From the NCBI RefSeq assembly GCF_005405305.1, contig NZ_BJDU01000002.1:124001-188000 (forward strand): a stretch of DNA of 64,000 nucleotides, in the 5' to 3' direction. Below, piece by piece: positions 1 through 64,000 of this stretch. The notes beneath the pieces were generated by a model, which saw only the letters and a list, made by a program, of their open reading frames with translations, was not told the origin of the DNA and did not search any database. The translations under genes and the position numbers were made by a program. Numbering within the stretch: position 1 is the stretch's first letter; the number at the start of each line of letters is the position of its first letter. Origin of the DNA: Companilactobacillus formosensis (lineage in GTDB: Bacteria; Bacillota; Bacilli; Lactobacillales; Lactobacillaceae).

Positions 1-512
1 TGAATGTCGTTGGTGGCGAAACTCACAGATGGGATTTGCAAGACAACAACAATATTGTGACTGTTCCAGAAGAACCAGGCGAACCAGATGAAAACAATGA
101 AGGTAAAGAATTAGTAGACCCTGGCTTTACAATTGATCCAACGCCAACAAATCCAGAACCAACTCCAAATCCTGACGAAAATGTAGATGGAAAGGATGAC
201 GAAGATGATGATCAAGAAATCATTATCAACGGTGGTTCAGAAGGCGATTTAGATGGTAGTGGTAATTTAGATTTAACTGGTAAAGAAGTTAATGTTCAAA
301 ACCCTGGTAGTAGTGAAGAAAAAACATTGTCTTCAATAAATGAGGGTAGTGGATTGGTTCCATTGACTAATGCTGCACAATCAACTGATACAAGTTCAGC
401 AAGTGGATTAAGTAGATTGCCACAAGCTGGTGCTACTAGTGGTATTTTGATGACAGTTGCTGGTGTAATTATGTTGGAATTAGGCATTGTGTTTAAGAAA
501 GTAAAATCGTAA
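1..512 (+). CDS. C-terminal part of a sortase-anchored CnaB-type surface protein (5' end outside window)
   Basis: The reading frame is open from base 3, so the gene begins upstream. The first visible residues (NVVGGETHRWDLQD) resemble the end of a Cna protein B-type repeat. An acidic, proline-rich wall-spanning linker follows (repeated PTPTNPEPTPNPDE style, then a D/E run), and then a Ser/Thr-rich stretch. The C-terminus is a sorting signal: an LPQAG pentapeptide, a hydrophobic helix and a basic KKVKS tail. It would be exported, cut by sortase and attached to peptidoglycan. The pentapeptide has Ala where Thr is usual. The TTG at 36 is only an internal codon. A hairpin terminator follows directly. 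Confidence 0.85.
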   Translation, partial: NVVGGETHRWDLQDNNNIVTVPEEPGEPDENNEGKELVDPGFTIDPTPTNPEPTPNPDENVDGKDDEDDDQEIIINGGSEGDLDGSGNLDLTGKEVNVQNPGSSEEKTLSSINEGSGLVPLTNAAQSTDTSSASGLSRLPQAGATSGILMTVAGVIMLELGIVFKKVKS

Positions 513-530
513 TTATATGGTTGTATTCAA

Positions 531-580
531 AAAAAAGTTTGAGAATTATTTTCTAATTGAAAATTTTCTTAGGCTTTTTT
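531..580 (+). terminator. Rho-independent terminator after the surface protein gene
   Basis: An A-rich left arm (AAAAAAGTTTGAGAA) can pair with TTCTTAGGCTTTTTT, using several G-U pairs, and the right arm ends in a T run. It lies 18 bases after the stop codon. Confidence 0.65.
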
Positions 581-603
581 ATTAGATTTCAATTAATTAA
601 ATG

Positions 604-632
604 TTGAAATTATTAAAATGAAGTGCTAGGAT
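604..632 (+). promoter_or_regulatory. Promoter for the small hydrophobic peptide ORF
   Basis: TTGAAA at 604-609 and TAGGAT at 627-632 are separated by 17 bases. A full AAGGAGG ribosome binding site follows at about 648-654. Confidence 0.5.
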
Positions 633-664
633 ATTCACAATAAATAAAGGAGGTTGTCGATGCT

Positions 665-724
665 ATGGATAAAGTTATTGTTGTAAACAGTACATTGGCA
701 ATCTTGGCCGTCATTTTGATTTGA
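665..724 (+). CDS. Small hydrophobic peptide (19 aa), possible type I toxin-like ORF
   Basis: ATG at 665 opens a 19-residue peptide, MDKVIVVNSTLAILAVILI, almost entirely one hydrophobic helix. It is preceded by a consensus promoter and a perfect AAGGAGG site. An out-of-frame ATG at 660 would give only eight residues (MLWIKLLL). The ORF is followed at once by a terminator hairpin, an alternative hairpin and a third strong terminator. Short membrane peptides in front of stacked hairpins are typical of type I (holin-like or Fst-like) toxin loci in lactobacilli. No antisense promoter was found and the family was not recognised, so the toxin role is only a suggestion. Confidence 0.35.
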   Translation: MDKVIVVNSTLAILAVILI

Positions 725-761
725 AAAAGGACTTAGACTATAAAATGTCAAGCCCTTTTTT
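724..761 (+). terminator. Terminator behind the small peptide ORF
   Basis: AAAAAGGACTT (724-734) pairs with AAGCCCTTTTTT (750-761) with one mismatch. The right arm TCAAGCCC (748-755) can alternatively pair with GGGCTTGA (774-781), giving mutually exclusive hairpins. Confidence 0.6.
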
Positions 762-783
762 CCGTTCGAATGAGGGCTTGAGA

Positions 784-820
784 AATAGGTCTCATCCGAA
801 AGGATGAGACCTATTTTTTT
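784..820 (+). terminator. Strong perfect-stem terminator
   Basis: A 14-bp perfect stem (AATAGGTCTCATCC / GGATGAGACCTATT) with a GAAA loop is followed by a T run. The stem could also terminate transcription arriving from the right. Confidence 0.85.
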
Positions 821-948
821 GTTATTATTTTTAGTGTATTTGAAATTAGAAAAAATTTAATTTTAAATGGGCTCTATTTGAACTCGGTCTATATTATGAG
901 TGCTAAACTACTGGCACGTAAGGAATTTGGGCATTTTTGAAATAAGCA

Positions 949-977
949 TTGACATTAAAAAAATCTAATAATATAAT
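949..977 (+). promoter_or_regulatory. Promoter of the frl-like operon
   Basis: A consensus TTGACA (949-954) and TATAAT (972-977) are separated by exactly 17 bases. The predicted start point near 984 lies just upstream of the palindromic operator. Confidence 0.85.
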
Positions 978-988
978 TCAGTTCATAA

Positions 989-1008
989 ATAACGTTATAT
1001 AACGTTAT
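989..1008 (+). promoter_or_regulatory. 20-bp perfect palindrome, predicted GntR operator O1
   Basis: ATAACGTTATATAACGTTAT is a perfect 20-bp palindrome lying just downstream of the predicted transcription start. A near-identical copy (18 of 20 bases) lies at 4829-4848 in the same operon. The operon encodes a GntR/UTRA repressor at 3270-4001, which is the obvious binding protein. The pairing of regulator and site is inferred from position and repetition. Confidence 0.7.
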
Positions 1009-1029
1009 AAATTAAGAAGGGGTGATTTT

Positions 1030-1836
1030 ATGAGAAAAAGATTTATCTATTTAATGATGCTGGTTTTTTCGTTAACTTTGATCTTAGTAGGATGCGGAAA
1101 TAAAAGTAATAATGCGTCCTCATTGGATAAGATTCTAAACAAAGGAGTTCTCACAGTAGGCATGATTAACTCTAATCCACCATATGAATATCAAGTCAAT
1201 AAAGATAGCAAGCAGAGTATGAAGGGTTCAGACGTAAAACTGATTAAAAAAATTGCTTCTAAACTTGGAGTTAAATATAAGATAAAAACTATGGATTTGG
1301 ATGGGCTATTGCCAGCTTTACAATCCGGAAAAGTTGATATGTTGGTCACTTCTTTAAGCCCAACTCCGGAGAGAAAAAAGGGTGCAACCTTTTCCAAAGT
1401 CTACTTTAGAAGTACAAATACTTTAGTTATAAGAAAAGAAGATAAGTCAAAATATTATAACGATATTGATCAGCTTGATAATAAAAAGATTGCAGTGGTA
1501 AATAATTCTACTCAACAACCTATGATTGAAAAGAGTTTCCCAAATGTATCATTAACGAAACTATCTAAAGTCACTGATTTAGCACTGGCTTTAAATAATA
1601 ATAAAGTAGATGCTTTTTCAATCGATGTACCAACGGCTACAATTTTGCTTCGACAAAATCCTGATTTAATGATGACAAAGTGGCGTCATAAGGATTCCAG
1701 CCTTGGAGCCGCTGTGGCAATGCCAAAAGATACTTCCAAGGATTTAGTAAATAAAGTTAATAAAATTGTAAAATCTAACAAAACTAATTATGAAAAATGG
1801 GTTCAAGATTCTGCGGAGCAAGTTCCAACTGATTAA
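1030..1836 (+). CDS. ABC transporter substrate-binding lipoprotein, polar amino-acid type (probable fructosamine uptake)
   Basis: 268 aa. The N-terminus has basic residues, a hydrophobic segment and the lipobox LVGC, so the mature protein should be lipidated at Cys-22. The body is a family 3 solute-binding fold (SBP_bac_3): LDKILNKGVLTVGM at the mature N-terminus, then DVKLIKKIASKLGVKYKI and a GLLPALQSGKVDML motif. It would deliver ligand to the permease and ATPase encoded directly downstream. Family members usually bind amino acids or amino-acid derivatives. Because the operon continues with FrlD-like and FrlB-like enzymes, the likely ligand is a glycated amino acid such as fructose-lysine. 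This specificity is inference. Confidence 0.85.
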   Translation: MRKRFIYLMMLVFSLTLILVGCGNKSNNASSLDKILNKGVLTVGMINSNPPYEYQVNKDSKQSMKGSDVKLIKKIASKLGVKYKIKTMDLDGLLPALQSGKVDMLVTSLSPTPERKKGATFSKVYFRSTNTLVIRKEDKSKYYNDIDQLDNKKIAVVNNSTQQPMIEKSFPNVSLTKLSKVTDLALALNNNKVDAFSIDVPTATILLRQNPDLMMTKWRHKDSSLGAAVAMPKDTSKDLVNKVNKIVKSNKTNYEKWVQDSAEQVPTD

Positions 1837-1856
1837 AGATTAATGAGGTGACAAAG

Positions 1857-2519
1857 ATGGGTGATTATTCGTTTCTTACCAATTATTGGCAATTATTTAT
1901 TAAAGGAGTAGTGGTAACCGTCGAACTAGCGATTATTTCGATAATTATGGGTTTGATATTAGGAATAATTTTAGCCGTGATGAAACGTTCAAGTATTTTT
2001 ATTGTTTCTTTATTGGCTAAAGCGTATATCGGATTTATTAGAGATACACCATTATTGATTCAAATATATATTGTTTATATTGGACTACCAATAATTACAG
2101 GGCTTCAGATTCCAGACTTTGCTACTGGCGTTGTATGTTTGACACTATATTCTGCTGCGTATATTGCAGAAATCATTAGATCAGGTATTGAATCTTTGCC
2201 CATTGGACAATCAGAGGCAGCTTTAAGTCTGGGAATGTCAAAATGGCAAGTAATGAAAGACATTATTTTACCTCAAGCAATTAAGAACATTTTGCCAGCT
2301 TTGGGAAATCAATTTATTGGTAATGTTAAAGATTCTTCATTGGTTTCAGTTTTAGGTATTGCGGATTTAATGTTTCAAGCACAAACAGTAAGAGGGTCAA
2401 CTGCTTTAGGATTAGAACCAATGATTGTTGCTTCATTATTATATTTAATCTTAACCTGGAGTCTGAACAGACTTCTAGCAAATGTAGAAAAGAGGTTGAA
2501 GGTCAGTGATAGAACTTAA
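1857..2519 (+). CDS. ABC transporter permease, polar amino-acid (HisMQ/GlnP) type
   Basis: 220 aa from ATG 1857, which has GAGGTG six bases upstream; a GTG at 1848 is in frame but overlaps that site. Several membrane helices are visible. The EAA loop typical of importer permeases reads [35 protein letters not shown]. It is the membrane channel for the lipoprotein upstream. Its end overlaps the ATPase start by 14 bases, so the two are probably translationally coupled. Confidence 0.88.
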
Positions 2520-3240
2520 AAATTTAAATAAATCATATGGCAACAATAATGTTTTAAAACATATTAATTTAAAGATTGATGATGGCGAGGTTGTTGTAAT
2601 TATTGGACCATCCGGTTCCGGGAAAAGTACTTTATTACGCTGTATGAATCTACTAGAACAACCCACAAGTGGTGAAGTAAAGATTAATGGTCAAAAAGTT
2701 TCTGGTAAGGTTAAACCGGAATTAATCAGAGAAACTAGACAAAACGTGGGTATGGTCTTTCAACACTTCAATCTTTTCCCTCACTATACTGTCTTGAATA
2801 ATATTATTCATGCGCCAATGATTGTGAAGAAGCAGAATAAAGATGAGGCTATCAAACATGCCAAACAGCTACTAAAAGAAGTTTCATTGGAAAACAAGAT
2901 AAATGCTTTTCCATCTTCTCTTTCAGGAGGGCAAGAACAGCGAATCGCTATTGCACGTGCTTTGGCAATGAACCCTAATACTCTTTTATTTGATGAACCA
3001 ACTTCAGCACTTGATCCAGAGATGGTTGAAGAGGTTTTGGAGGTAATGAAAAAGCTCGCTAAAACTGGAATGACAATGGTTGTTGTAACTCATGAGATGG
3101 GATTTGCAAAACAAGTAGGAAGTAGAGTTGTTTTTGTTGATAATGGTCAGATTTTAGAAGACGATACTCCGGAAAAAATCTTTAATGCGCCTAACAATCC
3201 TAGAACTCAGGATTTTATTTCTAAAATTTTGTATACTTAA
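2506..3240 (+). CDS. ABC transporter ATP-binding protein, polar amino-acid (GlnQ) type
   Basis: 244 aa, GTG start overlapping the permease gene. Walker A is GPSGSGKST (about residues 34-42), the Q-loop is in [15 protein letters not shown], the signature is LSGGQEQR (Glu where Gln is common), Walker B is [14 protein letters not shown] and the switch His is in [10 protein letters not shown]. Length and the [13 protein letters not shown] motif place it with GlnQ/HisP-type import ATPases. It powers the importer encoded at 1030-2519. Confidence 0.9.
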
Positions 3241-3269
3241 TTAGAAATATTATTAAAGGATATCTTACG

Positions 3270-4001
3270 GTGAATATAATGATAAAAAAAGAAAGTGTTA
3301 TTCCGTTATATGAACAAATAAAAAATGAAATTATTAAACAGATTTCAGAAGGAACTTACGAGCCTGGTAGTAAACTTCCTTCAGAACATGAATTAGAGGA
3401 TGAATTTAATACTAGTAGAATTACTATTCGCAGAGCAATTGATGAGTTAGCTAAGGACAATTATTTAACTAAAAAACAAGGAAAAGGAACTTTTATTAAT
3501 GCACACAAAGTGCAAAGAAACTTATTAAATTTGAATAGTTATACTAATTTTATGTTAGAAAATAATTCAAAACCTTCTCGCAAAGTAATTGAAGTTAGCT
3601 ATGAAAATGCGACTCTTAAAGTAAGAAGTAACTTACGTACTAGTGAAGAGTCTAAAATTTTAAAAGTTCAGAGAATAATGCACTTTGAAAAAAACAATGA
3701 TGGACTTGAGATAGGATTTTATCCAACGGAGATGTTTCCTGATTTGGATAAAAAAATAACTAGTGATGTTTCAATCAGTAATTTGTTAAAGGATACATAT
3801 CATATTAGTCAAGGTCGCAGTCATCAACAAATAAGCCTTACATTTGCAACTAGTGATATGGCGAAAAAATTAAATGTGGTTTTAGGGTCTCCATTATTTC
3901 AACTAGAAAGAACAGTATATGATATTGAAAATCAACCAATCTATTTTGCTGTTATGTATTATGACCCTAATAAGGTAAGTTTTATAGTTGATTCAAAATA
4001 G
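3270..4001 (+). CDS. GntR-family regulator with UTRA domain (FrlR-like)
   Basis: 243 aa, GTG start nine bases after AAAGGA. The N-terminal winged helix-turn-helix (about residues 5-75) has PLYEQIKNEIIKQISEGTYEPGSKLPSEHEL and the recognition helix region TSRITIRRAIDELAKDNYLTKKQGKGTFI. The remainder is a UTRA effector domain of the HutC subfamily (LKVQRIM, GFYPTEMFPDL, LERTVYDIENQPIYFAVMYY). Such proteins usually repress and release DNA when a sugar-phosphate-type ligand binds. Two matching operators at 989-1008 and 4829-4848 flank the operon it sits in, suggesting autoregulation. By analogy with Bacillus FrlR the inducer may be a 6-phosphorylated fructosamine. Confidence 0.88.
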   Translation: MNIMIKKESVIPLYEQIKNEIIKQISEGTYEPGSKLPSEHELEDEFNTSRITIRRAIDELAKDNYLTKKQGKGTFINAHKVQRNLLNLNSYTNFMLENNSKPSRKVIEVSYENATLKVRSNLRTSEESKILKVQRIMHFEKNNDGLEIGFYPTEMFPDLDKKITSDVSISNLLKDTYHISQGRSHQQISLTFATSDMAKKLNVVLGSPLFQLERTVYDIENQPIYFAVMYYDPNKVSFIVDSK

Positions 4002-4017
4002 GGGAGGGATGTACTTA

Positions 4018-4842
4018 ATGAAAGTTATTGGTATTGGAGACAATGTTGTCGATATGTATTTAGATCAAGGAAAAATGTATCTCGGAGGAAATGCATTAAA
4101 TTTTTCAAATTTTGCACGAGAATTAGGAGTAAAATCTTCTTTTATTGGTAACTTTGGTACTGATGAAATCGCCAAATATGCAAAAAGAGCATTAAATAAA
4201 TTGAATATAGACATCTCACATAGCCATACGTTAGACGGAGAAAATGGGCGATCAAGGGTGACGTTGAGAAAACATGATAGGGTTTTCATTGATAGCAATA
4301 AAGGTGGGGTATTGAGACAAGGTCTGAACATGACCCCACAGGATATTGATTATGTCAACCAATTTGATATTGTTCATTTCAATATTAACGGTAATGCTGA
4401 TCAATATTTGACGAATATTAAAGGACCGACCCTCATTTATGATTTTTCCGATTTATATGAAATCAATGATATTAAGAGAATTGCTAAATATATAGATATT
4501 GCTTGTTTTTCGGTTGGCTCAATGTCTGATCAAAATATTACTAAGATGGTCAAAAAAATTAATTCTTTTGGTATTACGGATATTTTAATCACGCGTGGAT
4601 CATATGGCGCATACTTTTTTCATAACTCTAAAAGATATATTCAAAAGTCTGTAAAGGTCACTGTAGTAGATACGATGGGAGCTGGTGATGCATTCATCAC
4701 GAGTTTTGTAATAAAGTATAAGGAAACAAGTAGTATTGAAGAATCGTTAAAATTTGCTGCTGAATACGCATCTCAACAAGTACAAAGACATGGTTCCTTT
4801 AATAATCCAGAAAAAATTCCAAGTAAGTATAACGTTATATAA
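4018..4842 (+). CDS. frlD: PfkB-family kinase, fructoselysine 6-kinase-like (FrlD)
   Basis: 274 aa from ATG 4018, nine bases after GGGGAGGG; an upstream TTG in the ORF lies inside the gntR gene. It has the ribokinase/PfkB fold: N-terminal KVIGIGDNVVDMYLDQ, the substrate motif GGNALNFSNFARELG, and the C-terminal anion hole with catalytic Asp in DTMGAGDAFITS. The start and spacing match FrlD proteins, which phosphorylate fructose-lysine or related Amadori products at C6. It lies between the FrlR-like regulator and a FrlB-like deglycase, which supports that role. The exact amino acid on the substrate cannot be told. Confidence 0.8.
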   Translation: MKVIGIGDNVVDMYLDQGKMYLGGNALNFSNFARELGVKSSFIGNFGTDEIAKYAKRALNKLNIDISHSHTLDGENGRSRVTLRKHDRVFIDSNKGGVLRQGLNMTPQDIDYVNQFDIVHFNINGNADQYLTNIKGPTLIYDFSDLYEINDIKRIAKYIDIACFSVGSMSDQNITKMVKKINSFGITDILITRGSYGAYFFHNSKRYIQKSVKVTVVDTMGAGDAFITSFVIKYKETSSIEESLKFAAEYASQQVQRHGSFNNPEKIPSKYNVI

Positions 4843-4848
4843 CATAAT
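4829..4848 (+). promoter_or_regulatory. Predicted GntR operator O2, before frlB
   Basis: ATAACGTTATATAACATAAT matches operator O1 (989-1008) at 18 of 20 positions, overlaps the stop of the kinase gene and ends 22 bases before the deglycase ATG. It may control an internal promoter or act as an auxiliary repressor site. Confidence 0.6.
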
Positions 4849-4870
4849 ATAAAATGGAGGCAAATTAATT

Positions 4871-5863
4871 ATGATTAAATACACAACACAAAATGATTTA
4901 AAGGAAATTGTTACCGATATCTTAAGAAAGCAATCTAATCTAAAGAGTGTCTTCTTTATTGGATGTGGGGCTTCTTTATCAGAATTGTACGGAGCGGCAT
5001 ATTTCTTAAGACAAAATGCTCTTAAGCTCCATGTTGAATGGATTCAAGCAAATGAGTTCAATTATTCACATCCTAAACTGGCTGATAAGACTGCTGTAGT
5101 TATCGTTGCTTCACTTAGTGGAGAGACCAAAGAATCAGTTCATGCTGTTAAAAACGCAAAATCCTTAGGGTGTCATACTATTGCCTTAACACATGTACCA
5201 GAATCAAACCTTACCAAAAATGCTGATTATACAGTAGTTCATTCTTTCTTTGAAGACTACGCATCAAAAGCTGCTAAACAGAAAGATGCCTTGGGACTTG
5301 CTGTTGAACTCTTACAACAGGTAGAGGGCTTTGATTTATACAAGGAAATGAAACAAGGTGTCGATGTAGTTGATAATATTATTAATTTTGCAGCGGATAG
5401 TGTAAAAAAAGAAGCCATTGAATTTGGAACAAAATATAAAGATGAATCCACGATATATACATTAGCAAGCGGAGCAAATTATGGAGTTGGATATTCTACA
5501 GCTAACTTTATTTTTATGGAAATGCAATGGATTTCTAGTCCGATTTTAGACAGTGGGGAGTACTTCCACGGACCATTCGAATTAACAGTAAAAGATGCAC
5601 CATATCTGTTATTCATGTCTGATGGTAAAACTCGTCATTTGGATGCCAGGGCACTAGAATTTTTTCAAAAATACAATGCTAAATATACCGTGATTGATGC
5701 TAAGGATTTCTGGTTAGATAGTAAAATGAGTTCGGAAGTAGTCGATTATTTTGATCCGTTGGTATTAACAGGGGTTATGAGAGTTTATGCAGAAGAGCTT
5801 TCTAGAGCAAGAAAGCATCCACTTAGTAAAAGAAGGTATATGTGGAAATTAGAGAATTACTAA
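4871..5863 (+). CDS. frlB: SIS-domain fructosamine-6-phosphate deglycase-like protein (FrlB)
   Basis: 330 aa, ATG ten bases after GGAGG. Two SIS domains are visible: the first has FFIGCGASLSELYGAAYFL and VASLSGETKESVHAVKNAK, the second TLASGANYGVGYSTANFI. The active-site-like LDSGEYFHGPFEL corresponds to the ELKHGP region of GlmS-type isomerases. Length agrees with FrlB (about 330 aa). The reaction would split a 6-phosphofructosamine into glucose 6-phosphate and a free amino acid, completing the pathway begun by the kinase upstream. A perfect terminator closes the operon just after the stop. Confidence 0.82.
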   Translation: MIKYTTQNDLKEIVTDILRKQSNLKSVFFIGCGASLSELYGAAYFLRQNALKLHVEWIQANEFNYSHPKLADKTAVVIVASLSGETKESVHAVKNAKSLGCHTIALTHVPESNLTKNADYTVVHSFFEDYASKAAKQKDALGLAVELLQQVEGFDLYKEMKQGVDVVDNIINFAADSVKKEAIEFGTKYKDESTIYTLASGANYGVGYSTANFIFMEMQWISSPILDSGEYFHGPFELTVKDAPYLLFMSDGKTRHLDARALEFFQKYNAKYTVIDAKDFWLDSKMSSEVVDYFDPLVLTGVMRVYAEELSRARKHPLSKRRYMWKLENY

Positions 5864-5912
5864 AAAAGTTCATTGACCTATTTTCTCAATATAATAAGTC
5901 AATGAACTTTTT
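5863..5912 (+). terminator. Terminator of the frl-like operon (bidirectional)
   Basis: A perfect 15-bp stem (AAAAAGTTCATTGAC / GTCAATGAACTTTTT) has A and T tracts on either side, so it can also end transcription of the reverse-strand gene at 5916-6857. Confidence 0.9.
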
Positions 5913-5915
5913 ATA

Positions 5916-6857
5916 TTACTTTTCTGTAGAATGACGCTCTCCCAATAGAAAATCATCTTTATTTTCAAACATATGTTTAATAGTGATTGGATTATGTCCA
6001 GTTAGTTTACTAAAGTCACTAACAGGAACATCTAAGTATCCTTCTCTAACAGTGGTACCGAATGTTACCATTCCTTCAGAAGTTGCTTGAATAGGACTCT
6101 TTGAAAAGTCGCCATTAGTATCACGGGGGACACCGATACTATCAAAATAATCGTATAATTCCTGATCAGTTTTTCTAACGTATTTAATATTGTTGCCAGT
6201 AGTTTCATTACCAATCTTTAAAAATTTATCATAAGTAAATGGCTCAATACCGTTAATATTTAAAATAGCACGGTGTAATAAATCGTTATTTAAAGCACAA
6301 GCAGCGCTTAAAGCAGCGTCTCGTCTTGATATAAACCAAACTTTACCATTGCCCATGTTCTTTTCGATACTGTCTTCATTACTATTGACGGCACGCATAT
6401 AATCTGATATGAATGCTTCAGCAAACAAAGAGTTACGTAAGAAAATGTAGTCCAAATCTGTATTTTGAATAATAGATTCAGTATAACCATGATCTGCATT
6501 TTCTACGCTTGGATTAAAGGGATTGCCAGCAGATAGTACCGAAGTATAAATTACTTGATCAACGTGTGCTTTGACACAGGCGTCAACAAAATTTTTATGT
6601 GCTTGGCGACGTTTTTTACCAACAAAAGGCATTGAAATTAATAATACTTTATCAGCATTTTTATAAGCCGATACTAAAGTATCAGGATTATTAAAATCAG
6701 CCACAGCAGTTTTGATTCCTTGATCAGAATACTTCTTTAATTTGTCCTTTCGGGGAGCTGTAAATACTAAATATTCTTTTGGAATCAATTTTTGTACGTA
6801 ATTTGCTACTAGTGAACCAAAATTTCCGTCTATTCCATTTACTACTATTTTTTTCAT
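5916..6857 (-). CDS. NmrA-like NAD(P)-binding atypical SDR protein
   Basis: 313 aa from the ATG at 6857 with GGAGG six bases upstream (an upstream in-frame ATG at 6884 lacks a site). The N-terminus is a Rossmann fold with the dinucleotide loop GIDGNFGSLVA. The following TAPRKDKLKKY and GIKTAVADFNNPDTLVSAYKNADKVLLISMP match NmrA/azoreductase-like atypical short-chain dehydrogenases, which lack the usual Tyr-Lys catalytic pair. The C-terminus (TYDKFLKIGNETTGN) fits the family. Substrate unknown; members act as quinone/NADPH reductases or redox sensors. It stands alone, convergent with the frl-like operon. Confidence 0.75.
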   Translation of the reverse strand: MKKIVVNGIDGNFGSLVANYVQKLIPKEYLVFTAPRKDKLKKYSDQGIKTAVADFNNPDTLVSAYKNADKVLLISMPFVGKKRRQAHKNFVDACVKAHVDQVIYTSVLSAGNPFNPSVENADHGYTESIIQNTDLDYIFLRNSLFAEAFISDYMRAVNSNEDSIEKNMGNGKVWFISRRDAALSAACALNNDLLHRAILNINGIEPFTYDKFLKIGNETTGNNIKYVRKTDQELYDYFDSIGVPRDTNGDFSKSPIQATSEGMVTFGTTVREGYLDVPVSDFSKLTGHNPITIKHMFENKDDFLLGERHSTEK

Positions 6858-6953
6858 AAAAGCCTCCATTAAAATAATGTACACGATTTCATAGTAAGAA
6901 AAGAAGTCTTTTTATGTCAAGATGATTATTTAATTTTTAAATAGTTTTAAGAA

Positions 6954-7019
6954 AAATAACCTAAAATTGGCTTTGAGTAGAGCAGAAATAGTCTACCAGT
7001 TGCTAATTTTAGGTTATTT
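6954..7019 (-). terminator. Terminator of the P-type ATPase gene
   Basis: A perfect 15-bp pair (AAATAACCTAAAATT / AATTTTAGGTTATTT) encloses a longer loop with further pairing. The reverse-strand product ends in a T-rich tract just after the ATPase stop. Confidence 0.75.
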
Positions 7020-7020
7020 A

Positions 7021-9777
7021 TTATCGATTATATTTTCTTCTAACAATAAGTTTTCTCAATTCTTCAATCAAAAAGATTGGAATCGGAATGATCACTAGAA
7101 AAACCCAGTCATTTACTTGTAAGGGAGCTGTATTGAAGACTTCTTGAATTCCGGGTGTATAGACAAGAATTGCTAATAGGATTACTTCGAAAACAATTCC
7201 GGCCCAAACACGATGATTATTGAAGATTCCTAATTTAAAGACAGAAGTATATTTGGTTTGACAATTTAATGCTGCCGCGATTTGACAGAAGATGATGGCG
7301 GCTAAAGTCATTGTAGTTGCACGATTATAGACGATTCCTGAACTCATAAGATTCTTCATTGGCCAGCCATTTTGGTAATTGACGAAAAAGTAAGCGATAG
7401 TAGAAACCAATGAGGCAATGGCACCATACCAAGCAAAAGCGGTCAAAATCAAATGTTTATTAAGCAAGTGTGAGTTATGGGCTCTTGGTTTTTGATTCAT
7501 AATGCCGGGTTCTGGTTGTTCAGATCCTAATCCTAGAGCTGGTAACATATCAGTACCCAAATCAACCGCTAAAATTTGTAAAACGGTCAATGGCAAAGGA
7601 ATTAGTCCACGACTGAGTAAGAAGAGTGCTGAAGGAACAGCTTCAGGGACATTTGAATTGAAAATGTACAACAAGAATTTTTGAATATTACTGTAAACGG
7701 TACGTCCTTCTTCAATGGCAGCAACGATTGAAGCAAAATTATCATCGGTCAAAATCATATTGGCAGCATCTTTTGCGACGTCAGTTCCAGTAACACCCAT
7801 TGCGACTCCAATATTAGCCTTCTTCAAAGCAGGAGCATCGTTGACACCATCACCAGTTGAAGCAACAATTTGACCCATATTTTGCAAAGTAGAAACGATT
7901 TTATACTTTTGTTCAGGAGCAACTCTGGCAAAAATTACTTCACCTTGTAATGCTTGTTTTAAATCTTTTGAATTCATTTGATCTAGTTCTGTTCCTGTAA
8001 CAACACGAGCTTTGTCGCTAGTAATACCAATTTTTTCGGCAACGGATTTGGCAGTAATTTCACTGTCGCCAGTTACCATGATGATTTTAATGCTAGCATT
8101 GTGGCATTTTTTGACGGCATCATAAATTTCTGGACGGGGTGGGTCAGCCATTACTGTTAAACCGAGAAAGATCAAGTCGTTTTCCGTATTGGTATCGTTT
8201 AGATTATCAATTTGTTTTTCATCCTTATAATCAATTGTTTTATAAGTAATAGCTAACGAGCGCAATCCTTTTATAGCGTAATTTTTATTAGCTTGATTGA
8301 TTTTCTTAATATCATTGGCAGTAATTGATCTGATTTCACCATTGACTTGAATTTTGGTGCATTGTTGCAATAGTCCATCGAGTGAACCTTTTACAGCAAC
8401 GAATAATTTATTTTTTGTTTGGTGAATAGTCGTCATTCTTTTACGATCAGAGTCGAAGGGCAATTCCTTTACTCTAGGCATTTGCTTTAATTCTTTAGTT
8501 GCATCAAATCCAGTTTTTTGAGCCATGATGACTAAAGCTGCTTCAGTTGGAGTTCCAAGGATTTTTGGCTTTTTTTCAGAGGATAATTCAACCGTTGTAT
8601 CGTTGTTGAAAGTAGCAACTCTTAATAATTGGATCAGAGCAGGATCATCGTGATAATTTATGACTTTATTTCCTTGTTTGAGATGACCATTATTTATGTA
8701 TCCTTGTCCGGTAACAGTGTAAACATTACCCATGAGCCAGATGTGATTAACGGTCATTTGATTTTGAGTCAAAGTACCAGTTTTATCCGAACAAATAACG
8801 CTAGTTTCACCCAGAGTTTCGACACTATTCAAATCTTTTACTAGAGCATGCTTTTTAGCCATCCTTTGTACTGCTTGTGCTAAAGACAAAGTTACAGTTG
8901 GCAACAAGCCCTCAGGAATAAAGGCTACTATCATGCCCAGTGCAAACACAAATGATTGAGCAATGGGATGGTGAACAAAAAGTATTGCAGCAACGAAGAA
9001 AACTAGGCCAACGGCAATCGCAATCAATGAAATTTGTTTAGTTAGACGATTTAACTCTTGTTGTAAAGGACTAGTAGTTGTATTTTGCTTTTGAGTTAAT
9101 GAAGCAATTTTACCAAATTCGGTATTCATACCAGTTGCTAAAACCACTGCTTTGCCATCTCCAGAACCAACTGTCGTTCCGGCATAAACGATATTAGATT
9201 CTGAAAATTTTCCTTCGCCAATTTTAAATTTAACAGTTTTAGATTCGGGAACAGTTTCACCGGTCAGGGCAGATTGGTCGACCTGAATCGAGGTTGCCTC
9301 AAGTAATCTAGCATCAGCAGGAACTGAATTACCAGCCTGTAATTGGAATACGTCGCCAGGAACAATTTCTTTAGAATCTAGCTGCTCAATTTTGCCGTTA
9401 CGAAAAACTCTGGTATAAGTAGGCAGCATTGCCATTAAGGAGTCAGTAGCTTTTTGAGCTTTATGTTCTTGCCAAAAACTAAAGAGACCATTAATGATGT
9501 TGACTAGCCAAATGGCAATTCCTAACTCAATAGATCCAGTCAAAATAGCAATTAGTCCGCTGATCCAAAGTAACATCGCCATAAGACTAGCAAAGTTTTT
9601 GAGAAAAGCCTTTAGTTGTGATTTTTGTTGGTTTCTGTGAATCGTATTAGGACCATACTTATTTTTCCGATTATTTGCTTCTATCTGACTAAGTCCAGTT
9701 TTAGAAGTTTTTAAGTCTTGTAATAATTTATCCAAAGGTTCATTTGCATATGATGATTGTAATTGATTTTTCTTCAT
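7021..9777 (-). CDS. P2-type cation-transporting ATPase (PEGLL, Na+/K+-ATPase-like subtype)
   Basis: 918 aa. In order: N-terminal cation ATPase domain (LDKLLQDLKTSKTGLSQIEA), first membrane pair, actuator domain with DQSALTGETVPESK, the M4 motif PEGLLPTV, phosphorylation site ICSDKTGTLTQNQMTV, nucleotide-binding domain, the hinge VTGDSEITAKSVA and TGDGVNDAPALKKAN, then C-terminal membrane helices. It pumps cations using a phospho-Asp intermediate. PEGLL and the DLNSVETLGETS context resemble P2C (Na+/K+-ATPase-like) pumps more than PEGLP Ca2+ pumps, so the ion is open. Start is ATG 9777 after a GGTGA site. Confidence 0.88.
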   Translation of the reverse strand: MKKNQLQSSYANEPLDKLLQDLKTSKTGLSQIEANNRKNKYGPNTIHRNQQKSQLKAFLKNFASLMAMLLWISGLIAILTGSIELGIAIWLVNIINGLFSFWQEHKAQKATDSLMAMLPTYTRVFRNGKIEQLDSKEIVPGDVFQLQAGNSVPADARLLEATSIQVDQSALTGETVPESKTVKFKIGEGKFSESNIVYAGTTVGSGDGKAVVLATGMNTEFGKIASLTQKQNTTTSPLQQELNRLTKQISLIAIAVGLVFFVAAILFVHHPIAQSFVFALGMIVAFIPEGLLPTVTLSLAQAVQRMAKKHALVKDLNSVETLGETSVICSDKTGTLTQNQMTVNHIWLMGNVYTVTGQGYINNGHLKQGNKVINYHDDPALIQLLRVATFNNDTTVELSSEKKPKILGTPTEAALVIMAQKTGFDATKELKQMPRVKELPFDSDRKRMTTIHQTKNKLFVAVKGSLDGLLQQCTKIQVNGEIRSITANDIKKINQANKNYAIKGLRSLAITYKTIDYKDEKQIDNLNDTNTENDLIFLGLTVMADPPRPEIYDAVKKCHNASIKIIMVTGDSEITAKSVAEKIGITSDKARVVTGTELDQMNSKDLKQALQGEVIFARVAPEQKYKIVSTLQNMGQIVASTGDGVNDAPALKKANIGVAMGVTGTDVAKDAANMILTDDNFASIVAAIEEGRTVYSNIQKFLLYIFNSNVPEAVPSALFLLSRGLIPLPLTVLQILAVDLGTDMLPALGLGSEQPEPGIMNQKPRAHNSHLLNKHLILTAFAWYGAIASLVSTIAYFFVNYQNGWPMKNLMSSGIVYNRATTMTLAAIIFCQIAAALNCQTKYTSVFKLGIFNNHRVWAGIVFEVILLAILVYTPGIQEVFNTAPLQVNDWVFLVIIPIPIFLIEELRKLIVRRKYNR

Positions 9778-10069
9778 TTTTTCACCAGCTTTTTACAATT
9801 AATGAAAAATATAAATTATTCGTTTAATTTTCAAACTTTTCAACAATTCAATTATAGGTCTGTTAAAAAGGAATAGTTGGTAAACAATATGGAAAAATCA
9901 AAAAAACCAATTATTATAATCTAATAATGAATTATTACGATAAATATACAAAATGTATTAAAAAATAAGTAAATTCTTAAATCTAAATATAAATTAGGAA
10001 TTAAAAACTTGTCAGAAAAAATATCAAAGCTCATACTTAAATAAAGCATTTCATAAAGTGGAGGAATAA
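9778..10069. other. AT-rich intergenic spacer between divergent genes
   Basis: 292 bases with no ORF that looks coding. It must hold promoters for both the reverse-strand ATPase and the forward dehydrogenase. No strong -35/-10 pair or operator could be singled out in this very AT-rich sequence. Confidence 0.5.
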
Positions 10070-11038
10070 ATGATGTCAAAAGTATTTATTGCGGGAAAAA
10101 TTCCAAAGAAAGCAGTAGCTTTACTGAAAGCTGCTAACTTAACGGTTGATATGTATACTGATGATAAATTAATTAGTGCAGAAACCTTAAAAGAAAGCAT
10201 AATTGACAGTGATTTCCTAATTACGCCACTTTCAACGCAAGTTAATCGTGACATACTAGATCATGCACCTAAACTGAAATTAATTGCGAATTTTGGTGCA
10301 GGGACTAATAATATTGATACCAATTATGCCAAAAAGTTTGGAATACCAGTGACAAATACACCAATCGTATCAACTGTTTCAACGGCAGAATCGACAGTCG
10401 GACTAATTATCGGATTGATGCATCGAATTGCCGAAGGTGATCATTTGATGAGAACAACTGGTTTTAATGGTTGGGCACCGTTGTTTTTCCTAGGACATGA
10501 ATTGCAAGGTAAAACTTTGGGAATTATTGGTTTAGGTCAAATCGGGCAAGCTGTTGCTAAAAGAATGCACGCTTTCGATATGCCGATTCTCTATACGCAA
10601 CGTCATCGTTTACCAATTAGTCGTGAAGTGGAACTTGGCGCAAAATTTGTTTCTCAAACTGAACTTCTTGCTAATTCTGATGTTGTAACTTTACATTTGC
10701 CTTTAAATGAACACACGAAACATTTATTGGGCGCAGCTGAATTTAAACAAATGAAATCGACTGCAGTTCTGATCAATGCTGCTCGTGGACCAATTATTGA
10801 TGAATCAGCTTTGACTGAAGCTTTAAAACAGCACATTATTGCTGGAGCAGCTTTAGACGTTTACGAACATGAACCTGAAGTGTCAAAAGAATTAAAGCAA
10901 ATGAAAAATGTTTTACTGACGCCTCATTTAGGAAATGCTACTATTGAAGCTCGTGATGCGATGGCAGTAATTGTTGCAGAAAATGTAATAGCTGCAGCTA
11001 ACGACCAACCAATTAAATATATTGTTAACGATATATAA
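10070..11038 (+). CDS. D-isomer-specific 2-hydroxyacid dehydrogenase
   Basis: 322 aa; ATGs at 10070 and 10073 both sit behind GTGGAGG. The catalytic domain is split around a Rossmann NAD-binding domain with GKTLGIIGLGQIGQAVAKRM. Catalytic residues are recognisable: Arg in INAARGPIIDE, Glu in DVYEHEPEV, and His in LLTPHLGNATIEARDAM. It would reversibly reduce a 2-keto acid (glyoxylate/hydroxypyruvate reductase-like or D-lactate-like) with NAD(P)H. Sequence style is closest to GyaR-type reductases; substrate cannot be assigned. A small membrane protein gene follows at 22 bases and may be cotranscribed. Confidence 0.87.
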   Translation: MMSKVFIAGKIPKKAVALLKAANLTVDMYTDDKLISAETLKESIIDSDFLITPLSTQVNRDILDHAPKLKLIANFGAGTNNIDTNYAKKFGIPVTNTPIVSTVSTAESTVGLIIGLMHRIAEGDHLMRTTGFNGWAPLFFLGHELQGKTLGIIGLGQIGQAVAKRMHAFDMPILYTQRHRLPISREVELGAKFVSQTELLANSDVVTLHLPLNEHTKHLLGAAEFKQMKSTAVLINAARGPIIDESALTEALKQHIIAGAALDVYEHEPEVSKELKQMKNVLLTPHLGNATIEARDAMAVIVAENVIAAANDQPIKYIVNDI

Positions 11039-11060
11039 TATTAATATCAAGGAGAGAAAA

Positions 11061-11366
11061 ATGTTTGCCAATTTAGTTAATGAAGAAAGAAAAGCCTATA
11101 AGACTGTAAAGGTTGGTTATTCTTGGACAGAGATGCTTTTTGGCTTTTGGACACCAGTGTTTCGTGGCGATTTCAAGTGGGCCAGTGTCGTAGTTTTGGC
11201 AGAAATAATTTTTGGATCATTCACTTGGGGTGGTGGAGCCTTTTTAGTAACTTTTGTATTTGCCTTCTTTTATAACCGCCTTTACGTCAATGACATGATT
11301 AAGCAAGGTTTTAAACCAGCTGATCAGAATTCTTTTAATGTTTTGAAAAGTTATAATTATATTTAG
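11061..11366 (+). CDS. Small membrane protein, DUF2628-like
   Basis: 101 aa from ATG 11061, preceded by AGGAGAG; the frame is open further upstream but has no site. The soluble N-terminus contains KAYKTVKVGYSWTEMLFGFWTPVFRGDFKW, which is the pattern of DUF2628 proteins. Two hydrophobic segments (VVVLAEIIFGSF and AFLVTFVFAFFYN) and a C-terminal YVNDMIKQGFKPAD follow. Function unknown. It lies close behind the dehydrogenase and before another small membrane ORF. Confidence 0.7.
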   Translation: MFANLVNEERKAYKTVKVGYSWTEMLFGFWTPVFRGDFKWASVVVLAEIIFGSFTWGGGAFLVTFVFAFFYNRLYVNDMIKQGFKPADQNSFNVLKSYNYI

Positions 11367-11387
11367 AAATGAGGGAGAGATATTTTT

Positions 11388-11567
11388 ATGAAGAAAAAAG
11401 TGGTTCAGATAACTTTATTTTTCTTCATTTCGTGCTTAGTGATAATATCGATTCCAATTGCATTTCATTTTGGGATGCAGTATTTGATAATTACAATTTT
11501 GTTGATTTTATTAGGTCGACACATCATACAAAAGCAAAAAAATAAGAGGAATTTATCCAATTTTTAA
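11388..11567 (+). CDS. Small two-helix membrane protein (59 aa), unrecognised
   Basis: ATG 11388 has GAGGGAGA nine bases upstream and starts a 59-residue protein: a basic MKKKVV start, a hydrophobic helix (ITLFFFISCLVIISIPIAF), a short HFGMQ turn, a second helix (YLIITILLILL) and a basic tail. It follows the DUF2628-like gene by 21 bases, so the two are probably one transcript. The terminator stem overlaps its last codons. No function is recognised. Confidence 0.6.
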   Translation: MKKKVVQITLFFFISCLVIISIPIAFHFGMQYLIITILLILLGRHIIQKQKNKRNLSNF

Positions 11568-11591
11568 AAAGGGTAAGTTGCTCTTATTTTT
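11538..11591 (+). terminator. Bidirectional terminator overlapping the end of the small membrane ORF
   Basis: AAAAATAAGAG pairs with CTCTTATTTTT, with additional inner pairing (AATTTATCC / GGGTAAGTT with mismatches). It serves the forward gene and the reverse-strand GNAT remnant. Confidence 0.7.
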
Positions 11592-11916
11592 ACTTATTCC
11601 ACCATTTAATATAGTTAATTTCTTTTTTTCTGATTTCATAACCATGTTTTTTATAAAATTTATGACCCGAATCTCGTTCAAATCCAGAAACCAATCTGAT
11701 TCCTATACTACCATCTTCTTTGGCCCACTTTTCGGCATGTTCAATCAATTTTGAACCAACGCCTTCATCTTGGTGATTTCCATCAACTGCAAGGGTGATA
11801 ATGTTCTTAAGGCTTTCATGATATGTGTTCTCGTAATCACTCATTTGAATGTAGCCGAGTACTTCAGTATTAGAAACAGCCACAAATATTTTTGAATTGG
11901 GTAAGGATAAATTTTT
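11590..11916 (-). pseudogene. Truncated GNAT acetyltransferase, N-terminus missing
   Basis: About 108 codons remain. The acetyl-CoA-binding core is visible: IFVAVSNTEVLGYI, then ITLAVDGNHQDEGVGSKLIEHAEKWA, where the GVGSKL loop binds pyrophosphate, and GFERDSGHKFYKKHGYE. Reading upstream in frame, SLPNSK continues the fold but a TAA stop is met at 11917-11919, exactly at the edge of an insertion relic. A normal GNAT needs 30-50 more N-terminal residues, and none could be found beyond the relic. A GTG at 11883 could start a shortened product, but there is no good ribosome binding site. Confidence 0.75.
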
Positions 11917-11920
11917 TTAG

Positions 11921-12183
11921 TACCGCTAAATAAGCTACTCGTAAATATAGAAAAAATTTTGTATGCTGTACTTGTCAGCTGTATTCTTGATATTTGGACT
12001 GGCATAATTGTCTTGTGTTGGCCCTTTTTGTGTTCTTGACAGTTCTTTCTACTTTTAATCAAGAAATAAATTATTTTTAGAATCTTATAGGCCCTTGCTA
12101 TTAAAGCCTTCTGAGCACACAATCAAGATTTTAATCTCCAAAAATAATCTTTAAGAACTGCTTCCTTAGTTATTTTAGCGGTA
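11921..12183 (-). mobile_element. 263-bp MITE-like insertion relic with terminal inverted repeats
   Basis: The ends carry inverted repeats TACCGCTAAATAAG (11921-11934) and TTATTTTAGCGGTA (12170-12183). They are flanked by near-identical 8-bp repeats TTTTTTAG and TTTTTTAA, as expected for a target duplication. On the reverse strand the inside reads DYFWRLKS, a stop, then QKALIARAYKILKIIYFLIKS, which resembles the C-terminus of a transposase, possibly the IS110/Transposase_20 type. I read it as an internally deleted, non-autonomous element. The family assignment is weak because IS110 elements usually lack such repeats. Confidence 0.55.
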
Positions 12184-12206
12184 TTTTTTAATATGTTGAA
12201 TAAAGC

Positions 12207-12224
12207 CACACTTTTACGTGTGGA
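12207..12224. repeat. Short hairpin
   Basis: CCACAC and GTGTGG form a small stem with a 6-base loop and no T run. Function not evident. The surrounding 12191-12404 contains no convincing gene. Confidence 0.35.
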
Positions 12225-12404
12225 AGTGAAAATAGCTTTAGCATTAAAAACCCTTTCGCTATAATTATTTATTTTCGAGGACTTATGTCACAATCCCGTA
12301 TCGAAGTCAACAAGAGAAAAAAAGATTAGTATACGAATGCACCTAATAATATTTAATAATTAGATCTGAATTGGATGAAAATGTATTAAAAAAAGAAGTG
12401 ATAA

Positions 12405-12433
12405 TTGAGAATGTACGTCAATGAGCGTACAAT
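12405..12433 (+). promoter_or_regulatory. Promoter of the toxin-antitoxin operon with embedded operator palindrome
   Basis: TTGAGA (12405-12410) and TACAAT (12428-12433) are 17 bases apart. The spacer and -10 contain an inverted repeat, TGTACG (12412-12417) and CGTACA (12426-12431). An operator lying over the promoter is what RelB/DinJ antitoxins use for autorepression. Confidence 0.75.
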
Positions 12434-12450
12434 AGCTGTGAGGTGATATT

Positions 12451-12732
12451 ATGACAAAGGCAATATCTAATGCAAGAATCGAAGCTCGTATTGATCCTAA
12501 AATCAAATCAAAAGCACAAGATGAATTATCAAAACATGGAATGACTATTTCTGAATATGTTAGAGCAACAATAACAACAGTTGCTACTCAAGGCTTACCA
12601 AAGGATTTTGGAGTGCCTAACGCAGAAGTAATGTGCTCGTTATACGAAGTCGCAGACGATCAAAATGGCAAAGCAAAGATGAAAGGCTTTACTAGTGTCG
12701 AATCGTTAATGGATGATCTGGACAATGACTAA
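12451..12732 (+). CDS. RelB/DinJ-family antitoxin
   Basis: 93 aa, ATG with GAGGTGAT upstream. The N-terminus is a ribbon-helix-helix DNA-binding domain: ARIEARIDPKIKSKAQDEL followed by GMTISEYVRATITTVA. The acidic C-terminus (ESLMDDLDND) would wrap and neutralise the toxin. It overlaps the toxin gene by 8 bases. A palindrome in the promoter is the likely autoregulatory site. Confidence 0.87.
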   Translation: MTKAISNARIEARIDPKIKSKAQDELSKHGMTISEYVRATITTVATQGLPKDFGVPNAEVMCSLYEVADDQNGKAKMKGFTSVESLMDDLDND

Positions 12733-13090
12733 AGAGATCAAAAGAACAACAAAATTTAAAAAACAATATAAGAAAATACGCCATAATCCAAAATGGAAAT
12801 TGATATTTTCTAAAGGAACTATGGCCGATCCAGAACGTTCTCCTTTTGAGTATATAGTTGGTTGTTTACTAAATGAAATACAAATTCCAAAGTATTATTA
12901 TGCTCATCCAATCAACTTGTCGAAAGACCAAATGAAATCACTAAAAAGCAGAGCAGATGTGCCGGAAAAAAGTATCAAGGTCCTAGAATTGCACTTTGAC
13001 GGTCACAATGGCGATCACTTGCTAGTCTACTGTGATTTAAAAGAGGTTGTGTACCTAGTTGCTATTGGTACTCATAGTGACTTATTTTAG
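12725..13090 (+). CDS. RelE/YafQ-type toxin, mRNA interferase
   Basis: 121 aa from ATG 12725, overlapping the antitoxin end; an in-frame ATG at 12713 is less likely. The basic N-terminus (KEIKRTTKFKKQYKKIRHNPKW) matches RelE/YafQ toxins, and the C-terminal LELHFDGHNGDHLLVYCDLKEVVYLVAIGTHSDLF carries the conserved His/Asp and final beta-strand motif. It would cut mRNA in the ribosome unless bound by the antitoxin. About 30 aa longer than minimal YafQ, with an insertion around PFEYIVGCLLNEIQIPKYYYAHP. Confidence 0.82.
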   Translation: MTKEIKRTTKFKKQYKKIRHNPKWKLIFSKGTMADPERSPFEYIVGCLLNEIQIPKYYYAHPINLSKDQMKSLKSRADVPEKSIKVLELHFDGHNGDHLLVYCDLKEVVYLVAIGTHSDLF

Positions 13091-13200
13091 TTTGTAACAT
13101 TACAAACGTGCAAAAAGAATAAGCAAGAGAGGATAGAGGAGCAATCGTTCGACTTACCACCTTCATTAAACTATATGATTTAATAAAAATGTGGTTCTCA

Positions 13201-13245
13201 AAAAACATCCCTATTAAAAATTGATATTTTCTAATAGAGATGTTT
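13201..13245 (+). terminator. Hairpin terminator after the toxin-antitoxin pair
   Basis: AACATCCCTATTA pairs with TAATAGAGATGTT with one mismatch. A short T tract follows. Confidence 0.5.
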
Positions 13246-13263
13246 CATGTTAATATGTGGAAT

Positions 13264-13307
13264 AAAAGCTGACAAATGAAATCTTATATTTCATTCGTCA
13301 GCTTTTT
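13264..13307 (+). terminator. Strong hairpin terminator
   Basis: AAAAGCTGACAAATGAAAT pairs with ATTTCATTCGTCAGCTTTT with one mismatch, followed by T residues. Confidence 0.8.
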
Positions 13308-13404
13308 CTGTATTATAAAACATGATAAGTTAGTTATTTAATAGTGAGTTCCATATTGTTATAAAAAAATAAAGTACATATAGAAATATAGGAAATCCAA
13401 TATT

Positions 13405-13515
13405 ATGGACAATGAGATTTTTTCTGCAGCTCTTGATGAATTAAATATTCTGACTGAGACTGGAGAAACAATAGGGTATAAGTTTGGTAAAAATTGTAAC
13501 GCCGTTATAGTTTAA
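13405..13515 (+). CDS. Doubtful 36-aa ORF
   Basis: ATG 13405 to TAA 13513-13515 encodes an acidic, soluble peptide beginning MDNEIFSAALDELNIL. The upstream AGGAAA is a weak ribosome binding site. It could be a fragment of a decayed gene; no family is recognised. Confidence 0.25.
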   Translation: MDNEIFSAALDELNILTETGETIGYKFGKNCNAVIV

Positions 13516-13595
13516 CTAATTCAATTCATGTAAAATACATTTGATACTTATTTTTGAGGACATAAATTAATATTGATGTTGAGGAGATGAGAATA

Positions 13596-14171
13596 GTGAA
13601 ACTTTGTATGCAGATTAAAAAATATCGAAAACAGAAGAATTTTTCCCAAGAGGAGTTAGCTGAGAAAGTTTATGTATCCAGACAAACGATTTCTAATTGG
13701 GAGAATGATCGTAGTTATCCAACGTTGGAAAGTTTGCTTATTTTAAGTGCATTATTTGATATTTCTTTGGATACCTTAGTAAAGGGAGATATTGATATTA
13801 TGAAACGAGAATTAAGTAAACATGATATGAATTTATGGACGAGGGTAATGTTATTATTCTTATTTTTAGGGATTGTTGTCGGAATACCAGCCGCATATAT
13901 TTTTTCATATGGTGGACTGATGGTGGCAGCGACGCTATTAATAATTAGCATCGTTGCGGCTTTCAAAGTAGATAGTATTAAGAAAGATAATGATTTGAAA
14001 ACTTATCAAGAAATTCTAGCTTTTGATGAAGGACATGAACTTAGTTCTGATTTTAAAGAGAAAAATCGTCAGGGTTATTGGAAAATGGAATTGTTATTGG
14101 TATTTGGGTCAATAATAATTACGCTGATTCTTTCAGGTATAGTTTTACTTATTATGCGGATATTTTACTGA
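13596..14171 (+). CDS. XRE-type regulator with C-terminal membrane helices
   Basis: 191 aa from GTG 13596, nine bases after GAGGAG; an in-frame ATG at 13587 touches that site. Residues 5-60 are a Cro/C1 helix-turn-helix: QIKKYRKQKNFSQEELAEKVYVSRQTISNWENDRSYPTLE. A short linker is followed by two hydrophobic segments (MLLFLFLGIVVGIPAAYIF and MVAATLLIISIVAAF) and, after a soluble part, a third (LLLVFGSIIITLILSGIVLLIM). Membrane-tethered XRE proteins in Firmicutes often control nearby stress or bacteriocin functions, but no partner gene is adjacent here. Confidence 0.82.
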   Translation: MKLCMQIKKYRKQKNFSQEELAEKVYVSRQTISNWENDRSYPTLESLLILSALFDISLDTLVKGDIDIMKRELSKHDMNLWTRVMLLFLFLGIVVGIPAAYIFSYGGLMVAATLLIISIVAAFKVDSIKKDNDLKTYQEILAFDEGHELSSDFKEKNRQGYWKMELLLVFGSIIITLILSGIVLLIMRIFY

Positions 14172-14247
14172 ATTCAAAAAAAATAATAACTAGTTCTTAT
14201 TCAAGTTTTTGGTCAGAGTAGACGAAATATATACTTTAGTTAAATCA

Positions 14248-14294
14248 AAGAGCATCAATCAGCAATCCTAAATAATTTACTGATTGATGCTCTT
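14248..14294. terminator. Bidirectional terminator
   Basis: A perfect stem AAGAGCATCAATCAG / CTGATTGATGCTCTT lies between the forward XRE gene and the reverse M20 peptidase gene. Confidence 0.7.
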
Positions 14295-14379
14295 AATTTT
14301 GATTTATCTACTAATTTTTAAAGTAAATTTCATATTGTTTTTTTTTACTTATTCTAATTATTTTACTTATCATTAAAAT

Positions 14380-15600
14380 CTAAGCAAAAAAGCGACGAGC
14401 CATAGTCTTATAAATATCAATGTACTTCAAGTAGTCGTCTTCGAAAACAAACTCGTTAACTTGATGAGCACTTTCATTACCAGGGCCTGCGACTACAACA
14501 TCCAAATCAGGGTTAGCTTGGACAAATTGTGAAGCATCAGTACCACCGGGAGCACCGACAGCTGCGATGTTTACATCGAGCACATCTTTGTAACTAGCTT
14601 TAACTAATTTAATAAAGTCAGAGTCAAGTTCAGTCTTAACAGGTAAATTGCTGCTCAAAACTTTGAGTTCCAATTTCATTCTAGGATCAGCTTGATTTAA
14701 TTTGTCGATCAAGTCTTGGAGATCAGCAATTACTTTGTCATTTGTGCATTCAGGAATTGTTCTAATCTTAGCAGTCAATTCAGCGTAATCAGGGATGGTA
14801 TTTTCTTGATTACCACCGTTCATAACTGTAACTGAAGGTTTTGTCGAACCTAAAACGTCGTCTTCCAGTTTAACTAAATCTGTGAAGTATTCTTTTTGCT
14901 TATTGAAGTAAGTAACTAAGTTGTCCAAAGCGTTGATTCCCATTTCTGGCATTGAGCTGTGAGCTGCACGACCACGAGAAATTACTTTGTAAGTTACTGA
15001 ACCTTTGTGGGCACAAAAAGCTGCCATACGTGTTTCTGGCTTTTGACCGTTAAGTTCAATTAAGCCAGCGTGAACTAATTGTTCCATAGCTAAACGAGAA
15101 GTTGAGTTACTTGGTTCACCGACAACGATGGCTTTGACGTCATCAACGTAACCTTCTTTAGCTAATTTAGCAGCACCTAGTTCACCGATCTCTTCACCAA
15201 CAGTAACTAGGAAACGTAGATTGCCAGTAAAGTCAGGATCTTCGTTTAATTCAATCATAGCGATGGCCATACCAGCTAGTCCACCTTTCATATCAGATGA
15301 ACCACGACCGAAGATTTTTCCGTCGATGTGTTTGGGATTAAATGGACCATAATTCCATTCATCATCGTTTACAGTTGAAACAACATCAGCGTGACCAGTT
15401 AAACCTAAGATTGGACCGTCGCCTTTTTTGATGTTAGCAATCAAATTGAAACGATTGTCGTCATATTTGTTCAATTCAGTTTCAATACCATGTTTATCTA
15501 AAAGATCCTTTAGATAATTGGCTACTTTTTCCTCATCACCATTTACAGTTTGCAATTTGATTAAATCATCTAAAATACTGAGTCTTTGTGCTTTGTCCAT
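14380..15600 (-). CDS. ArgE/DapE-family M20 metallopeptidase (probable succinyl-diaminopimelate desuccinylase)
   Basis: 406 aa, ATG at 15600 with GGAGGG upstream. It is a two-zinc M20 enzyme: the first zinc ligand and Asp are in GLTGHADVVS, the bridging Asp in GRGSSDMKGGLAG, the catalytic Glu pair in TVGEEIGELGA, Asp/Glu in VVGEPS, and the last His in GNESAHQVNEFV. The dimerisation domain (KGSVTYKVISRGRAAHSSMPEMGINA) sits between. It hydrolyses an N-acyl amino acid such as N-succinyl-LL-diaminopimelate or N-acetylornithine. No lysine or arginine genes are adjacent, so the exact substrate is uncertain. Confidence 0.85.
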   Translation of the reverse strand: MDKAQRLSILDDLIKLQTVNGDEEKVANYLKDLLDKHGIETELNKYDDNRFNLIANIKKGDGPILGLTGHADVVSTVNDDEWNYGPFNPKHIDGKIFGRGSSDMKGGLAGMAIAMIELNEDPDFTGNLRFLVTVGEEIGELGAAKLAKEGYVDDVKAIVVGEPSNSTSRLAMEQLVHAGLIELNGQKPETRMAAFCAHKGSVTYKVISRGRAAHSSMPEMGINALDNLVTYFNKQKEYFTDLVKLEDDVLGSTKPSVTVMNGGNQENTIPDYAELTAKIRTIPECTNDKVIADLQDLIDKLNQADPRMKLELKVLSSNLPVKTELDSDFIKLVKASYKDVLDVNIAAVGAPGGTDASQFVQANPDLDVVVAGPGNESAHQVNEFVFEDDYLKYIDIYKTMARRFFA

Positions 15601-15694
15601 TTTTACCCTCCGAGATAATGTATAATAATTAAAAAAGCTTTACTCCCTATTCTAATATTTTTTGGGTGAAATTAATAATGAAAGGTTGTATGAG

Positions 15695-15868
15695 ATGAAT
15701 TTATTGATGAAGATTGACCGCTGGCTTGGGGTTTTATTGTTGGTTGTGGCAGTTTTAGGATTCATATTTAATTGGTTCAGCAAAAGTAATTTAATTTCTG
15801 CGGCTGTAGCTGGGGGAGTCCTCTTATTGATTTCTGCGACGGCCGATATCGATAAGCCAAGCAAATAA
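15695..15868 (+). CDS. Small two-helix membrane protein (57 aa)
   Basis: ATG 15695 with AAAGG nine bases upstream; the longer in-frame start lacks a site. Two hydrophobic segments, WLGVLLLVVAVLGFIFNWF and LISAAVAGGVLLLISATA, are joined by SKSN, with a short charged tail DIDKPSK. It is unrecognised. A perfect terminator follows directly. Confidence 0.55.
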   Translation: MNLLMKIDRWLGVLLLVVAVLGFIFNWFSKSNLISAAVAGGVLLLISATADIDKPSK

Positions 15869-15898
15869 AAACCACTGACGGATATTGTCAGTGGTTTT
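15868..15898. terminator. Bidirectional terminator
   Basis: AAAACCACTGAC pairs perfectly with GTCAGTGGTTTT between two convergent small membrane protein genes. Confidence 0.85.
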
Positions 15899-15903
15899 GT
15901 CAT

Positions 15904-16083
15904 TTAATTTACTTTTTTACGACCCTCAGGAGTGTACTTGTTCTTTTGGTGTCTCTTGTATAGATAGTAGATACCACCGATGATTGCTAAGATCACGACC
16001 AAAGGAAGTATGACATGGATAAAGATTGAGAATAATAGAAGGGCAATAAAAAAGCCCAAAACGTATTTCCAAATGTTGTTCAT
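15904..16083 (-). CDS. Small membrane protein (59 aa) with basic C-terminus
   Basis: Reverse-strand ATG at 16083 with AAGGAG eight bases upstream. The product starts MNNIWKYVLGFFIALLLF, has a long hydrophobic region (about residues 8-42, probably two helices) and ends in a basic tail, LYKRHQKNKYTPEGRKKVN. It is convergent with the 57-aa ORF, sharing the terminator. Not recognised; length and site quality argue that it is real. Confidence 0.6.
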   Translation of the reverse strand: MNNIWKYVLGFFIALLLFSIFIHVILPLVVILAIIGGIYYLYKRHQKNKYTPEGRKKVN

Positions 16084-16156
16084 CGAATTCTCCTTTTTTA
16101 TTTGTGATTTAATTTTTATTCATAACTGTGCCATTGTCAAGCTAAATACATTTTCA

Positions 16157-16185
16157 TTGACTTTAGGTGATATATCTAATAGTAT
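16157..16185 (+). promoter_or_regulatory. Promoter for the 43-aa ORF
   Basis: TTGACT (16157-16162) and TAGTAT (16180-16185) are 17 bases apart, upstream of AAAGGAGGTG. Confidence 0.6.
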
Positions 16186-16239
16186 ATATCTAATCGCTAC
16201 CTCTTAGATACACGGAACATAAAGGAGGTGTGAATAATT

Positions 16240-16371
16240 ATGAAGTATAGAATTATGTTAGATCTTAAAAATCAATTATTCACAGCAGTTGATATTAAAG
16301 ACAGTAATAACTTTGGTAACGGTACAACCATTGAACAAGCTATCAATAATTTAAAGAATAAAGCTGCATAA
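16240..16371 (+). CDS. Small soluble protein (43 aa), unrecognised
   Basis: ATG 16240 lies nine bases after a near-perfect AAAGGAGGTG, with a good promoter upstream and a terminator immediately downstream, so this is a complete small transcription unit. The product begins MKYRIMLDLKNQLFTAVDIK and ends TIEQAINNLKNKAA; it looks like a beta-hairpin followed by a helix. No known family is recognised. Confidence 0.6.
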   Translation: MKYRIMLDLKNQLFTAVDIKDSNNFGNGTTIEQAINNLKNKAA

Positions 16372-16383
16372 TAAAAGAAATAG

Positions 16384-16420
16384 GAATCTCAATGATTAAA
16401 TTCATTGGGATTCTTTTTTT
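16384..16420. terminator. Terminator between the 43-aa ORF and the YbaK gene
   Basis: GAATCTCAATGA pairs with TCATTGGGATTC (one wobble), followed by eight T residues. It can also serve the reverse-strand gene. Confidence 0.8.
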
Positions 16421-16925
16421 ATTCTGGATTGTCAACTGCAAAGTCACCAAATGATGCATTAACAACTTTAGCCAATTCATGTGGTTCAATCAATAAAGAT
16501 TGTCCAATTTTACCCGCTGAAACGATAATTTTTTCAGCCTCATCAGCTTCTTTTGAGAAGTAAATTGGATAGTTGTGTAGTGAGTGGATTCCAACTGGAC
16601 TATTTGCACCGTGCTCAAAACCACTAGTTTTGACTAGATCTTTTAATGGAACCATGCCGACCTTTTTATTGCCAGATATTTTGGCTAGTTTCTTGTAGCT
16701 CAAATGTTTGTCTAAAGGCAACATACCAACTAAAGGACCAGTCTTATTACCAGTCAATACAAGCGTCTTATAAATCTTGTAGCCATCGCGGGAATTTTTA
16801 TCAGTAACTAATTCTTGGGTATCGCCATCGGCTTCTGTTTCAAAAGTCATAGGTTTATAAGTTACTTTCTCTTTGTCGAGAATCTTTTCGACTAACGTTT
16901 TTTGAATCTTCTTTTTCTTGCTCAT
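16419..16925 (-). CDS. YbaK/EbsC-family aminoacyl-tRNA deacylase
   Basis: 168 aa. The YbaK fold is recognisable from YKIYKTLVLTGN (the conserved catalytic-pocket Lys is in this region), LPLDKHLSYKKLAKISGNKKVGMVPLKDLVKTSGFEHGANSPVG (GGxSPxG-like loop) and the C-terminal IIVSAGKIGQSLLIEPHELAKVV. It hydrolyses mischarged Cys-tRNA(Pro) or similar. The GANSPVG motif has Ala-Asn where GGISP is most common, and the region around it should decide the specificity. Confidence 0.85.
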   Translation of the reverse strand: MSKKKKIQKTLVEKILDKEKVTYKPMTFETEADGDTQELVTDKNSRDGYKIYKTLVLTGNKTGPLVGMLPLDKHLSYKKLAKISGNKKVGMVPLKDLVKTSGFEHGANSPVGIHSLHNYPIYFSKEADEAEKIIVSAGKIGQSLLIEPHELAKVVNASFGDFAVDNPE

Positions 16926-17249
16926 TTTTATGTCACCAATCCCTAAAACTGGTCTTTCTAATTTTTGTTAGTGCTAAATTTCCGTCCTTCGTCCCAATGT
17001 TCACTGCCAATTAGATAACGTTTCTTATTGTTTATTCCAAATTGTTCCAGCCAAATTTTTTTGTTATGGAGGACGACATATTACACCAATCAGAATATAA
17101 AAAGACCTAATACTTAATATATAATAACAAAGCTACCACTTTTTAAAAGTAAATTACTCTTTGGCATTAAAAAATAATTTATTTTTAAGTATCTTAAGCA
17201 CGGTTGTTATATAATAATGAGCGTTACAACAGGATAAGGAGCGATTAAC
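16926..17249. other. Intergenic region with a decayed reverse-strand reading frame
   Basis: A reverse frame from 17080 to the stop at 16958-16960 reads FGINNKKRYLIGSEHWDEGR with plausible codon use but has no start codon, so it may be a remnant gene. A TATAAT-like box at 17210-17215 probably drives the 57-aa gene; its -35 is unclear. Confidence 0.3.
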
Positions 17250-17423
17250 ATGAGTCTTTTTAAGAAACGTCAAGAAGATCCTGCCGAGAATGATTTTAGT
17301 AAAATTTCTCAAGAAATTAAGAATAGTCCTAAAAAATTGTCTGAGGCTCAGAAATTATTTAAAAATAATGAATCTTTACGAAAAAAGGTCGTTGATACTA
17401 AGGAACAATCTAAAGATAAATAG
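17250..17423 (+). CDS. Small charged protein (57 aa), unrecognised
   Basis: ATG 17250 follows AAGGAG by nine bases. The product MSLFKKRQEDPAENDFSKIS continues as a lysine- and glutamine-rich, probably helical chain ending DTKEQSKDK; there is no membrane segment. The terminator stem overlaps its stop codon, so it is a single-gene unit. Function unknown. Confidence 0.6.
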   Translation: MSLFKKRQEDPAENDFSKISQEIKNSPKKLSEAQKLFKNNESLRKKVVDTKEQSKDK

Positions 17424-17437
17424 ATTGTTCTTTTTTT
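17403..17437 (+). terminator. Terminator overlapping the stop of the 57-aa gene
   Basis: GAACAATCTA pairs perfectly with TAGATTGTTC, followed by seven T residues. The right arm begins with the TAG stop. Confidence 0.85.
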
Positions 17438-17524
17438 ATTGTTTTTAACATTATTTTAAACTAATGCTATTCATAACTTAAAACGTATGATATAGTATTA
17501 AAAAAAGAAATGGGGTGTTGCATT

Positions 17525-17926
17525 ATGACTGCAATGACAAGTAAATATCGTATTTTGGAGACTAACGTTTTGTTAGAAAGATTCGTAACTTACAATGAGG
17601 TTTTTTCAGAATATTTGAAGACAATCAAAATTATTGAGCGTGGTGAGGCACTTCGTTATGAAACTTATGGACGTTTGATTGATAATTATATTCGAAATAT
17701 CAAACAATTTATTCAGTTGTGTAATTCGTATTTAGCTAAGTACAAATTAGAAAATAGTTTAGTGGCTGAAAAACTTAACGATTACTTTTTGGATTTGATT
17801 GGGGCAATCAGTTGTATGGATCCGGAAAGTGAGACGGTCGATCACGGCAGTTTAGAGTTAGCTCAATCTCGAATTAAGGAACGTCAAACAGAATTTATCA
17901 ATTCGATTAACTTTTTCATCAAATAA
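17525..17926 (+). CDS. Hypothetical helical protein (133 aa)
   Basis: ATG 17525 lies seven bases after GGGGTG, giving MTAMTSKYRILETNVLLERF; the in-frame ATG at 17510 overlaps the site. The chain is predicted mostly alpha-helical with regular hydrophobic spacing (SEYLKTIKIIERGEALRYETYGRLIDNYIRNIKQFI) and no membrane segment or known motif. A compact terminator follows. Function unknown. Confidence 0.6.
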   Translation: MTAMTSKYRILETNVLLERFVTYNEVFSEYLKTIKIIERGEALRYETYGRLIDNYIRNIKQFIQLCNSYLAKYKLENSLVAEKLNDYFLDLIGAISCMDPESETVDHGSLELAQSRIKERQTEFINSINFFIK

Positions 17927-17947
17927 AGGCGGTAACGTCTTTTTTTT
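17926..17947 (+). terminator. Compact terminator
   Basis: AGGCG and CGTCT close a GUAA tetraloop, followed by a long T run directly after the stop codon. Confidence 0.65.
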
Positions 17948-17990
17948 ATGCCATAATTTTAGTAATCTTATTAATAATGGAGGAACGTCT

Positions 17991-18908
17991 ATGATTTGGA
18001 AAAAAATAACCGTTGCTATTCCTAATGATTTCGATCCTGAAATTATTTCGGATGTCTTTATGCGCGTCGGTGCCAATGGTACTGAAATGGTCGATGACGA
18101 AGATCAATCAATCAAAACAAAGATCAATTCTTATTTTGATGAAAACAATTATAATGAAGCAATTTTAAATAATTTGAAAACTCAATTGAAAAAATTACCT
18201 GAATTTGGGTTTGATATTACTGGTGTGGAAGTTTCAGTTAGTGAACTCGATGACAGTAGTTGGGAAAATGAATGGAAACAATATTATCACCCAGTTAAAA
18301 TCAGCCGTTATTTGACAGTTGTTCCTAATTGGGTCGACTATCAACCTAGTTACCCTGATGAACACATTATCGTGATGGATCCAGGTAAATCATTTGGTAC
18401 TGGGACTCATCCTACGACCTATTCTTGTATGCAAGCTTTGGAATTGATTCTAGGTGATGCAGATTCTTTGTATGACGTTGGTACTGGTTCCGGAATTCTT
18501 TCTATCCAAGCTCGTCAATTAGGTGTTAAAGATATAAAAGCTTTTGACCTTGATCCAGAAGCAGTTTCAGCTGCTAAAGAGAATATTAAATTGAATCCTG
18601 GTTGTGAAGATATTGAAGTATTTGAAAATTCACTTTTGGATGGAGTCGATGGTAAAGTTGACGTCATCGTCGCAAATATTTTGGCCGATGTGATTCAACA
18701 ATTTATCCCAGATATCGATCGTCATTTAAATAAAAACGGTTTTGTTGTCTTATCTGGTATTATTAATGAAAAGGAAGCATTGATCACCGAACAGATGGAA
18801 AAAATCGGCTTTGTTGTCCTAGAAGCCTTCCATTTGAAAGGCTGGTCAACCTTAATTTGTAGAAGAAAAGAAGAGTTCGAGGCAGAAGATGGAGCAATAC
18901 TTCGTTAA
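17991..18908 (+). CDS. prmA: Ribosomal protein L11 methyltransferase PrmA
   Basis: 305 aa. The N-terminal substrate domain (WKKITVAIPNDFDPEIISDVFMRVGANG) is followed by a linker (WENEWKQYYHPVKISRYLTVVPNW) and a class I SAM-methyltransferase domain. The latter has DPGKSFGTGTHPTT, motif I YDVGTGSGILSIQ, FDLDPEAV and the catalytic VANILADVI. It trimethylates ribosomal protein L11. Its stop overlaps the next gene, rsmE, by 20 bases, a pairing commonly found in lactic acid bacteria. Confidence 0.95.
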   Translation: MIWKKITVAIPNDFDPEIISDVFMRVGANGTEMVDDEDQSIKTKINSYFDENNYNEAILNNLKTQLKKLPEFGFDITGVEVSVSELDDSSWENEWKQYYHPVKISRYLTVVPNWVDYQPSYPDEHIIVMDPGKSFGTGTHPTTYSCMQALELILGDADSLYDVGTGSGILSIQARQLGVKDIKAFDLDPEAVSAAKENIKLNPGCEDIEVFENSLLDGVDGKVDVIVANILADVIQQFIPDIDRHLNKNGFVVLSGIINEKEALITEQMEKIGFVVLEAFHLKGWSTLICRRKEEFEAEDGAILR

Positions 18909-19638
18909 ACAAGAAATTACTACTAATAATTTAATAATTGATGACCAAGAAATATTTCGTCATGCCATCAAAGTTTTACGTCACAATACGGGTGATGTGA
19001 TTTATTTGGTCGATCCGAGTGAAAAATTGTTTGAAGCAACGATTACAAAGGTTGACGCTGAAGAAAAACAATTTCAAGTTGACTTGAAACTATTGGATTG
19101 GGCAAGTACAGAATTGCCAATTGACGTAACGATTGCTTGTTCATTATCTAAGAAAGATAAAATTGAATGGATCACACAAAAATCAACTGAATTAGGTGCT
19201 AAAACGATTATTTTCTTCTCATCTAAGTATTCAATTATGAATTGGAAGAAGAATGTCATTGAAAAGAAAGTTGCTCGTTTGCAAGAAATTGCTAAAAATG
19301 CGGCCCAACAATCAAAACGCCGAGTAATTCCAGAAGTCATCTATTTAAATTCTTTAAAGGATTTAGTTGATTATAAAAAGGAAACTAATTTAGTGGCTTA
19401 TGAAGAATCTGCTAAACAAGGTGAAATCAGTCTTTTGGCTCAGACCTTAGCCCAAAATCCTAAGTCGACTTTATGTGCATTTGGACCCGAAGGTGGCTTT
19501 GCACCAGATGAAATTGATTATTTGAATCAAAATGACTTTTTGTCGGTTGGTTTAGGACCAAGAATCATGCGAGCTGAAACAGCCCCCATGTACTTCTTAT
19601 CAGTGCTATCATATAAGTATGAATTAACGGTAAAATGA
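18889..19638 (+). CDS. rsmE: 16S rRNA (uracil1498-N3)-methyltransferase RsmE
   Basis: 249 aa. It has the N-terminal PUA-like part (HAIKVLRHNTGDVIYLVD) and a C-terminal SPOUT knot: SKKDKIEWITQKSTELGA, RLQEIAKNAAQQSKRRVIPEV, the SAM-binding FGPEGGFAPDEIDYL and VGLGPRIMRAETAPMYFLSVLSY. It methylates U1498 of 16S rRNA. The start lies inside the end of prmA, suggesting coupled translation. Confidence 0.95.
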   Translation: MEQYFVKQEITTNNLIIDDQEIFRHAIKVLRHNTGDVIYLVDPSEKLFEATITKVDAEEKQFQVDLKLLDWASTELPIDVTIACSLSKKDKIEWITQKSTELGAKTIIFFSSKYSIMNWKKNVIEKKVARLQEIAKNAAQQSKRRVIPEVIYLNSLKDLVDYKKETNLVAYEESAKQGEISLLAQTLAQNPKSTLCAFGPEGGFAPDEIDYLNQNDFLSVGLGPRIMRAETAPMYFLSVLSYKYELTVK

Positions 19639-19648
19639 GGAACGAATC

Positions 19649-19987
19649 GTGAAAAATATTTGGAACAAAGTTGAAAAATCAAAAACAACTTATATTGCAT
19701 TAATCTCAATCATATTGGTATTCATTATGCCAATACTATTTAATCTTTTCCATTTAGGAAGAACTAACCGCATAGTCTGGTTATTCTTCGTCATTAATAT
19801 CTTATTTGCTGGCTTCATCGGTTGGTTCTCGAGAAAATATGAATTATCTTTTTATAATTTAGTCATTTTTCCGGTTATCTTCGTGATCAGTGTCTTTGTT
19901 AAATATGGACGATATGGTTACTTTTTGGCAGGAATTTATTTAGTTTTAAGTATTTTAATTTATTTCTTATTTGAAAAAGAAAAATAA
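19649..19987 (+). CDS. Hypothetical four-helix membrane protein (112 aa)
   Basis: GTG 19649 after TGAGG, eleven bases behind the rsmE stop, so probably the third gene of the prmA-rsmE unit. About four hydrophobic segments follow a basic start (WNKVEKSKTTY): YIALISIILVFIMPILFNLF, WLFFVINILFAGFIGWF, LVIFPVIFVISVFV and YFLAGIYLVLSILIYFLF, ending EKEK. No family recognised. Confidence 0.65.
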   Translation: MKNIWNKVEKSKTTYIALISIILVFIMPILFNLFHLGRTNRIVWLFFVINILFAGFIGWFSRKYELSFYNLVIFPVIFVISVFVKYGRYGYFLAGIYLVLSILIYFLFEKEK

Positions 19988-20030
19988 ATGGTAAAATTTT
20001 GCTAAAGTAAGCATAATAGTAAGTAAAGAG

Positions 20031-20054
20031 AAGCACTCATTGAGTGCTTTTTAT
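20031..20054 (+). terminator. Terminator before rel
   Basis: AAGCACTCA pairs with TGAGTGCTT, followed by a T-rich tail. It overlaps the longest possible start of the rel ORF, which argues for the downstream start at 20076. Confidence 0.8.
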
Positions 20055-20075
20055 TGTAACGGGGTGAGTATTTCT

Positions 20076-22307
20076 ATGAAAAAAAATAATATGGACTATA
20101 CACCAGAACAAGTATTAGATATTTGTCGTGGTTATATGAATGATGAACACGTTGAGTTTGTGAATAAAGCTTATAATTTTGCAGCTTACGTACATAAAGA
20201 ACAAAAACGCGCTACGGGTGAACCATACATAATTCATCCTACACAAGTAGCTCAAATTTTGGCCTCGTTACATATGGACCCATACACTGTTGCTGCCGGT
20301 TATTTACACGATGTGGTTGAAGATACCAATGTTACTTTGGGAGACGTCAAAGAATTATTTGGTGATCAAGTGGCAACGATCGTTGACGGTGTCACAAAGA
20401 TTAGCAAGTATAAATACCATTCACATCAGGAGTTATTAGCTGAAAATCATCGTAAAATGTTGTTAGCTACAGCGAAAGACCTACGTGTCATCATGGTCAA
20501 ATTAGCTGATAGATTGCACAATATGCGGACTTTGAAAGCTTTAAGACCAGATAAGCAACGTCGGATTGCTAATGAAACTTTGGAAATCTATGCACCATTG
20601 GCTGATCGTTTAGGTATCAGTAAGATCAAATGGGAATTAGAGGATCTATCACTGCATTACATCAATCCACAACAGTATTACCGCATTGTTCATTTGATGA
20701 ATAGCAAACGTGATCAACGTGAGGCTTACATTGCTGAAGCCATCGATTATATTAAGAAAAATGTTGATGCTTTAGGAATCAAATATGATATTTATGGTCG
20801 TCCTAAGCATATTTATTCAATTTATAAGAAGATGCGTGACAAGCATAAGCAATTTTCCGAATTGTATGATTTGTTAGCTATTCGGATCGTGGTCGATTCT
20901 GTCAAAGATTGCTATGCCGTTCTTGGTTCAATTCACTCCAAGTGGAAGCCAATCCCTGGTCGTTTCAAAGATTACATTGCTGTACCAAAGGCCAATGGCT
21001 ATCAATCATTGCATACGACCATCATCGGACCTGGTGGTCAACCACTAGAAGTTCAGATTAGAACTTTTGAGATGCATCGAGTTGCTGAATATGGTGTTGC
21101 CGCTCACTGGGCTTATAAGGAAGGTAATTTTGAAGGAGTCCATTTAGATGACAACGAGCAAAAAATTGACGTCTTCCGTGAAATCTTGGAATTACAGGAG
21201 AATTCTGACAATGCTTCTGATTTCATGAAATCGGTCAAAGGTGAAATCTTCAATGATCGTGTTTACGTCTTTACTCCCCAAGGCGAAGTTATCGAATTGC
21301 CAAAGGGTGCTGTGACACTGGATTTTGCCTACCAAGTCCACACTGAAGTTGGTAACCATTCAATTGGTGCCAAAATCAATGGCAGAATGGTACCTTTGAA
21401 TTATCAATTAAAAAATGGCGATATCGTCGAAATGTTGACGAATTCTAATTCTCAACCAAGCCGTGACTGGGTCAACGTTGTCTTCACATCTAGAGCTAGA
21501 AATAAGATTAAGCGTTATTTCAGAACTAAAGACCGTGAAGAAAACATTGTTTTAGGTCGTGAAGCAGTTGAAAATGAATTTAAGAATCGTTCATTATCAA
21601 GTAAAAAATATCTTGATAAAAAGCATCTAGAAATTGCTATGAAGATTTTTAACTTTACGGATACAGATGAATTGTTCAATGCAGTCGGTTACGGAGAACT
21701 TTCACCAATCAACGTGGTCCACAAACTGGTCAGTGAAGATCCTGATCGTAAAAAAGAAGCTGAGAAAAAAGAGCTTGAAGAACAAGTAATTACTGACACA
21801 GAAGAAACACCACAAACGAAAGTTGATAGTCCTAAGTTAAAGAAGGAACGTAATAACGGCAACAACAGTATTTCTGTTCAAGGAATCGATAATTTATTAA
21901 TTCGCTTGGCAAAATGTTGCAATCCAATTCCTGGAGATAAGATTGTCGGCTATATTACTAAAGGTCGCGGTTTGACTATTCATCGAGCTGATTGTCCTAA
22001 TGTTCAAAGTGAAGAAGCTAAGCGTCGTTTTATCGATGTCAGCTGGGACAATGTTACTAAAGAAAAGCGTTATACTGCAGAATTGGACGTTTATGCATTC
22101 AATCGTAATGGTTTGATCAATGAAGTTTTGCAAGTAATTAATTCGAATACAAATACGTTAAACAATGTTATCGGTCGTTTGGATAAAGAAAAGATGGCTA
22201 TCATTCACGTAAGTATTGGTGTTAATAATAAGGAACATTTGGATAGTATTATTTCCAAATTGAAAAATATTCCTAATGTATATGAAATAAAGAGGACGGT
22301 CGCTTAA
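20076..22307 (+). CDS. rel: Bifunctional (p)ppGpp synthetase/hydrolase (Rel)
   Basis: 743 aa from ATG 20076, behind GGGGTGAG. The HD hydrolase domain has [11 protein letters not shown] and the metal-binding [12 protein letters not shown]. The synthetase domain has [53 protein letters not shown] and [17 protein letters not shown] domain ([19 protein letters not shown]), a conserved Cys region ([23 protein letters not shown]) and a C-terminal ACT domain ([20 protein letters not shown]) follow. It controls the stringent response on the ribosome. Both active sites look intact. It is directly followed by dtd. Confidence 0.96.
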
Positions 22308-22744
22308 TGAAAGTAGTAATACAACGAGTATCAGAAGCTAAAGTTTCTGTTGACGAAAAGGCACTTGGTCAAATTGATCAAGGTCTTTGTTTGTTAGTAG
22401 CTTTTGCCGATGAGGATACTGAAGAAACACTCGAGTATATGGCACGTAAGATTGCCAACATGCGCATTTTTTCCGATGCCGATGATAAAATGAATTTATC
22501 AATTAAAGATGTCAATGGAAAAATTCTATCTATTTCGCAATTTACTTTGTATGCTGATACAAAGCATGGGAACCGTCCTAGTTTCACAGGAGCAGGTAAT
22601 TTTGAAGCTTCTAGTCGAAAATATGATCATTTTAATGAATTGCTAAGGGGATACGATTTAACTGTTGAAACTGGCGAATTTGGGGCTGATATGCAAGTAT
22701 CATTAACCAATGACGGACCAGTAACTATTTTAATGGAGAGATAA
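22307..22744 (+). CDS. dtd: D-aminoacyl-tRNA deacylase Dtd
   Basis: 145 aa, starting on the last base of rel (TAATG). Both signature motifs are present: [20 protein letters not shown] (SQxT type) and the cis-Pro motif [12 protein letters not shown] at the C-terminus. It removes D-amino acids from tRNA. The rel-dtd order is the usual Firmicute arrangement. Confidence 0.95.
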
Positions 22745-22745
22745 G

Positions 22746-23369
22746 ATGAAAAGTATTGTTTGGGACTTTGATGATACGATTGCCAACAGTTATCCAGGGA
22801 TCGTCTCGGCGACACAAAAATCCCTTCGAGAAAATTTTGGCATTAGTTTATCAAAGGATACAATTTTTAAAGAATCTAAAAAGACTTCTGTTCGTAAATT
22901 TGTAACAGAGTTATTAGGGGATCAAGATGACGTTGAGCAGGCAGTCAAAGTTTTTTATGCTTCTTATTATCGTTATGAAAAAGAATATCATGACAAAATA
23001 ACTTTGATACCGCACGTTTTAAAAGAATTAAAGTACTGTGACAATAAGCATTACATGCAATTTATTATTACGCATCGTGACCAATCGATTTATGACTTAG
23101 CTAAAACACTTGGCATTGAACACTTTTTTAAGGAAATTATCAGTGTCGAAGATGGTCATAAGAGAAAACCAGATCCAGAGATGCTGAATTATTTAATTGA
23201 GAAGTACGGTTTAAATAAAGACGACTTGTGGGTCATAGGTGATCGAAAAATTGATGTCGATTTTGGTCAAAGCGTTGGTGCACATACAATTCTTTTTAAT
23301 TCTGAAAAGGTTGATTTTGAATATGAACATAAGGTTAGCGATATTACTGAGATCGAACAAATTATCTAA
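22746..23369 (+). CDS. HAD-superfamily hydrolase, phosphoglycolate phosphatase-like
   Basis: 207 aa, starting one base after the dtd stop. Motif I is VWDFDDTIANSYP (nucleophile and acid/base Asp), motif II IITHRDQSIYDLA, the Lys is in GHKRKPDPEML, and motif III DLWVIGDRKIDVDFGQSVG. A helical cap lies between motifs I and II. It would dephosphorylate a small phospho-metabolite; substrate unknown. Confidence 0.85.
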   Translation: MKSIVWDFDDTIANSYPGIVSATQKSLRENFGISLSKDTIFKESKKTSVRKFVTELLGDQDDVEQAVKVFYASYYRYEKEYHDKITLIPHVLKELKYCDNKHYMQFIITHRDQSIYDLAKTLGIEHFFKEIISVEDGHKRKPDPEMLNYLIEKYGLNKDDLWVIGDRKIDVDFGQSVGAHTILFNSEKVDFEYEHKVSDITEIEQII

Positions 23370-23413
23370 ATGTGATATGATTATGACCTTATAAGAATAA
23401 TTGAGGAAAATAA

Positions 23414-23812
23414 ATGGATAATAAACTAGTAAAACTAACTTATGATCAAATTGTAGCGATACATTTAGCAATTAATGAAAGTGAAGAAATTACTTTAAGC
23501 GAGAAACGTCTGCAAAGTAATCTAAACTTTTTGAATCAATTTGAAGATTTGCAATGGTATGCCACACATTTGGTCTGTACGATGATTGTTGATGATATCT
23601 TTGAAACAGATAACGAAGTAACTACTGTTGCTGTATTGGATTATTTCTTGCACCAGAATGGTTATGGACTTGATATGACTAAAGATGTCGACAAAACAAC
23701 TTTACATGGCTTGATCAAGACAATTAGAGACTCCGACAAATTGGAAAAGGACGATTTACAAAATATTCGTGGCGTTTTGTCCACTTGTATCCATCCAGTA
23801 AGTGCTGATTAA
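23414..23812 (+). CDS. Degenerate Doc/Fic-like protein (132 aa)
   Basis: ATG 23414 follows TTGAGG. The layout matches Doc toxins (about 125 aa): an N-terminal LTYDQIVAIHLAINESEEITL where Doc has L-x-x-E-x-x-x-x-I-H, a middle helix DLQWYATHLVCTMIVDDIF, and YFLHQNGYGLDM where Fic/Doc ends in FLxLNGY. At the catalytic HPFxDGNKRTA position the sequence is DDIFETDNEVTTVAV, so the His, Gly, Lys and Arg are absent. If homologous, it has no kinase or AMP-transferase activity. No Phd-like partner is adjacent. The resemblance is from pattern reading only. A terminator overlaps the stop. Confidence 0.5.
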   Translation: MDNKLVKLTYDQIVAIHLAINESEEITLSEKRLQSNLNFLNQFEDLQWYATHLVCTMIVDDIFETDNEVTTVAVLDYFLHQNGYGLDMTKDVDKTTLHGLIKTIRDSDKLEKDDLQNIRGVLSTCIHPVSAD

Positions 23813-23829
23813 TTTCAGCGCTTTTTTTT
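23801..23829 (+). terminator. Terminator overlapping the end of the Doc-like gene
   Basis: AGTGCTGA pairs with TCAGCGCT (one G-U), followed by eight T residues. The left arm includes the last codons of the gene. Confidence 0.8.
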
Positions 23830-23904
23830 CGGATTAAATTTGCTTAAAGTATCTAGAAAAGTTTAGTATTGAAAATGTATTTTTTAAGAGAGAGGCAAAT
23901 TTTT

Positions 23905-25320
23905 ATGAAAAGCAAACATAATATTTTGACACTCTTTGCGACCAGTTTCATGTCGTTCATGCAATTATTGGATGCTTCGATCGTCAATGTGGCGATACCT
24001 AGTTTAACAAAAGACTTACATGTACCAATGAACCGAGCCGAATGGATTGTGTCAGTCTATTTGATTATGATTTGTATGCTGCTATTATTTTGGGGAAGAA
24101 TGGCAGATCAAATCGGATATATTAAAATTTTTCAGACAGGAACGATTTTCTTTACCTTGGGATCGTTGATCTGTGCTTTGAGTCCTAGTTTGTATTTATT
24201 GTTAATAGGACGAGTCGTACAAGGTTTAGGAGCTAGTATGAGTATGGCTACAAATATTGGAATCATTGCAATGATTTTTCCAATGCATCAACGTGGGCGT
24301 GCTTATGGAATCAACAGTATTATTGCTCAATTAGGTAATATTTCTGGGCCAGGCTTGGGGGGCTTGATTTTAGGAGTTTTATCGTGGCATTGGATTTTTA
24401 TTATTAATATTCCAATTGGAATTATTGTTTATATTTATGGACGATTCATGTTTCCAAAAGAAGCACGTCGTTCTAAGGCGATTGCTTACGATTGGACCGG
24501 CTTAGTTACGTATTCGATAGCAATTGCCACGTTCTTTATCAGTATCTTTATGGGACAAGATATTGGTTTTGGCAATAAGAATGTTTGGTTGATTTTGGTA
24601 GTCAGTTTAATCTTTTGGGCAATCTTCTTCTATGTTGAAAAGCATAAAGAGGAACCTTTGATTAACTTGAAAATATTCAAGATATCTCGTTTAACTTTGA
24701 GCTTGGTAAGTGCTCTGATCGTCTTTTCAATTGGTTATTACGCTAACGTGATTATGCCGTTTTATTTGACTAATTTCCGGTCATTGAGTACTTCATTGAC
24801 AGGCTTGATCATGATGGCAATTCCATTTGCTAATGTGATTGCTGCTCCAATTGCTGGTTATTTTACGGATAAATACAATGCGGCCAGCGTTTCAATCTTT
24901 AACTTGTTCGTCTATGCGATACCAATCGTTTTCTTGACTTTGATATCTGGCAAAGAGAGTTTAGTAATCTTTACGTTCATGTTATTGTTCTTAGGAGTAG
25001 GAAATGGTGGCTTCCAAAATAATCCAATGATCATGGGTTATGCACCTCAGGAATATCAAGGAATTGCCGGTAGTTTAGCTGCCTTGTTTAGAAATCTTGG
25101 GATGGGTATCGGTGTCAGTATAGCAACGACTAGTTTGTATTCAGGAATGAGTTTTAAAGCTGGCAAACAGATTGCGTATTATCCAACGAATCATCCGAGT
25201 TGGTTTTTAAATGGGATGCATTTTGCTTATTTGACAGCCCTAGGTTTGTTGATTTTAGCAATTGTTTTAGTTTATTCAATTCATAGAATAGATAAAAAAG
25301 AAGTTCTAAGTAAGAAATAA
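23905..25320 (+). CDS. MFS drug exporter, DHA2 (EmrB/QacA, 14-helix) family
   Basis: 471 aa from ATG 23905, behind AGAGAGG; a longer in-frame start at 23869 has no site. The first helix has the DHA2 motif FMQLLDASIVNVAIPSLTKDL, motif A is GRMADQIGYIKIF, and motif C-like GPGLGGLILGVLSWHWIFIINIPIG follows. Roughly fourteen hydrophobic segments can be counted. It would export drugs or other amphiphiles using the proton gradient. It is a single-gene unit with no regulator beside it. Confidence 0.88.
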   Translation: MKSKHNILTLFATSFMSFMQLLDASIVNVAIPSLTKDLHVPMNRAEWIVSVYLIMICMLLLFWGRMADQIGYIKIFQTGTIFFTLGSLICALSPSLYLLLIGRVVQGLGASMSMATNIGIIAMIFPMHQRGRAYGINSIIAQLGNISGPGLGGLILGVLSWHWIFIINIPIGIIVYIYGRFMFPKEARRSKAIAYDWTGLVTYSIAIATFFISIFMGQDIGFGNKNVWLILVVSLIFWAIFFYVEKHKEEPLINLKIFKISRLTLSLVSALIVFSIGYYANVIMPFYLTNFRSLSTSLTGLIMMAIPFANVIAAPIAGYFTDKYNAASVSIFNLFVYAIPIVFLTLISGKESLVIFTFMLLFLGVGNGGFQNNPMIMGYAPQEYQGIAGSLAALFRNLGMGIGVSIATTSLYSGMSFKAGKQIAYYPTNHPSWFLNGMHFAYLTALGLLILAIVLVYSIHRIDKKEVLSKK

Positions 25321-25345
25321 AATCTTACTCAGAACTTCTTTTTTA
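25294..25345. terminator. Bidirectional terminator
   Basis: A long stem, AAAAAAGAAGTTCTAAGTAA with its near-perfect partner ending AGAACTTCTTTTTT, lies between the convergent MFS and amidase genes and includes the 3' ends of both. Confidence 0.85.
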
Positions 25346-26653
25346 TTTGAAATATTCTTTTAAACCATTGGTTACGTCAGTTGCAACTTGTTGTTTGTAT
25401 TTAGCTGAACTGATGTACTTATAATCAGATTTAGAATTGATATAACCTAATTCGATCAAGACAGATGGTTGACTGTTGTAATGCAAGACGTAAAGGTCTT
25501 TTTGAGCAGTACCACGGTTGCCAATAGCCAGGCTCTTTAATTGACTATTTAAGTCATCGGCCAATTCGCCATCTTTATTTTTGTTGTAGTAGTAGGTTGT
25601 CAAACCAGAACCGGCATTTGCTTGGGCACTGGAATCGAAGTGTAAACTGATAAATGCATCAGCTTGAATCTTACTTGACAAACGAGCTCTTTGACCAAGT
25701 GACTTACTATCATCGCCTGATCTAGTTAAGACTACTCGAGCACCAGTTTTTTCGAGTTGTTGCTTGATAGCTTTAGCATAGGCGAGGGTAAAGTTCTTTT
25801 CGTAAGTGTTCTTCTTAGATTCAGCACCAGAATCATCGCCACCGTGTCCAGGATCAATTACGATCGTGGCTTCAGAAATATTTGTGGCAGCAGATTTGAC
25901 GGCACTCTTAGTACCAGAAATAGTTACAACCCAGCTAGCTACGTATCCAACTGAACCATCGGAGTCACGAACTTTATACCACTTGCCGTCTTTACCAAGA
26001 TAATCAAATTGTTTACCGACTTTAGCAGTTTTTACAACACGACCATTTTGATTAGGTTCGATTCTTAACTTGGTATTAGGTTGGGTAACGGTAACTTTCT
26101 TAATATCATTGTCGGATGAATTAGCAGAACTAGAAGCGTTAGTTGAACCCGAAGTTTTATCAGTACCTTGGATAAAGCTTGATTTGACCCAACCAGCAGT
26201 ACCACTATACAAAATCTGTGTCCAATCTTGTTCTTGATACATGATCGTGACCTTTTGCGATTGCTCAATTGTACCTAAGACGTCACTATTGGCATCGGCA
26301 CTCTTGAAGACAGTCGTATTGGGAACCTTGACGATTCCAACTTTATTGGTTGCCGAACTTACTTCAGTATTGTCGATCAACCAGCTGGCGACCCAGCCAA
26401 TTTTATCTCCAGATAATCTTACTTGATACCATTTATTTTTTTCGTCTAAGATGGCTAATTTGTCACCTTTTTTAACTTGGCCCATGTTAGCGTAGGAAAG
26501 ACCAGGACCAACACGAACATTAACGGAGTCAGACTGAACGACAACAGCATTGGCACTTGCTAAAGCCACTGTCGACCAACTAGACAAGGCGAGTAATAAC
26601 AAAATGGCAAGAAGAATCCGGTTCTTCATAAAAAAAGTTTTTATTTTTTTCAT
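25343..26653 (-). CDS. N-acetylmuramoyl-L-alanine amidase with three SH3b domains
   Basis: 436 aa. A basic start and hydrophobic segment (ILLAILLLLALSSWSTVALASA) form a signal peptide. Three bacterial SH3 domains follow (about residues 36-95, 105-165 and 188-245), each with the VxVR/LRxxPxxxxxV pattern and a WYxV, ending GWVxSxxI. The C-terminal Amidase_3 domain has zinc ligands in VIDPGHGGDDSG, YEKNFTLAYA and ISLHFDSS, and the catalytic Glu in VLIELGYINS. It cleaves the amide between muramic acid and the stem peptide in cell-wall turnover. Confidence 0.92.
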   Translation of the reverse strand: MKKIKTFFMKNRILLAILLLLALSSWSTVALASANAVVVQSDSVNVRVGPGLSYANMGQVKKGDKLAILDEKNKWYQVRLSGDKIGWVASWLIDNTEVSSATNKVGIVKVPNTTVFKSADANSDVLGTIEQSQKVTIMYQEQDWTQILYSGTAGWVKSSFIQGTDKTSGSTNASSSANSSDNDIKKVTVTQPNTKLRIEPNQNGRVVKTAKVGKQFDYLGKDGKWYKVRDSDGSVGYVASWVVTISGTKSAVKSAATNISEATIVIDPGHGGDDSGAESKKNTYEKNFTLAYAKAIKQQLEKTGARVVLTRSGDDSKSLGQRARLSSKIQADAFISLHFDSSAQANAGSGLTTYYYNKNKDGELADDLNSQLKSLAIGNRGTAQKDLYVLHYNSQPSVLIELGYINSKSDYKYISSAKYKQQVATDVTNGLKEYFK

Positions 26654-26789
26654 TTGACTGATTCCTTTGCTGTCTAATTACTGACGGTTGTATATCTTTA
26701 TTTTACTGAATAATAGTTCAACTTGAAAGAATATAATGATATTTTATTCCCAAAACTTGACATTTCTCATGTTTTTGGTAGTTTATATG

Positions 26790-26965
26790 TATATTGCAAA
26801 TCAAATGAGATTGTTTTACAGAGAGTCTGGCTGCTGAGAACAGATGACAATTATTTGTGTGACGTTACTAAATCGTTTGGCAGGCGTTAACTGCAGCAAC
26901 AAAACTAGGTGGTACCGTGCAAAAATGCACCCTTGTCTTATTTGGACAAGGGTGTTTTTTATTTT
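26790..26965 (+). promoter_or_regulatory. T-box riboswitch leader of hisS-aspS
   Basis: The T-box core AACTAGGTGGTACCGTG is at 26903-26919. A stem I region with GGCTGCTGAGAACAG lies near 26828-26843, and the terminator CACCCTTGTC / GACAAGGGTG with T6 is at 26928-26960. Uncharged tRNA(His) should stabilise the antiterminator and allow hisS-aspS transcription. A TTGACA box is visible at 26757-26762; its -10 is ambiguous. The start boundary is approximate. Confidence 0.88.
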
Positions 26966-26977
26966 AAGGAGGATTTT

Positions 26978-28249
26978 ATGCGTTATCAAAAACCAAAGGG
27001 GACCATGGATATTTTGCCTGGCGAATCAAGCAAATGGCAATACGTGGAATCTATCGCAGCTGATACATTTAATAAGTATCGTTTTTCAGAAATTAGAACA
27101 CCAATCTTTGAATCATATGATGTCTTTGAGAGATCATCAGGTGATACATCTGATATTGTTTCTAAAGAAATGTATGATTTTCACGACAAAGGTGACCGAC
27201 ACATTGCTTTGAGACCAGAAGGTACAGCCGGAGTCGTTAGAGCTTTTGTTGAGAATAAGCTTTATGGTCCAGAACAAATCAAGCCTTACAAAGTTTGGTA
27301 TAAAGGACCAATGTTTAGATATGAACGTCCTCAATCAGGTCGTCAACGTCAATTCCACCAAATCGGGGTTGAAGCTTTCGGTTCTGATTCACCAGAATTA
27401 GATGCTGAAATTATTTCAGTTGGTTTGGAATTCTTGAATCGTTTAGGAATTAAGAATTTGAAGGTTGCTTTGAATACTTTAGGTGACCCAGAATCACGTG
27501 CTGCTTATCACAAGGCTTTGGTTGATTATTTTACACCATTTAAAGATCAATTGAGTGATGATTCAAAAGTTCGTTTGGAAAAGAATCCTTTGCGAATTTT
27601 GGATAGCAAAGATGCTGGTGATAAGAAAATCGTTGCCAATGCTCCATCAATCTTAGATTACTTGAATGAAGCTTCAGAACAACGTTTTGAATATCTAAAG
27701 GGTCTTTTGGATGACTTAGATATCAATTATGAAGTTGATTCAACAATGGTACGTGGTCTTGATTATTACAACCATACAATTTTTGAATTCATGGTAACTG
27801 ATCCAGCTTTTGATAATAAAGAAATTACTGTCTTGGCGGGTGGTAGATATAATGGTCTAGTTGAAGAATTAGGTGGACCACAGACTCCTGGTATTGGTTT
27901 TGGACTAGGTGTTGAACGTTTAATGCTCCTTCTTAAAGATGAAGATTTACCAGTTCAAAATGGTTTGGATGTTTACTTAGTAACTATCGGTGAAAAAGCT
28001 GAACGTGCTTCAGTAAAGATCCTATCTGATTTACGCCGTGCTGGATTTAGTGCTGACAAAGATTATCTTCAAAGAAAAATTAAAGCTCAATTCAAGACTG
28101 CTAATAATTTGAACGCTAAGTATACTGTAACTATCGGTGACAGTGAATTAGAAAACAAGACAGCTAATGTTAAGAATATGGAAACAACTGAACAAGTTAG
28201 TGTTTCATTGGACAACTTAGCCGAAGAATTGAAAAAAATCGAGGGATAA
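26978..28249 (+). CDS. hisS: Histidyl-tRNA synthetase
   Basis: 423 aa from ATG 26978 behind AAGGAGG; upstream in-frame starts lie in the T-box terminator. Class II motifs are clear: N-terminal [13 protein letters not shown], motif 2 [20 protein letters not shown], the His-A motif [13 protein letters not shown], and motif 3 [15 protein letters not shown]. The C-terminal anticodon-binding domain ([32 protein letters not shown]) completes it. It charges tRNA(His). aspS follows two bases after the stop. Confidence 0.97.
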
Positions 28250-28251
28250 AC

Positions 28252-30021
28252 ATGGAAGAAAGAACAGATTATTGTGGCAACATTACTGAAAAATATGTTG
28301 GTCAAAAAGTATCTTTAGATGGTTGGGTTCAACGCCGTCGTGATTTAGGTGGCTTGGTCTTCGTCGACCTTAGAGATTACAAGGGTATCGTACAATTGGT
28401 TTTCAATACCGATCATCAAGATGTCTTAGATATTGCCGAAACATTGCGTTCAGAATATGTTATCAATGTTTTGGGTACTGTTAGACTTCGTGGTGAAGGT
28501 GCTACTAACGATGATATGACGACTGGTAAAGTTGAAGTTGTCGTTGAAAAGGTTGAAATCCTTAACAAGTCATTGACACCACCATTTGAAATCAAAGATG
28601 GTATCGACTCTTCAGAAGAAACAAAATTAAAGTATCGTTACCTTGATTTACGTAGACCTGAAATGCAAAAGGCTATCAGAACACGTGCTCAAATCAAGCA
28701 TTCAGTTAACGAATACTTGTACGAAAATGGCTTTATTGATATTGAAACACCAAACCTAACACCATCAACACCAGAAGGTGCTCGTGATTACTTGGTACCT
28801 TCACGTGTTTATCCTGGACGTTTCTTCGCACTTCCACAATCACCACAATTGTTCAAGCAACTATTGATGGTTGGTGGATTTGACCGTTATTTCCAATTGG
28901 CCCACTGTTTCCGTGATGAAGATCTTCGTGGTGACCGTCAACCAGAATTTACTCAAATCGATCTTGAAACTAGTTTCATGAACCAAAAAGAAATTCAAAC
29001 TGTTACTGAAGGCCTTATCGCTCGTGTTATGAAAGACGAAAAGGGTATCGAAGTTAAGACTCCATTCCCAAGAATCAACTGGGATGACGCTATGGACCGC
29101 TTTGGTTCTGATAAACCCGATGTCCGTTTCGGTATGGAATTACAAAACTTGAATGACGTCTTCAAAGACACAGAATTCAAAGTCTTCAAGGGAACTATCG
29201 ACAACGGTGGTCAAGTTAAAGCTATCGTCGTTAAAGATGGTGCTGACAAGTACTCAAGAAAGAATATCGAAAGCTATCAAGAATACATCAAACGTTTCGG
29301 TGCTAAAGGACTTGCTTGGGCTAAGTTCAACGACAACGAATTAACAGGTGGTGTATCTAAGTTCATCAAGGCTCAAGAAGCACAATTAGTTTCAACACTT
29401 GGTCTTGAAAACAACGACTTATTACTATTCGTTGCTGACAACAAGAAAGTTGTTGCTGATTCATTAGGTTACTTGAGAAAAGCTATCGCTAAGGAACAAA
29501 ACTTGTATGATCCTAAAGAATTTGCCTTTATCTGGGTCGTAAACTGGCCATTGTTCGAATACGACGAAGGAATCCAAAGATGGACTGCTGCTCACCATCC
29601 ATTCACAATGCCAAATGAAGAAGATGTTCACTACTTAGATGATGGTGAAGATCCTCACAAAGCTTACGCACAAAGTTATGATATCGTTCTAAACGGTTAC
29701 GAACTTGGTGGTGGATCAATCCGTATCCATGACTACAAGATCCAAGAAAAGATGCTTAAAGCTTTGAACTTCACTAAAGAAAAAGCTTATGAACAATTTG
29801 GCTTCCTATTGGATGCTTTACAATACGGTTGTCCTCCACATGGTGGTTTGGCTATCGGTTTGGATAGATTTGCTATGTTACTATCAGGCAAAGACAATAT
29901 CCGTGACGTGATTGCATTCCCTAAGAATTCAAACGCCACAGAACCAATGACACACGCTCCACTTGAAGTTTCAAAACAACAATTAGACGATCTTGGAATT
30001 GAAGTTAGCAAGAAAGACTAA
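28252..30021 (+). CDS. aspS: Aspartyl-tRNA synthetase
   Basis: 589 aa, bacterial-type length. An N-terminal OB anticodon domain ([22 protein letters not shown]), class II motif 2 ([22 protein letters not shown]), the bacterial GAD insert and motif 3 ([14 protein letters not shown]) are present. It charges tRNA(Asp), and in bacteria lacking AsnRS or GlnRS also tRNA(Asn). hisS and aspS share the tRNA(His)-sensing T-box, so aspS is under histidine control. Confidence 0.97.
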
Positions 30022-30038
30022 TTAATTAGATGATATTT

Positions 30039-30089
30039 AAAAACAGTTTTATCAGGGATGTATTTCATTTCTGATAGAACTGTTTTTTT
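30039..30089 (+). terminator. Terminator of hisS-aspS
   Basis: AAAAACAGTTTTATCAG pairs with CTGATAGAACTGTTTTT (one mismatch), followed by further T residues. Confidence 0.85.
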
Positions 30090-30243
30090 ATGGAATTTAA
30101 ATTAAATTAAAATTAGAAAACGATTTAAATTGTGCACAATTGAGCATGGCTATCACTTGAGACTGTAAGTTTATGAGCAGAGTGGTGGAATTAATATTCG
30201 AAAAGTTTATACTAGTTAATAGAAATTGAGAAGGAGTGATTTT

Positions 30244-30687
30244 ATGTCAAATGAATACAAGAAGGATCTAACTGACTTAACTGATGAGGAGTACCAAGTA
30301 ACTCAACATGCTGCCACAGAACGTCCTTTTAGTGGAAAGTACGATGATTTCTACAAAAAGGGTATCTACGTTGATATTACTAGTGGTGAACCATTATTTT
30401 CTTCAGCTAAGAAGTATGATGCTGGCTGTGGCTGGCCATCATTTAGTGAACCAATTGCTAAACTAAAGCAAAAGCGCGATACCAGATTAAGTCGTGAAAG
30501 AACTGAAGTTAGAAGTGAATCAGCTGACTCTCATTTGGGCCACGTCTTTACTGATGGACCTGAAGAATTGGGTGGCTTGAGATATTGTATCAACTCAGCT
30601 GCTTTAAAATTCATTCCTTATGATGAAATGGATGAAAAAGGCTACTCAGATTACAAAAAGTACGTTGACGAAGGAGATGCTGACTAG
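30244..30687 (+). CDS. msrB: Peptide-methionine (R)-S-oxide reductase MsrB
   Basis: 147 aa from ATG 30244 with AAGGAG upstream. Recognisable motifs are [46 protein letters not shown] and the catalytic [11 protein letters not shown]. It reduces the R epimer of methionine sulfoxide in proteins. It overlaps msrA by one base, and both would be made from one message. Confidence 0.95.
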
Positions 30688-31205
30688 TGGCTAAAGAAAC
30701 TGCTATTTTTGCTGGAGGTTGTTTCTGGTGCATGGTTAAGCCATTCGACGAACAACCAGGGATTATTTCAGTCGTATCTGGATATTGTGGCGGCCACGTT
30801 GACAATCCAACTTACGAACAAGTTTGTACCGAGACTACTGGTCATGCTGAATCAGTAGAAATTACTTTTGATAATGATGTGATTTCTTATCAAGATCTAG
30901 TTGAAATTTATTGGCAAATAGCTGATCCAACTGACGCTATGGGTCAATTCCAAGATCGTGGCGATAGTTATCGTCCAGTAATTTTCTATCAAAATGAAAC
31001 TCAAAAAGAAGTTGCTGAAGCATCCAAAAAGAAACTAGCTGAGTCAGGAGAATTTAGTGATCCCATTGTAACTAAAATTCAGCCTGCTACTAAGTTTTGG
31101 CCTGCTGAAGACTACCACCAAGACTTCTACAAAAAGAACCCTCTACGCTTTGAGATGGAAGAGAGCGGCGGTCGTGCAGAATATATCAAAAATCATCGTA
31201 AATAG
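30687..31205 (+). CDS. msrA: Peptide-methionine (S)-S-oxide reductase MsrA
   Basis: 172 aa; the GTG start shares its G with the msrB TAG stop. Catalytic [11 protein letters not shown] is at residues 10-20, with [27 protein letters not shown] and the C-terminal [15 protein letters not shown] typical of MsrA. It reduces S-methionine sulfoxide. Some family members use Met or Val after the GCFWC motif, as here. Confidence 0.95.
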
Positions 31206-31282
31206 CTCGAAAAAGTCTGAAAATACTAGGATTTGTGCTAATATGTTGTAAGTAACTTAAGACAATTAGGAGAAATTTTAGT

Positions 31283-32161
31283 ATGGGTGAATTAGATAAG
31301 CTGATCGAACGGCATCAGTACTTATCCAAAATTTCAGTAGCATTTCTATATTCCATCGCGGTATCCGTAGCGGTTAACATGTTTTGGACGCCAGGTGGAA
31401 TTTATGGTTCAGGAGTAACTGGTGCTGCGCAATTAATTTCAACAATTTCACATCGGTGGTTTCCATTCGACATTTCAACTGCGATTATGTACTTCGCATT
31501 GAATGCACCGTTATTCGTACTTTCTTGGCGAAAAATTGATCACAAGTTTACCATTTTTACGGTTATTGCGGTTGCTTTAGCCAGTACGATGATGCACTTG
31601 TTACCACCAGTCAAGATTACAGCTGATCCTTTAGTCTGTGCCATATTTGGTGCGGTAGCTAACGGTTTTGGTACCGGAATGGCTTTGAGAAACGGTATTT
31701 CTACTGGTGGAATTGATATTTTAGGGATTATTTTGCGTAAAAAGACTGGTAAGAGTGTTGGTACGATCAACATCATGTTCAATGTGTTTATCGTTGCTTG
31801 CGCGGGATTCTTATTCGGTTGGGTCCACGCTTTATACAGTGCGGTCAGTATCTTCATCAACGGACAAGTTATTGATATGATTTATAACAAGGATCAAAAA
31901 CTTCAAGTTATGATTGTTACTTCTAAACCTAAAAACGTTATTACACAGATTCAAAATGAAATGAGACGTGGTATTACTATCGTTCACGATGCTGAAGGTG
32001 CTTATAAACATGAAGAGAAGACGATTCTTTTCACAGTTATTTCACGTTCAGAATTGCATGATTTAAGTACGGCAATGTCGTTGTCTGATCCGCATGCTTT
32101 CGTTAGTGTTACGGATACGGTCAAAGTCATGGGTAGGTTTTATCAAGCTCACATTTACTAA
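31283..32161 (+). CDS. YitT-family membrane protein (DUF161 + DUF2179)
   Basis: 292 aa. About five or six N-terminal helices carry YitT motifs (FWTPGGIYGSGVTGAAQLIS, GMALRNGISTGGIDILGIIL, KKTGKSVGTINIMFN). The soluble C-terminal DUF2179 domain has LQVMIVTSKPKNVITQIQNEMRRGITIVHDAEGAY and SDPHAFVSVTDTVKVMGRF. The family is widespread in Firmicutes, and its transported substrate is not established. A terminator follows directly. Confidence 0.88.
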   Translation: MGELDKLIERHQYLSKISVAFLYSIAVSVAVNMFWTPGGIYGSGVTGAAQLISTISHRWFPFDISTAIMYFALNAPLFVLSWRKIDHKFTIFTVIAVALASTMMHLLPPVKITADPLVCAIFGAVANGFGTGMALRNGISTGGIDILGIILRKKTGKSVGTINIMFNVFIVACAGFLFGWVHALYSAVSIFINGQVIDMIYNKDQKLQVMIVTSKPKNVITQIQNEMRRGITIVHDAEGAYKHEEKTILFTVISRSELHDLSTAMSLSDPHAFVSVTDTVKVMGRFYQAHIY

Positions 32162-32187
32162 AGCGAGGTCAAAAGGCTTCGCTTTTT
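32160..32187 (+). terminator. Terminator of the YitT gene
   Basis: AAAGCGA and TCGCTTT form the stem, followed by T residues, overlapping the stop codon. Confidence 0.7.
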
Positions 32188-32232
32188 TGTATGCTATACT
32201 TTATTTGATTTTTAAATTATGGAGGGATACGG

Positions 32233-33132
32233 ATGATAATTGGTTCACATGTGGCAATGAAAGCCCCTAAAATGCTCGCGGGTTCGGCTAAGGAAGCTCA
32301 TAGTTATGGTGCTAATGCGATGATGATCTTTACTGGTGCTCCTCAAAATACTCGTCGAAAAGACGTTTCAGAGATGAACATACCTGAAGGGCAACGTCTA
32401 TTAAAGATGTATGGCATCAAAAATATTATTGGTCATGCACCTTACATTATTAATTTAGGAAATACTCTAAAACCCGATAAATTAGAATTTGGTATCGACT
32501 TTATGCGTGGTGAAATCAAACGTTGCGATGCTTTAGGGATTCAAGCACTTAGTTTTCACCCCGGAGCTCATTTAAAACAAGGTCCAGATGTTGCTCTGAA
32601 GCAAATCGGTCAAGCCTTGAACGAAATAATTGATCCTAACCAAAAAGTTTCGATTGCAATTGAGACGATGGCTGGTAAGGGAACTGAAGTAGGAACAAGT
32701 TTCGAACAAATTGCACAAATTTTTGATAATTGTGCTCAAAATGATAAGTTGTCCGTCACAATGGATACTTGTCACATGAGTGATGCTGGTTATGACGTCA
32801 AGAATGATTTTGATGGTGTCTTGAATGAATTTGATCACATTATTGGTTTGGAGAATCTATCAGTCATTCATTTGAATGATTCTAAGAATGAACGTGGCTC
32901 CCATAAAGATCGCCATGAAGATATCGGCTTTGGTACGATAGGCTTTGATGCTTTGAGTTATGTAGCTCATCATCCACAGTTGGAAAACGTTCCTAAGATT
33001 ATGGAAACTCCTTATGTCAAACGCAATGAAAATGACAAAAAGGGAATTGCTCCATTTAAACCAGAAATTGAAATGCTTCTAGCTAATAAATTTGATCCTG
33101 AAATGAAGGAAAAGCTAATTAACAATAACTAG
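32233..33132 (+). CDS. nfo: Endonuclease IV (AP endonuclease Nfo)
   Basis: 299 aa, ATG behind GGAGGGA. TIM-barrel AP endonuclease motifs are visible: [100 protein letters not shown], which provide the trinuclear zinc ligands. It cuts DNA at abasic sites in base-excision repair. Confidence 0.96.
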
Positions 33133-33237
33133 GCAGTGTGTTCTATGGATAAAGAGTTAATGTGAAAATTTATTAAATCAAAATTGATGCAATTTGAAAT
33201 TGATACTGATTAAAACTAAATATAATTTTTTGTTAAA

Positions 33238-33280
33238 AAATAGACCAGAATAATCAATATACGATGATTCTGGTCTATTT
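33238..33280. terminator. Bidirectional terminator
   Basis: A perfect 14-bp stem AAATAGACCAGAAT / ATTCTGGTCTATTT lies between the convergent nfo and PPDK-regulator genes. Confidence 0.8.
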
Positions 33281-33301
33281 AATTTAATGCGTGTTTTTTG
33301 A

Positions 33302-34123
33302 TTATCCTTTTTTATAACCATCAAAATGTAAAATTTCCATGATAATTGCGGCAGTCTCTTCAATTGATCTGTCGGCAACATTAATAACGGGACATCCTAA
33401 TTTCTTATATAATTTATTGGAGTAATCGAGTTCTTTTTGAATTTCGTCCTCTTCGGAATAAGTAGTGTTGGCACTTAGACCGTAAGCAATCATTCTCTGA
33501 CTACGGATTTTACTTAAAACGTTAATATCATTTGTCAAACCAACGATTTTCTTAGGATCAACGTCCCACAATTCGTCAGGAATGCCTGTCACAGGGCTTA
33601 ATGGAAGATTGGCTACTTTGATGTTTTTATTGGCTAGATAAAGTGAGAGCGGCGTTTTGGAGGTTCTAGAGATGCCCAAAAGGACAAGGTCAGCTTCTAA
33701 AAATCCTTTAGGATTCTGGCCATCATCATTGCTAACAGTAAATTCCATGGCGGAGATCATATCGAAGTAATCTTTATCAAGTTCGTGAATCAACCCTTTT
33801 TTACGAATTGGAACTTGTTTAGTCATTTGTGAGAAAGTTCCAATGATAGGATTTAAAATATCGTAATAGACGATGCCATTATCTTGGCAAAATTCATTAA
33901 TAACTTTACAAGTTTCTTTTGAAACAATTGTGTGCAAAACGACCGCTTTCTTCTCTTTGGCCATCTTTAAGATGTTATTTAGTTGTTCATCTTTTTTTAT
34001 AAAAGGATACTTAGTGTAAGTGGTATCCATTTCTGGAAATTGGATGAAAGCTGCTTTAGCAACTCTTAGAGCGGTTTCGCCGACTCCATCGGACAATACA
34101 AAAACGTCTAATTCTTGTTTCAT
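33302..34123 (-). CDS. Pyruvate, phosphate dikinase regulatory protein (DUF299/PSRP)
   Basis: 273 aa from ATG 34123, eight bases after GGAGG; a TTG further upstream is part of that site. The N-terminus has the family motif VFVLSDGVGETALRVAKAA, and the P-loop-like VLLGISRTSKTPLSLYLANKNIKVANLPL binds ADP. GCPVINVADRSIEETAAIIME is at the C-terminus. The family phosphorylates and dephosphorylates PPDK (or PEP synthase) on a Thr using ADP and Pi. No PPDK gene is in the window. Confidence 0.9.
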   Translation of the reverse strand: MKQELDVFVLSDGVGETALRVAKAAFIQFPEMDTTYTKYPFIKKDEQLNNILKMAKEKKAVVLHTIVSKETCKVINEFCQDNGIVYYDILNPIIGTFSQMTKQVPIRKKGLIHELDKDYFDMISAMEFTVSNDDGQNPKGFLEADLVLLGISRTSKTPLSLYLANKNIKVANLPLSPVTGIPDELWDVDPKKIVGLTNDINVLSKIRSQRMIAYGLSANTTYSEEDEIQKELDYSNKLYKKLGCPVINVADRSIEETAAIIMEILHFDGYKKG

Positions 34124-34245
34124 AATAAATTCCTCCAAAAAAATGTAAAAAATTATTTGAACATTATCTTCTTTTTGTTATAATAACATATGAACTGCAA
34201 GAGCAATAGACAGTTACGTTAGAAATCGGAAGGAGGGATTATCAT

Positions 34246-34428
34246 ATGGCAAAAACCGTCGTTCGTGAAAACGAGTCGCTTGATGATGCTCTTCGTCGAT
34301 TCAAACGTTCCGTTTCAAAGAGTGGTACTCTTCAAGAATATAGAAAACGTGAGTTTTACGAAAAGCCAAGTGTCAAGAGAAAGTTAAAATCTGAGGCTGC
34401 TCGTAAGCGCAACAAGAAACGTCGTTAA
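34246..34428 (+). CDS. rpsU: 30S ribosomal protein S21
   Basis: 60 aa, ATG after GGAGGGA. The sequence [35 protein letters not shown] and the basic C-terminal RKRNKKRR are diagnostic. A strong terminator follows before phoH. Confidence 0.97.
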
Positions 34429-34440
34429 TAGATAGTTTCG

Positions 34441-34478
34441 AAAGGTTAAAACAATTTATTGTTTTAACCTTTTTTTTG
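34441..34478 (+). terminator. Terminator of rpsU
   Basis: AAAGGTTAAAACAAT pairs perfectly with ATTGTTTTAACCTTT, followed by T residues. Confidence 0.9.
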
Positions 34479-34534
34479 TCAAAAAAATCGCTCATTGTGC
34501 TATCATTCAAATTAATAGGAAGGTTGGGTGTTTA

Positions 34535-35512
34535 TTGGCAGAAAAAGTTGAACAAATAAAAGAAAGCATTCAAATCAAAAATCCTCAAAACGCAATTAAC
34601 CTTTTCGGAGTTAACGATAGTAATTTGCATTTGATTGAGGAAGGACTCGATGTCCAGATTCATGCATTTGGTGATCGCTTAGATGTGACAGGCGTTGATG
34701 GGAATGTTCATCAAGCCTTAGCATTATTAAAGAAATTGATTGAATTAGCTCAAACAGGTATCAGTTTAGGTTCAGCCGATATCGTCAGTGGAATGAAAAT
34801 GGTTGAACGGGGCACATTAGAATACTTTGGCGATTTGTATAAAGATGAATTGCTGAAAGATTTTAGTGGCAAGCCAGTTCGTGTTAGAAACTTTGGTCAA
34901 AAGCAATATGTTAATGCTATAAATCATAACGATATTACCTTTGGAGTCGGACCAGCTGGTACTGGTAAAACTTACTTAGCTGTTGTTATGGCTATTGCAG
35001 CTTTGAAACAAGGTCGTGTTAAAAGAATCATCTTAACTCGTCCTGCTGTTGAAGCTGGAGAAAGTCTGGGATTCTTGCCTGGTGATTTGAAAGAAAAGGT
35101 TGATCCATATATGAGACCAATCTACGATGCTTTATATGCAATTTATGGAGCTGACCATACTAGTCGACTTCTTGAACGTGGCGTAATCGAAGTGGCCCCC
35201 TTAGCTTACATGAGAGGGCGTACGTTGGATGAGGCCTTCGTTATCCTAGATGAGGCTCAAAACACTACTAGAGAGCAAATGAAGATGTTTTTGACACGTT
35301 TAGGCTTTGATTCTAAGATGATTGTTAATGGTGATATCTCACAAATTGATTTGCCCGGTCATCAAAGAAGTGGTTTGATTCAAGCACAAGCAATTTTAAA
35401 AGATTTACCACATATTGGATTTGTAAACTTCAGTTCAGCGGATGTTGTTAGACACCCAGTTGTTGCTGAAATTATCGATGCTTATGAGGATTCAGATAAA
35501 ACTAAAAAATAA
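34535..35512 (+). CDS. phoH: PhoH-family ATPase (YbeZ/PhoH)
   Basis: 325 aa; TTG start 11 bases after AGGAAGG. The N-terminal region (INLFGVNDSNLHLIEEGLDVQIHAFGDRLDVTG) is a KH-like fold. The PhoH ATPase domain has Walker A GPAGTGKTYLAVVMA, RPAVEAGESLGFLPGD and Walker B FVILDEAQNTT. It is an RNA-associated ATPase working with YbeY, whose gene follows. Confidence 0.93.
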   Translation: MAEKVEQIKESIQIKNPQNAINLFGVNDSNLHLIEEGLDVQIHAFGDRLDVTGVDGNVHQALALLKKLIELAQTGISLGSADIVSGMKMVERGTLEYFGDLYKDELLKDFSGKPVRVRNFGQKQYVNAINHNDITFGVGPAGTGKTYLAVVMAIAALKQGRVKRIILTRPAVEAGESLGFLPGDLKEKVDPYMRPIYDALYAIYGADHTSRLLERGVIEVAPLAYMRGRTLDEAFVILDEAQNTTREQMKMFLTRLGFDSKMIVNGDISQIDLPGHQRSGLIQAQAILKDLPHIGFVNFSSADVVRHPVVAEIIDAYEDSDKTKK

Positions 35513-35530
35513 CTATTGGGGATTATTATT

Positions 35531-36001
35531 ATGGACTTAGAAATTTACAATGATGATAATTTGATTGACCAAGCAAGAGAAAATTGGGTCAAAGATATCG
35601 TTCAATTCACTTTTAACAAATTGGAACTAAAAGATAGTACTCAATTGTCGATTCATTTTGTTACTAAAGATAAGATACATGAGATCAACAAAGAATATCG
35701 TGATACTGATCGTGCGACTGATGTTATCAGTTTTGCTATCAATGATGGTGAAGATTCTTTGGATTACTTAGAAGCACAAATTCCTGATTTGCCAGTCGAT
35801 TTAGGCGATTTATTTATCAGTGTTGAAATTGTTGATGAACATGCCAAGGAATATGAACATTCATTTGACCGTGAATTAGGTTATACGATCGTTCATGGTA
35901 TCTTGCACTTAAATGGCTATGATCATATTAAAAAAGAAGACGAAAAAGTTATGATTGGTCTTCAAGAAAAAATTCTTAGTGCCTATGGCTTAGAAAAATA
36001 A
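35531..36001 (+). CDS. ybeY: Endoribonuclease YbeY
   Basis: 156 aa from ATG 35531; the longer TTG start at 35516 overlaps the TTGGGG site. The zinc motif is HGILHLNGYDH, preceded by REYRDTDRATDVISFAI and PVDLGDLFISVEIV. It takes part in 16S rRNA 3' maturation and ribosome quality control. The usual next gene, dgkA, is not here; a terminator follows instead. Confidence 0.95.
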   Translation: MDLEIYNDDNLIDQARENWVKDIVQFTFNKLELKDSTQLSIHFVTKDKIHEINKEYRDTDRATDVISFAINDGEDSLDYLEAQIPDLPVDLGDLFISVEIVDEHAKEYEHSFDRELGYTIVHGILHLNGYDHIKKEDEKVMIGLQEKILSAYGLEK

Positions 36002-36005
36002 TTTT

Positions 36006-36041
36006 AAAAAGAATATAAGGCTTAGCTTTGTATTCTTTTTT
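36006..36041 (+). terminator. Terminator of phoH-ybeY
   Basis: AAAAAGAATATAAG pairs with CTTTGTATTCTTTTT (one bulge), separating ybeY from era. Confidence 0.8.
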
Positions 36042-36142
36042 GTTATGTTTTACTTTGAGGATTAATCAATCTCTTGTATTATAATTAGTAATTGGGAATT
36101 ACAAAACAACTGAATAATCAGTGATAAGGATATGGAATAATT

Positions 36143-37054
36143 ATGGAAAATAACTTTAAATCAGGATTCGTTGCAATTATCGGACGTCCTAATGTTGGTA
36201 AATCAACTTTTATGAATCGTATCATTAAAGAACAAATTGCCATCACTTCACCAAAGGCTCAAACAACTCGTAACAAGATCCAAGGTATTTATACTGACGA
36301 CGAGCGTCAAATCATCTTTTTGGATACACCAGGTATTCATAAACCTCATAATGATTTGGATCAATACATGGATAAAGCTGCTATTTCGGCTCTAAAAGAA
36401 GTCGATGCGGTACTTTTCATGACTGAAGCCGGTGAACAAGCAGGACCTGGAGATAAATTTATCATTGAAGAATTGAAGAAAGTTAAGGCTCCAGTTTTCT
36501 TGATTTTAAATAAGATTGATTTGATCAACCCCGATGAAATGGCACCACAAATTGATGAATACAAAGACTTGATGGATTTTGCTGAAATTATTCCAATTTC
36601 AGCTACAAATGGTAATAATGTCGATGATTTGATTGACTCTTTGACAAAAGCCTTGCCAGTTGGTCCTCAATATTACGCTGATGATCAAATTACTGACCAC
36701 CCTGAATACTTCATTGTTGGAGAATTGATTCGTGAAAAGATTTTGGAAGATACTCGTGATGAAATTCCTCACTCAATTGCCGTAGTAGTTGAATCGATGA
36801 ATCAACGTTCAGAAGCTGGTAAACTTCAAATTGAAGCTTATATCTATGTTGAACGTGATAGTCAAAAGCCAATCGTTATCGGTAAAGGTGGTTCAATGCT
36901 TAAGAATATTGGTATCGGTTCAAGAATTAAGATCGAACATTTATTAGGTGAAAAAGTCAATTTGAAACTTTGGGTTCGTGTTAAAAAGAACTGGCGTGAT
37001 GATCCAGCCTTCTTAGCAAGTGCTGGCTATTCATTGAAGGACTTGAATAATTAA
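36143..37054 (+). CDS. era: GTPase Era
   Basis: 303 aa. G-motifs [17 protein letters not shown] and NKIDL, and the C-terminal KH domain with [35 protein letters not shown] are present. It binds 16S rRNA in 30S assembly. The stop codon shares its last base with the recO ATG. Confidence 0.97.
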
Positions 37055-37812
37055 TGGCTCAAGTTCCAACTAATTTTTTTGGTATCGTCGTTCGTAGGCA
37101 ACGTTACAAGGAAAGGGATGCACTAGTTACTATTTTGACTAAGGAGTATGGATTTAAGACTTTTTTAGTCCGAGGGACCCAGACCGCTAAGTCAAAAATT
37201 TCTGGAGCAGTGATTACTTTTTCTTATGGCGATTATTTGGGAGTCGTCAAAAATGATGGCTTATCTTATTTGAATTCAGCTAGTAATATCAAGCAATTTG
37301 ATGAAATCGTCCAAGATATCGAATTGAATGCCTATGCGACCTTTTTATTTGATCTGTATCATGAAGCTTTTGTCGACGACCCAGTGCCAGACTCATGGTA
37401 TCGAATGTTGTTTAAAGCTTTGTTGTACATTGAAAATGGCTATGATGCCCAAATTATTGTCAATATTATGCAGATGAAACTGTTAAGTGCTTTTGGAGTG
37501 GCCCCCAATATGGATAGCTGTGTCGTTGGTGGTGAAACTGAAGGTGTCTTTGATTTTTCAGTCTTATTAGGTGGGATTATTTGTTCAAAGCATTTTGACG
37601 AAGATATCCATCGCTTGCATATTCCGAAACGAATCATTTATTTCTTGAGGCTATTTAGTAAAATCGATCTTTCACAAGTAGGGCGAATCGAAATCAAAGA
37701 GAATAATAAAGATTTGATTCAGCATGCCATTGATGCAATTTATTTAGGAACAGTTGGCTACTATCCTAAAAGCAAAACTTTTATTGACAAAATGAAGCGA
37801 GTTCGTTTTTAG
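37054..37812 (+). CDS. recO: DNA repair protein RecO
   Basis: 252 aa, overlapping era by one base. The N-terminal OB fold (GIVVRRQRYKERDALVTILTKEYG) and helical C-terminal half match RecO. The zinc-finger region reads DSCVVGGETEGVFDFSVLLGGIICSKHF: the second Cys of the usual CxxC is Gly, and the last ligand is His, so the metal site is altered or lost. RecO loads RecA together with RecR. Confidence 0.93.
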   Translation: MAQVPTNFFGIVVRRQRYKERDALVTILTKEYGFKTFLVRGTQTAKSKISGAVITFSYGDYLGVVKNDGLSYLNSASNIKQFDEIVQDIELNAYATFLFDLYHEAFVDDPVPDSWYRMLFKALLYIENGYDAQIIVNIMQMKLLSAFGVAPNMDSCVVGGETEGVFDFSVLLGGIICSKHFDEDIHRLHIPKRIIYFLRLFSKIDLSQVGRIEIKENNKDLIQHAIDAIYLGTVGYYPKSKTFIDKMKRVRF

Positions 37813-37816
37813 TGGA

Positions 37817-37845
37817 TTGACAATTTTTACAAAAATGGTTATATT
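37817..37845 (+). promoter_or_regulatory. Promoter of the glyQS T-box transcript
   Basis: TTGACA (37817-37822) and TATATT (37840-37845) are 17 bases apart, directly after recO. Confidence 0.75.
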
Positions 37846-37852
37846 GATAAAT

Positions 37853-38010
37853 GTTGAAACAGCGACGAAGAATAGTGAAAGCTTCGATTGAATTATGGCG
37901 TACGATTTAATTTGAATATAAAAGAGCAGGACTTAGTCCTGAATTAGGGTGGAACCGCGAATACTCGTCCCTTGCAGAAGTACCTCAGTGTACCTGCAAG
38001 GGATTTTTTT
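37853..38010 (+). promoter_or_regulatory. T-box riboswitch of glyQS
   Basis: The T-box core AATTAGGGTGGAACCGCG is at 37942-37959. A stem I hairpin (CGAAG...CTTCG) is near 37875-37893, and a likely Gly specifier GGC lies near 37898. The terminator CCCTTGCAG / CTGCAAGGG with T7 is at 37969-38010. It is the short glycyl type lacking part of the usual stem structure. Uncharged tRNA(Gly) would turn on glyQS. Confidence 0.9.
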
Positions 38011-38033
38011 GTATCCATCCGAAGGGAGAAAAC

Positions 38034-38942
38034 ATGGTCAAAAAATTAAATATACAAGATATGATTCTTACGCTCCAAAAGTTTTGGGGTAGTAAGGGCT
38101 GCATGTTGATGCAAGCTTATGATACAGAAAAAGGTGCCGGAACAATGAGTCCTTATACGTTCCTTCGTGCCATTGGACCTGAACCTTGGAATGCTGCCTA
38201 CGTTGAACCTTCAAGACGTCCCGCTGATGGTCGTTATGGTGAAAACCCTAACCGTTTATACCAACACCACCAATTCCAAGTAGTTATGAAACCAGCTCCA
38301 GAAGATATCCAAGAATATTACTTAGATTCACTTCGTGCTTTAGGAATTGAACCTTTGGAACATGATATTCGTTTCGTTGAAGATAACTGGGAAAACCCAT
38401 CAATGGGTTGTGCCGGTGTTGGTTGGGAAGTTTGGCTTGACGGTATGGAAGTTTCCCAATTTACATACTTCCAACAAGTCGGTGGACTTCAATGTCACCC
38501 AACAACTAGTGAAATCACATATGGTGTAGAACGTTTAGCATCATACATCCAAGATGTTAACTCAGTTTATGATCTTGAATGGGGTGATGGCGTATTGTAC
38601 GGTGATATCTTCAAAGAACCTGAATACGAACACTCAAAATACTCATTTGAAGAAAGCAATCAAGATATGCTTTTCAAATTCTTCGATGAATATGAAAAAG
38701 AAGCTAACCGTTTGATGGATCTAAGTTTGGTTCACCCAGCTTATGATTACATTTTGAAATGTTCACATACATTTAACTTGCTAGATGCCAGAGGTGCTGT
38801 TTCAGTTACTGAACGTGCTGCCTTCTTGTCACGTATTAGAAAGATGGCTCACAAGGTTGCTAAGGCCTTCGTTGAAGAAAGAAAGAAACGTGGCTTCCCA
38901 CTTTTAGCAAATAGTGATGCAAAGGAGAAAGCAAATGACTAA
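38034..38942 (+). CDS. glyQ: Glycyl-tRNA synthetase alpha subunit
   Basis: 302 aa. Class II motifs are clear: [53 protein letters not shown], and [28 protein letters not shown]. It makes the catalytic subunit of the alpha2-beta2 enzyme. It overlaps glyS by 8 bases. Confidence 0.98.
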
Positions 38943-40995
38943 AAATTACTTATTAGAAATTGGTTTGGAAGAAATGCCAGCTCACGTTGTAACTAAGAGT
39001 GTGAACCAATTTGCCCAAAGAGCTGAAAAATTCTTGAAAGAAAATCGTATTTCTTTTGATTCAATCGAAAAGTATTCAACTCCTAGACGTTTGACTATTT
39101 TGGTTAAAGGTATCGCTGAAAAGCAAACTGATATTGATGTTAAAGCAAAGGGACCTTCTAAAAAGATTGCCCAAGATGCTGACGGCAACTGGACTAAAGC
39201 TGCTCAAGGATTTGCTCGTGGACAAGGGATGACTGCCGACGATATTTTCTTTGAAGATCTTAAAGGTACAGAATATGCTTACATCCAAAAGCATGAAGAT
39301 GGTCAAAAAGTTGAAGATGTTTTGAGCCATATGGACGAAGTTATCAAAGCCATCACATTCCCTACAAGAATGCGTTGGGGTTCATATGACTTTGAATACA
39401 TCAGACCAATTCACTGGTTGGTATCACTATTGGATACTGAAGAAGTACCAGTAAAGATTTTGGACGTTGTTTCTGGCCGTATCAGTCGCGGTCACAGATT
39501 CTTAGGTCAAGATGTTGAAATCGACGACGCTAAAAATTATGTTGAAAAATTAAAGTCACAATTTGTTATCGTTGATGCTAAAGTTCGTAAACAAATTATT
39601 TCTGACCAAATCGCAAAAATTGCTCAAGATAACAACTGGGATATCGATGTAGATGCTGACTTGTTGGAAGAAGTTAACAACTTAGTTGAATATCCAACTA
39701 CTTTCTATGGTTCATTCGACAAGAAATATTTGGAAATTCCTGATGAAGTTTTGATTACTTCAATGAAAGATAACCAAAGATATTTCTACGTTCGTGACCA
39801 AGAAGGAAACTTAGCTCCTTACTTTATCGGGGTTAGAAATGGTAACTCAGAACACATTGAAAACGTTATTCGTGGTAATGAAAAAGTTCTAGTAGCTCGT
39901 CTAGAAGATGCTGACTTCTTCTTTAAGGAAGATCAAAAGAAGACCATTGCTGATTACGTTGAAAAACTTAAATCAGTTAACTTCCACGTTAAAATCGGTA
40001 CAATGTATGAAAAAATGGCTCGTGTACACCAAATTGCTGACCATTTAGCTGATATTTTCCAATTCTCAGACACAGAAAGAAAAGATTTGCTCCGTGCTAG
40101 TGACATTTACAAGTTTGATCTTGTAACTAACATGGTTGATGAATTCTCTGAATTACAAGGTGTCATGGGTGAGAAGTACGCTGAGATCATGGGTGAAACA
40201 AAAGCCGTTGCTCAAGCAATTAGAGAACACTACATGCCAATTTCTTCAGAAGGCGCTTTGCCAGAAACTAAAGTTGGTGCAGCCTTAGCTATTGCTGACA
40301 AATTAGATTCAATTGAAACGTTCTTTGCTGTTGATTTGATTCCTAGTGGTTCAAATGATCCTTATGCTTTGCGTCGTCAAGCTTATGGTATCGTTAGAAT
40401 TCTTGATCAATATCAATGGTCAATGAACTTAAATGACTTACAAGATTACTTGAAGGACAATGTAACAGTTCCTGAAAAATTAGACTTGAATGCTCATAAA
40501 CAAGATGTAATCGACTTCATGATCGATCGTGTTCGTCAATTGTTGAAGCAAAACAAGATCAGAACTGACATCATTGATGCTGTTGCTGGTGGTTCAAATA
40601 TTGACGCTATCGAAATGATCAACGTTGCTCAAGTGCTTCAAAACCACGTTAACGATGATGACTTCAAGGTAGTTATGGAAGCTCTTGGCAGAATCGTGAA
40701 CTTGTCTAAGAAAGCTAAGTTCGGTTATTCTGATGATTTGGCCGTTGATGATTCACTATTTGAAAATCCATCTGAATCACAGTTGAATCAACAAGTCGCT
40801 GCTATCAAGAATGACAACGCTGAAGATTTATTCAAACAATTAGCTGCTTTACGTCCTGTAATTGACTCATATTTTGATGAAAATATGATCATGGCTAAAG
40901 ATGAAAAAGTTAAGAATAATCGTTTGACTCAATTAGTTATTGCCAATCACTTGATTGCTAACTTGGGTGATTTATCTAAGATCGTTACTAAATAA
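38935..40995 (+). CDS. glyS: Glycyl-tRNA synthetase beta subunit
   Basis: 686 aa from ATG 38935, behind AAAGGAG; longer starts lie inside glyQ. The N-terminus [15 protein letters not shown], the middle [32 protein letters not shown] and HD-like helices, and the C-terminal anticodon domain match GlyS. It binds tRNA and stabilises the enzyme. Confidence 0.97.
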
Positions 40996-41007
40996 GCGTT
41001 TTGAAGA

Positions 41008-41031
41008 AGCTGCCTTTTGGGCAGTTTTTTT
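41008..41031 (+). terminator. Terminator of glyQS
   Basis: CTGCC pairs with GGCAG around a TTTTG loop, followed by seven T residues. Confidence 0.75.
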
Positions 41032-41067
41032 ATTTTCAAAAAATTCGTCAAAAAGCAAGTTAATTAC

Positions 41068-41095
41068 GTGACTTTTATATAGGACCGTGTATAAT
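41068..41095 (+). promoter_or_regulatory. Promoter of the dnaG-rpoD operon
   Basis: GTGACT (41068-41073) and consensus TATAAT (41090-41095) are 16 bases apart. The transcript would start near 41102, at the left edge of a structured leader. Confidence 0.6.
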
Positions 41096-41101
41096 GAATA
41101 G

Positions 41102-41206
41102 TTGACAAGTGACTAGTGGTCCCAGTTTGCACTTTTTGTGGGAGCACTTTTTTATTTACTAGTCGCTGGTGGTTAAGATCGTGAACGATTTTAACATCTA
41201 TTAAGC
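41102..41206 (+). promoter_or_regulatory. Structured leader of dnaG with internal terminator-like hairpin
   Basis: An inner stem, GTGGTCCCA (41116-41124) / TGGGAGCAC (41139-41147), is followed by T6. An outer 10-bp stem, AGTGACTAGT (41108-41117) / ACTAGTCGCT (41158-41167), closes over it and its T run. A third hairpin, GTTAAGATCGT / ACGATTTTAAC (41172-41195), sits just before the ribosome binding site. The design suggests attenuation or processing of the dnaG-rpoD message. No known riboswitch class was recognised. Confidence 0.6.
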
Positions 41207-41220
41207 AGGAGGTGACGGCC

Positions 41221-43041
41221 ATGGCAACACGGATTCCTCAGGAATTCATTGATGAAGTTACCTCGAAAACTAATATCGTCGATGTTATTAGTAAGTACGT
41301 ACAATTAAAAAAGTCAGGTAAGAATTTGTTTGGACTTTGCCCGTTTCATGAAGAACGAACTCCTTCGTTTTCAGTTGCAGAGGACAAGCAAATTTTTCAC
41401 TGCTTTAGTTGTGGTCGTGGGGGTAATGTTTTCAAATTCATTATGGAGATGGAAAACAAATCTTTTCCAGAAGCCGTAATTGAAGTTGCCCAAATGGGTA
41501 ATATTCCTGTCCCTGACCAATACGAAGCTAAGAACAATCAATACCAAAATTCTGATAGCCAAACTCTTTTGAAAATGTATGCTGATGCAGCTAAGCTATA
41601 TAGTCACATTTTATTGAAAACAGAGAATGGCACCAATTCTTTGAAGTATTTAAGAAATCGTCAACTGGATGATGACTTAATTCAAACTTTTGGTATCGGC
41701 TACGCACCAAATAATAACAATCTTTTGTTACAGTTTTTCAAAGATCGAGATATCAGTGAAGATATTTTGAGGAAATCGGGATTGTTTGCACAAAATCAAG
41801 AAGGGGAGTTGTTTGACCGTTTTCGGGATCGAGTAATGATTCCAATTACTGACGAGTCTGGCAATATCATTGCTTTCTCAGGACGTATTTTAGATAAGGA
41901 AGCTTCAACAGCTAAGTATCTTAATAGTCCTGAAACGGAGATTTTTAACAAAGGTAAGACTCTGTTCAATTTGAACAATGCCAAAAAAGAAATCCGTGAA
42001 AAAGGCAATGTGATTCTGTTTGAAGGTTTTATGGATGTTATTAGTGCGTACAAAGCCGGTGTCACTAATGGTGTGGCTTCGATGGGTACTAGTTTGACAG
42101 ATCAACAGTTATACGTTTTAAGTCGTCTGACTAATCAAATCAATATTTGTTACGATGGCGATGATCCTGGAGTTGAAGCTACTTATCGGGCTTTGACTCA
42201 ACTGACTGATGAACGTTTCACTTATGGAGTTATCAGCATTCCGGATAAAAAGGATCCTGATGAGTTCATTAAGAGTGAGGGTTCTGAGAAGTTTCAAAAT
42301 TTAGCTAATAGTGTTCAAACGCCAATTTCCTTCATTTTGAATTACTTCAAACGTAACTATAATCTCAATAACGAACATGATCAGTTGGAATTTTTGAATC
42401 AGTCGTTAAAAGAGATCGTAAAATTACAATCGCCTGTTGAAGTTGATATGTATGTTGGCAGGGTTGCTGATGAGATGAATGTCTCAAAAGACGCTATCAA
42501 TAAGGAATTAGATACATTACGGCGTCAAATTTCAATTCAAAAACCAGCCAATAATTATAAAGACGTTCAACAACATGCTTTGGAAAAAGTCACCTCGAGT
42601 GTTAGACCCAAATATGATCGTCTAGAGAAATCTGAGCGGTATTTGTTGTATTGGGCAATCAATTTCCCCGAGATCAGAATTAATTTAAAGGGTGATGGTT
42701 TCAAGTTTGTTCACCAAAATTACCAACGAATTTTTGACTCATTGTTGTCGTATGCTGAACAAAATGATGCAGCAGAAGAGATCAATATCTCTGATTTTAT
42801 GAATGTTTTAGATAATGACGATAAAAATTTGTTAGCAGAACTTGAAATGATGAATATGCCAGTTGAATATAATGATCAAGAAATTGATGATTATATGAAC
42901 AATATCAAGAATTCTGGATTGGAGTCGCAATTAAGTGACATCAATCAGCAACTCAAAAAGGCGGCGATGGTCGGTGACAATCAATTGCAGTTAGAGTTAA
43001 CGCAGCAATTGATTAAAGTAAGAAGAATCCTTAGCAATTAA
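41221..43041 (+). CDS. dnaG: DNA primase DnaG
   Basis: 606 aa from ATG 41221, six bases after GGAGGTGA. The N-terminal CHC2 zinc finger has LCPFHEERTPSFSV and FHCFSCGRGGNVFKFIM. The catalytic Toprim domain has GYAPN, FSGRILDKE, VILFEGFMDVISAYKAG and CYDGDDPGVEA. The C-terminal helicase-binding domain ends at residue 606. It makes RNA primers for replication. rpoD follows by 20 bases, as in the macromolecular synthesis operon. Confidence 0.97.
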   Translation: MATRIPQEFIDEVTSKTNIVDVISKYVQLKKSGKNLFGLCPFHEERTPSFSVAEDKQIFHCFSCGRGGNVFKFIMEMENKSFPEAVIEVAQMGNIPVPDQYEAKNNQYQNSDSQTLLKMYADAAKLYSHILLKTENGTNSLKYLRNRQLDDDLIQTFGIGYAPNNNNLLLQFFKDRDISEDILRKSGLFAQNQEGELFDRFRDRVMIPITDESGNIIAFSGRILDKEASTAKYLNSPETEIFNKGKTLFNLNNAKKEIREKGNVILFEGFMDVISAYKAGVTNGVASMGTSLTDQQLYVLSRLTNQINICYDGDDPGVEATYRALTQLTDERFTYGVISIPDKKDPDEFIKSEGSEKFQNLANSVQTPISFILNYFKRNYNLNNEHDQLEFLNQSLKEIVKLQSPVEVDMYVGRVADEMNVSKDAINKELDTLRRQISIQKPANNYKDVQQHALEKVTSSVRPKYDRLEKSERYLLYWAINFPEIRINLKGDGFKFVHQNYQRIFDSLLSYAEQNDAAEEINISDFMNVLDNDDKNLLAELEMMNMPVEYNDQEIDDYMNNIKNSGLESQLSDINQQLKKAAMVGDNQLQLELTQQLIKVRRILSN

Positions 43042-43061
43042 GCATACTGGAGGAATAATAT

Positions 43062-44177
43062 ATGGCAACTAAGAAACCAGCAGTATCAAAAGAATTAAAA
43101 GCAGCAACTAAGAAACTTATCAAGGATCTTAAGAAGACTGGTAAGATCACTGAAGATGACCTTCAAGAAAAAATCATCAAACCTTACAAATTAAAGGGTG
43201 ATGCTTTGACTAACTTCGTTAGTGAACTTGAAGATGTCGGTATCGGTGTTGTTGATGATAAAGGTAATCCTAGTAAATTAGCTCTTCTAAAAGAAAAGAA
43301 AGAAGAGAAAAAGACTAAGAAAAACGATACTACCGCACCAACTGATATCAAAGTAAACGACCCTGTTCGTATGTACTTAAAGGAAATCGGTCGTGTTCCA
43401 TTGCTTAATGCTCAACAAGAAGTAGATCTTGCTTTGAAGATTGAACAAGGTGATGAAGTGGCTAAGCAAAAACTAGCTGAAGCTAACTTGCGTTTGGTTG
43501 TTTCTATTGCCAAGAGATACGTTGGACGTGGAATGCAATTCCTTGACTTGATTCAAGAAGGTAACATGGGTCTAATGAAGGCCGTTGAGAAGTTTGATTA
43601 TCGTCTAGGATTCAAGTTCTCGACTTATGCAACTTGGTGGATCAGACAGGCTATTACGCGTGCTATCGCTGACCAAGCTAGAACTATTCGTATTCCAGTT
43701 CACATGGTTGAAACTATCAACAAATTGATCAGAATTCAACGTCAATTGCTTCAAGACCTAGGTCGTGAACCACTTCCTGAAGAAATTGGTGCTGAAATGG
43801 ACATGCCAACTGGTAAAGTTCGTGATATTCTAAAAATTGCTCAAGAACCAGTTTCTTTGGAAACACCTATTGGTGAAGAGGATGACTCACATCTTGGTGA
43901 CTTCATCGAAGATTCTGATGCAACTAGTCCAGAAGATCATGCTTCATACGAATTGTTGAAGGAACAACTAGAAAATGTTTTGGATACTTTGACAGATCGT
44001 GAAGAAAATGTTTTACGTTTGCGTTTCGGATTGGACGATGGACGTACAAGAACACTTGAAGAAGTAGGTAAGGTATTTGGCGTTACTCGTGAAAGAATTC
44101 GTCAAATTGAAGCCAAAGCTTTGAGAAAATTACGTCACCCATCAAGATCAAAACAATTGAAGGATTTTCTAGAATAA
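43062..44177 (+). CDS. rpoD: Primary sigma factor RpoD (SigA)
   Basis: 371 aa, ATG behind GGAGGAATAAT. Region 1.1 is basic and Lys-rich, region 1.2 is [16 protein letters not shown], regions 2.1-2.4 include [29 protein letters not shown] and [19 protein letters not shown], region 3 is [11 protein letters not shown], and region 4.2 is [21 protein letters not shown]. It directs RNA polymerase to housekeeping promoters such as the TTGACA/TATAAT boxes listed here. Confidence 0.98.
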
Positions 44178-44185
44178 TTAAATTG

Positions 44186-44210
44186 GATCACCTTATGGTG
44201 GTCTTTTTTA
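44186..44210 (+). terminator. Terminator of dnaG-rpoD
   Basis: GATCACC pairs with GGTGGTC around TTAT, followed by T6. Confidence 0.75.
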
Positions 44211-44350
44211 TGTTTCACTTGTCTTTTTCAATATCATGCTAGATAAAAAAAGACGTTTTTATAATTATGTTTCTGAAAATCAGTACTTTTCCTTTATATT
44301 TTTTCATGATTTGATTTACAATTATATTATCTATTGTTTTGGAGGAAGTT

Positions 44351-45547
44351 ATGTTAGATAAAAAGATTTACGATGAGATATTTTCCCGTTCATTTACTAT
44401 TCCCATTAAGGTGATTTACTGGGACGGAAAAGAAAAGAATTATGGACCAGAGGGCAAGTCTGATATAACGGTTAAGTTTAATGACAAGGTTCCAATTTCT
44501 GAGGTTGTCAAACATGCTACTTTGACTCTTGGTGAAGCCTACATGGATAAGAAGATTGAGATCGAAGGTTCAATTCAAAAATTGATCACTTCTGCTTATA
44601 CTCAATCAGATAGTTTTATGTCTAGTTTGAAATTAAAGAAATATATTCCTAAGTTCAATCACTCTGAAGAAGGAAATAAAAAAGAGATCCAAGAACATTA
44701 CGATATTGGTAATGATTTTTACAAGTTATGGTTGGATAAGACTATGACTTATTCTGCTGCTTATTTCAGAACACCAGAAGATACTTTGGAACAAGCTCAA
44801 ATGAATAAAGTTCATCACATCTTGAATAAGCTAAACACTAAGCCTGGTGAAACGATTCTTGATATTGGTTGCGGTTGGGGAACAATGATGTTTACCGCTG
44901 CTAAAGAATATGGGTTGAAGGCTAAAGGTGTTACTCTTAGTCAGGAACAATATGATTACGTGAACCAAAAGATTCAAGATGAAAATCTTTCTGATCAAAT
45001 GGAAGTAATGTTAGAAGACTATCGTGAAGTTACTGAAAAATTTGATCATGTGGTTTCCGTTGGTATGTTCGAACACGTTGGTAAGGATAATCTACCTGGT
45101 TATTTTGAAACTGTTAAGAAGAACTTAAAACCAAATGGGAATGCCTTGATTCACGGTATTACTGGTCAACATTATGGTGTTGGTGTCGATGCTTGGTTAG
45201 TTAAATATATCTTCCCAGGTGGCTACATTCCTGATGTTAAGGAAAATGTTGGTCACATTTTGGATGCTGGACTTCAAATCGATGACTTAGAGCCGTTACG
45301 TCGACACTATCAAAAGACAGTTGAAATTTGGGATCGTAATTTTAATAAGGTCAAAGATCAAGTTAACGAAATGTACGGTGAAAGATTCGTTCGTATGTGG
45401 GACTTGTATCTTCAAGCCTGTGCCGCTTCATTTGAAAGTGGTAATATTGATGTTATCCAATACTTGTTGACAAATGGTCCAAGTGGAACTGCTATGCCAA
45501 TGACACGTGAATACATGACAGACTTAGATAAAAAGACTGCAGAATAG
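44351..45547 (+). CDS. cfa: Cyclopropane-fatty-acyl-phospholipid synthase
   Basis: 398 aa from ATG 44351, right after GGAGGAAG; an earlier TTG is inside that site. The N-terminal lipid domain is followed by [27 protein letters not shown] and the SAM-binding [16 protein letters not shown]. Further conserved are [14 protein letters not shown] and the C-terminal [26 protein letters not shown]. It methylenates unsaturated acyl chains in membrane lipids, typically on acid or stationary-phase stress. Confidence 0.95.
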
Positions 45548-45555
45548 AGGTTAAA

Positions 45556-46245
45556 GTGACTTTACTTTCAAAGAGATTACAAGCCGTTTACCAAATGGTT
45601 GATAAAAATACTAGAGTAGCCGATATCGGCTCTGATCACGCATATTTACCAGTTGAATTGATTGAAACTAACATTGCTAGTTTTGCGATTGCTGGTGAAG
45701 TTGCCAAAGGACCAATGTCTCGTTCTAAAGAAGATGTTGACAAATTTGGCTTGAGTGAAAAAATCGATGTTCGTTTGGGTGACGGGTTAGCTGTCATTAA
45801 CGAAAATGACAAAATTGATACCGTAGTAATTGCTGGTATGGGCGGAATTTTGATCAAAGATATTTTAACTCGTGCCACACAAGAACAATTATCCAATGTA
45901 AAAACCCTAGTTTTGCAACCCAATATTGGTGAACCACTCGTACGTCACTGGTTGGTTGATAATAATTTCAAAATCGTTGATGAAAGCATCATTGCTGAAG
46001 AACATCATGTTTACGAAATTATTAAAGCTCAGAAAGTGAATGAACCGGTTAGTTTAACCCAAGCCCAATATTTAATGGGGCCGATATTAATGCAAAAGAA
46101 AACCCCAACGTTTATTGCTAAATGGGAACATAAATTGAACAATTTTAAAAAAGCAGTAGCCAATATGCACAATGCCAAAGTCATCGATCAAGAAAAGATT
46201 GCGGCAATGAACCAAGATATTAAATATATTGAGGAGATACTATAA
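45556..46245 (+). CDS. trmK: tRNA (adenine22-N1)-methyltransferase TrmK
   Basis: 229 aa, GTG start behind AGAGG. The Rossmann domain has VADIGSDHAYLPVELI, GEVAKGPMSRSKEDV, VRLGDGL and VVIAGMGGILI, followed by VLQPNIGEPLVRHWLVDNNF and a coiled-coil-like C-terminus. It methylates A22 of tRNA. It overlaps the Nif3-like gene by one base, a pairing conserved in Firmicutes. Confidence 0.94.
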   Translation: MTLLSKRLQAVYQMVDKNTRVADIGSDHAYLPVELIETNIASFAIAGEVAKGPMSRSKEDVDKFGLSEKIDVRLGDGLAVINENDKIDTVVIAGMGGILIKDILTRATQEQLSNVKTLVLQPNIGEPLVRHWLVDNNFKIVDESIIAEEHHVYEIIKAQKVNEPVSLTQAQYLMGPILMQKKTPTFIAKWEHKLNNFKKAVANMHNAKVIDQEKIAAMNQDIKYIEEIL

Positions 46246-47036
46246 TGGTTAAAGTTCAAGATGTTATCGAAAAAATTGAAGAAATTGCTCCATTATCAAT
46301 TAAGATGGAGGGTGATCCTACTGGTTTTCAACTAGGTGACAGGAATCAAGAGATTCACCGAGTTATGACAACTTTGGATGTTCGCCCTAATGTAGTTCAA
46401 GAAGCAATCGATAAAAAGATTGATTTGATTGTGGCTCACCACCCGGTAATGTTCCACGCTGCTCATAATTTAGACTTGGCTTCACCACAAAATAAAATGT
46501 ATCGTGATTTATTAGCTAATAACATTTCGGTCTATGCTAGTCATACTAACTTGGATAAAGCACATAATGGTATGAATGATTGGCTAATGGAAGAGTTAGG
46601 CTTAGAAAATGTTCGTTTTCTAGATGAAGATGATGATTATTCGATCGGTCGTATGGGAGAATTAAAAGAGCCTATGGCTTTAATTGATTTTGCTAAGAAA
46701 GTTCGTGATGATTTCAATGTTTCAAATTTACGTTATGTGAAATCAGATTTAGGACAACCGGTTCAAAAAGTTGCTGTTATCGGTGGCGATGCTGGAAAAT
46801 TCTATCCAGAGGTTTTAAAAGCCGGTGCTGATACCTTTATTACTGGGGATGTTTATTATCATACAGCCCACGATATGATGGCTAATGGCTTGAATGTAAT
46901 TGATCCAGGACATCATATTGAAGCAATCTTTATAAAAAAAATGGCTAATATTTTAAATGATTGGAAAAGGTCTAATAAAATTGATTTGGATATAGTACAA
47001 TCAAATGTAGATACAGAACCATATAATTTTTTATAG
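46245..47036 (+). CDS. Nif3-like dinuclear metal-centre protein (YqfO family, short form)
   Basis: 263 aa. Metal-binding motifs are IVAHHPVMFHAAHNLD, VYASHTNLDKAHNGMND and the C-terminal DPGHHIEAIFIKKMANIL. The PII/CutA-like domain inserted in the 370-aa Bacillus YqfO is absent here. The role in GTP-cyclohydrolase-type or nucleic acid metabolism is not settled. It is partnered with trmK. Confidence 0.9.
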   Translation: MVKVQDVIEKIEEIAPLSIKMEGDPTGFQLGDRNQEIHRVMTTLDVRPNVVQEAIDKKIDLIVAHHPVMFHAAHNLDLASPQNKMYRDLLANNISVYASHTNLDKAHNGMNDWLMEELGLENVRFLDEDDDYSIGRMGELKEPMALIDFAKKVRDDFNVSNLRYVKSDLGQPVQKVAVIGGDAGKFYPEVLKAGADTFITGDVYYHTAHDMMANGLNVIDPGHHIEAIFIKKMANILNDWKRSNKIDLDIVQSNVDTEPYNFL

Positions 47037-47049
47037 GGAGCGTATAAAA

Positions 47050-48294
47050 ATGGCAATAAAGTATGAAAAATTGATTCCTCGTTTTTTGGAATATGTAAAG
47101 CAAAATACTCGTTCTGACGAATATTCAGACACTGTTCCTTCAACTGAAAGACAAACAGAATTCTTGAAGAAATTAGCTGAAGAATTAATGGAAATCGGAA
47201 TGAAGGATGTTAAAATTCGAAAAGTTGACTCATATTTGACAGCGGAATTGCCTTCAAATCTTGATAAAGATGTTCCAGTTTTGGGATTGATTTCTCACGT
47301 TGATACTGCTGACTTTAATTCAGAAAATATCAAACCAAAAATCGTCGAAAATTATGATGGAAGTGTTATTAAGCTAGATGAGGCTGGCAAATACACGCTT
47401 GATCCTGCAGTTTTTCCATCATTGAAGAAATACAATGGTCAAACATTGATTACTACTAGTGGTGACACTTTATTGGGTTCAGATGATAAATCTGGTGTTG
47501 CTGAAATCATCACAACAATGGAATATTTGATTAATCATCCAGAAATTAAGCATGGTAAGATCAAGATTGGACTAGGACCTGATGAAGAAATCGGTACTGG
47601 TGCTAAGAAGTTCGATGTCAAAGATTTTGGAGCTGACTTTGCTTACACAGTTGATGGTGGTCCAGTTGGACAACTTGAATTTGAAACATTCTCAGCTGCT
47701 AGTCTAAAAGTTCACATCACTGGTAAAGATGTTCACCCATCTGGTGCCAAGGGAATCATGGTCAACTCAATGTTGATTGCTAGTGAATTCCAAAGCATGT
47801 TGCCAGCTGATGAAGTTCCAGAAAAGACAGAAGGTCGTGAAGGATTCTACTTGCTCTGTGATGAACAAGGGACGATTGATCACACCGATATGTCTTATAT
47901 CATTCGTGACTTTGAACGTGATGGTTTGGAGAGCCGTAAGAACAAAGTTACCGAAATCGTTAAAGAATTAAATGATAAATACGGTGCTGATACGGTAAAA
48001 ATCGATATGGTCGATCAATACTACAACATGTATGAAGTTATGAAGGATCATATGGAGGTTGTTCACATTGCTGAGCAAGCTATGAAGAATCTTGGTATCG
48101 AACCTGATGAAGCTCCAGTACGTGGTGGTACAGATGGTTCAACCATTTCATTTATGGGATTGCCAACTCCTAATCTCTTTGCTGGTGGAGAGAATATGCA
48201 CGGACGTTTTGAATATGTGGCTGAAGAGTCCATGGAAAAAGCTTGCGATGTAATTCTCGAAATTATCAAATTAAATAATGAACAAACTAAATAA
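47050..48294 (+). CDS. pepT: Peptidase T (tripeptidase)
   Basis: 414 aa, ATG behind AGGGAG. It is an M20 enzyme with zinc and catalytic motifs SHVDTADF, LLGSDDKSGVAEIIT, GPDEEIGTGAKKFD, YTVDGGPVG, VHPSGAKG and the C-terminal GGTDGSTISFMG and GGENMHGRFEYV. It releases the N-terminal residue of tripeptides in the cytosol, as is usual in proteolytic lactic acid bacteria. Confidence 0.96.
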   Translation: MAIKYEKLIPRFLEYVKQNTRSDEYSDTVPSTERQTEFLKKLAEELMEIGMKDVKIRKVDSYLTAELPSNLDKDVPVLGLISHVDTADFNSENIKPKIVENYDGSVIKLDEAGKYTLDPAVFPSLKKYNGQTLITTSGDTLLGSDDKSGVAEIITTMEYLINHPEIKHGKIKIGLGPDEEIGTGAKKFDVKDFGADFAYTVDGGPVGQLEFETFSAASLKVHITGKDVHPSGAKGIMVNSMLIASEFQSMLPADEVPEKTEGREGFYLLCDEQGTIDHTDMSYIIRDFERDGLESRKNKVTEIVKELNDKYGADTVKIDMVDQYYNMYEVMKDHMEVVHIAEQAMKNLGIEPDEAPVRGGTDGSTISFMGLPTPNLFAGGENMHGRFEYVAEESMEKACDVILEIIKLNNEQTK

Positions 48295-48312
48295 TTTTAT
48301 AAAAAAGTAAAT

Positions 48313-48368
48313 AATAGCATCTATATAGAAGTTTTCCGAAACGGAGACTCTGAATAGATGCTATTTTT
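48313..48368 (+). terminator. Terminator of pepT (repeat hairpin copy A)
   Basis: AATAGCATCTAT pairs with ATAGATGCTATT, followed by T residues. The same arms recur in the hairpin at 52403-52447. Confidence 0.8.
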
Positions 48369-48386
48369 GTACATTCAAAATCAATG

Positions 48387-48411
48387 ATAATAAATGTTTT
48401 ACGAAAACATA
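48387..48411. repeat. 25-bp repeat, copy 1, with 17-bp palindrome
   Basis: Contains the palindrome ATGTTTTACGAAAACAT (48394-48410, 7-bp arms, 3-base centre). The same 25 bases occur at 53770-53794. Copy 1 lies 11 bases upstream of the -35 of the ABC exporter promoter, a position suited to a regulator site. Confidence 0.65.
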
Positions 48412-48421
48412 ATCTCAATTC

Positions 48422-48450
48422 TTGATTACAAAAGCAGACTGTAATAAGAT
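48422..48450 (+). promoter_or_regulatory. Promoter of the heterodimeric ABC exporter
   Basis: TTGATT (48422-48427) and TAAGAT (48445-48450) are 17 bases apart. Confidence 0.5.
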
Positions 48451-48468
48451 TAAAGCAGACATTTTTAT

Positions 48469-48524
48469 AGCGTCACGGATTCCTTAGTCCTCACTAGGTC
48501 ATAGGAGTTCGTGACGCTTTTTTT
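48469..48524 (+). terminator. Attenuator-like terminator in the ABC exporter leader
   Basis: AGCGTCACG (48469-48477) pairs with CGTGACGCT (48510-48518), followed by T7. It lies between the predicted promoter and the gene, and its T run directly abuts the ribosome binding site GGAAGTG, so it looks like a regulated attenuator rather than the end of an upstream gene, pepT having its own terminator. Confidence 0.65.
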
Positions 48525-48539
48525 ATGGGAAGTGAAAAT

Positions 48540-50267
48540 TTGTTTCGAATTGTAATGCAACATATTCAAGGTAAGGCAAGGTTAAGTTTCTTTTTTGCTC
48601 CCTTGATCATGTTAGGAGAGGTTTTTTGTGATTTACAGCAGCCGACCTTGATGTCTAAAATTATTGACCAAGGTTTAGCTAAAGGTGATTTGGGATATGT
48701 AATCCATAATGCATTATTAATGACTATGTTTGCAGTCCTAGGATTAATTTTTGGTGGCAGTTGTGGTGCTTTAGGAAGTTTTGCTTCTTTAAAGATGGGA
48801 GAGTCGTTAAGAAGCCATCTTTTAGACGTAGCGTTAAACGACCTTCAACCAAAGAGTTTATCACCAGCTACTTTGATAACTAGAATTACTAATGATGTTA
48901 CGCAAATGCAAAATTTAGTCATGATGGTAACAAGAGGGTTGGTACGTTCTCCTATGTTACTGTTTGGCGGAATTGTTATGTCAATCATCATTTGTCCTGA
49001 TTTGGCTCCAATACTGGGAATAATAATGCCTTTTTTGATTATTTTTTTAATAATTGTTGTTCGTAGAAGTATTCCCAAATATACCCGGATGCAGCAATCA
49101 GTTGATGCTGTCAATCGAGTGATGCGAGAAAATCTTCAAGGTGCTAAGACAATCAAAGCCTATGTTTTAGAAAATCATCAGTTACAACAATTTACTGAAC
49201 AGAATAAAAAATTGCAGCAAAATAGTCAATTAGCTTCATTAGCCACTGTTATATTATCGCCGGTCATTCAATTGATGCTAAATATTGGTGTTATTGTCGC
49301 TATTGGCTACGGTGGTAGTTTAGCAATCAGTAATACGATCAGTGACGGTCAGATTATTGCTTTTGTAAACTACATGATTCAAATCACAACAGCTATGATT
49401 CAAACAGTTAATATTATTACAGCCTTTTCACGAGCAATCACTAGTTCGAGTAGAGTTCAAGATATTTTGAATCTTGAAACTAATGAACGAGTAGTTATGC
49501 ATGCAGAAAAAATGCCTTCGAATAGTGATATTGAATTTAAGAATGTGAGTTTTGGTTTTAATAATAGTAAACCAATTTTGAATGAAATTAATTTTAAAAT
49601 CGGAGATGGACAATGGTTAGGGATTATTGGAGAAACTGGTTCTGGAAAGAGTTCACTAATTAATCTTTTGACTCGAAAATACGATGATTATCGAGGTCAA
49701 ATTAAGGTTGGTGGAGTAGATATTAAAAAATTGTCACTAAATGATTTGCATCGAAAAATTGCCGTAGCTCTTCAAGATTCCTTGCTTTTTTCGGGAAATA
49801 TTTTAGGTAATTTAACTTATGGAAAGTCCGATGCTTCTAAAGCTGCCTTAAAACAAGCTAGCCAAACATCAATGAGTAGTGAGTTTATTGAACAATTACC
49901 CGACAAATATCAAGCTTCAGTTGAACAAGCTGGAAAAAATTTCTCGGGTGGTCAACGCCAAAGATTGAACATCGCTCGTGCTTTGGTAATGCAATCTGAC
50001 ATTTTAGTATTGGATGATGCTACTAGTGCAGTCGATCAAACAACGAATGCTTTAATCAAGCAAAGATTAGAGAAATTACGCCAAAATAAAACTACATTAA
50101 TAGTTTCTCAACGAGTAACTAATATTATGGATTGTGATAAAATCTTAGTTTTACAAGATGGACAAATAACAGCTCTGGGAACGCATCAACAGTTGCTGCA
50201 GCAATCCCAATTTTATCGTCAATTAGTTCAAACACAGATGGGAGATGTTGATTTTGGACATGCATAA
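48540..50267 (+). CDS. ABC exporter half-transporter, first subunit (degenerate ATP site)
   Basis: 575 aa from TTG 48540, five bases after GGAAGTG; the ATG at 48525 falls in the attenuator's T run and has no site. Six membrane helices precede a nucleotide-binding domain with Walker A GETGSGKSS, signature FSGGQRQRLNIARAL and Walker B LVLDDATSAVD. The residue after Walker B is Asp instead of Glu, as in the degenerate subunit of LmrCD-type heterodimers. Its partner follows with an overlap. Substrate is probably a drug or lipid-like compound. Confidence 0.88.
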   Translation: MFRIVMQHIQGKARLSFFFAPLIMLGEVFCDLQQPTLMSKIIDQGLAKGDLGYVIHNALLMTMFAVLGLIFGGSCGALGSFASLKMGESLRSHLLDVALNDLQPKSLSPATLITRITNDVTQMQNLVMMVTRGLVRSPMLLFGGIVMSIIICPDLAPILGIIMPFLIIFLIIVVRRSIPKYTRMQQSVDAVNRVMRENLQGAKTIKAYVLENHQLQQFTEQNKKLQQNSQLASLATVILSPVIQLMLNIGVIVAIGYGGSLAISNTISDGQIIAFVNYMIQITTAMIQTVNIITAFSRAITSSSRVQDILNLETNERVVMHAEKMPSNSDIEFKNVSFGFNNSKPILNEINFKIGDGQWLGIIGETGSGKSSLINLLTRKYDDYRGQIKVGGVDIKKLSLNDLHRKIAVALQDSLLFSGNILGNLTYGKSDASKAALKQASQTSMSSEFIEQLPDKYQASVEQAGKNFSGGQRQRLNIARALVMQSDILVLDDATSAVDQTTNALIKQRLEKLRQNKTTLIVSQRVTNIMDCDKILVLQDGQITALGTHQQLLQQSQFYRQLVQTQMGDVDFGHA

Positions 50268-52035
50268 AAGGGCTCCGAGAAATATTCATCCACAAAAGGT
50301 TAACTTAGACAATTGGCAAGCAACTATTAAAAGAATGTGGAATTACTTGTCGAATTATCGTTGGAAGCTATTACTAGTATTTGGATTAACAATAATAACA
50401 ACATCAGTTACGATTGTTGGTAATCGAATGAATGGGATTATCGTTGACCAATATATTGATAAAAATCGTTTACGAGCACTGATTACAGTATGTATTTTCC
50501 TAGCGATTATTTACTTTGTTTCTAGTATTTTTACGTATTTTCAAAATTCAATCATTATAAAAGTGGCTCAAGCAACGAGTAATCAAATAAGACAAGATGT
50601 TTTTGGCAATTTACAACGGCTGCCTATGAAATATTTTGATACTCACGATAATGGAGATATTATGAGTCGCTTGACTAATGATGTAGATAATATCAATACT
50701 GCTTTGATGCAAAGCTTTGTCCAATTATTTACGGGGATAATCAGTGTAATCGGCATGGGATTAGCAATGTTGATTTTGTCACCGATACTTACGTTGATTG
50801 CTATTCTTAGTACAGTTGCGACGTATTTGTTTTCTAAAGGTATTGCGAAACTAACTCAGAAAGCTTTTTTAACTCAGCAAGAGTCATTGGGAAAGTTAAA
50901 TACTCAAATTGAAGAAACTGTTTCCGGTAAGCAATTAGTTCAGCTGTTTAATCATACAAGCATTACTTTGAATGAGTTTGATCAAGTAAATTCTCAATAT
51001 ACTAGAGCAGCATTTAAGGCTCAAGCATTATCTTCAATTATTGGTCCATTTAATAACATGACTAATAACATTGCCTATCTATTGATTACAGCCGTTGGTG
51101 CAATTTCAATTATTGGTGGTTTTGGTAATATTACCGTAGGAATTATCTTTACCTTCCTAATTTATTTACGTAACTTTACTGGTCCTATAAATAATGTTTT
51201 AAATTTGATCAATACATTACAGCTTTCTTTAGCAAGTGCGCAACGTGTTTTTCAGTTGATTGATGAAGAGCCAGAAAAAGATAGTCAAGATTCTATCGGT
51301 TTGCCTAGCGCTATAGGACATGTAGAATTTGAGGACGTTTATTTTGCCTATGATAAAAAATTGATTTTGAAAGATATTAATATAGTTGCCGATCCTGGAA
51401 AAGTGATTGCTTTAGTTGGACCAACGGGAGCCGGGAAAACGACTATAATGAACTTATTGACCAATCTGTACCCTTTACAAAAAGGACGAATTCTTTTGGA
51501 TGGGCATGATGTGACCAAGATTAGACGACATGATCTGCGTCATTTAGTAACAGTCGTTCAACAAGAATCATTTCTATTCAATTTAAGCATTCGTGAAAAC
51601 ATCCGTTTAGGTAGACCAAATGCTAGTGATGAAGAGGTCATAAGTGCGGCAAAGGCTGCTAACGCTGACAAATTTATTGAACAACTGCCTAATGGATATG
51701 AAACAATTTTGAGTGAAAATGCTAGTCAATTATCACAAGGCCAGCGTCAACTTCTGAGTATTGCTAGAGCCTTTATTGCCAAGTCTCCGGTCTTAGTTTT
51801 GGATGAAGCAACGGCCTCGATTGATAGTCAAACCGAAGTAGATGTTCAAAATGCTATGACTACTTTGATGAAAGATAAAACTAGTTTTGTGATTGCCCAT
51901 CGTCTGTCAACGATTAAAAATGCAGATAAAATTTTGGTAATTGATCATGGTCAAATAATTGAAAGAGGTACGCATCAAGAATTATTAGCCAAACAAGGAT
52001 TTTATGCGCAAATGTATAATAGTCAATTTGATTAA
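50245..52035 (+). CDS. ABC exporter half-transporter, second subunit
   Basis: 596 aa counted from ATG 50245, overlapping the first subunit gene by 23 bases; TTG 50254 or ATG 50260 are possible starts because GGGAG sits just before 50245. Six helices and a nucleotide-binding domain follow: Walker A GPTGAGKTT, Walker B LVLDEATASID with catalytic Glu, and an unusual signature LSQGQRQLL. Canonical Walker B with a variant signature is what is expected of the partner to the Asp-containing subunit, giving one active and one degenerate ATP site. Confidence 0.9.
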   Translation: MLILDMHKRAPRNIHPQKVNLDNWQATIKRMWNYLSNYRWKLLLVFGLTIITTSVTIVGNRMNGIIVDQYIDKNRLRALITVCIFLAIIYFVSSIFTYFQNSIIIKVAQATSNQIRQDVFGNLQRLPMKYFDTHDNGDIMSRLTNDVDNINTALMQSFVQLFTGIISVIGMGLAMLILSPILTLIAILSTVATYLFSKGIAKLTQKAFLTQQESLGKLNTQIEETVSGKQLVQLFNHTSITLNEFDQVNSQYTRAAFKAQALSSIIGPFNNMTNNIAYLLITAVGAISIIGGFGNITVGIIFTFLIYLRNFTGPINNVLNLINTLQLSLASAQRVFQLIDEEPEKDSQDSIGLPSAIGHVEFEDVYFAYDKKLILKDINIVADPGKVIALVGPTGAGKTTIMNLLTNLYPLQKGRILLDGHDVTKIRRHDLRHLVTVVQQESFLFNLSIRENIRLGRPNASDEEVISAAKAANADKFIEQLPNGYETILSENASQLSQGQRQLLSIARAFIAKSPVLVLDEATASIDSQTEVDVQNAMTTLMKDKTSFVIAHRLSTIKNADKILVIDHGQIIERGTHQELLAKQGFYAQMYNSQFD

Positions 52036-52110
52036 TCTAATAATCAGTATTTTCAAATGTTTTTGATTGTGAGATAATTTAACTACTTTTTAATAAGGGA
52101 GAAAATAACT

Positions 52111-52299
52111 ATGCCATTAGTACATATTGATTTGATTGCAGGCCGTTCAGAAGAACAATTAAGAGGAATGGTTAAAGATGTTACAGCTGCTATTGTTAAG
52201 AACACAGGTGCTCCAGCTGAACACGTTCATGTTGTCTTGAATGAAATGGAAAAAGAACATTACGCAGTTGGTGGTGTTTTGAAGAGCGACGAAAAATAA
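52111..52299 (+). CDS. 4-oxalocrotonate tautomerase-family protein
   Basis: 62 aa, ATG behind AAGGGAG. The catalytic Pro is residue 2 (MPLVHIDLIAGRSEEQLRG), and the C-terminal AEHVHVVLNEMEKEHYAVGG is typical. Such enzymes form hexamers and catalyse keto-enol tautomerisation; the physiological substrate in lactic acid bacteria is unknown. Confidence 0.92.
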   Translation: MPLVHIDLIAGRSEEQLRGMVKDVTAAIVKNTGAPAEHVHVVLNEMEKEHYAVGGVLKSDEK

Positions 52300-52402
52300 G
52301 CTTGATACTCTCAATTTATTGCTAAGAGAAATTTTACAGCTAAGCCAATTTTCTTCGCTATTCCGGACTAGATAGTGATTCTATTTTTAATATCAACAAA
52401 CT

Positions 52403-52447
52403 AATAGCATCTATTTAGATTATCGCAATCTGAATAGATGTTATTTT
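52403..52447 (+). terminator. Terminator (repeat hairpin copy B)
   Basis: AATAGCATCTATT pairs with AATAGATGTTATT, with T6 after it. It shares both arms with the pepT terminator at 48313-48368, differing in the loop. Confidence 0.75.
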
Positions 52448-52498
52448 TTAGTTAATAACGTATTGCACACAACTTATTTTAATTTATCTTATGTAACC

Positions 52499-52527
52499 TT
52501 GACACGCTTTTTTGACTAGTTGACAAT
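52499..52527 (+). promoter_or_regulatory. Promoter of the DUF2075 gene
   Basis: TTGACA (52499-52504) and GACAAT (52522-52527) are 17 bases apart. Confidence 0.6.
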
Positions 52528-52554
52528 GAATGAGTCATTAATGGAAGGTGAATC

Positions 52555-53736
52555 ATGTTAGAATCTGTTTTTCCCAACAAAGAATTAACTCAAGAACAAC
52601 AGGCTGTTTTCAATCAAATTATGGAATTCAGTCAAAATAACTTACAAAGCGGTAAAAAGGGTGTATTTCAGTTAAATGGAGATGCTGGTACTGGCAAGAG
52701 TGTTATTTTAACGAAATTATTTTTAGAGATGGAAAAAAGACATCAAACTAATAATTACTTTTTGGTAAATCATCCTGAATTATTAAAGGTCTATCAGGCA
52801 AACGCTGGGCAGTTTAAAGAATTGCGAAAGAATCGTTTTTTGCGACCAACCAGTTTTATCAATACGATGCATAAAAAGCAGCAAACAGCTGATATAGTCA
52901 TAATTGACGAAGCACATTTGTTATTGAGTGAAAGTGATAACTACAATAATTTCCACCAAAAAAATCAATTGGAAGAAATCATCAAATTAAGTAAGATCGT
53001 AATCTTAGTTTACGACCAACGGCAAGTTTTGAAATTAAAGAGTTATTGGTCGCAGTCATTATTAGATCGCATTGTATCTGAACAAAAAGTACAATTTGCG
53101 AGCGCTACTTTGAAAACACAAATGCGAATGCAAGCACCGGAAAGGGTAGTCAATTGGATCGATAATTTAACAATCAATAATAAATTATTACCTCTGAAAA
53201 ATCACGATGATTATTTGACTATGAATACTGAGTATGATTTTCGTGTTTATGATGATGCTCAAAAAATGTATCAAGAACTAAAGAAGAAAAATAATGAGTT
53301 AGGAGAGTGCCGGATCGTTGCTACGGCTGACTATCCATCGACTTTGGATGGTAAAAAGCATTTTGTCAACGAAGGGAAGTTCCACTTGCCCTGGGATCAA
53401 TATAACTACGATCAAACGACTTGGGCTCAAAAGCCAGAAACAATCAATGAGATCGGTTCAATGTATACCGTACAAGGCTTTGACTTGCAGTATGTGGCCG
53501 TTATTATAGGACCAACGGTAACTTATGCTGGCAATAAAAAAATTAAGGTAGATGCGAAAAAATACGAGGATCGTGAAGCATTTAAAAATCGACATGATAG
53601 TGATTTAAAAAATATTGATCAAATTAAACGTGAATTGATACTTAATTCTATCAATATTTTGTTAAAACGGGGCATAAAAGGCTGTTTTGTTTATTTTCAC
53701 GATTCTGAAATTTTTGAAACTTTAAAAAACCAATAG
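52555..53736 (+). CDS. DUF2075-family P-loop NTPase (helicase-like)
   Basis: 393 aa, ATG behind GGAAGGTG. The N-terminus has a Q-motif-like LTQEQQAVFNQIMEF, Walker A LNGDAGTGKSVILTKLF and Walker B DIVIIDEAHLLL. Later motifs VYDQRQVLK, LKTQMRMQAPERVVNWID and SMYTVQGFDLQYVAVIIG resemble superfamily 1 helicase motifs III-VI. DUF2075 proteins are single-domain NTPases of unclear role, sometimes linked to defence or restriction loci; nothing of that kind is adjacent here. Confidence 0.88.
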   Translation: MLESVFPNKELTQEQQAVFNQIMEFSQNNLQSGKKGVFQLNGDAGTGKSVILTKLFLEMEKRHQTNNYFLVNHPELLKVYQANAGQFKELRKNRFLRPTSFINTMHKKQQTADIVIIDEAHLLLSESDNYNNFHQKNQLEEIIKLSKIVILVYDQRQVLKLKSYWSQSLLDRIVSEQKVQFASATLKTQMRMQAPERVVNWIDNLTINNKLLPLKNHDDYLTMNTEYDFRVYDDAQKMYQELKKKNNELGECRIVATADYPSTLDGKKHFVNEGKFHLPWDQYNYDQTTWAQKPETINEIGSMYTVQGFDLQYVAVIIGPTVTYAGNKKIKVDAKKYEDREAFKNRHDSDLKNIDQIKRELILNSINILLKRGIKGCFVYFHDSEIFETLKNQ

Positions 53737-53755
53737 TAAATTATTGGCTTTTTTT
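53726..53755 (+). terminator. Terminator of the DUF2075 gene
   Basis: CCAATA pairs with TATTGG, with A and T tracts either side, overlapping the stop codon. Confidence 0.75.
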
Positions 53756-53769
53756 ATAATTCATCAGTA

Positions 53770-53794
53770 ATAATAAATGTTTTACGAAAACATA
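53770..53794. repeat. 25-bp repeat, copy 2, with 17-bp palindrome
   Basis: Identical over 25 bases to copy 1 at 48387-48411, including ATGTTTTACGAAAACAT (53777-53793). It lies between two convergent terminators, so here it has no obvious promoter to control. Confidence 0.65.
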
Positions 53795-53811
53795 CATCAA
53801 AAAAACAAAAC

Positions 53812-53840
53812 AAAAAAGCGACCATCATACGACAATCGCT
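53812..53840 (-). terminator. Terminator of the small XRE-like gene
   Basis: On the reverse strand AGCGA pairs with TCGCT, followed by a T run. Confidence 0.6.
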
Positions 53841-53864
53841 CAAATTAATAAATATTAACATTGT

Positions 53865-54050
53865 TTATTGGTGTAATTTAATATATTCCTTAACAGTTTT
53901 TAGTTCGTCTGTAGTAGGCTCATACTCACCAGATTTTAAGTTGTGAACACGTTCAACTGATAGATGACTTTCAAAAGCAAATTGTGTATCAGTCATATCT
54001 TTATCTTTTTCGTACTGAATAATCATTTCAGAAATGTTTGGTTTATCCAT
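53865..54050 (-). CDS. Small XRE/helix-turn-helix-like protein (61 aa)
   Basis: 61 aa, ATG at 54050 behind GGAGG. The sequence ISEMIIQYEKDKDMTDTQFAFESHLSVERVHNLKSGEYEPTTDEL has the helix-turn-helix pattern of XRE proteins but almost nothing else. Proteins of this size and pattern are common in lactobacilli. It probably binds DNA; partner and target unknown. It lies 32 bases downstream of lepB on the same strand and may be cotranscribed. Confidence 0.7.
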   Translation of the reverse strand: MDKPNISEMIIQYEKDKDMTDTQFAFESHLSVERVHNLKSGEYEPTTDELKTVKEYIKLHQ

Positions 54051-54081
54051 AAAAATACCTCCAATAATATATAATTTTGAT

Positions 54082-54747
54082 TTAAAAGACTGTCCATCTA
54101 GTTAAGGGCCAATAACGCCATTTGACTTCACCAATAACGCTCTTTTTATTGATGAATCCGATAATACGACTATCCTTAGAAACAGTTCGATGATCTCCCA
54201 TTACAAAATAGGTGCCCGCTGGAACTTTATTAGTCTTCTTAATTTTATTTAGATAAGAACTACTGTATCGTTGTTGCCATTCAGGGGAGTTCTTAGCTAA
54301 GGAACTTAATGTGAAATTATAGGTATAACTATAAGGCTTGCCTGCATAAAGACTAGTATCTGGTTCTTTGACCTTCTTACCAGCATCGAGGAAGTCCTCT
54401 TTATATAGTTTACCATTAATATAAATTTTATTATTCTTAGAAACGACTGTATCTCCAGGTAAACCAATGATTCTCTTAATATAAAAAGTATTAGCTTCAT
54501 CAGGAGCCTTCAGAACAATCACATCTCCACGTGAAAGTTTTGAATGTCTAGTAGCAATTACTTTATCTCCATTTTCAAAAGTCGGCTGCATGGAAGGACC
54601 GGAAACCCTATCATTTGAGAGGATAAACTTAAAACCTAAGAAGAAGACAGCATAGATAGCAATCGTCAATGCGATGGTTTGCAACCAAAATTTCCAACCG
54701 CTCTCTTCATCTTTTTTGGGCTGCCGTCTTTTATTATTTTCTGCCAT
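54082..54747 (-). CDS. lepB: Signal peptidase I
   Basis: 221 aa, ATG behind GAGGTGAA. A basic N-terminus (NNKRRQPKKDEES) is followed by one membrane helix (TIALTIAIYAVFFLGFKFIL). The catalytic Ser is in SGPSMQPTFENGD and the Lys in TFYIKRIIGLPGD; YFVMGDHRTVSKDSRIIGFI is box E. It cleaves signal peptides of exported proteins on the outer face of the membrane. Confidence 0.95.
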   Translation of the reverse strand: MAENNKRRQPKKDEESGWKFWLQTIALTIAIYAVFFLGFKFILSNDRVSGPSMQPTFENGDKVIATRHSKLSRGDVIVLKAPDEANTFYIKRIIGLPGDTVVSKNNKIYINGKLYKEDFLDAGKKVKEPDTSLYAGKPYSYTYNFTLSSLAKNSPEWQQRYSSSYLNKIKKTNKVPAGTYFVMGDHRTVSKDSRIIGFINKKSVIGEVKWRYWPLTRWTVF

Positions 54748-54944
54748 ATTTCACCTCGTACATGTACTACTTAAGATATTACACTTTTTCCAAATTATTG
54801 GAAATAATTGTCTTGCTTTTGTCAATAAAATTTAATTTAATCTGCAATAAAGTGTAAGGGCAGTACAGCTCAATTACTTTAAGTTTACCGCATTTTTTAG
54901 TAATATAGTCACAATTAAGTAGCAAATTATTCTGGGGGCAAAAT

Positions 54945-55706
54945 ATGAATTACATAGATGGACTAAGACAAGATACTGCTCAATTACCAAATGGCATGGT
55001 TTTTAATGCTCGCATCAAATTTATGGAACGTATCTGTCAAGCGTTGTTAAATAAGAAATTGCCACGCTATCATTTTCCGCAGTTGCAGTTATCTGAAGAT
55101 GAGATCAAGGCTTATATGGAAAATAATATTCAATTAGACGAAATTGAGTACCAAGCTATGTCAGCACATTTAGAAGAATTCGACCACGATTTAGGAGAGT
55201 TTAGGACTTACTTACAGACACGTTTTGGCTATTGGGCCACTATTACTCAGGACTTTGTAGAACAATTTCCTGAATTATTTCCTAATCAAGTCTTTTTAGA
55301 ACTAATGGCTGGTAATGGTTATCTTTCTAAGGGATTGCGTGATCTAGGAATGAAATCTTATTGTACCGATGATTTGAGTTGGACAAAACATGATCAGACT
55401 GGCAATCAAAAAGTCACTGAAGTCGAATCATTGGATGCCTTAGCGGCTTTAGAAAAATATGGTACGAATATTGATACAGTTCTTCTTGCCTGGAGCCCTG
55501 ATCGAGAAGATATTGATTATCGTGTTTTACAAAAGGTTCGGGAATTAAATGTTAATTTCCTTGTCATTGGTGAAAAATATGGAGCTACTAATAGTAAAGA
55601 GTTTTGGGACAATGCTGAGTTGGTTGAAGATCCACGAATTGATGAATTGAACAAATACTATTCCAGATATGATTTAGTACATGATCAAGTTTATTTAGTT
55701 AAATAA
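54945..55706 (+). CDS. SAM-methyltransferase-like protein of unknown target
   Basis: 253 aa, ATG behind GGGGGCA. The N-terminal 100 residues are helical (NGMVFNARIKFMERICQALL). The C-terminal half is a Rossmann-like domain with VFLELMAGNGYLSKGLRDLG in the place of SAM motif I, then CTDDLSWTKHD, TVLLAWSPDREDIDYRVL and FLVIGEKYGATNSKEFWD. A SAM-binding fold is likely but the ELMAGNGY loop is not a standard ExGxGxG. No family is recognised, and the target is unknown. A hairpin follows. Confidence 0.6.
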   Translation: MNYIDGLRQDTAQLPNGMVFNARIKFMERICQALLNKKLPRYHFPQLQLSEDEIKAYMENNIQLDEIEYQAMSAHLEEFDHDLGEFRTYLQTRFGYWATITQDFVEQFPELFPNQVFLELMAGNGYLSKGLRDLGMKSYCTDDLSWTKHDQTGNQKVTEVESLDALAALEKYGTNIDTVLLAWSPDREDIDYRVLQKVRELNVNFLVIGEKYGATNSKEFWDNAELVEDPRIDELNKYYSRYDLVHDQVYLVK

Positions 55707-55715
55707 TCCTTATAA

Positions 55716-55745
55716 AAGGTTGGAGCAAAATTGTTCCAGCCTTGT
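55716..55745 (+). terminator. Terminator after the methyltransferase-like gene
   Basis: AAGGTTGGAGCAA pairs with TTGTTCCAGCCTT through several wobble pairs, followed by a T-rich stretch. Confidence 0.5.
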
Positions 55746-55802
55746 TTGGTTCTTTAGTGTAAAATAAGATACCAGTAAGATTAATTATTTAGGTGGTTTC
55801 AA

Positions 55803-56777
55803 ATGAAAAAAATAATTTCTAGTATTGTTATCTTTTTGATAATACTTTTAACTGGAGTTGCCATTTCTAAGAGCGATTCTATAAAATACAACAATACGAT
55901 GAACCGACTAGGGATGAGCGATGATGCCTTAGTCTTGAAAACTAAATCAAAGAAAAACTTAATAACCGCGGTTTCTGAGTTATCTAAGAAAAAGACTTCG
56001 AGTTATCAAATGATTTTCTTTGAAAAAAGCAATAGTGATGTTGGTTATATTTATGGTCATAATAAATTTAATAAGCTTCCTTTAACAAGCGGTCGTTATT
56101 TTTCGAAAGAAGATTTTACTTCTCAAATTCCCTTTGCAGTTCAAGGTAAAACTTCAGAAATTGAGACTTATAAGCCGCAAAGTCAAGCCTACATCAAAGT
56201 TGATAATCACTATATCTCAGTAATTGGTAATACTGGTTTCGATGGGGCAAATATTCTAAATTCCCAAACGTTGATTTCGTTATCTCCTAATCAACCCAAA
56301 TCTAAGTATCATTTGAATCAAGTTACCACAGTTATTGACGGTAATGCTTTATCCAACAAGGAGAGTTTGGCAAAAATCAAAAAGACCCTACACGTTAAAT
56401 CGACTCACAAATATGTTCCACAAACTGATGATTTTACTAATGTGGATGCTACAAATAATGGTGAATTATACATGGTTGGAATCGTCTTACTATTCTTTTT
56501 GATCGTGGCAGTTGATTTTTACATTTTAGTGCCATTGAAATTTGATCTATCTAGATCTCATTTGACAGGTGATTTAAAAAATAATTATCGAAATGGTTTG
56601 ATGATTAGATATTTGATTTATACATTGATTCCATATGCTCTTGGATTTACAGCAGTTCATTGGAAAATCGTTATCATCAGTCACAATACATTCAATTTGT
56701 TCATGACAGTTTCAGTCTTGATTACAATTTTGATAGGTTTGTCACAAATATTCTTTACTAAACGGAGTGATCAGTAA
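55803..56777 (+). CDS. Orphan MacB/FtsX-like membrane protein (324 aa)
   Basis: ATG behind AGGTGG. One N-terminal helix (IISSIVIFLIILLTGVAI) is followed by about 200 extracytoplasmic residues and three helices near the C-terminus (LYMVGIVLLFFLIVAVDFYI, YLIYTLIPYALGFTAV, NLFMTVSVLITILIGLSQIFF). This 1 + large loop + 3 layout is that of MacB/FtsX-type ABC permeases. No ATPase gene lies near, so it is an orphan or uses a distant partner. It is followed by rsmF two bases later. The assignment rests on topology. Confidence 0.5.
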   Translation: MKKIISSIVIFLIILLTGVAISKSDSIKYNNTMNRLGMSDDALVLKTKSKKNLITAVSELSKKKTSSYQMIFFEKSNSDVGYIYGHNKFNKLPLTSGRYFSKEDFTSQIPFAVQGKTSEIETYKPQSQAYIKVDNHYISVIGNTGFDGANILNSQTLISLSPNQPKSKYHLNQVTTVIDGNALSNKESLAKIKKTLHVKSTHKYVPQTDDFTNVDATNNGELYMVGIVLLFFLIVAVDFYILVPLKFDLSRSHLTGDLKNNYRNGLMIRYLIYTLIPYALGFTAVHWKIVIISHNTFNLFMTVSVLITILIGLSQIFFTKRSDQ

Positions 56778-56779
56778 TA

Positions 56780-58132
56780 ATGAAAGTCGATTTAAGTAAT
56801 GACTTTAAAGAAAAATATCGTAATTTAATGGGGGATAGAGCCGAAAAATTATTTTCTGCTATTCAAGAGGACAGTCAAGATGCCTTTCGTTTGAATCCAT
56901 TGAAAGCTAATTATCGAAATGTTGTCTACTCCTTGGATAAACCGATTGAATACAGTTCAATTGGTTATTATGGCGATATCAATGGTAATTCGATCGACCA
57001 TATATCGGGATATGTTTACAGTCAAGAACCTAGTGCCATGTATGTAACAGAAATTCTTGATCCTACTAAAGACGATAAGGTTTTAGATTTATGTGCGGCT
57101 CCTGGTAGTAAAACAACCTATATAGCCTCAAAAATGGCCTCTCAGGGACTTTTGGTCAGCAATGAGATTAATTCTAAGCGAGCTAAGGTATTATCCTCTA
57201 ACATTGAAAGAATGGGAATTACTAATACCGTTGTAACTAATAATTCTCCTAAAGATTTTGAAAAGAAATTCAATAACTTCTTTGATAAAATTTTGGTCGA
57301 TGCTCCATGTTCTGGCGAAGGGATGTTTAGAAAAGATCCTGAATCTACTCAATACTGGTCACTAGACTATGTTGAACAATGTGCCAATCGTCAGCAGCAT
57401 ATTTTAGATTCGACGTATAAATTGTTGGACAATGGTGGTACATTGGTTTACTCGACTTGTACTTTTTCTCCAGAAGAAAATGAACAAAACATCGATTGGT
57501 TCTTGAAGAAGTATCCTGATATGCATTTAGTTGAAGTTAAAAAATATACTGGCATGGAAGATGGTCGCCCAGAGTGGGGTAATAATAATCCTGAATTAAC
57601 AAAGGCCTTACGAATGTTTCCTGACCAATTCAACGGTGAAGGTCATTTCATGTGCAAGATGGTTAAAGACGGCGAAAAGTCAGAGCCAAAAGAACGTCAA
57701 ATCAACACGGGTTTGAAAAAAGATGATCTTAAATTCGTAAATAAATTTGCTGAAACTAATTTGACTACTTTATCTGAAAATAACTGGTTAAAAATCAATG
57801 ATTTCTTGTATCAAGCAGCTAGTCTAGATAACCGTTTCAAAGGATTGCATATTTTACGTAATGGTTTAAAACTTGGTGAATTCAAAAAAAATAGATTTGA
57901 GCCCGACATCGCTTGGATGTTAGCACTCAAACCTAGTGAATTAAAAACGGTTTTTGAATTGAATCAAGAACAATATGAGAAATATTTGCATGGTGAATCG
58001 GTGATTTTGAGTCAACGTCCAGAATTTGACAACAAATGGATTGGTCTTTCTTTCGAAGGTAAACTATTTAGTTGGGGACGTTATAGTAATCAGCAAATAA
58101 AAAACGTCTATCCAAAAGGATTAAGACGTTAA
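56780..58132 (+). CDS. rRNA cytosine-C5-methyltransferase, RsmF-like (NOL1/NOP2/Sun family)
   Basis: 450 aa. The methyltransferase core has YSQEPSAMYVTEILDP, motif I VLDLCAAPGSKTTYIASKM, the catalytic-site motifs LVDAPCSGEGMFRKDP and TLVYSTCTFSPEENEQNIDWFL (both Cys present), and EGHFMCKMVK. The C-terminal PUA-like domain (LHILRNGLKLGEFKKNRFEPD) matches RsmF-type enzymes of Firmicutes. It makes m5C in 16S rRNA. Its stop overlaps that of the convergent fni gene by 4 bases. Confidence 0.9.
   Translation: MKVDLSNDFKEKYRNLMGDRAEKLFSAIQEDSQDAFRLNPLKANYRNVVYSLDKPIEYSSIGYYGDINGNSIDHISGYVYSQEPSAMYVTEILDPTKDDKVLDLCAAPGSKTTYIASKMASQGLLVSNEINSKRAKVLSSNIERMGITNTVVTNNSPKDFEKKFNNFFDKILVDAPCSGEGMFRKDPESTQYWSLDYVEQCANRQQHILDSTYKLLDNGGTLVYSTCTFSPEENEQNIDWFLKKYPDMHLVEVKKYTGMEDGRPEWGNNNPELTKALRMFPDQFNGEGHFMCKMVKDGEKSEPKERQINTGLKKDDLKFVNKFAETNLTTLSENNWLKINDFLYQAASLDNRFKGLHILRNGLKLGEFKKNRFEPDIAWMLALKPSELKTVFELNQEQYEKYLHGESVILSQRPEFDNKWIGLSFEGKLFSWGRYSNQQIKNVYPKGLRR
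58099..58130 (-). terminator. Terminator of the mevalonate operon, inside the 3' end of rsmF
   Basis: AACGTCT and AGACGTT form the stem with inner ATCC/GGAT pairing. The reverse-strand product ends in T6. On the forward strand it is coding sequence of the RsmF-like protein. Confidence 0.6.
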
Positions 58133-59175
58133 AAGTTAATATGACGTTGTTTCATATAATTAATTAAGTTCCCGTCAAAAATGATGGGGGCTTTTTTGAT
58201 ATCCTCAATTGATTTAGCACCGATAGCGGCCATTATCAATTTGAGTTGTTTGACAAATTCAGTGAAGAAAATTTCTGTTTCGCCCAAAGAATACTTCTGT
58301 AGATGATGCAAAACTAAACCTGACATACCAACGCTACTAGCGCCCATACGGATAGCTTTGATAACATCCATCGGTGTTCTGATACCACCAGAAGCAAAAA
58401 TGGTCAGATTATTTTGATAGCTTCTTGATTCTAAAAGTGACTCAACTGTTGAAAGCGAGAATCGATCTAAATAAGTTAAATCTAATTCATGATTTCGTTC
58501 ACTTTCAATTTGAGCAAAATCAGTGCCACCAAAACCTGAAATATCAACATTTTTAACGCCGATATTGAATAATTGCGAAAGATTCTCTTGAGATATTCCA
58601 AAACCAACTTCCTTAACAATAACAGGAACAGTTACGCTATCGACGATTTCTTTAATGTGATCCATCCAGAAAAATTCTTGGTCTCCTTCTGGCATGGCTA
58701 ACTCTTGTAAAGCGTTAAGATGAATTTGTAATGCATCGGCTTTTAGAAGGTCGATTGCAGTTTGTGCCTGTTGGGCATTGACTTTGGCTGAAACGTTAGC
58801 AATCACAAAGCCATTTGGATTGTGTTCTCGCAAGGTAGTAAATGATGCCTTAGTTTCTTCTGGCAAACGCAAGTAGACACCCATTGAGCCACTAGAAACA
58901 GGAATGTTTAATTTGGCTGCTAATTGTGACAATTCAGTATTGAATTTATGGGATGGTCTAGAGCCACCAGTGATAGCATTAAAGTAAATTGGTAAGGACA
59001 TTTTCCTACCTAAGAAGTCAGTCGTTAGGTCGATGTTGTTTACCTTTAATTCCGGTAGGGCATTATGAAGAAGGCGAACCCTGTCGAAGTCGGCGAAGGA
59101 TTCGTCTGTAAAAAATTTTTCAGCTAAGAAAAGATGTTCAACTTTACGTTGCATTTGTGCATCTTGTTTAGGCAT
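58129..59175 (-). CDS. fni: Type 2 isopentenyl-diphosphate delta-isomerase
   Basis: 348 aa from ATG 59175, behind GGAGAC, overlapping the phosphomevalonate kinase stop by 8 bases; a TTG at 59193 is in frame but is part of the site. It is an FMN-dependent TIM-barrel enzyme: FLGRKMSLPIYFNAITGGSRPS, VSSGSMGVYLR, LQIHLNALQELAMPEGDQEF, VIVKEVGFGIS, VDISGFGGTDFAQIE and FASGGIRTPMDVIKAIRMGAS. It interconverts IPP and DMAPP, and is the last gene of the operon. Confidence 0.95.
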   Translation of the reverse strand: MPKQDAQMQRKVEHLFLAEKFFTDESFADFDRVRLLHNALPELKVNNIDLTTDFLGRKMSLPIYFNAITGGSRPSHKFNTELSQLAAKLNIPVSSGSMGVYLRLPEETKASFTTLREHNPNGFVIANVSAKVNAQQAQTAIDLLKADALQIHLNALQELAMPEGDQEFFWMDHIKEIVDSVTVPVIVKEVGFGISQENLSQLFNIGVKNVDISGFGGTDFAQIESERNHELDLTYLDRFSLSTVESLLESRSYQNNLTIFASGGIRTPMDVIKAIRMGASSVGMSGLVLHHLQKYSLGETEIFFTEFVKQLKLIMAAIGAKSIEDIKKAPIIFDGNLINYMKQRHINF

Positions 59176-60256
59176 GAGCAATTGTGTCTCCAATTTTTAA
59201 AGTCAGTGGGGTAATCCCAACTTGTTGCCATTCTTTCTTTAATTCATTTACATCAAGATTCATGTCGCTTAAAACGATTCCGCAATCGCCACCACCGGCA
59301 CCGGAAGTTTTGGCAGAACCTCCTAATTTTTCGGCAATATCACAAAGTTTAGTTAAGAGTTCTGTTTCAATGTGAACATCGCTGAATTCAGCTAAATCAG
59401 CTAATAAATTGCGATACTTGCTAAAAGTTTCCTTGATAAGACTAGAATTATTAGTCTTAAATCCGTCAATCAATTTTTCAACGTTTTGACGACTAGCATG
59501 AAGGAAATTTTGATATTTCTCAACTTTTTGAGCTTTAGTCAAAGCAATTCGATCAACTAGAATAGATGTTGAAGCAGGTGAACCTGTCCAGCCAACTGTT
59601 AGTTCCAGATTGTCTGGAAGATTTAAGCTTTGAATTTTTAATTCGGGCCAATCTAGCGACAAGATTTCAGTGATACTGTGATTTCTTACCATATTAAAAA
59701 TCCAGTTACGATCAGGTGAATAGTAAGCCACAATGCCACCAAAAGCACTAGCAGCAATATCACCTAAGCTACCATTTCCCTGAACCGATAGGTGAGAGAT
59801 AGCAGAGATTTTGTAAATATCCATTGCTGATAAGCCCAAGTGATAAAAATCACCTAAAGTCTTCACAACAGCAACGGTAACTGCGGCAGACGATCCTAAG
59901 CCGAATTTCTTACCATCAGCGGAATCTAACTCACTAGTTACTAATAAGTCATAATAACTCAACTTAGTTCCGCACTCTAAAGCATATCTTTCAACGAATT
60001 TGATTGCAGCCAAGATATATTGCAATTGGCTTTCAGAGTCATCGAAAACCAATTCCGTTCCTTGACGATTCCAGTGAATCAATTCTTTATTGAGATTTTT
60101 TGATTGGATTGTTCCACCATTTTTAGCTTTATTAATGGTGACAGTCACATATTTATTGACAGAAGTCAAAACTGCGGGAAATCCTGTTTCAACGACCGCA
60201 TACTCCCCAGCTAAATATAGTTTTCCAGGTGCTTTTCCTGTAGACAAAAATATCAT
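59168..60256 (-). CDS. mvaK2: Phosphomevalonate kinase
   Basis: About 362 aa. Three starts are close together (TTG 60265, ATG 60256, TTG 60247); the AAAGG site best fits 60247-60256. It is a GHMP kinase with N-terminal GKAPGKLYLAGEYAVVETG, motif 2 FGLGSSAAVTVAVVKTLG and motif 3 KTSGAGGGDCGIVL. It makes mevalonate 5-diphosphate. It lies between mvaD and fni. Confidence 0.95.
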   Translation of the reverse strand: MIFLSTGKAPGKLYLAGEYAVVETGFPAVLTSVNKYVTVTINKAKNGGTIQSKNLNKELIHWNRQGTELVFDDSESQLQYILAAIKFVERYALECGTKLSYYDLLVTSELDSADGKKFGLGSSAAVTVAVVKTLGDFYHLGLSAMDIYKISAISHLSVQGNGSLGDIAASAFGGIVAYYSPDRNWIFNMVRNHSITEILSLDWPELKIQSLNLPDNLELTVGWTGSPASTSILVDRIALTKAQKVEKYQNFLHASRQNVEKLIDGFKTNNSSLIKETFSKYRNLLADLAEFSDVHIETELLTKLCDIAEKLGGSAKTSGAGGGDCGIVLSDMNLDVNELKKEWQQVGITPLTLKIGDTIAHA

Positions 60257-60271
60257 ACCTTTCAATTTATA

Positions 60272-61237
60272 TCAGATGTATTCAATTCCGTGACCAATGT
60301 TGGCAACGACAGTCGTTACATTTGATAGTTGTTGTTCGATGTATGTTTGAACCCTTTGAATTGATTCTTTCGTACATATTATTTTAACATTTGGACCAGC
60401 ATCAATTGTAGCATACGCGAAAATCCCTTTTTGACGAATTTCCTTAATTAATTGAAATATCCGAATTGTGTCTGGTGCAAAATAAGTGAACGAAGGATTA
60501 GCAGACAAGGTCAAAGCATGCATACTCATTGCATTGTGTTCGGAAATCTCTCCGATTTTTTGTAAATCTTTTTGAGCAATTGCTTGCTTAATTTCTTTTA
60601 TCTCTGAAGACACAAGTGTAACCCAATTTGAGTAAAAAGGGGAGGTTTTTACACTATTTTCCATGCCGACAGTCGAAGAAACTTTTTTACTGTGTTGATT
60701 AATTACAACCGATAGTAAGGTTAAGTCAATGTCTGGGGTTTCGTCAATGGGCACAGCAAAAGAAGACTCATTATCAAAACCAGCGATCCATTCAACAAAA
60801 CCACCGTAAATTGACCGACTGGCAGAACCTGAGCCATTTCTAGCTAAAATTGAAAGTTGTTTTTTATCAAGATTTAATTGTTTAGTTTCATTGATAGCAC
60901 CGGCTAAAGCAGCAAATCCAGAGGCAGATGAAGCGAAACCAGCGGAAGTCGGCACATGATTGGTGGTATTGATTTGAAAATGATCATCAAACGAGTACAT
61001 TTGTCTGACATTATCCAAATAATTACGAATTCTTTTACTTTCGGAATCATTTAATAATTGGTCATTTAAGGTAATAATGTCTTTATCATTATCGATAGTT
61101 GTAGCAAGCGTATCGGTATAAAATTTATCTAAAGTTAATGACAAACTATTTGTGCAGGGAAGTTTGAGCTGTTTGTTTTTTTTACCCCAATATTTAATTA
61201 AAGCAATGTTTGTATAAGCACGCGCCGTTCTAGTCAA
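60272..61237 (-). CDS. mvaD: Diphosphomevalonate decarboxylase
   Basis: 321 aa from TTG 61237, nine bases after a GGAGG located in the end of mvaK1; longer in-frame starts lie within mvaK1. Motifs are ARAYTNIALIKYWGKKNKQLKLP, TSAGFASSASGFAALAGA, GSASRSIYGGFVEW and YATIDAGPNVKIIC. It converts mevalonate diphosphate to isopentenyl diphosphate using ATP. The 8-base overlap suggests translational coupling. Confidence 0.95.
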   Translation of the reverse strand: MTRTARAYTNIALIKYWGKKNKQLKLPCTNSLSLTLDKFYTDTLATTIDNDKDIITLNDQLLNDSESKRIRNYLDNVRQMYSFDDHFQINTTNHVPTSAGFASSASGFAALAGAINETKQLNLDKKQLSILARNGSGSASRSIYGGFVEWIAGFDNESSFAVPIDETPDIDLTLLSVVINQHSKKVSSTVGMENSVKTSPFYSNWVTLVSSEIKEIKQAIAQKDLQKIGEISEHNAMSMHALTLSANPSFTYFAPDTIRIFQLIKEIRQKGIFAYATIDAGPNVKIICTKESIQRVQTYIEQQLSNVTTVVANIGHGIEYI

Positions 61238-62180
61238 TTTCTGAATCCTCCGCATAAATTGATAGTGGTTGAATCCAAGTTTGTTCCGCTCCATTTTTAA
61301 CGAGAGCTTTTTGAATCATTTGGGCATTAGTTAAATTACGGGCTAAGCATATAATGCAGCCACCACGACCACCACCAGTGATTTTACTGCCTAATGAACC
61401 AGCATGATTTGCTGCATCGATTAATTTGTCAGTTTTGGGAATTGCCAAATCCAATTTAGTTAATATTTCATTGGCTAAAGAAAATACCAAACCTAATTGC
61501 TTCAAATTGCCTTGATTTAAATATCGATTTGCATCGGCTGCATAGTCACCCAATTGCTTTAAGTATGCACCAACGACTTTAGTATTTTCATCGTACATTT
61601 TTTTGACGTCAGCGACAGTTTCTTTGGTTTTGCCTTTGACACCTGAATCGGCAATCACGATGAAACCTTCTGAATTAAATGTAAAAGCCTTTGGAGCTTC
61701 GTCTTTACTGAACTTAATTGGATATTCTGAACTAACCGTTAAAGCATCTAAACCGCTAGCTTTACCATGAGTGACAGTTTCTGACTTGTTAACGTAGTTT
61801 AATAATGTCTGGTGATCAAGTTCTTGATCAAAAAAGTCAAAAAAGGCTCTCGTAATAGCACAAGCAATGGCAGCCGATGAACCCATTCCACGTTCAATGG
61901 GCAATCCACTGTCGATACTGATCGTGTAATTAATGTGATCAGTGTTCATTTTGTCATCTAATAGACCAATTAAAAATTTAACTCCAGCTAAAGAGTCTGG
62001 AATTTGGTCGATTTTTCCAGCATAGTACTTGGAGATCAAAGAATTGTTCTCACTTTGTTTTATTTTTACAATCACCGGTGTACTCAATAATGGAATGGCA
62101 AATGCGGGGTAACCATAAACTACCGCATGTTCTCCCATAATTATTGTTTTTCCGTGACTTTTTCCTATTCCTTTAAGCAC
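61230..62180 (-). CDS. mvaK1: Mevalonate kinase
   Basis: 316 aa, GTG start five bases after GAGGTG. GHMP motifs are IGKSHGKTIIMGEHAVVYGYPAFAIPL, GLPIERGMGSSAAIACAI and KITGGGRGGCIICLA. It phosphorylates mevalonate, the first committed step after HMG-CoA reductase. It is the first gene of the mvaK1-mvaD-mvaK2-fni operon, which supplies isoprenoid precursors for undecaprenol and quinones. Confidence 0.95.
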   Translation of the reverse strand: MLKGIGKSHGKTIIMGEHAVVYGYPAFAIPLLSTPVIVKIKQSENNSLISKYYAGKIDQIPDSLAGVKFLIGLLDDKMNTDHINYTISIDSGLPIERGMGSSAAIACAITRAFFDFFDQELDHQTLLNYVNKSETVTHGKASGLDALTVSSEYPIKFSKDEAPKAFTFNSEGFIVIADSGVKGKTKETVADVKKMYDENTKVVGAYLKQLGDYAADANRYLNQGNLKQLGLVFSLANEILTKLDLAIPKTDKLIDAANHAGSLGSKITGGGRGGCIICLARNLTNAQMIQKALVKNGAEQTWIQPLSIYAEDSEID

Positions 62181-62282
62181 ATGCTCACCTCAGTTTCTCT
62201 AAGTATTTATTTTATACATCTATTGTGATGATTTCCACTTTATGGCAGTTAACTATGATAAAATTTTTGCGGGTGAATAAAT

Positions 62283-64000
62283 ATGACATTAAATTTTGTA
62301 TTAGGTAAGAACCAATTTGACCATCATCAAAAAATGATGGAATTATTTAATGAAGATTTTCAAAAAGATCCAGAGGGACAATTCTTTTTTCTAGTTCCCA
62401 ATCACATAAAATTCGAATCTGAAGTCAACATTCTCAAATCATTTGGTAATGATGACGATGAATTGATTGCTACAAATAATGTCCAAACTTTTTCGTTCTC
62501 ACGTTTAGCTTGGTATTTTTTGCGTGACAGTGGTGAGTATAACTTAGAAAGCTTAACGCAAACTAAAGCAGCAATGTTGTTAAAAGAAATCGTTCAAACA
62601 CACAAGAAAGATTTGAAAATTTTTTCAGGAATGATTGATAAACCGGGCTTTCTAGAGCAAATGATTTCACAATTCAATGAGTTTATGAACGGACAGGTTC
62701 AACCAGAAGATATTGAATTAGTCTTGAATGATAACGGACAAGATGTTTTTGCCGATAAAATTCAAGAATTAAATTTGATTTATACGGCCTACTTGGAACA
62801 AATTCAAAATTATAATACTAACGATTTTCAATTGAATGCTTTGGCTGATTTCTTGAATACCAAGATTAAGACTAATCATTACCACTTTTATATCGAAGGA
62901 TTTTCATCATTCACGGCGACAGAATTAAACTTAGTAAAATCATTGATGATCAATAGTGGCAATCTTGATGTTTCATTAGTTTTAGAAAAATCAAACACGA
63001 ATGATCCAACCGATTTTTATTACCGTGCTGAGTCGACTTACCAACAATTGACTGACTTTGCCAAACAGCAGCAAGTCGCTATTAAAGAGTACTTTGCCCA
63101 AGAACTAAGGATTAGTCCTGATTTAGCCAAATTGGAAGACTACTGGATTCAATCTAGTGGCGTAGGAAATATCAAAACTTCGATTTTTGATGACAAACGC
63201 TCAGTTCAAGTGTGGAGATGTACCGATAAACAAACTGAAATTTCTGCAGTTAGTTCATACATCCGACAAATGGTGGCTCGTCAAGGTTATCGTTACAATG
63301 ACTTTTTGATTTTAGCACGTAATTTATCAGAATATAGTTCCTTTATTGAATCGTTCATGGAAAATAACGAAGTACCTTACTTTATTGATTTACAAAAGAA
63401 AATGGCTAATCATCCTTTTAAACGCTTGATTGATCTGTTATTTGCTGTTCACAATAAGGGGATGCAAGAAGACGATGTTATTAGTTTGTTAAGAACGGAG
63501 CTATTGATTCCTGATGAATTTAACGATGATTTATCGGCTTTTAGACAAGCTCTAGATTTGACAGAAAACTATGCTTTAGCTAATGGTATAACTAAGAAAA
63601 ATTGGTTGGGCGCTGCTTTTAAGCCCGATGTTCAATTAGATGAAAAAGTCGATGCTGAAAAAATCCATGAGTATCAATTAATAAATGTCATTAAAAGTTT
63701 TATAAAATCAATTTACCAGCAATTAGACAAGTTTTTGGATCAAAAATTGTCCTCGCTTGAAAGTGCTACAGCTTTGTACGCTTTCTTAACTCGGAATCAC
63801 GTTTTTGATGTCTTGTTGACATGGCAGAAGCAGGCGACTGAAGAACAAAATCTAACGTTAGCTAATCAACCAGAACAAATTGTTAATTTATTTAACCAAA
63901 TCTTAGATGAATACGTGACTGTTTTTGGTGAAAAAGAATTTGAATCAGACGATTTTATCAGTATTTTGGATGCTGCCTTTGAAAATGCCACTTATTCACA
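62283..64000 (+). CDS. rexB: ATP-dependent nuclease subunit B (RexB), 5' part
   Basis: The ATG at 62283 follows GGGTGA, and the frame stays open to the end of the window (572 codons). The N-terminus (LNFVLGKNQFDHHQKMMELF) occupies the position of the AddB P-loop but lacks GxxGxGKT, as in lactobacillal RexB. Helicase-like features such as LVPNHIKFESEVNIL, FSFSRLAWYFLRD, FYIEGFSSFTATELNLVKSL and FLILARNLSEYSSFIESFM are AddB/RexB-type. With RexA it would process double-strand breaks at Chi for RecA loading. rexA and the nuclease C-terminus lie outside the window. Confidence 0.9.
   Translation, partial: MTLNFVLGKNQFDHHQKMMELFNEDFQKDPEGQFFFLVPNHIKFESEVNILKSFGNDDDELIATNNVQTFSFSRLAWYFLRDSGEYNLESLTQTKAAMLLKEIVQTHKKDLKIFSGMIDKPGFLEQMISQFNEFMNGQVQPEDIELVLNDNGQDVFADKIQELNLIYTAYLEQIQNYNTNDFQLNALADFLNTKIKTNHYHFYIEGFSSFTATELNLVKSLMINSGNLDVSLVLEKSNTNDPTDFYYRAESTYQQLTDFAKQQQVAIKEYFAQELRISPDLAKLEDYWIQSSGVGNIKTSIFDDKRSVQVWRCTDKQTEISAVSSYIRQMVARQGYRYNDFLILARNLSEYSSFIESFMENNEVPYFIDLQKKMANHPFKRLIDLLFAVHNKGMQEDDVISLLRTELLIPDEFNDDLSAFRQALDLTENYALANGITKKNWLGAAFKPDVQLDEKVDAEKIHEYQLINVIKSFIKSIYQQLDKFLDQKLSSLESATALYAFLTRNHVFDVLLTWQKQATEEQNLTLANQPEQIVNLFNQILDEYVTVFGEKEFESDDFISILDAAFENATYS

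Follow-up and report, generated by a model that had tools for sequence, protein, structure and literature searches.

A probable fructosamine operon with a polar amino-acid ABC importer in Companilactobacillus formosensis and other lactobacilli

In Escherichia coli, frlABCDR encodes an FrlB-type deglycase, an FrlD-type kinase and a GntR regulator, and uptake is by FrlA, a secondary permease of the amino-acid/polyamine type. The frlBONMD-frlP genes of Bacillus subtilis are described as specifying a deglycase, a kinase, an ABC importer with its binding protein and the repressor FrlR; that importer comprises two permeases and takes its energy from FrlP or from the sugar ATPase MsmX, and for B. subtilis it is stated that the uptake of Amadori products is less well understood than their further breakdown (PMC12632257). 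Similarly, the account of Intestinimonas AF211 places an ABC transporter, a fructoselysine kinase and a deglycase in one gene cluster (PMC4697335). A PTS serves for uptake in gfr-type mannose PTS loci (Salmonella gfrABCDEF, Enterococcus, Pediococcus). Finally, Agrobacterium SocA and its relatives (PDB 5l9o, 5lom) are binding proteins for Amadori compounds or opines; 5l9o is a family-3 (amino-acid class) protein and, by its PDB molecule name, a deoxyfructosyl-amino acid transporter. In titles and abstract openings of the best-matching open-licence PMC papers we found no description of an operon of the kind reported here, and a search of the open-licence PMC literature for Companilactobacillus together with Amadori products yielded no paper.

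The stretch analysed here (the window) is 64,000 nucleotides of the genome of Companilactobacillus formosensis, a lactic acid bacterium of food type, in which six almost contiguous ORFs lie at 1030-5863, all on the + strand. An earlier note on this DNA had assigned six genes to one operon between a consensus promoter and a perfect terminator, and indeed all six ORFs, with the families it named, are in place:

949..977, + strand: sigma-70 promoter, TTGACA-17-TATAAT, matching the consensus at 12/12 positions
989..1008, + strand: palindrome ATAACGTTATATAACGTTAT, just 3' of the -10 box, with a conserved 16-bp core; predicted, probable GntR/UTRA operator
1030..1836, + strand: solute-binding lipoprotein, SBP_bac_3, with Cys22 at the lipobox, Arg115 and Asp199 (Pfam, alignments, AlphaFold model)
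1848..2519, + strand: polar amino-acid ABC permease, GlnP-type, single gene (TIGR01726 HEQRo_perm_3TM)
2506..3240, + strand: GlnQ-type ATPase, its start overlapping the permease by 14 bp (PRK09493 match)
3279..4001, + strand: GntR/UTRA regulator (Pfam GntR, UTRA)
4018..4842, + strand: PfkB kinase, FrlD-like, with motif DTMGAGDAF (PRK09813 the best NCBIfam model)
4831..4848, + strand: second palindrome-like site AACGTTATATAACATAAT, across the kinase stop codon and 5' of the deglycase gene (genome pattern scan, locus comparison)
4871..5863, + strand: putative SIS-domain fructosamine-6-phosphate deglycase, GfrF/FraB/FrlB group, with Glu217 and His233 (PDB matches, alignments)
5863..5912, no strand assigned: intrinsic terminator, 15-pair stem 5863-5877/5898-5912, between convergent genes

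The six-gene set is a new combination of parts already known. Pfam E-values for the transport genes are 1.1e-28 (SBP_bac_3), 1.1e-25 (BPD_transp_1) and 2.3e-39 (ABC_tran), and for the remaining genes 1.3e-20 and 1.1e-21 (GntR and UTRA), 2.5e-32 (PfkB) and 6.6e-20 (SIS). The permease scores 90.9 bits against TIGR01726 (cut-off 42.2) and the ATPase 328.4 bits against PRK09493 GlnQ, under the equivalog cut-off of 379; by sequence, the combination of SBP_bac_3, HEQRo-type permease and GlnQ-type ATPase places the importer in the polar amino-acid ABC importer (PAAT) class. For the permease, the ATG at 1857 is a more likely start than 1848, and given its one gene it presumably acts as a homodimer.

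The locus thus differs from B. subtilis frl, since its importer is of the polar amino-acid class, with one permease and a dedicated GlnQ-type ATPase, and its gene order is another; with a single permease and best matches all in the amino-acid class, the importer is not of the Bacillus sugar type. E. coli frlABCDR shares the deglycase, kinase and GntR regulator but has no ABC importer. The Intestinimonas cluster, by its published description, likewise combines an ABC transporter, kinase and deglycase. The gfr-type loci hold SIS deglycases of the same wider clade, but use PTS uptake, and three annotated PTS records (L105-L107) have a LevR or sigma-54-type regulator where this locus has GntR/UTRA. 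We found no EIIABCD genes among the six operon genes or the flanking genes (3-512, 5916-6884, 7021-9777). The distinct uptake logic inferred in the earlier note has precedents, namely PDB 5l9o and E. coli FrlA. The contrasts behind it hold, both with enterococci (the two enterococcal plasmid loci examined are of the PTS type) and with B. subtilis, where FrlP or the sugar ATPase MsmX powers the importer (PMC12632257).

Among 37 promoter-like sites in 8 kb, the promoter at 949-977 is the only one to score 12/12; it is this perfect score alone that counts, because shuffled sequences give 36.1 sites and the total is uninformative. Two of the loci compared (L050 and L051) have an almost identical promoter block. 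The terminator folds at -19 kcal/mol compared to -3.98 in shuffles (z -7.66), and, as the downstream neighbour is convergent, it may act for both genes. It is absent from the pattern-scan list, probably because that scan admits only shorter loops. An Rfam scan of 500-6000 at a loose limit gave sub-threshold matches only.

The two palindromes are an addition to the earlier note. The exact 18-base pattern has only two matches in the 2.47-Mb genome, the sites at 989 and 4831. In 15 of 17 loci the 16-bp core lies 5' of the lipoprotein gene with 0-3 mismatches, and when the stretch concerned was resampled 300 times per locus (first-order), no more than 3 resamplings gave a palindrome as good; of 16 loci tested for a site before the deglycase gene, 6 have one with ≤3 mismatches. 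A conserved palindrome at its own promoter is what the sequence of a GntR-type autoregulated operon would be expected to show.

The lipoprotein resembles binding proteins for free amino acids, with differences. Its closest solved structures bind arginine and other amino acids (best chain 4ymx, 1.1e-41), and its AlphaFold model (mean pLDDT 86.2) matches amino-acid binding proteins, with a loose fit (TM normalised by query length, 0.49-0.70 for the best 50 rows). Cys22, Arg115 and Asp199 are invariant in alignments of 13 and of 15 orthologues. If, as we assume, Arg115 and Asp199 have the roles of their counterparts in glutamine-binding protein (Arg for the carboxylate, Asp for the amino group), their conservation is compatible with recognition of the amino-acid half of the substrate. 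Ser108 and Asn159 occupy positions that are Gly in the five solved chains compared, and position 108 is Ser/Ala throughout the clade of orthologues but Gly/Asn/Asp/Thr in the paralogues compared. Descent of the lipoprotein from SocA was rejected, as 5l9o ranks only 40th (2.3e-11); this distant match, compared with that of 4ymx, suggests a recruitment independent of SocA.

The kinase is best matched by PRK09813, fructoselysine 6-kinase (168.5 bits, cut-off 247), and its DTMGAGDAF motif is invariant in 11 aligned sequences except for one A/S position. The deglycase matches PDB chains 3fkj (5.4e-70, 239.3 bits), 9otj (1.8e-69, 237.6 bits) and 3eua (1.1e-60, 208.7 bits). Its Glu217 and His233 are invariant in 14 aligned sequences and align with Glu and His of 9otj, which we take to be FraB; presumably they correspond to FraB catalytic E214/H230, and in the variant chain 9otu the equivalent of Glu217 is Ala. 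A conserved general acid and base are described as common to FraB and FrlB (PMC9609667). Against the E. coli-type FrlB equivalog model the deglycase scores 88.7 bits (cut-off 430), a failure that says little because none of 14 control genomes, including B. subtilis and E. coli, passes.

Lipoprotein orthologues at 1e-50, a limit of our choosing, occur in 10 of 397 genomes of the family; the weakest of the ten scores 3.2e-82, and the best other SBP in 21 genomes 1.9e-36. In all ten the orthologue shares a locus with a SIS gene (gaps 1.2-3.1 kb), and three plasmid records with an orthologue likewise have the deglycase gene in the same locus. SIS matches at 1e-20 occur in 40 of the 397 genomes, giving a hypergeometric value of 3.5e-11 for co-occurrence, with kinship of genomes ignored. 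The six-gene order, which the earlier note suggested seeking elsewhere, is identical in 15 of the 17 ABC loci compared, one of them on a conjugative Latilactobacillus curvatus plasmid, and this argues that the association is more than chance. Kinase and deglycase are present in all 17, which bears out the view of a fructosamine (frl-type) pathway with a polar amino-acid importer as a fixed part. A tblastn search of plasmids with the ATPase at 1e-90 gave no match; this threshold was too stringent, as an ATPase orthologue (65%) is present on the L. curvatus plasmid.

The SBPs of the ABC loci form one clade (100/100), separate from 27 paralogue rows (25 different); the tree program flagged that long branches join at the separating branch, and the similar gene of locus L116 was left out of this tree. 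Given the constant co-location, the SBP clade and the kept gene order, we dropped the idea that the ABC genes are chance neighbours. Two SBPs beside SIS and kinase genes (L066/L067, 31-33%) were rejected as group members, as they fall outside the clade and have no equivalent of Asp199. The amino-acid ABC genes in L119 were rejected as a second fructosamine importer, as their SBP is glutamate-type (5eyf, 1.2e-84) and a gap of about 230 bp separates them from the SIS gene.

The 12 ABC-linked deglycases in the tree form one clade nested (96/88) in a larger clade, the other 19 members of which are PTS-linked. The kinase is present in 17/17 ABC loci, 0/22 PTS loci with close deglycases, and 2/8 PTS loci with distant ones (L117 and L118, deglycases 25-28% identical); thus, PTS and kinase are not always mutually exclusive. 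PTS labels were first set from gene lengths and later checked, with IIB, IIC and IID found in 29 of 30 loci; in the other (L109), where the contig stops after the SIS gene, only IIB is present. One genome (G098) has an importer orthologue inside a PTS deglycase locus (L061) with no kinase there, its sole kinase match at 1e-25 (31%) lying ∼240 kb off; this importer may have another role. We read the pattern as replacement of the PTS by an amino-acid ABC importer and kinase, the direction of the switch being our own reading of these sequence data. The kinase would have come along because an ABC importer does not phosphorylate its substrate.

Our preferred reading, which we consider quite probable, is that of a substrate-inducible fructosamine operon in which an intact glycated amino acid enters by the amino-acid ABC importer and is then acted on by kinase and deglycase. 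The lipoprotein would grip the whole molecule by its amino-acid head, Arg115 holding the carboxylate and Asp199 the amino group as family knowledge suggests, and would deliver it to the homodimeric permease, powered by the GlnQ-type ATPase. The PfkB kinase would phosphorylate the imported, still unphosphorylated fructosamine at C6, and the SIS enzyme would cleave the resulting phosphate, yielding free amino acid and glucose 6-phosphate. Until substrate or its phosphate binds, the GntR/UTRA protein would repress at the promoter palindrome, perhaps with a second repression site before the deglycase gene in some genera. In origin, a deglycase of PTS background would have been joined to an amino-acid ABC importer. 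The most likely substrate, at a guess, is epsilon-fructoselysine, because its alpha-amino-acid head is free and because the deglycase groups with those of fructoselysine-type loci that have a mannose-type PTS.

Broad specificity occurs among polar amino-acid binding proteins, and it is conceivable, if rather unlikely, that a range of alpha- and epsilon-glycated amino acids enters by this importer through a loose reading of the amino-acid half. The reported preference of B. subtilis FrlD/FrlB for alpha-glycated amino acids would agree with this (PMC12632257). However, the deglycase sits among PTS-linked deglycases, which favours fructoselysine over a range of substrates, and scores higher against 3fkj and 9otj than against 3eua; moreover, alpha-glycation would make the alpha-amine, the expected contact of Asp199, a secondary amine. 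The suggestion of the earlier note that several fructosyl-amino acids from heated foods might be used found no support, and we regard it as speculation.

We consider it improbable that the substrate is another conjugate, such as a Heyns product (glucoselysine), fructose-asparagine, another ketosamine or an opine, although 9otj scores nearly equal to 3fkj. Salmonella GfrE/GfrF and FraB are described as SIS deglycases for several conjugates (PMC12675984, PMC12051030); against this, there is no asparaginase or second SIS protein among the six genes, and the best model for the kinase, though under its cut-off, is a fructoselysine 6-kinase. It is very unlikely that the importer serves for a free amino acid (e.g. 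lysine, arginine or glutamine) and is merely co-regulated with the fructosamine enzymes, whose substrates would then arise within the cell or come in by another route: the nearest solved structures bind such ligands and Arg115 and Asp199 are retained, but in the 10 genomes and 3 plasmid records the orthologue always shares its locus with a deglycase gene, position 108 departs from the five solved chains and the paralogues compared, and in the 15 same-order loci, the flanks of which are annotated in part, the six-gene set includes no further transporter gene.

On the fructosamine reading, the set probably imports glycated amino acids, the early Maillard products, and splits them into sugar phosphate and amino acid. 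It is present in several lactobacilli, and plasmids carry it too. A tentative but credible picture is that a lactobacillar deglycase lineage swapped its PTS for a re-shaped amino-acid ABC importer and a kinase, in a cassette that passes from genus to genus, in part by conjugative plasmids, while other lactobacilli put a more distant SIS and kinase core before an oligopeptide importer and maybe eat glycated peptides; the same chemistry would then be reached by a sugar, amino-acid or peptide handle. The locus provides a natural test case for two transitions: that of a binding-protein pocket from free amino acid to sugar-amino-acid conjugate, and that of an operon from PTS to ABC importer with kinase. 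If true, a dedicated amino-acid-type importer, carried also on plasmids, would explain how glycated lysine could be used by such lactobacilli.

The earlier note placed a six-gene set for fructosamine uptake and breakdown between a consensus promoter and a terminator, and indeed we find it there: the promoter 5' of the genes matches the consensus at 12/12 positions, and the terminator 3' of them has a 15-pair stem. The genome that carries the set is 2.47 Mb, with the window lying within its contig C2.

1030-5863, + strand: six-gene set (solute-binding lipoprotein, permease, ATPase, GntR/UTRA regulator, PfkB kinase, SIS protein), from ORFs and family matches
4831-4848: second palindrome, over the kinase stop codon and 5' of the deglycase gene

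Further upstream, a short ORF at 665-724, with AGGAGG ahead of it and a hairpin-terminator after it, encodes a hydrophobic product of 19 residues; the DNA of 640-830 had no match among the 20 relatives searched. An acidic, probably surface-anchored protein ends in the stretch from 1 to 512; this C-terminal part carries LPQAG and a hydrophobic tail, and yielded no match in a Pfam search.

Judged from sequence comparisons, the amino-acid-type importer is part of the fructosamine pathway. We searched 397 genomes of the family, and found lipoprotein matches (1e-50 or better) in 10 and SIS matches, including some distant ones, in 40 (1e-20 or better). All 10 lipoprotein genomes were among the 40, and in 10/10 the two genes were separated by 1.2 to 3.1 kb; the probability of such nesting by chance is 3.5e-11 on the assumption that genomes are independent, which they are not. 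A kinase gene lay within the locus in 9 of the 10, the exception being G098, the genome carrying locus L061, in which the kinase match is ∼240 kb away. The best other solute-binding protein in 21 genomes searched at 1e-8 scored 1.9e-36; the weakest of the ten orthologues, by comparison, reached 3.2e-82. In a tree of 44 binding-protein rows, the 15 from importer loci (L061 and L101 included) formed one clade (100/100), outside of which fell the proteins of L066 and L067 and the paralogues (27 rows, 25 different); the tool issued a long-branch warning for the point parting this clade from the rest.

Two other arrangements were observed. In L061 (4268-12014), a mannose-type PTS deglycase locus is followed by a GntR gene and the amino-acid importer described here; the 15-kb stretch of this one genome contains no kinase gene. 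In L066 (5962-9477), L067 (5752-9249) and L116 (1222-4722), a family-3 binding-protein gene comes first, followed by SIS, kinase and GntR genes, and no permease gene adjoins the binding-protein gene.

The same six-gene order, which the earlier note suggested seeking elsewhere, was found in 15 of 17 importer loci compared, the window included (with L050, L051, L033-L042, L049, L100, L101 and L102; L061 was counted separately). These are not 17 independent cases, because L034/L035, L039-L042 and L101/L102 are close relatives. Based on record titles, the loci occur in Companilactobacillus, Apilactobacillus, Paucilactobacillus, Lentilactobacillus, Secundilactobacillus, Limosilactobacillus and Lacticaseibacillus, as well as two uncultured Lactobacillus sp. 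On a Liquorilactobacillus nagelii plasmid (L101), the regulator is upstream and interrupted by an IS3-type element, and the arrangement appears identical on an L. hordei plasmid (L102) over the stretch covered. Several genes are fragmented in Lacticaseibacillus pantheris (L049), the lipoprotein is in two pieces in L040, and the permease match is only partial in L037. L100 is on a Latilactobacillus curvatus plasmid typed as conjugative, with an IS30-type transposase gene directly 5'.

A tree was built of 49 deglycases. An ABC importer accompanies 12 of them, all from the 17 loci above; 26 are PTS-linked, a count that takes in L061 with its two importers, and 11 are others. The 12 ABC-linked deglycases formed one clade (96/88) within a 31-member clade (100/98) whose other 19 members are all PTS-linked. 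The simpler reading of this tree, dependent on the root, would be a change from PTS to ABC. When compared with annotated PTS proteins of enterococci and pediococci, 29/30 PTS loci proved to have IIB, IIC and IID; L109, at a contig end, had IIB only. All 17 ABC loci had a kinase match, whereas the 22 PTS loci with close deglycases (41-57% identity to that of the window) had none, except for a 91-residue, 25% match in L058. Such a difference would be expected if the PTS phosphorylates its substrate during import and the ABC importer does not. Among the 8 PTS loci with distant deglycases (25-39%), two had a full-length PfkB match; in L117 (4995-9023) and L118 (6417-10869), mannose-type PTS genes, a distant SIS gene and the kinase gene lie together. 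Thus, the missing kinase accompanies the PTS near the ABC-linked clade and the exceptions are further off; since both loci are distant, the main reading is unchanged. Deglycase matches at 1e-60 were present in 172 plasmid records, of which 151 were from Enterococcus (e.g. NZ_CP116518.1); in the two Enterococcus plasmid records opened, the deglycase gene is within a mannose-type PTS locus.

The best-matching solved chains for the SIS protein were 3fkj, 9otj with its variants, and 3eua, which is annotated as a putative fructose-amino-acid-6-phosphate deglycase; the closest named relative, from Companilactobacillus halodurans, matched at 77%, though very near records were possibly left out. This match makes a Companilactobacillus the most likely host. 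Glu217 and His233, which we take to be the FraB catalytic pair, are invariant in 14/14 aligned sequences and align with a Glu and a His of 9otj. The variant 9otu has Ala in place of the Glu, in our reading a change made to kill activity. A conserved general acid and base are common to FraB and FrlB, according to PMC9609667. The top NCBIfam model for the kinase is fructoselysine 6-kinase, with a score under the model's cut-off, and the SIS protein is far under that of the E. coli-type deglycase model; both are therefore members of the broad groups rather than of those equivalogs.

The structure model of the lipoprotein (mean pLDDT 86.2) matches amino-acid binding proteins, and we presume that its ligand-touching positions are those of glutamine-binding protein. 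Arg115 and Asp199 are kept in 13/13 and 15/15 sequences of two alignments, but Arg115 says little about the ligand because it is common in paralogues too. Position 108 is Ser in the clade (Ala in L061 and L101), Gly in five solved chains, and one of Gly, Asn, Asp and Thr among the compared paralogues; at position 159, where the five chains again have Gly, the clade has Asn or Ser and the paralogues vary. We favour epsilon-fructoselysine as the substrate, based on its free amino-acid head, the kinase model and the PTS-type clade in which the deglycase falls. Another possible substrate would be alpha-glycated amino acids, as in B. subtilis (PMC12632257).

A 16-bp core, AACGTTATATAACGTT, occurs 5' of the lipoprotein gene with 0 to 3 mismatches in 15 of 17 loci (the 17 being the window, L050, L051, L033-L042, L049, L061, L100 and L101); for each locus, no more than 3 of 300 first-order resamplings gave an equally good match. 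It is absent in L061 and L101, whose GntR genes are out of their usual place. In L039, L041 and L042 both outer palindrome bases are altered jointly, preserving symmetry. A second site (≤3 mismatches) 5' of the deglycase gene is present in 6/16 loci (window, L050, L051, L033, L100, L049). The exact 18-base pattern occurs in only two places in the whole genome, the promoter-side and second sites; allowing 3 mismatches in the window added one site, at 11027, and 2/100 shuffles reached 3 sites. We infer GntR/UTRA-type repression from these palindromes. It would be of interest if the deglycase were controlled separately, because the unsplit phosphorylated conjugate reportedly damages a Salmonella fraB mutant.

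A different importer adjoins the pathway genes in L114 (7423-14902) and L125 (∼7299-14885), two genomes of one genus, and in L119 (828-8160), from another genus. There, a SIS deglycase (nearest 3eua) and a FrlD-like kinase precede a same-strand oligopeptide-type ABC importer (SBP_bac_5, OppC-type permease, ATPases), and in L119 the kinase and OppA-type ORFs overlap. This gene set is possibly an operon for glycated peptides.

The importer contrasts with known systems as the earlier note proposed. According to PMC12632257, either FrlP or MsmX, a sugar ATPase, powers the importer of the B. subtilis operon, and according to PMC12675984, uptake in Salmonella is by a PTS, with such systems also reported for Enterococcus faecium, consistent with the two enterococcal plasmid records. 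Elsewhere, SIS and kinase genes adjoin an ABC set with two permeases on a Rhizobium rhizogenes plasmid, and lie near a YfcC-type gene in a Klebsiella record; in the PDB, 5l9o represents a binding protein of the amino-acid class whose ligands are deoxyfructosyl amino acids. Thus, there are precedents for the parts and for the principle, of which the stable six-gene amino-acid-importer cassette in lactobacilli is a new variation.
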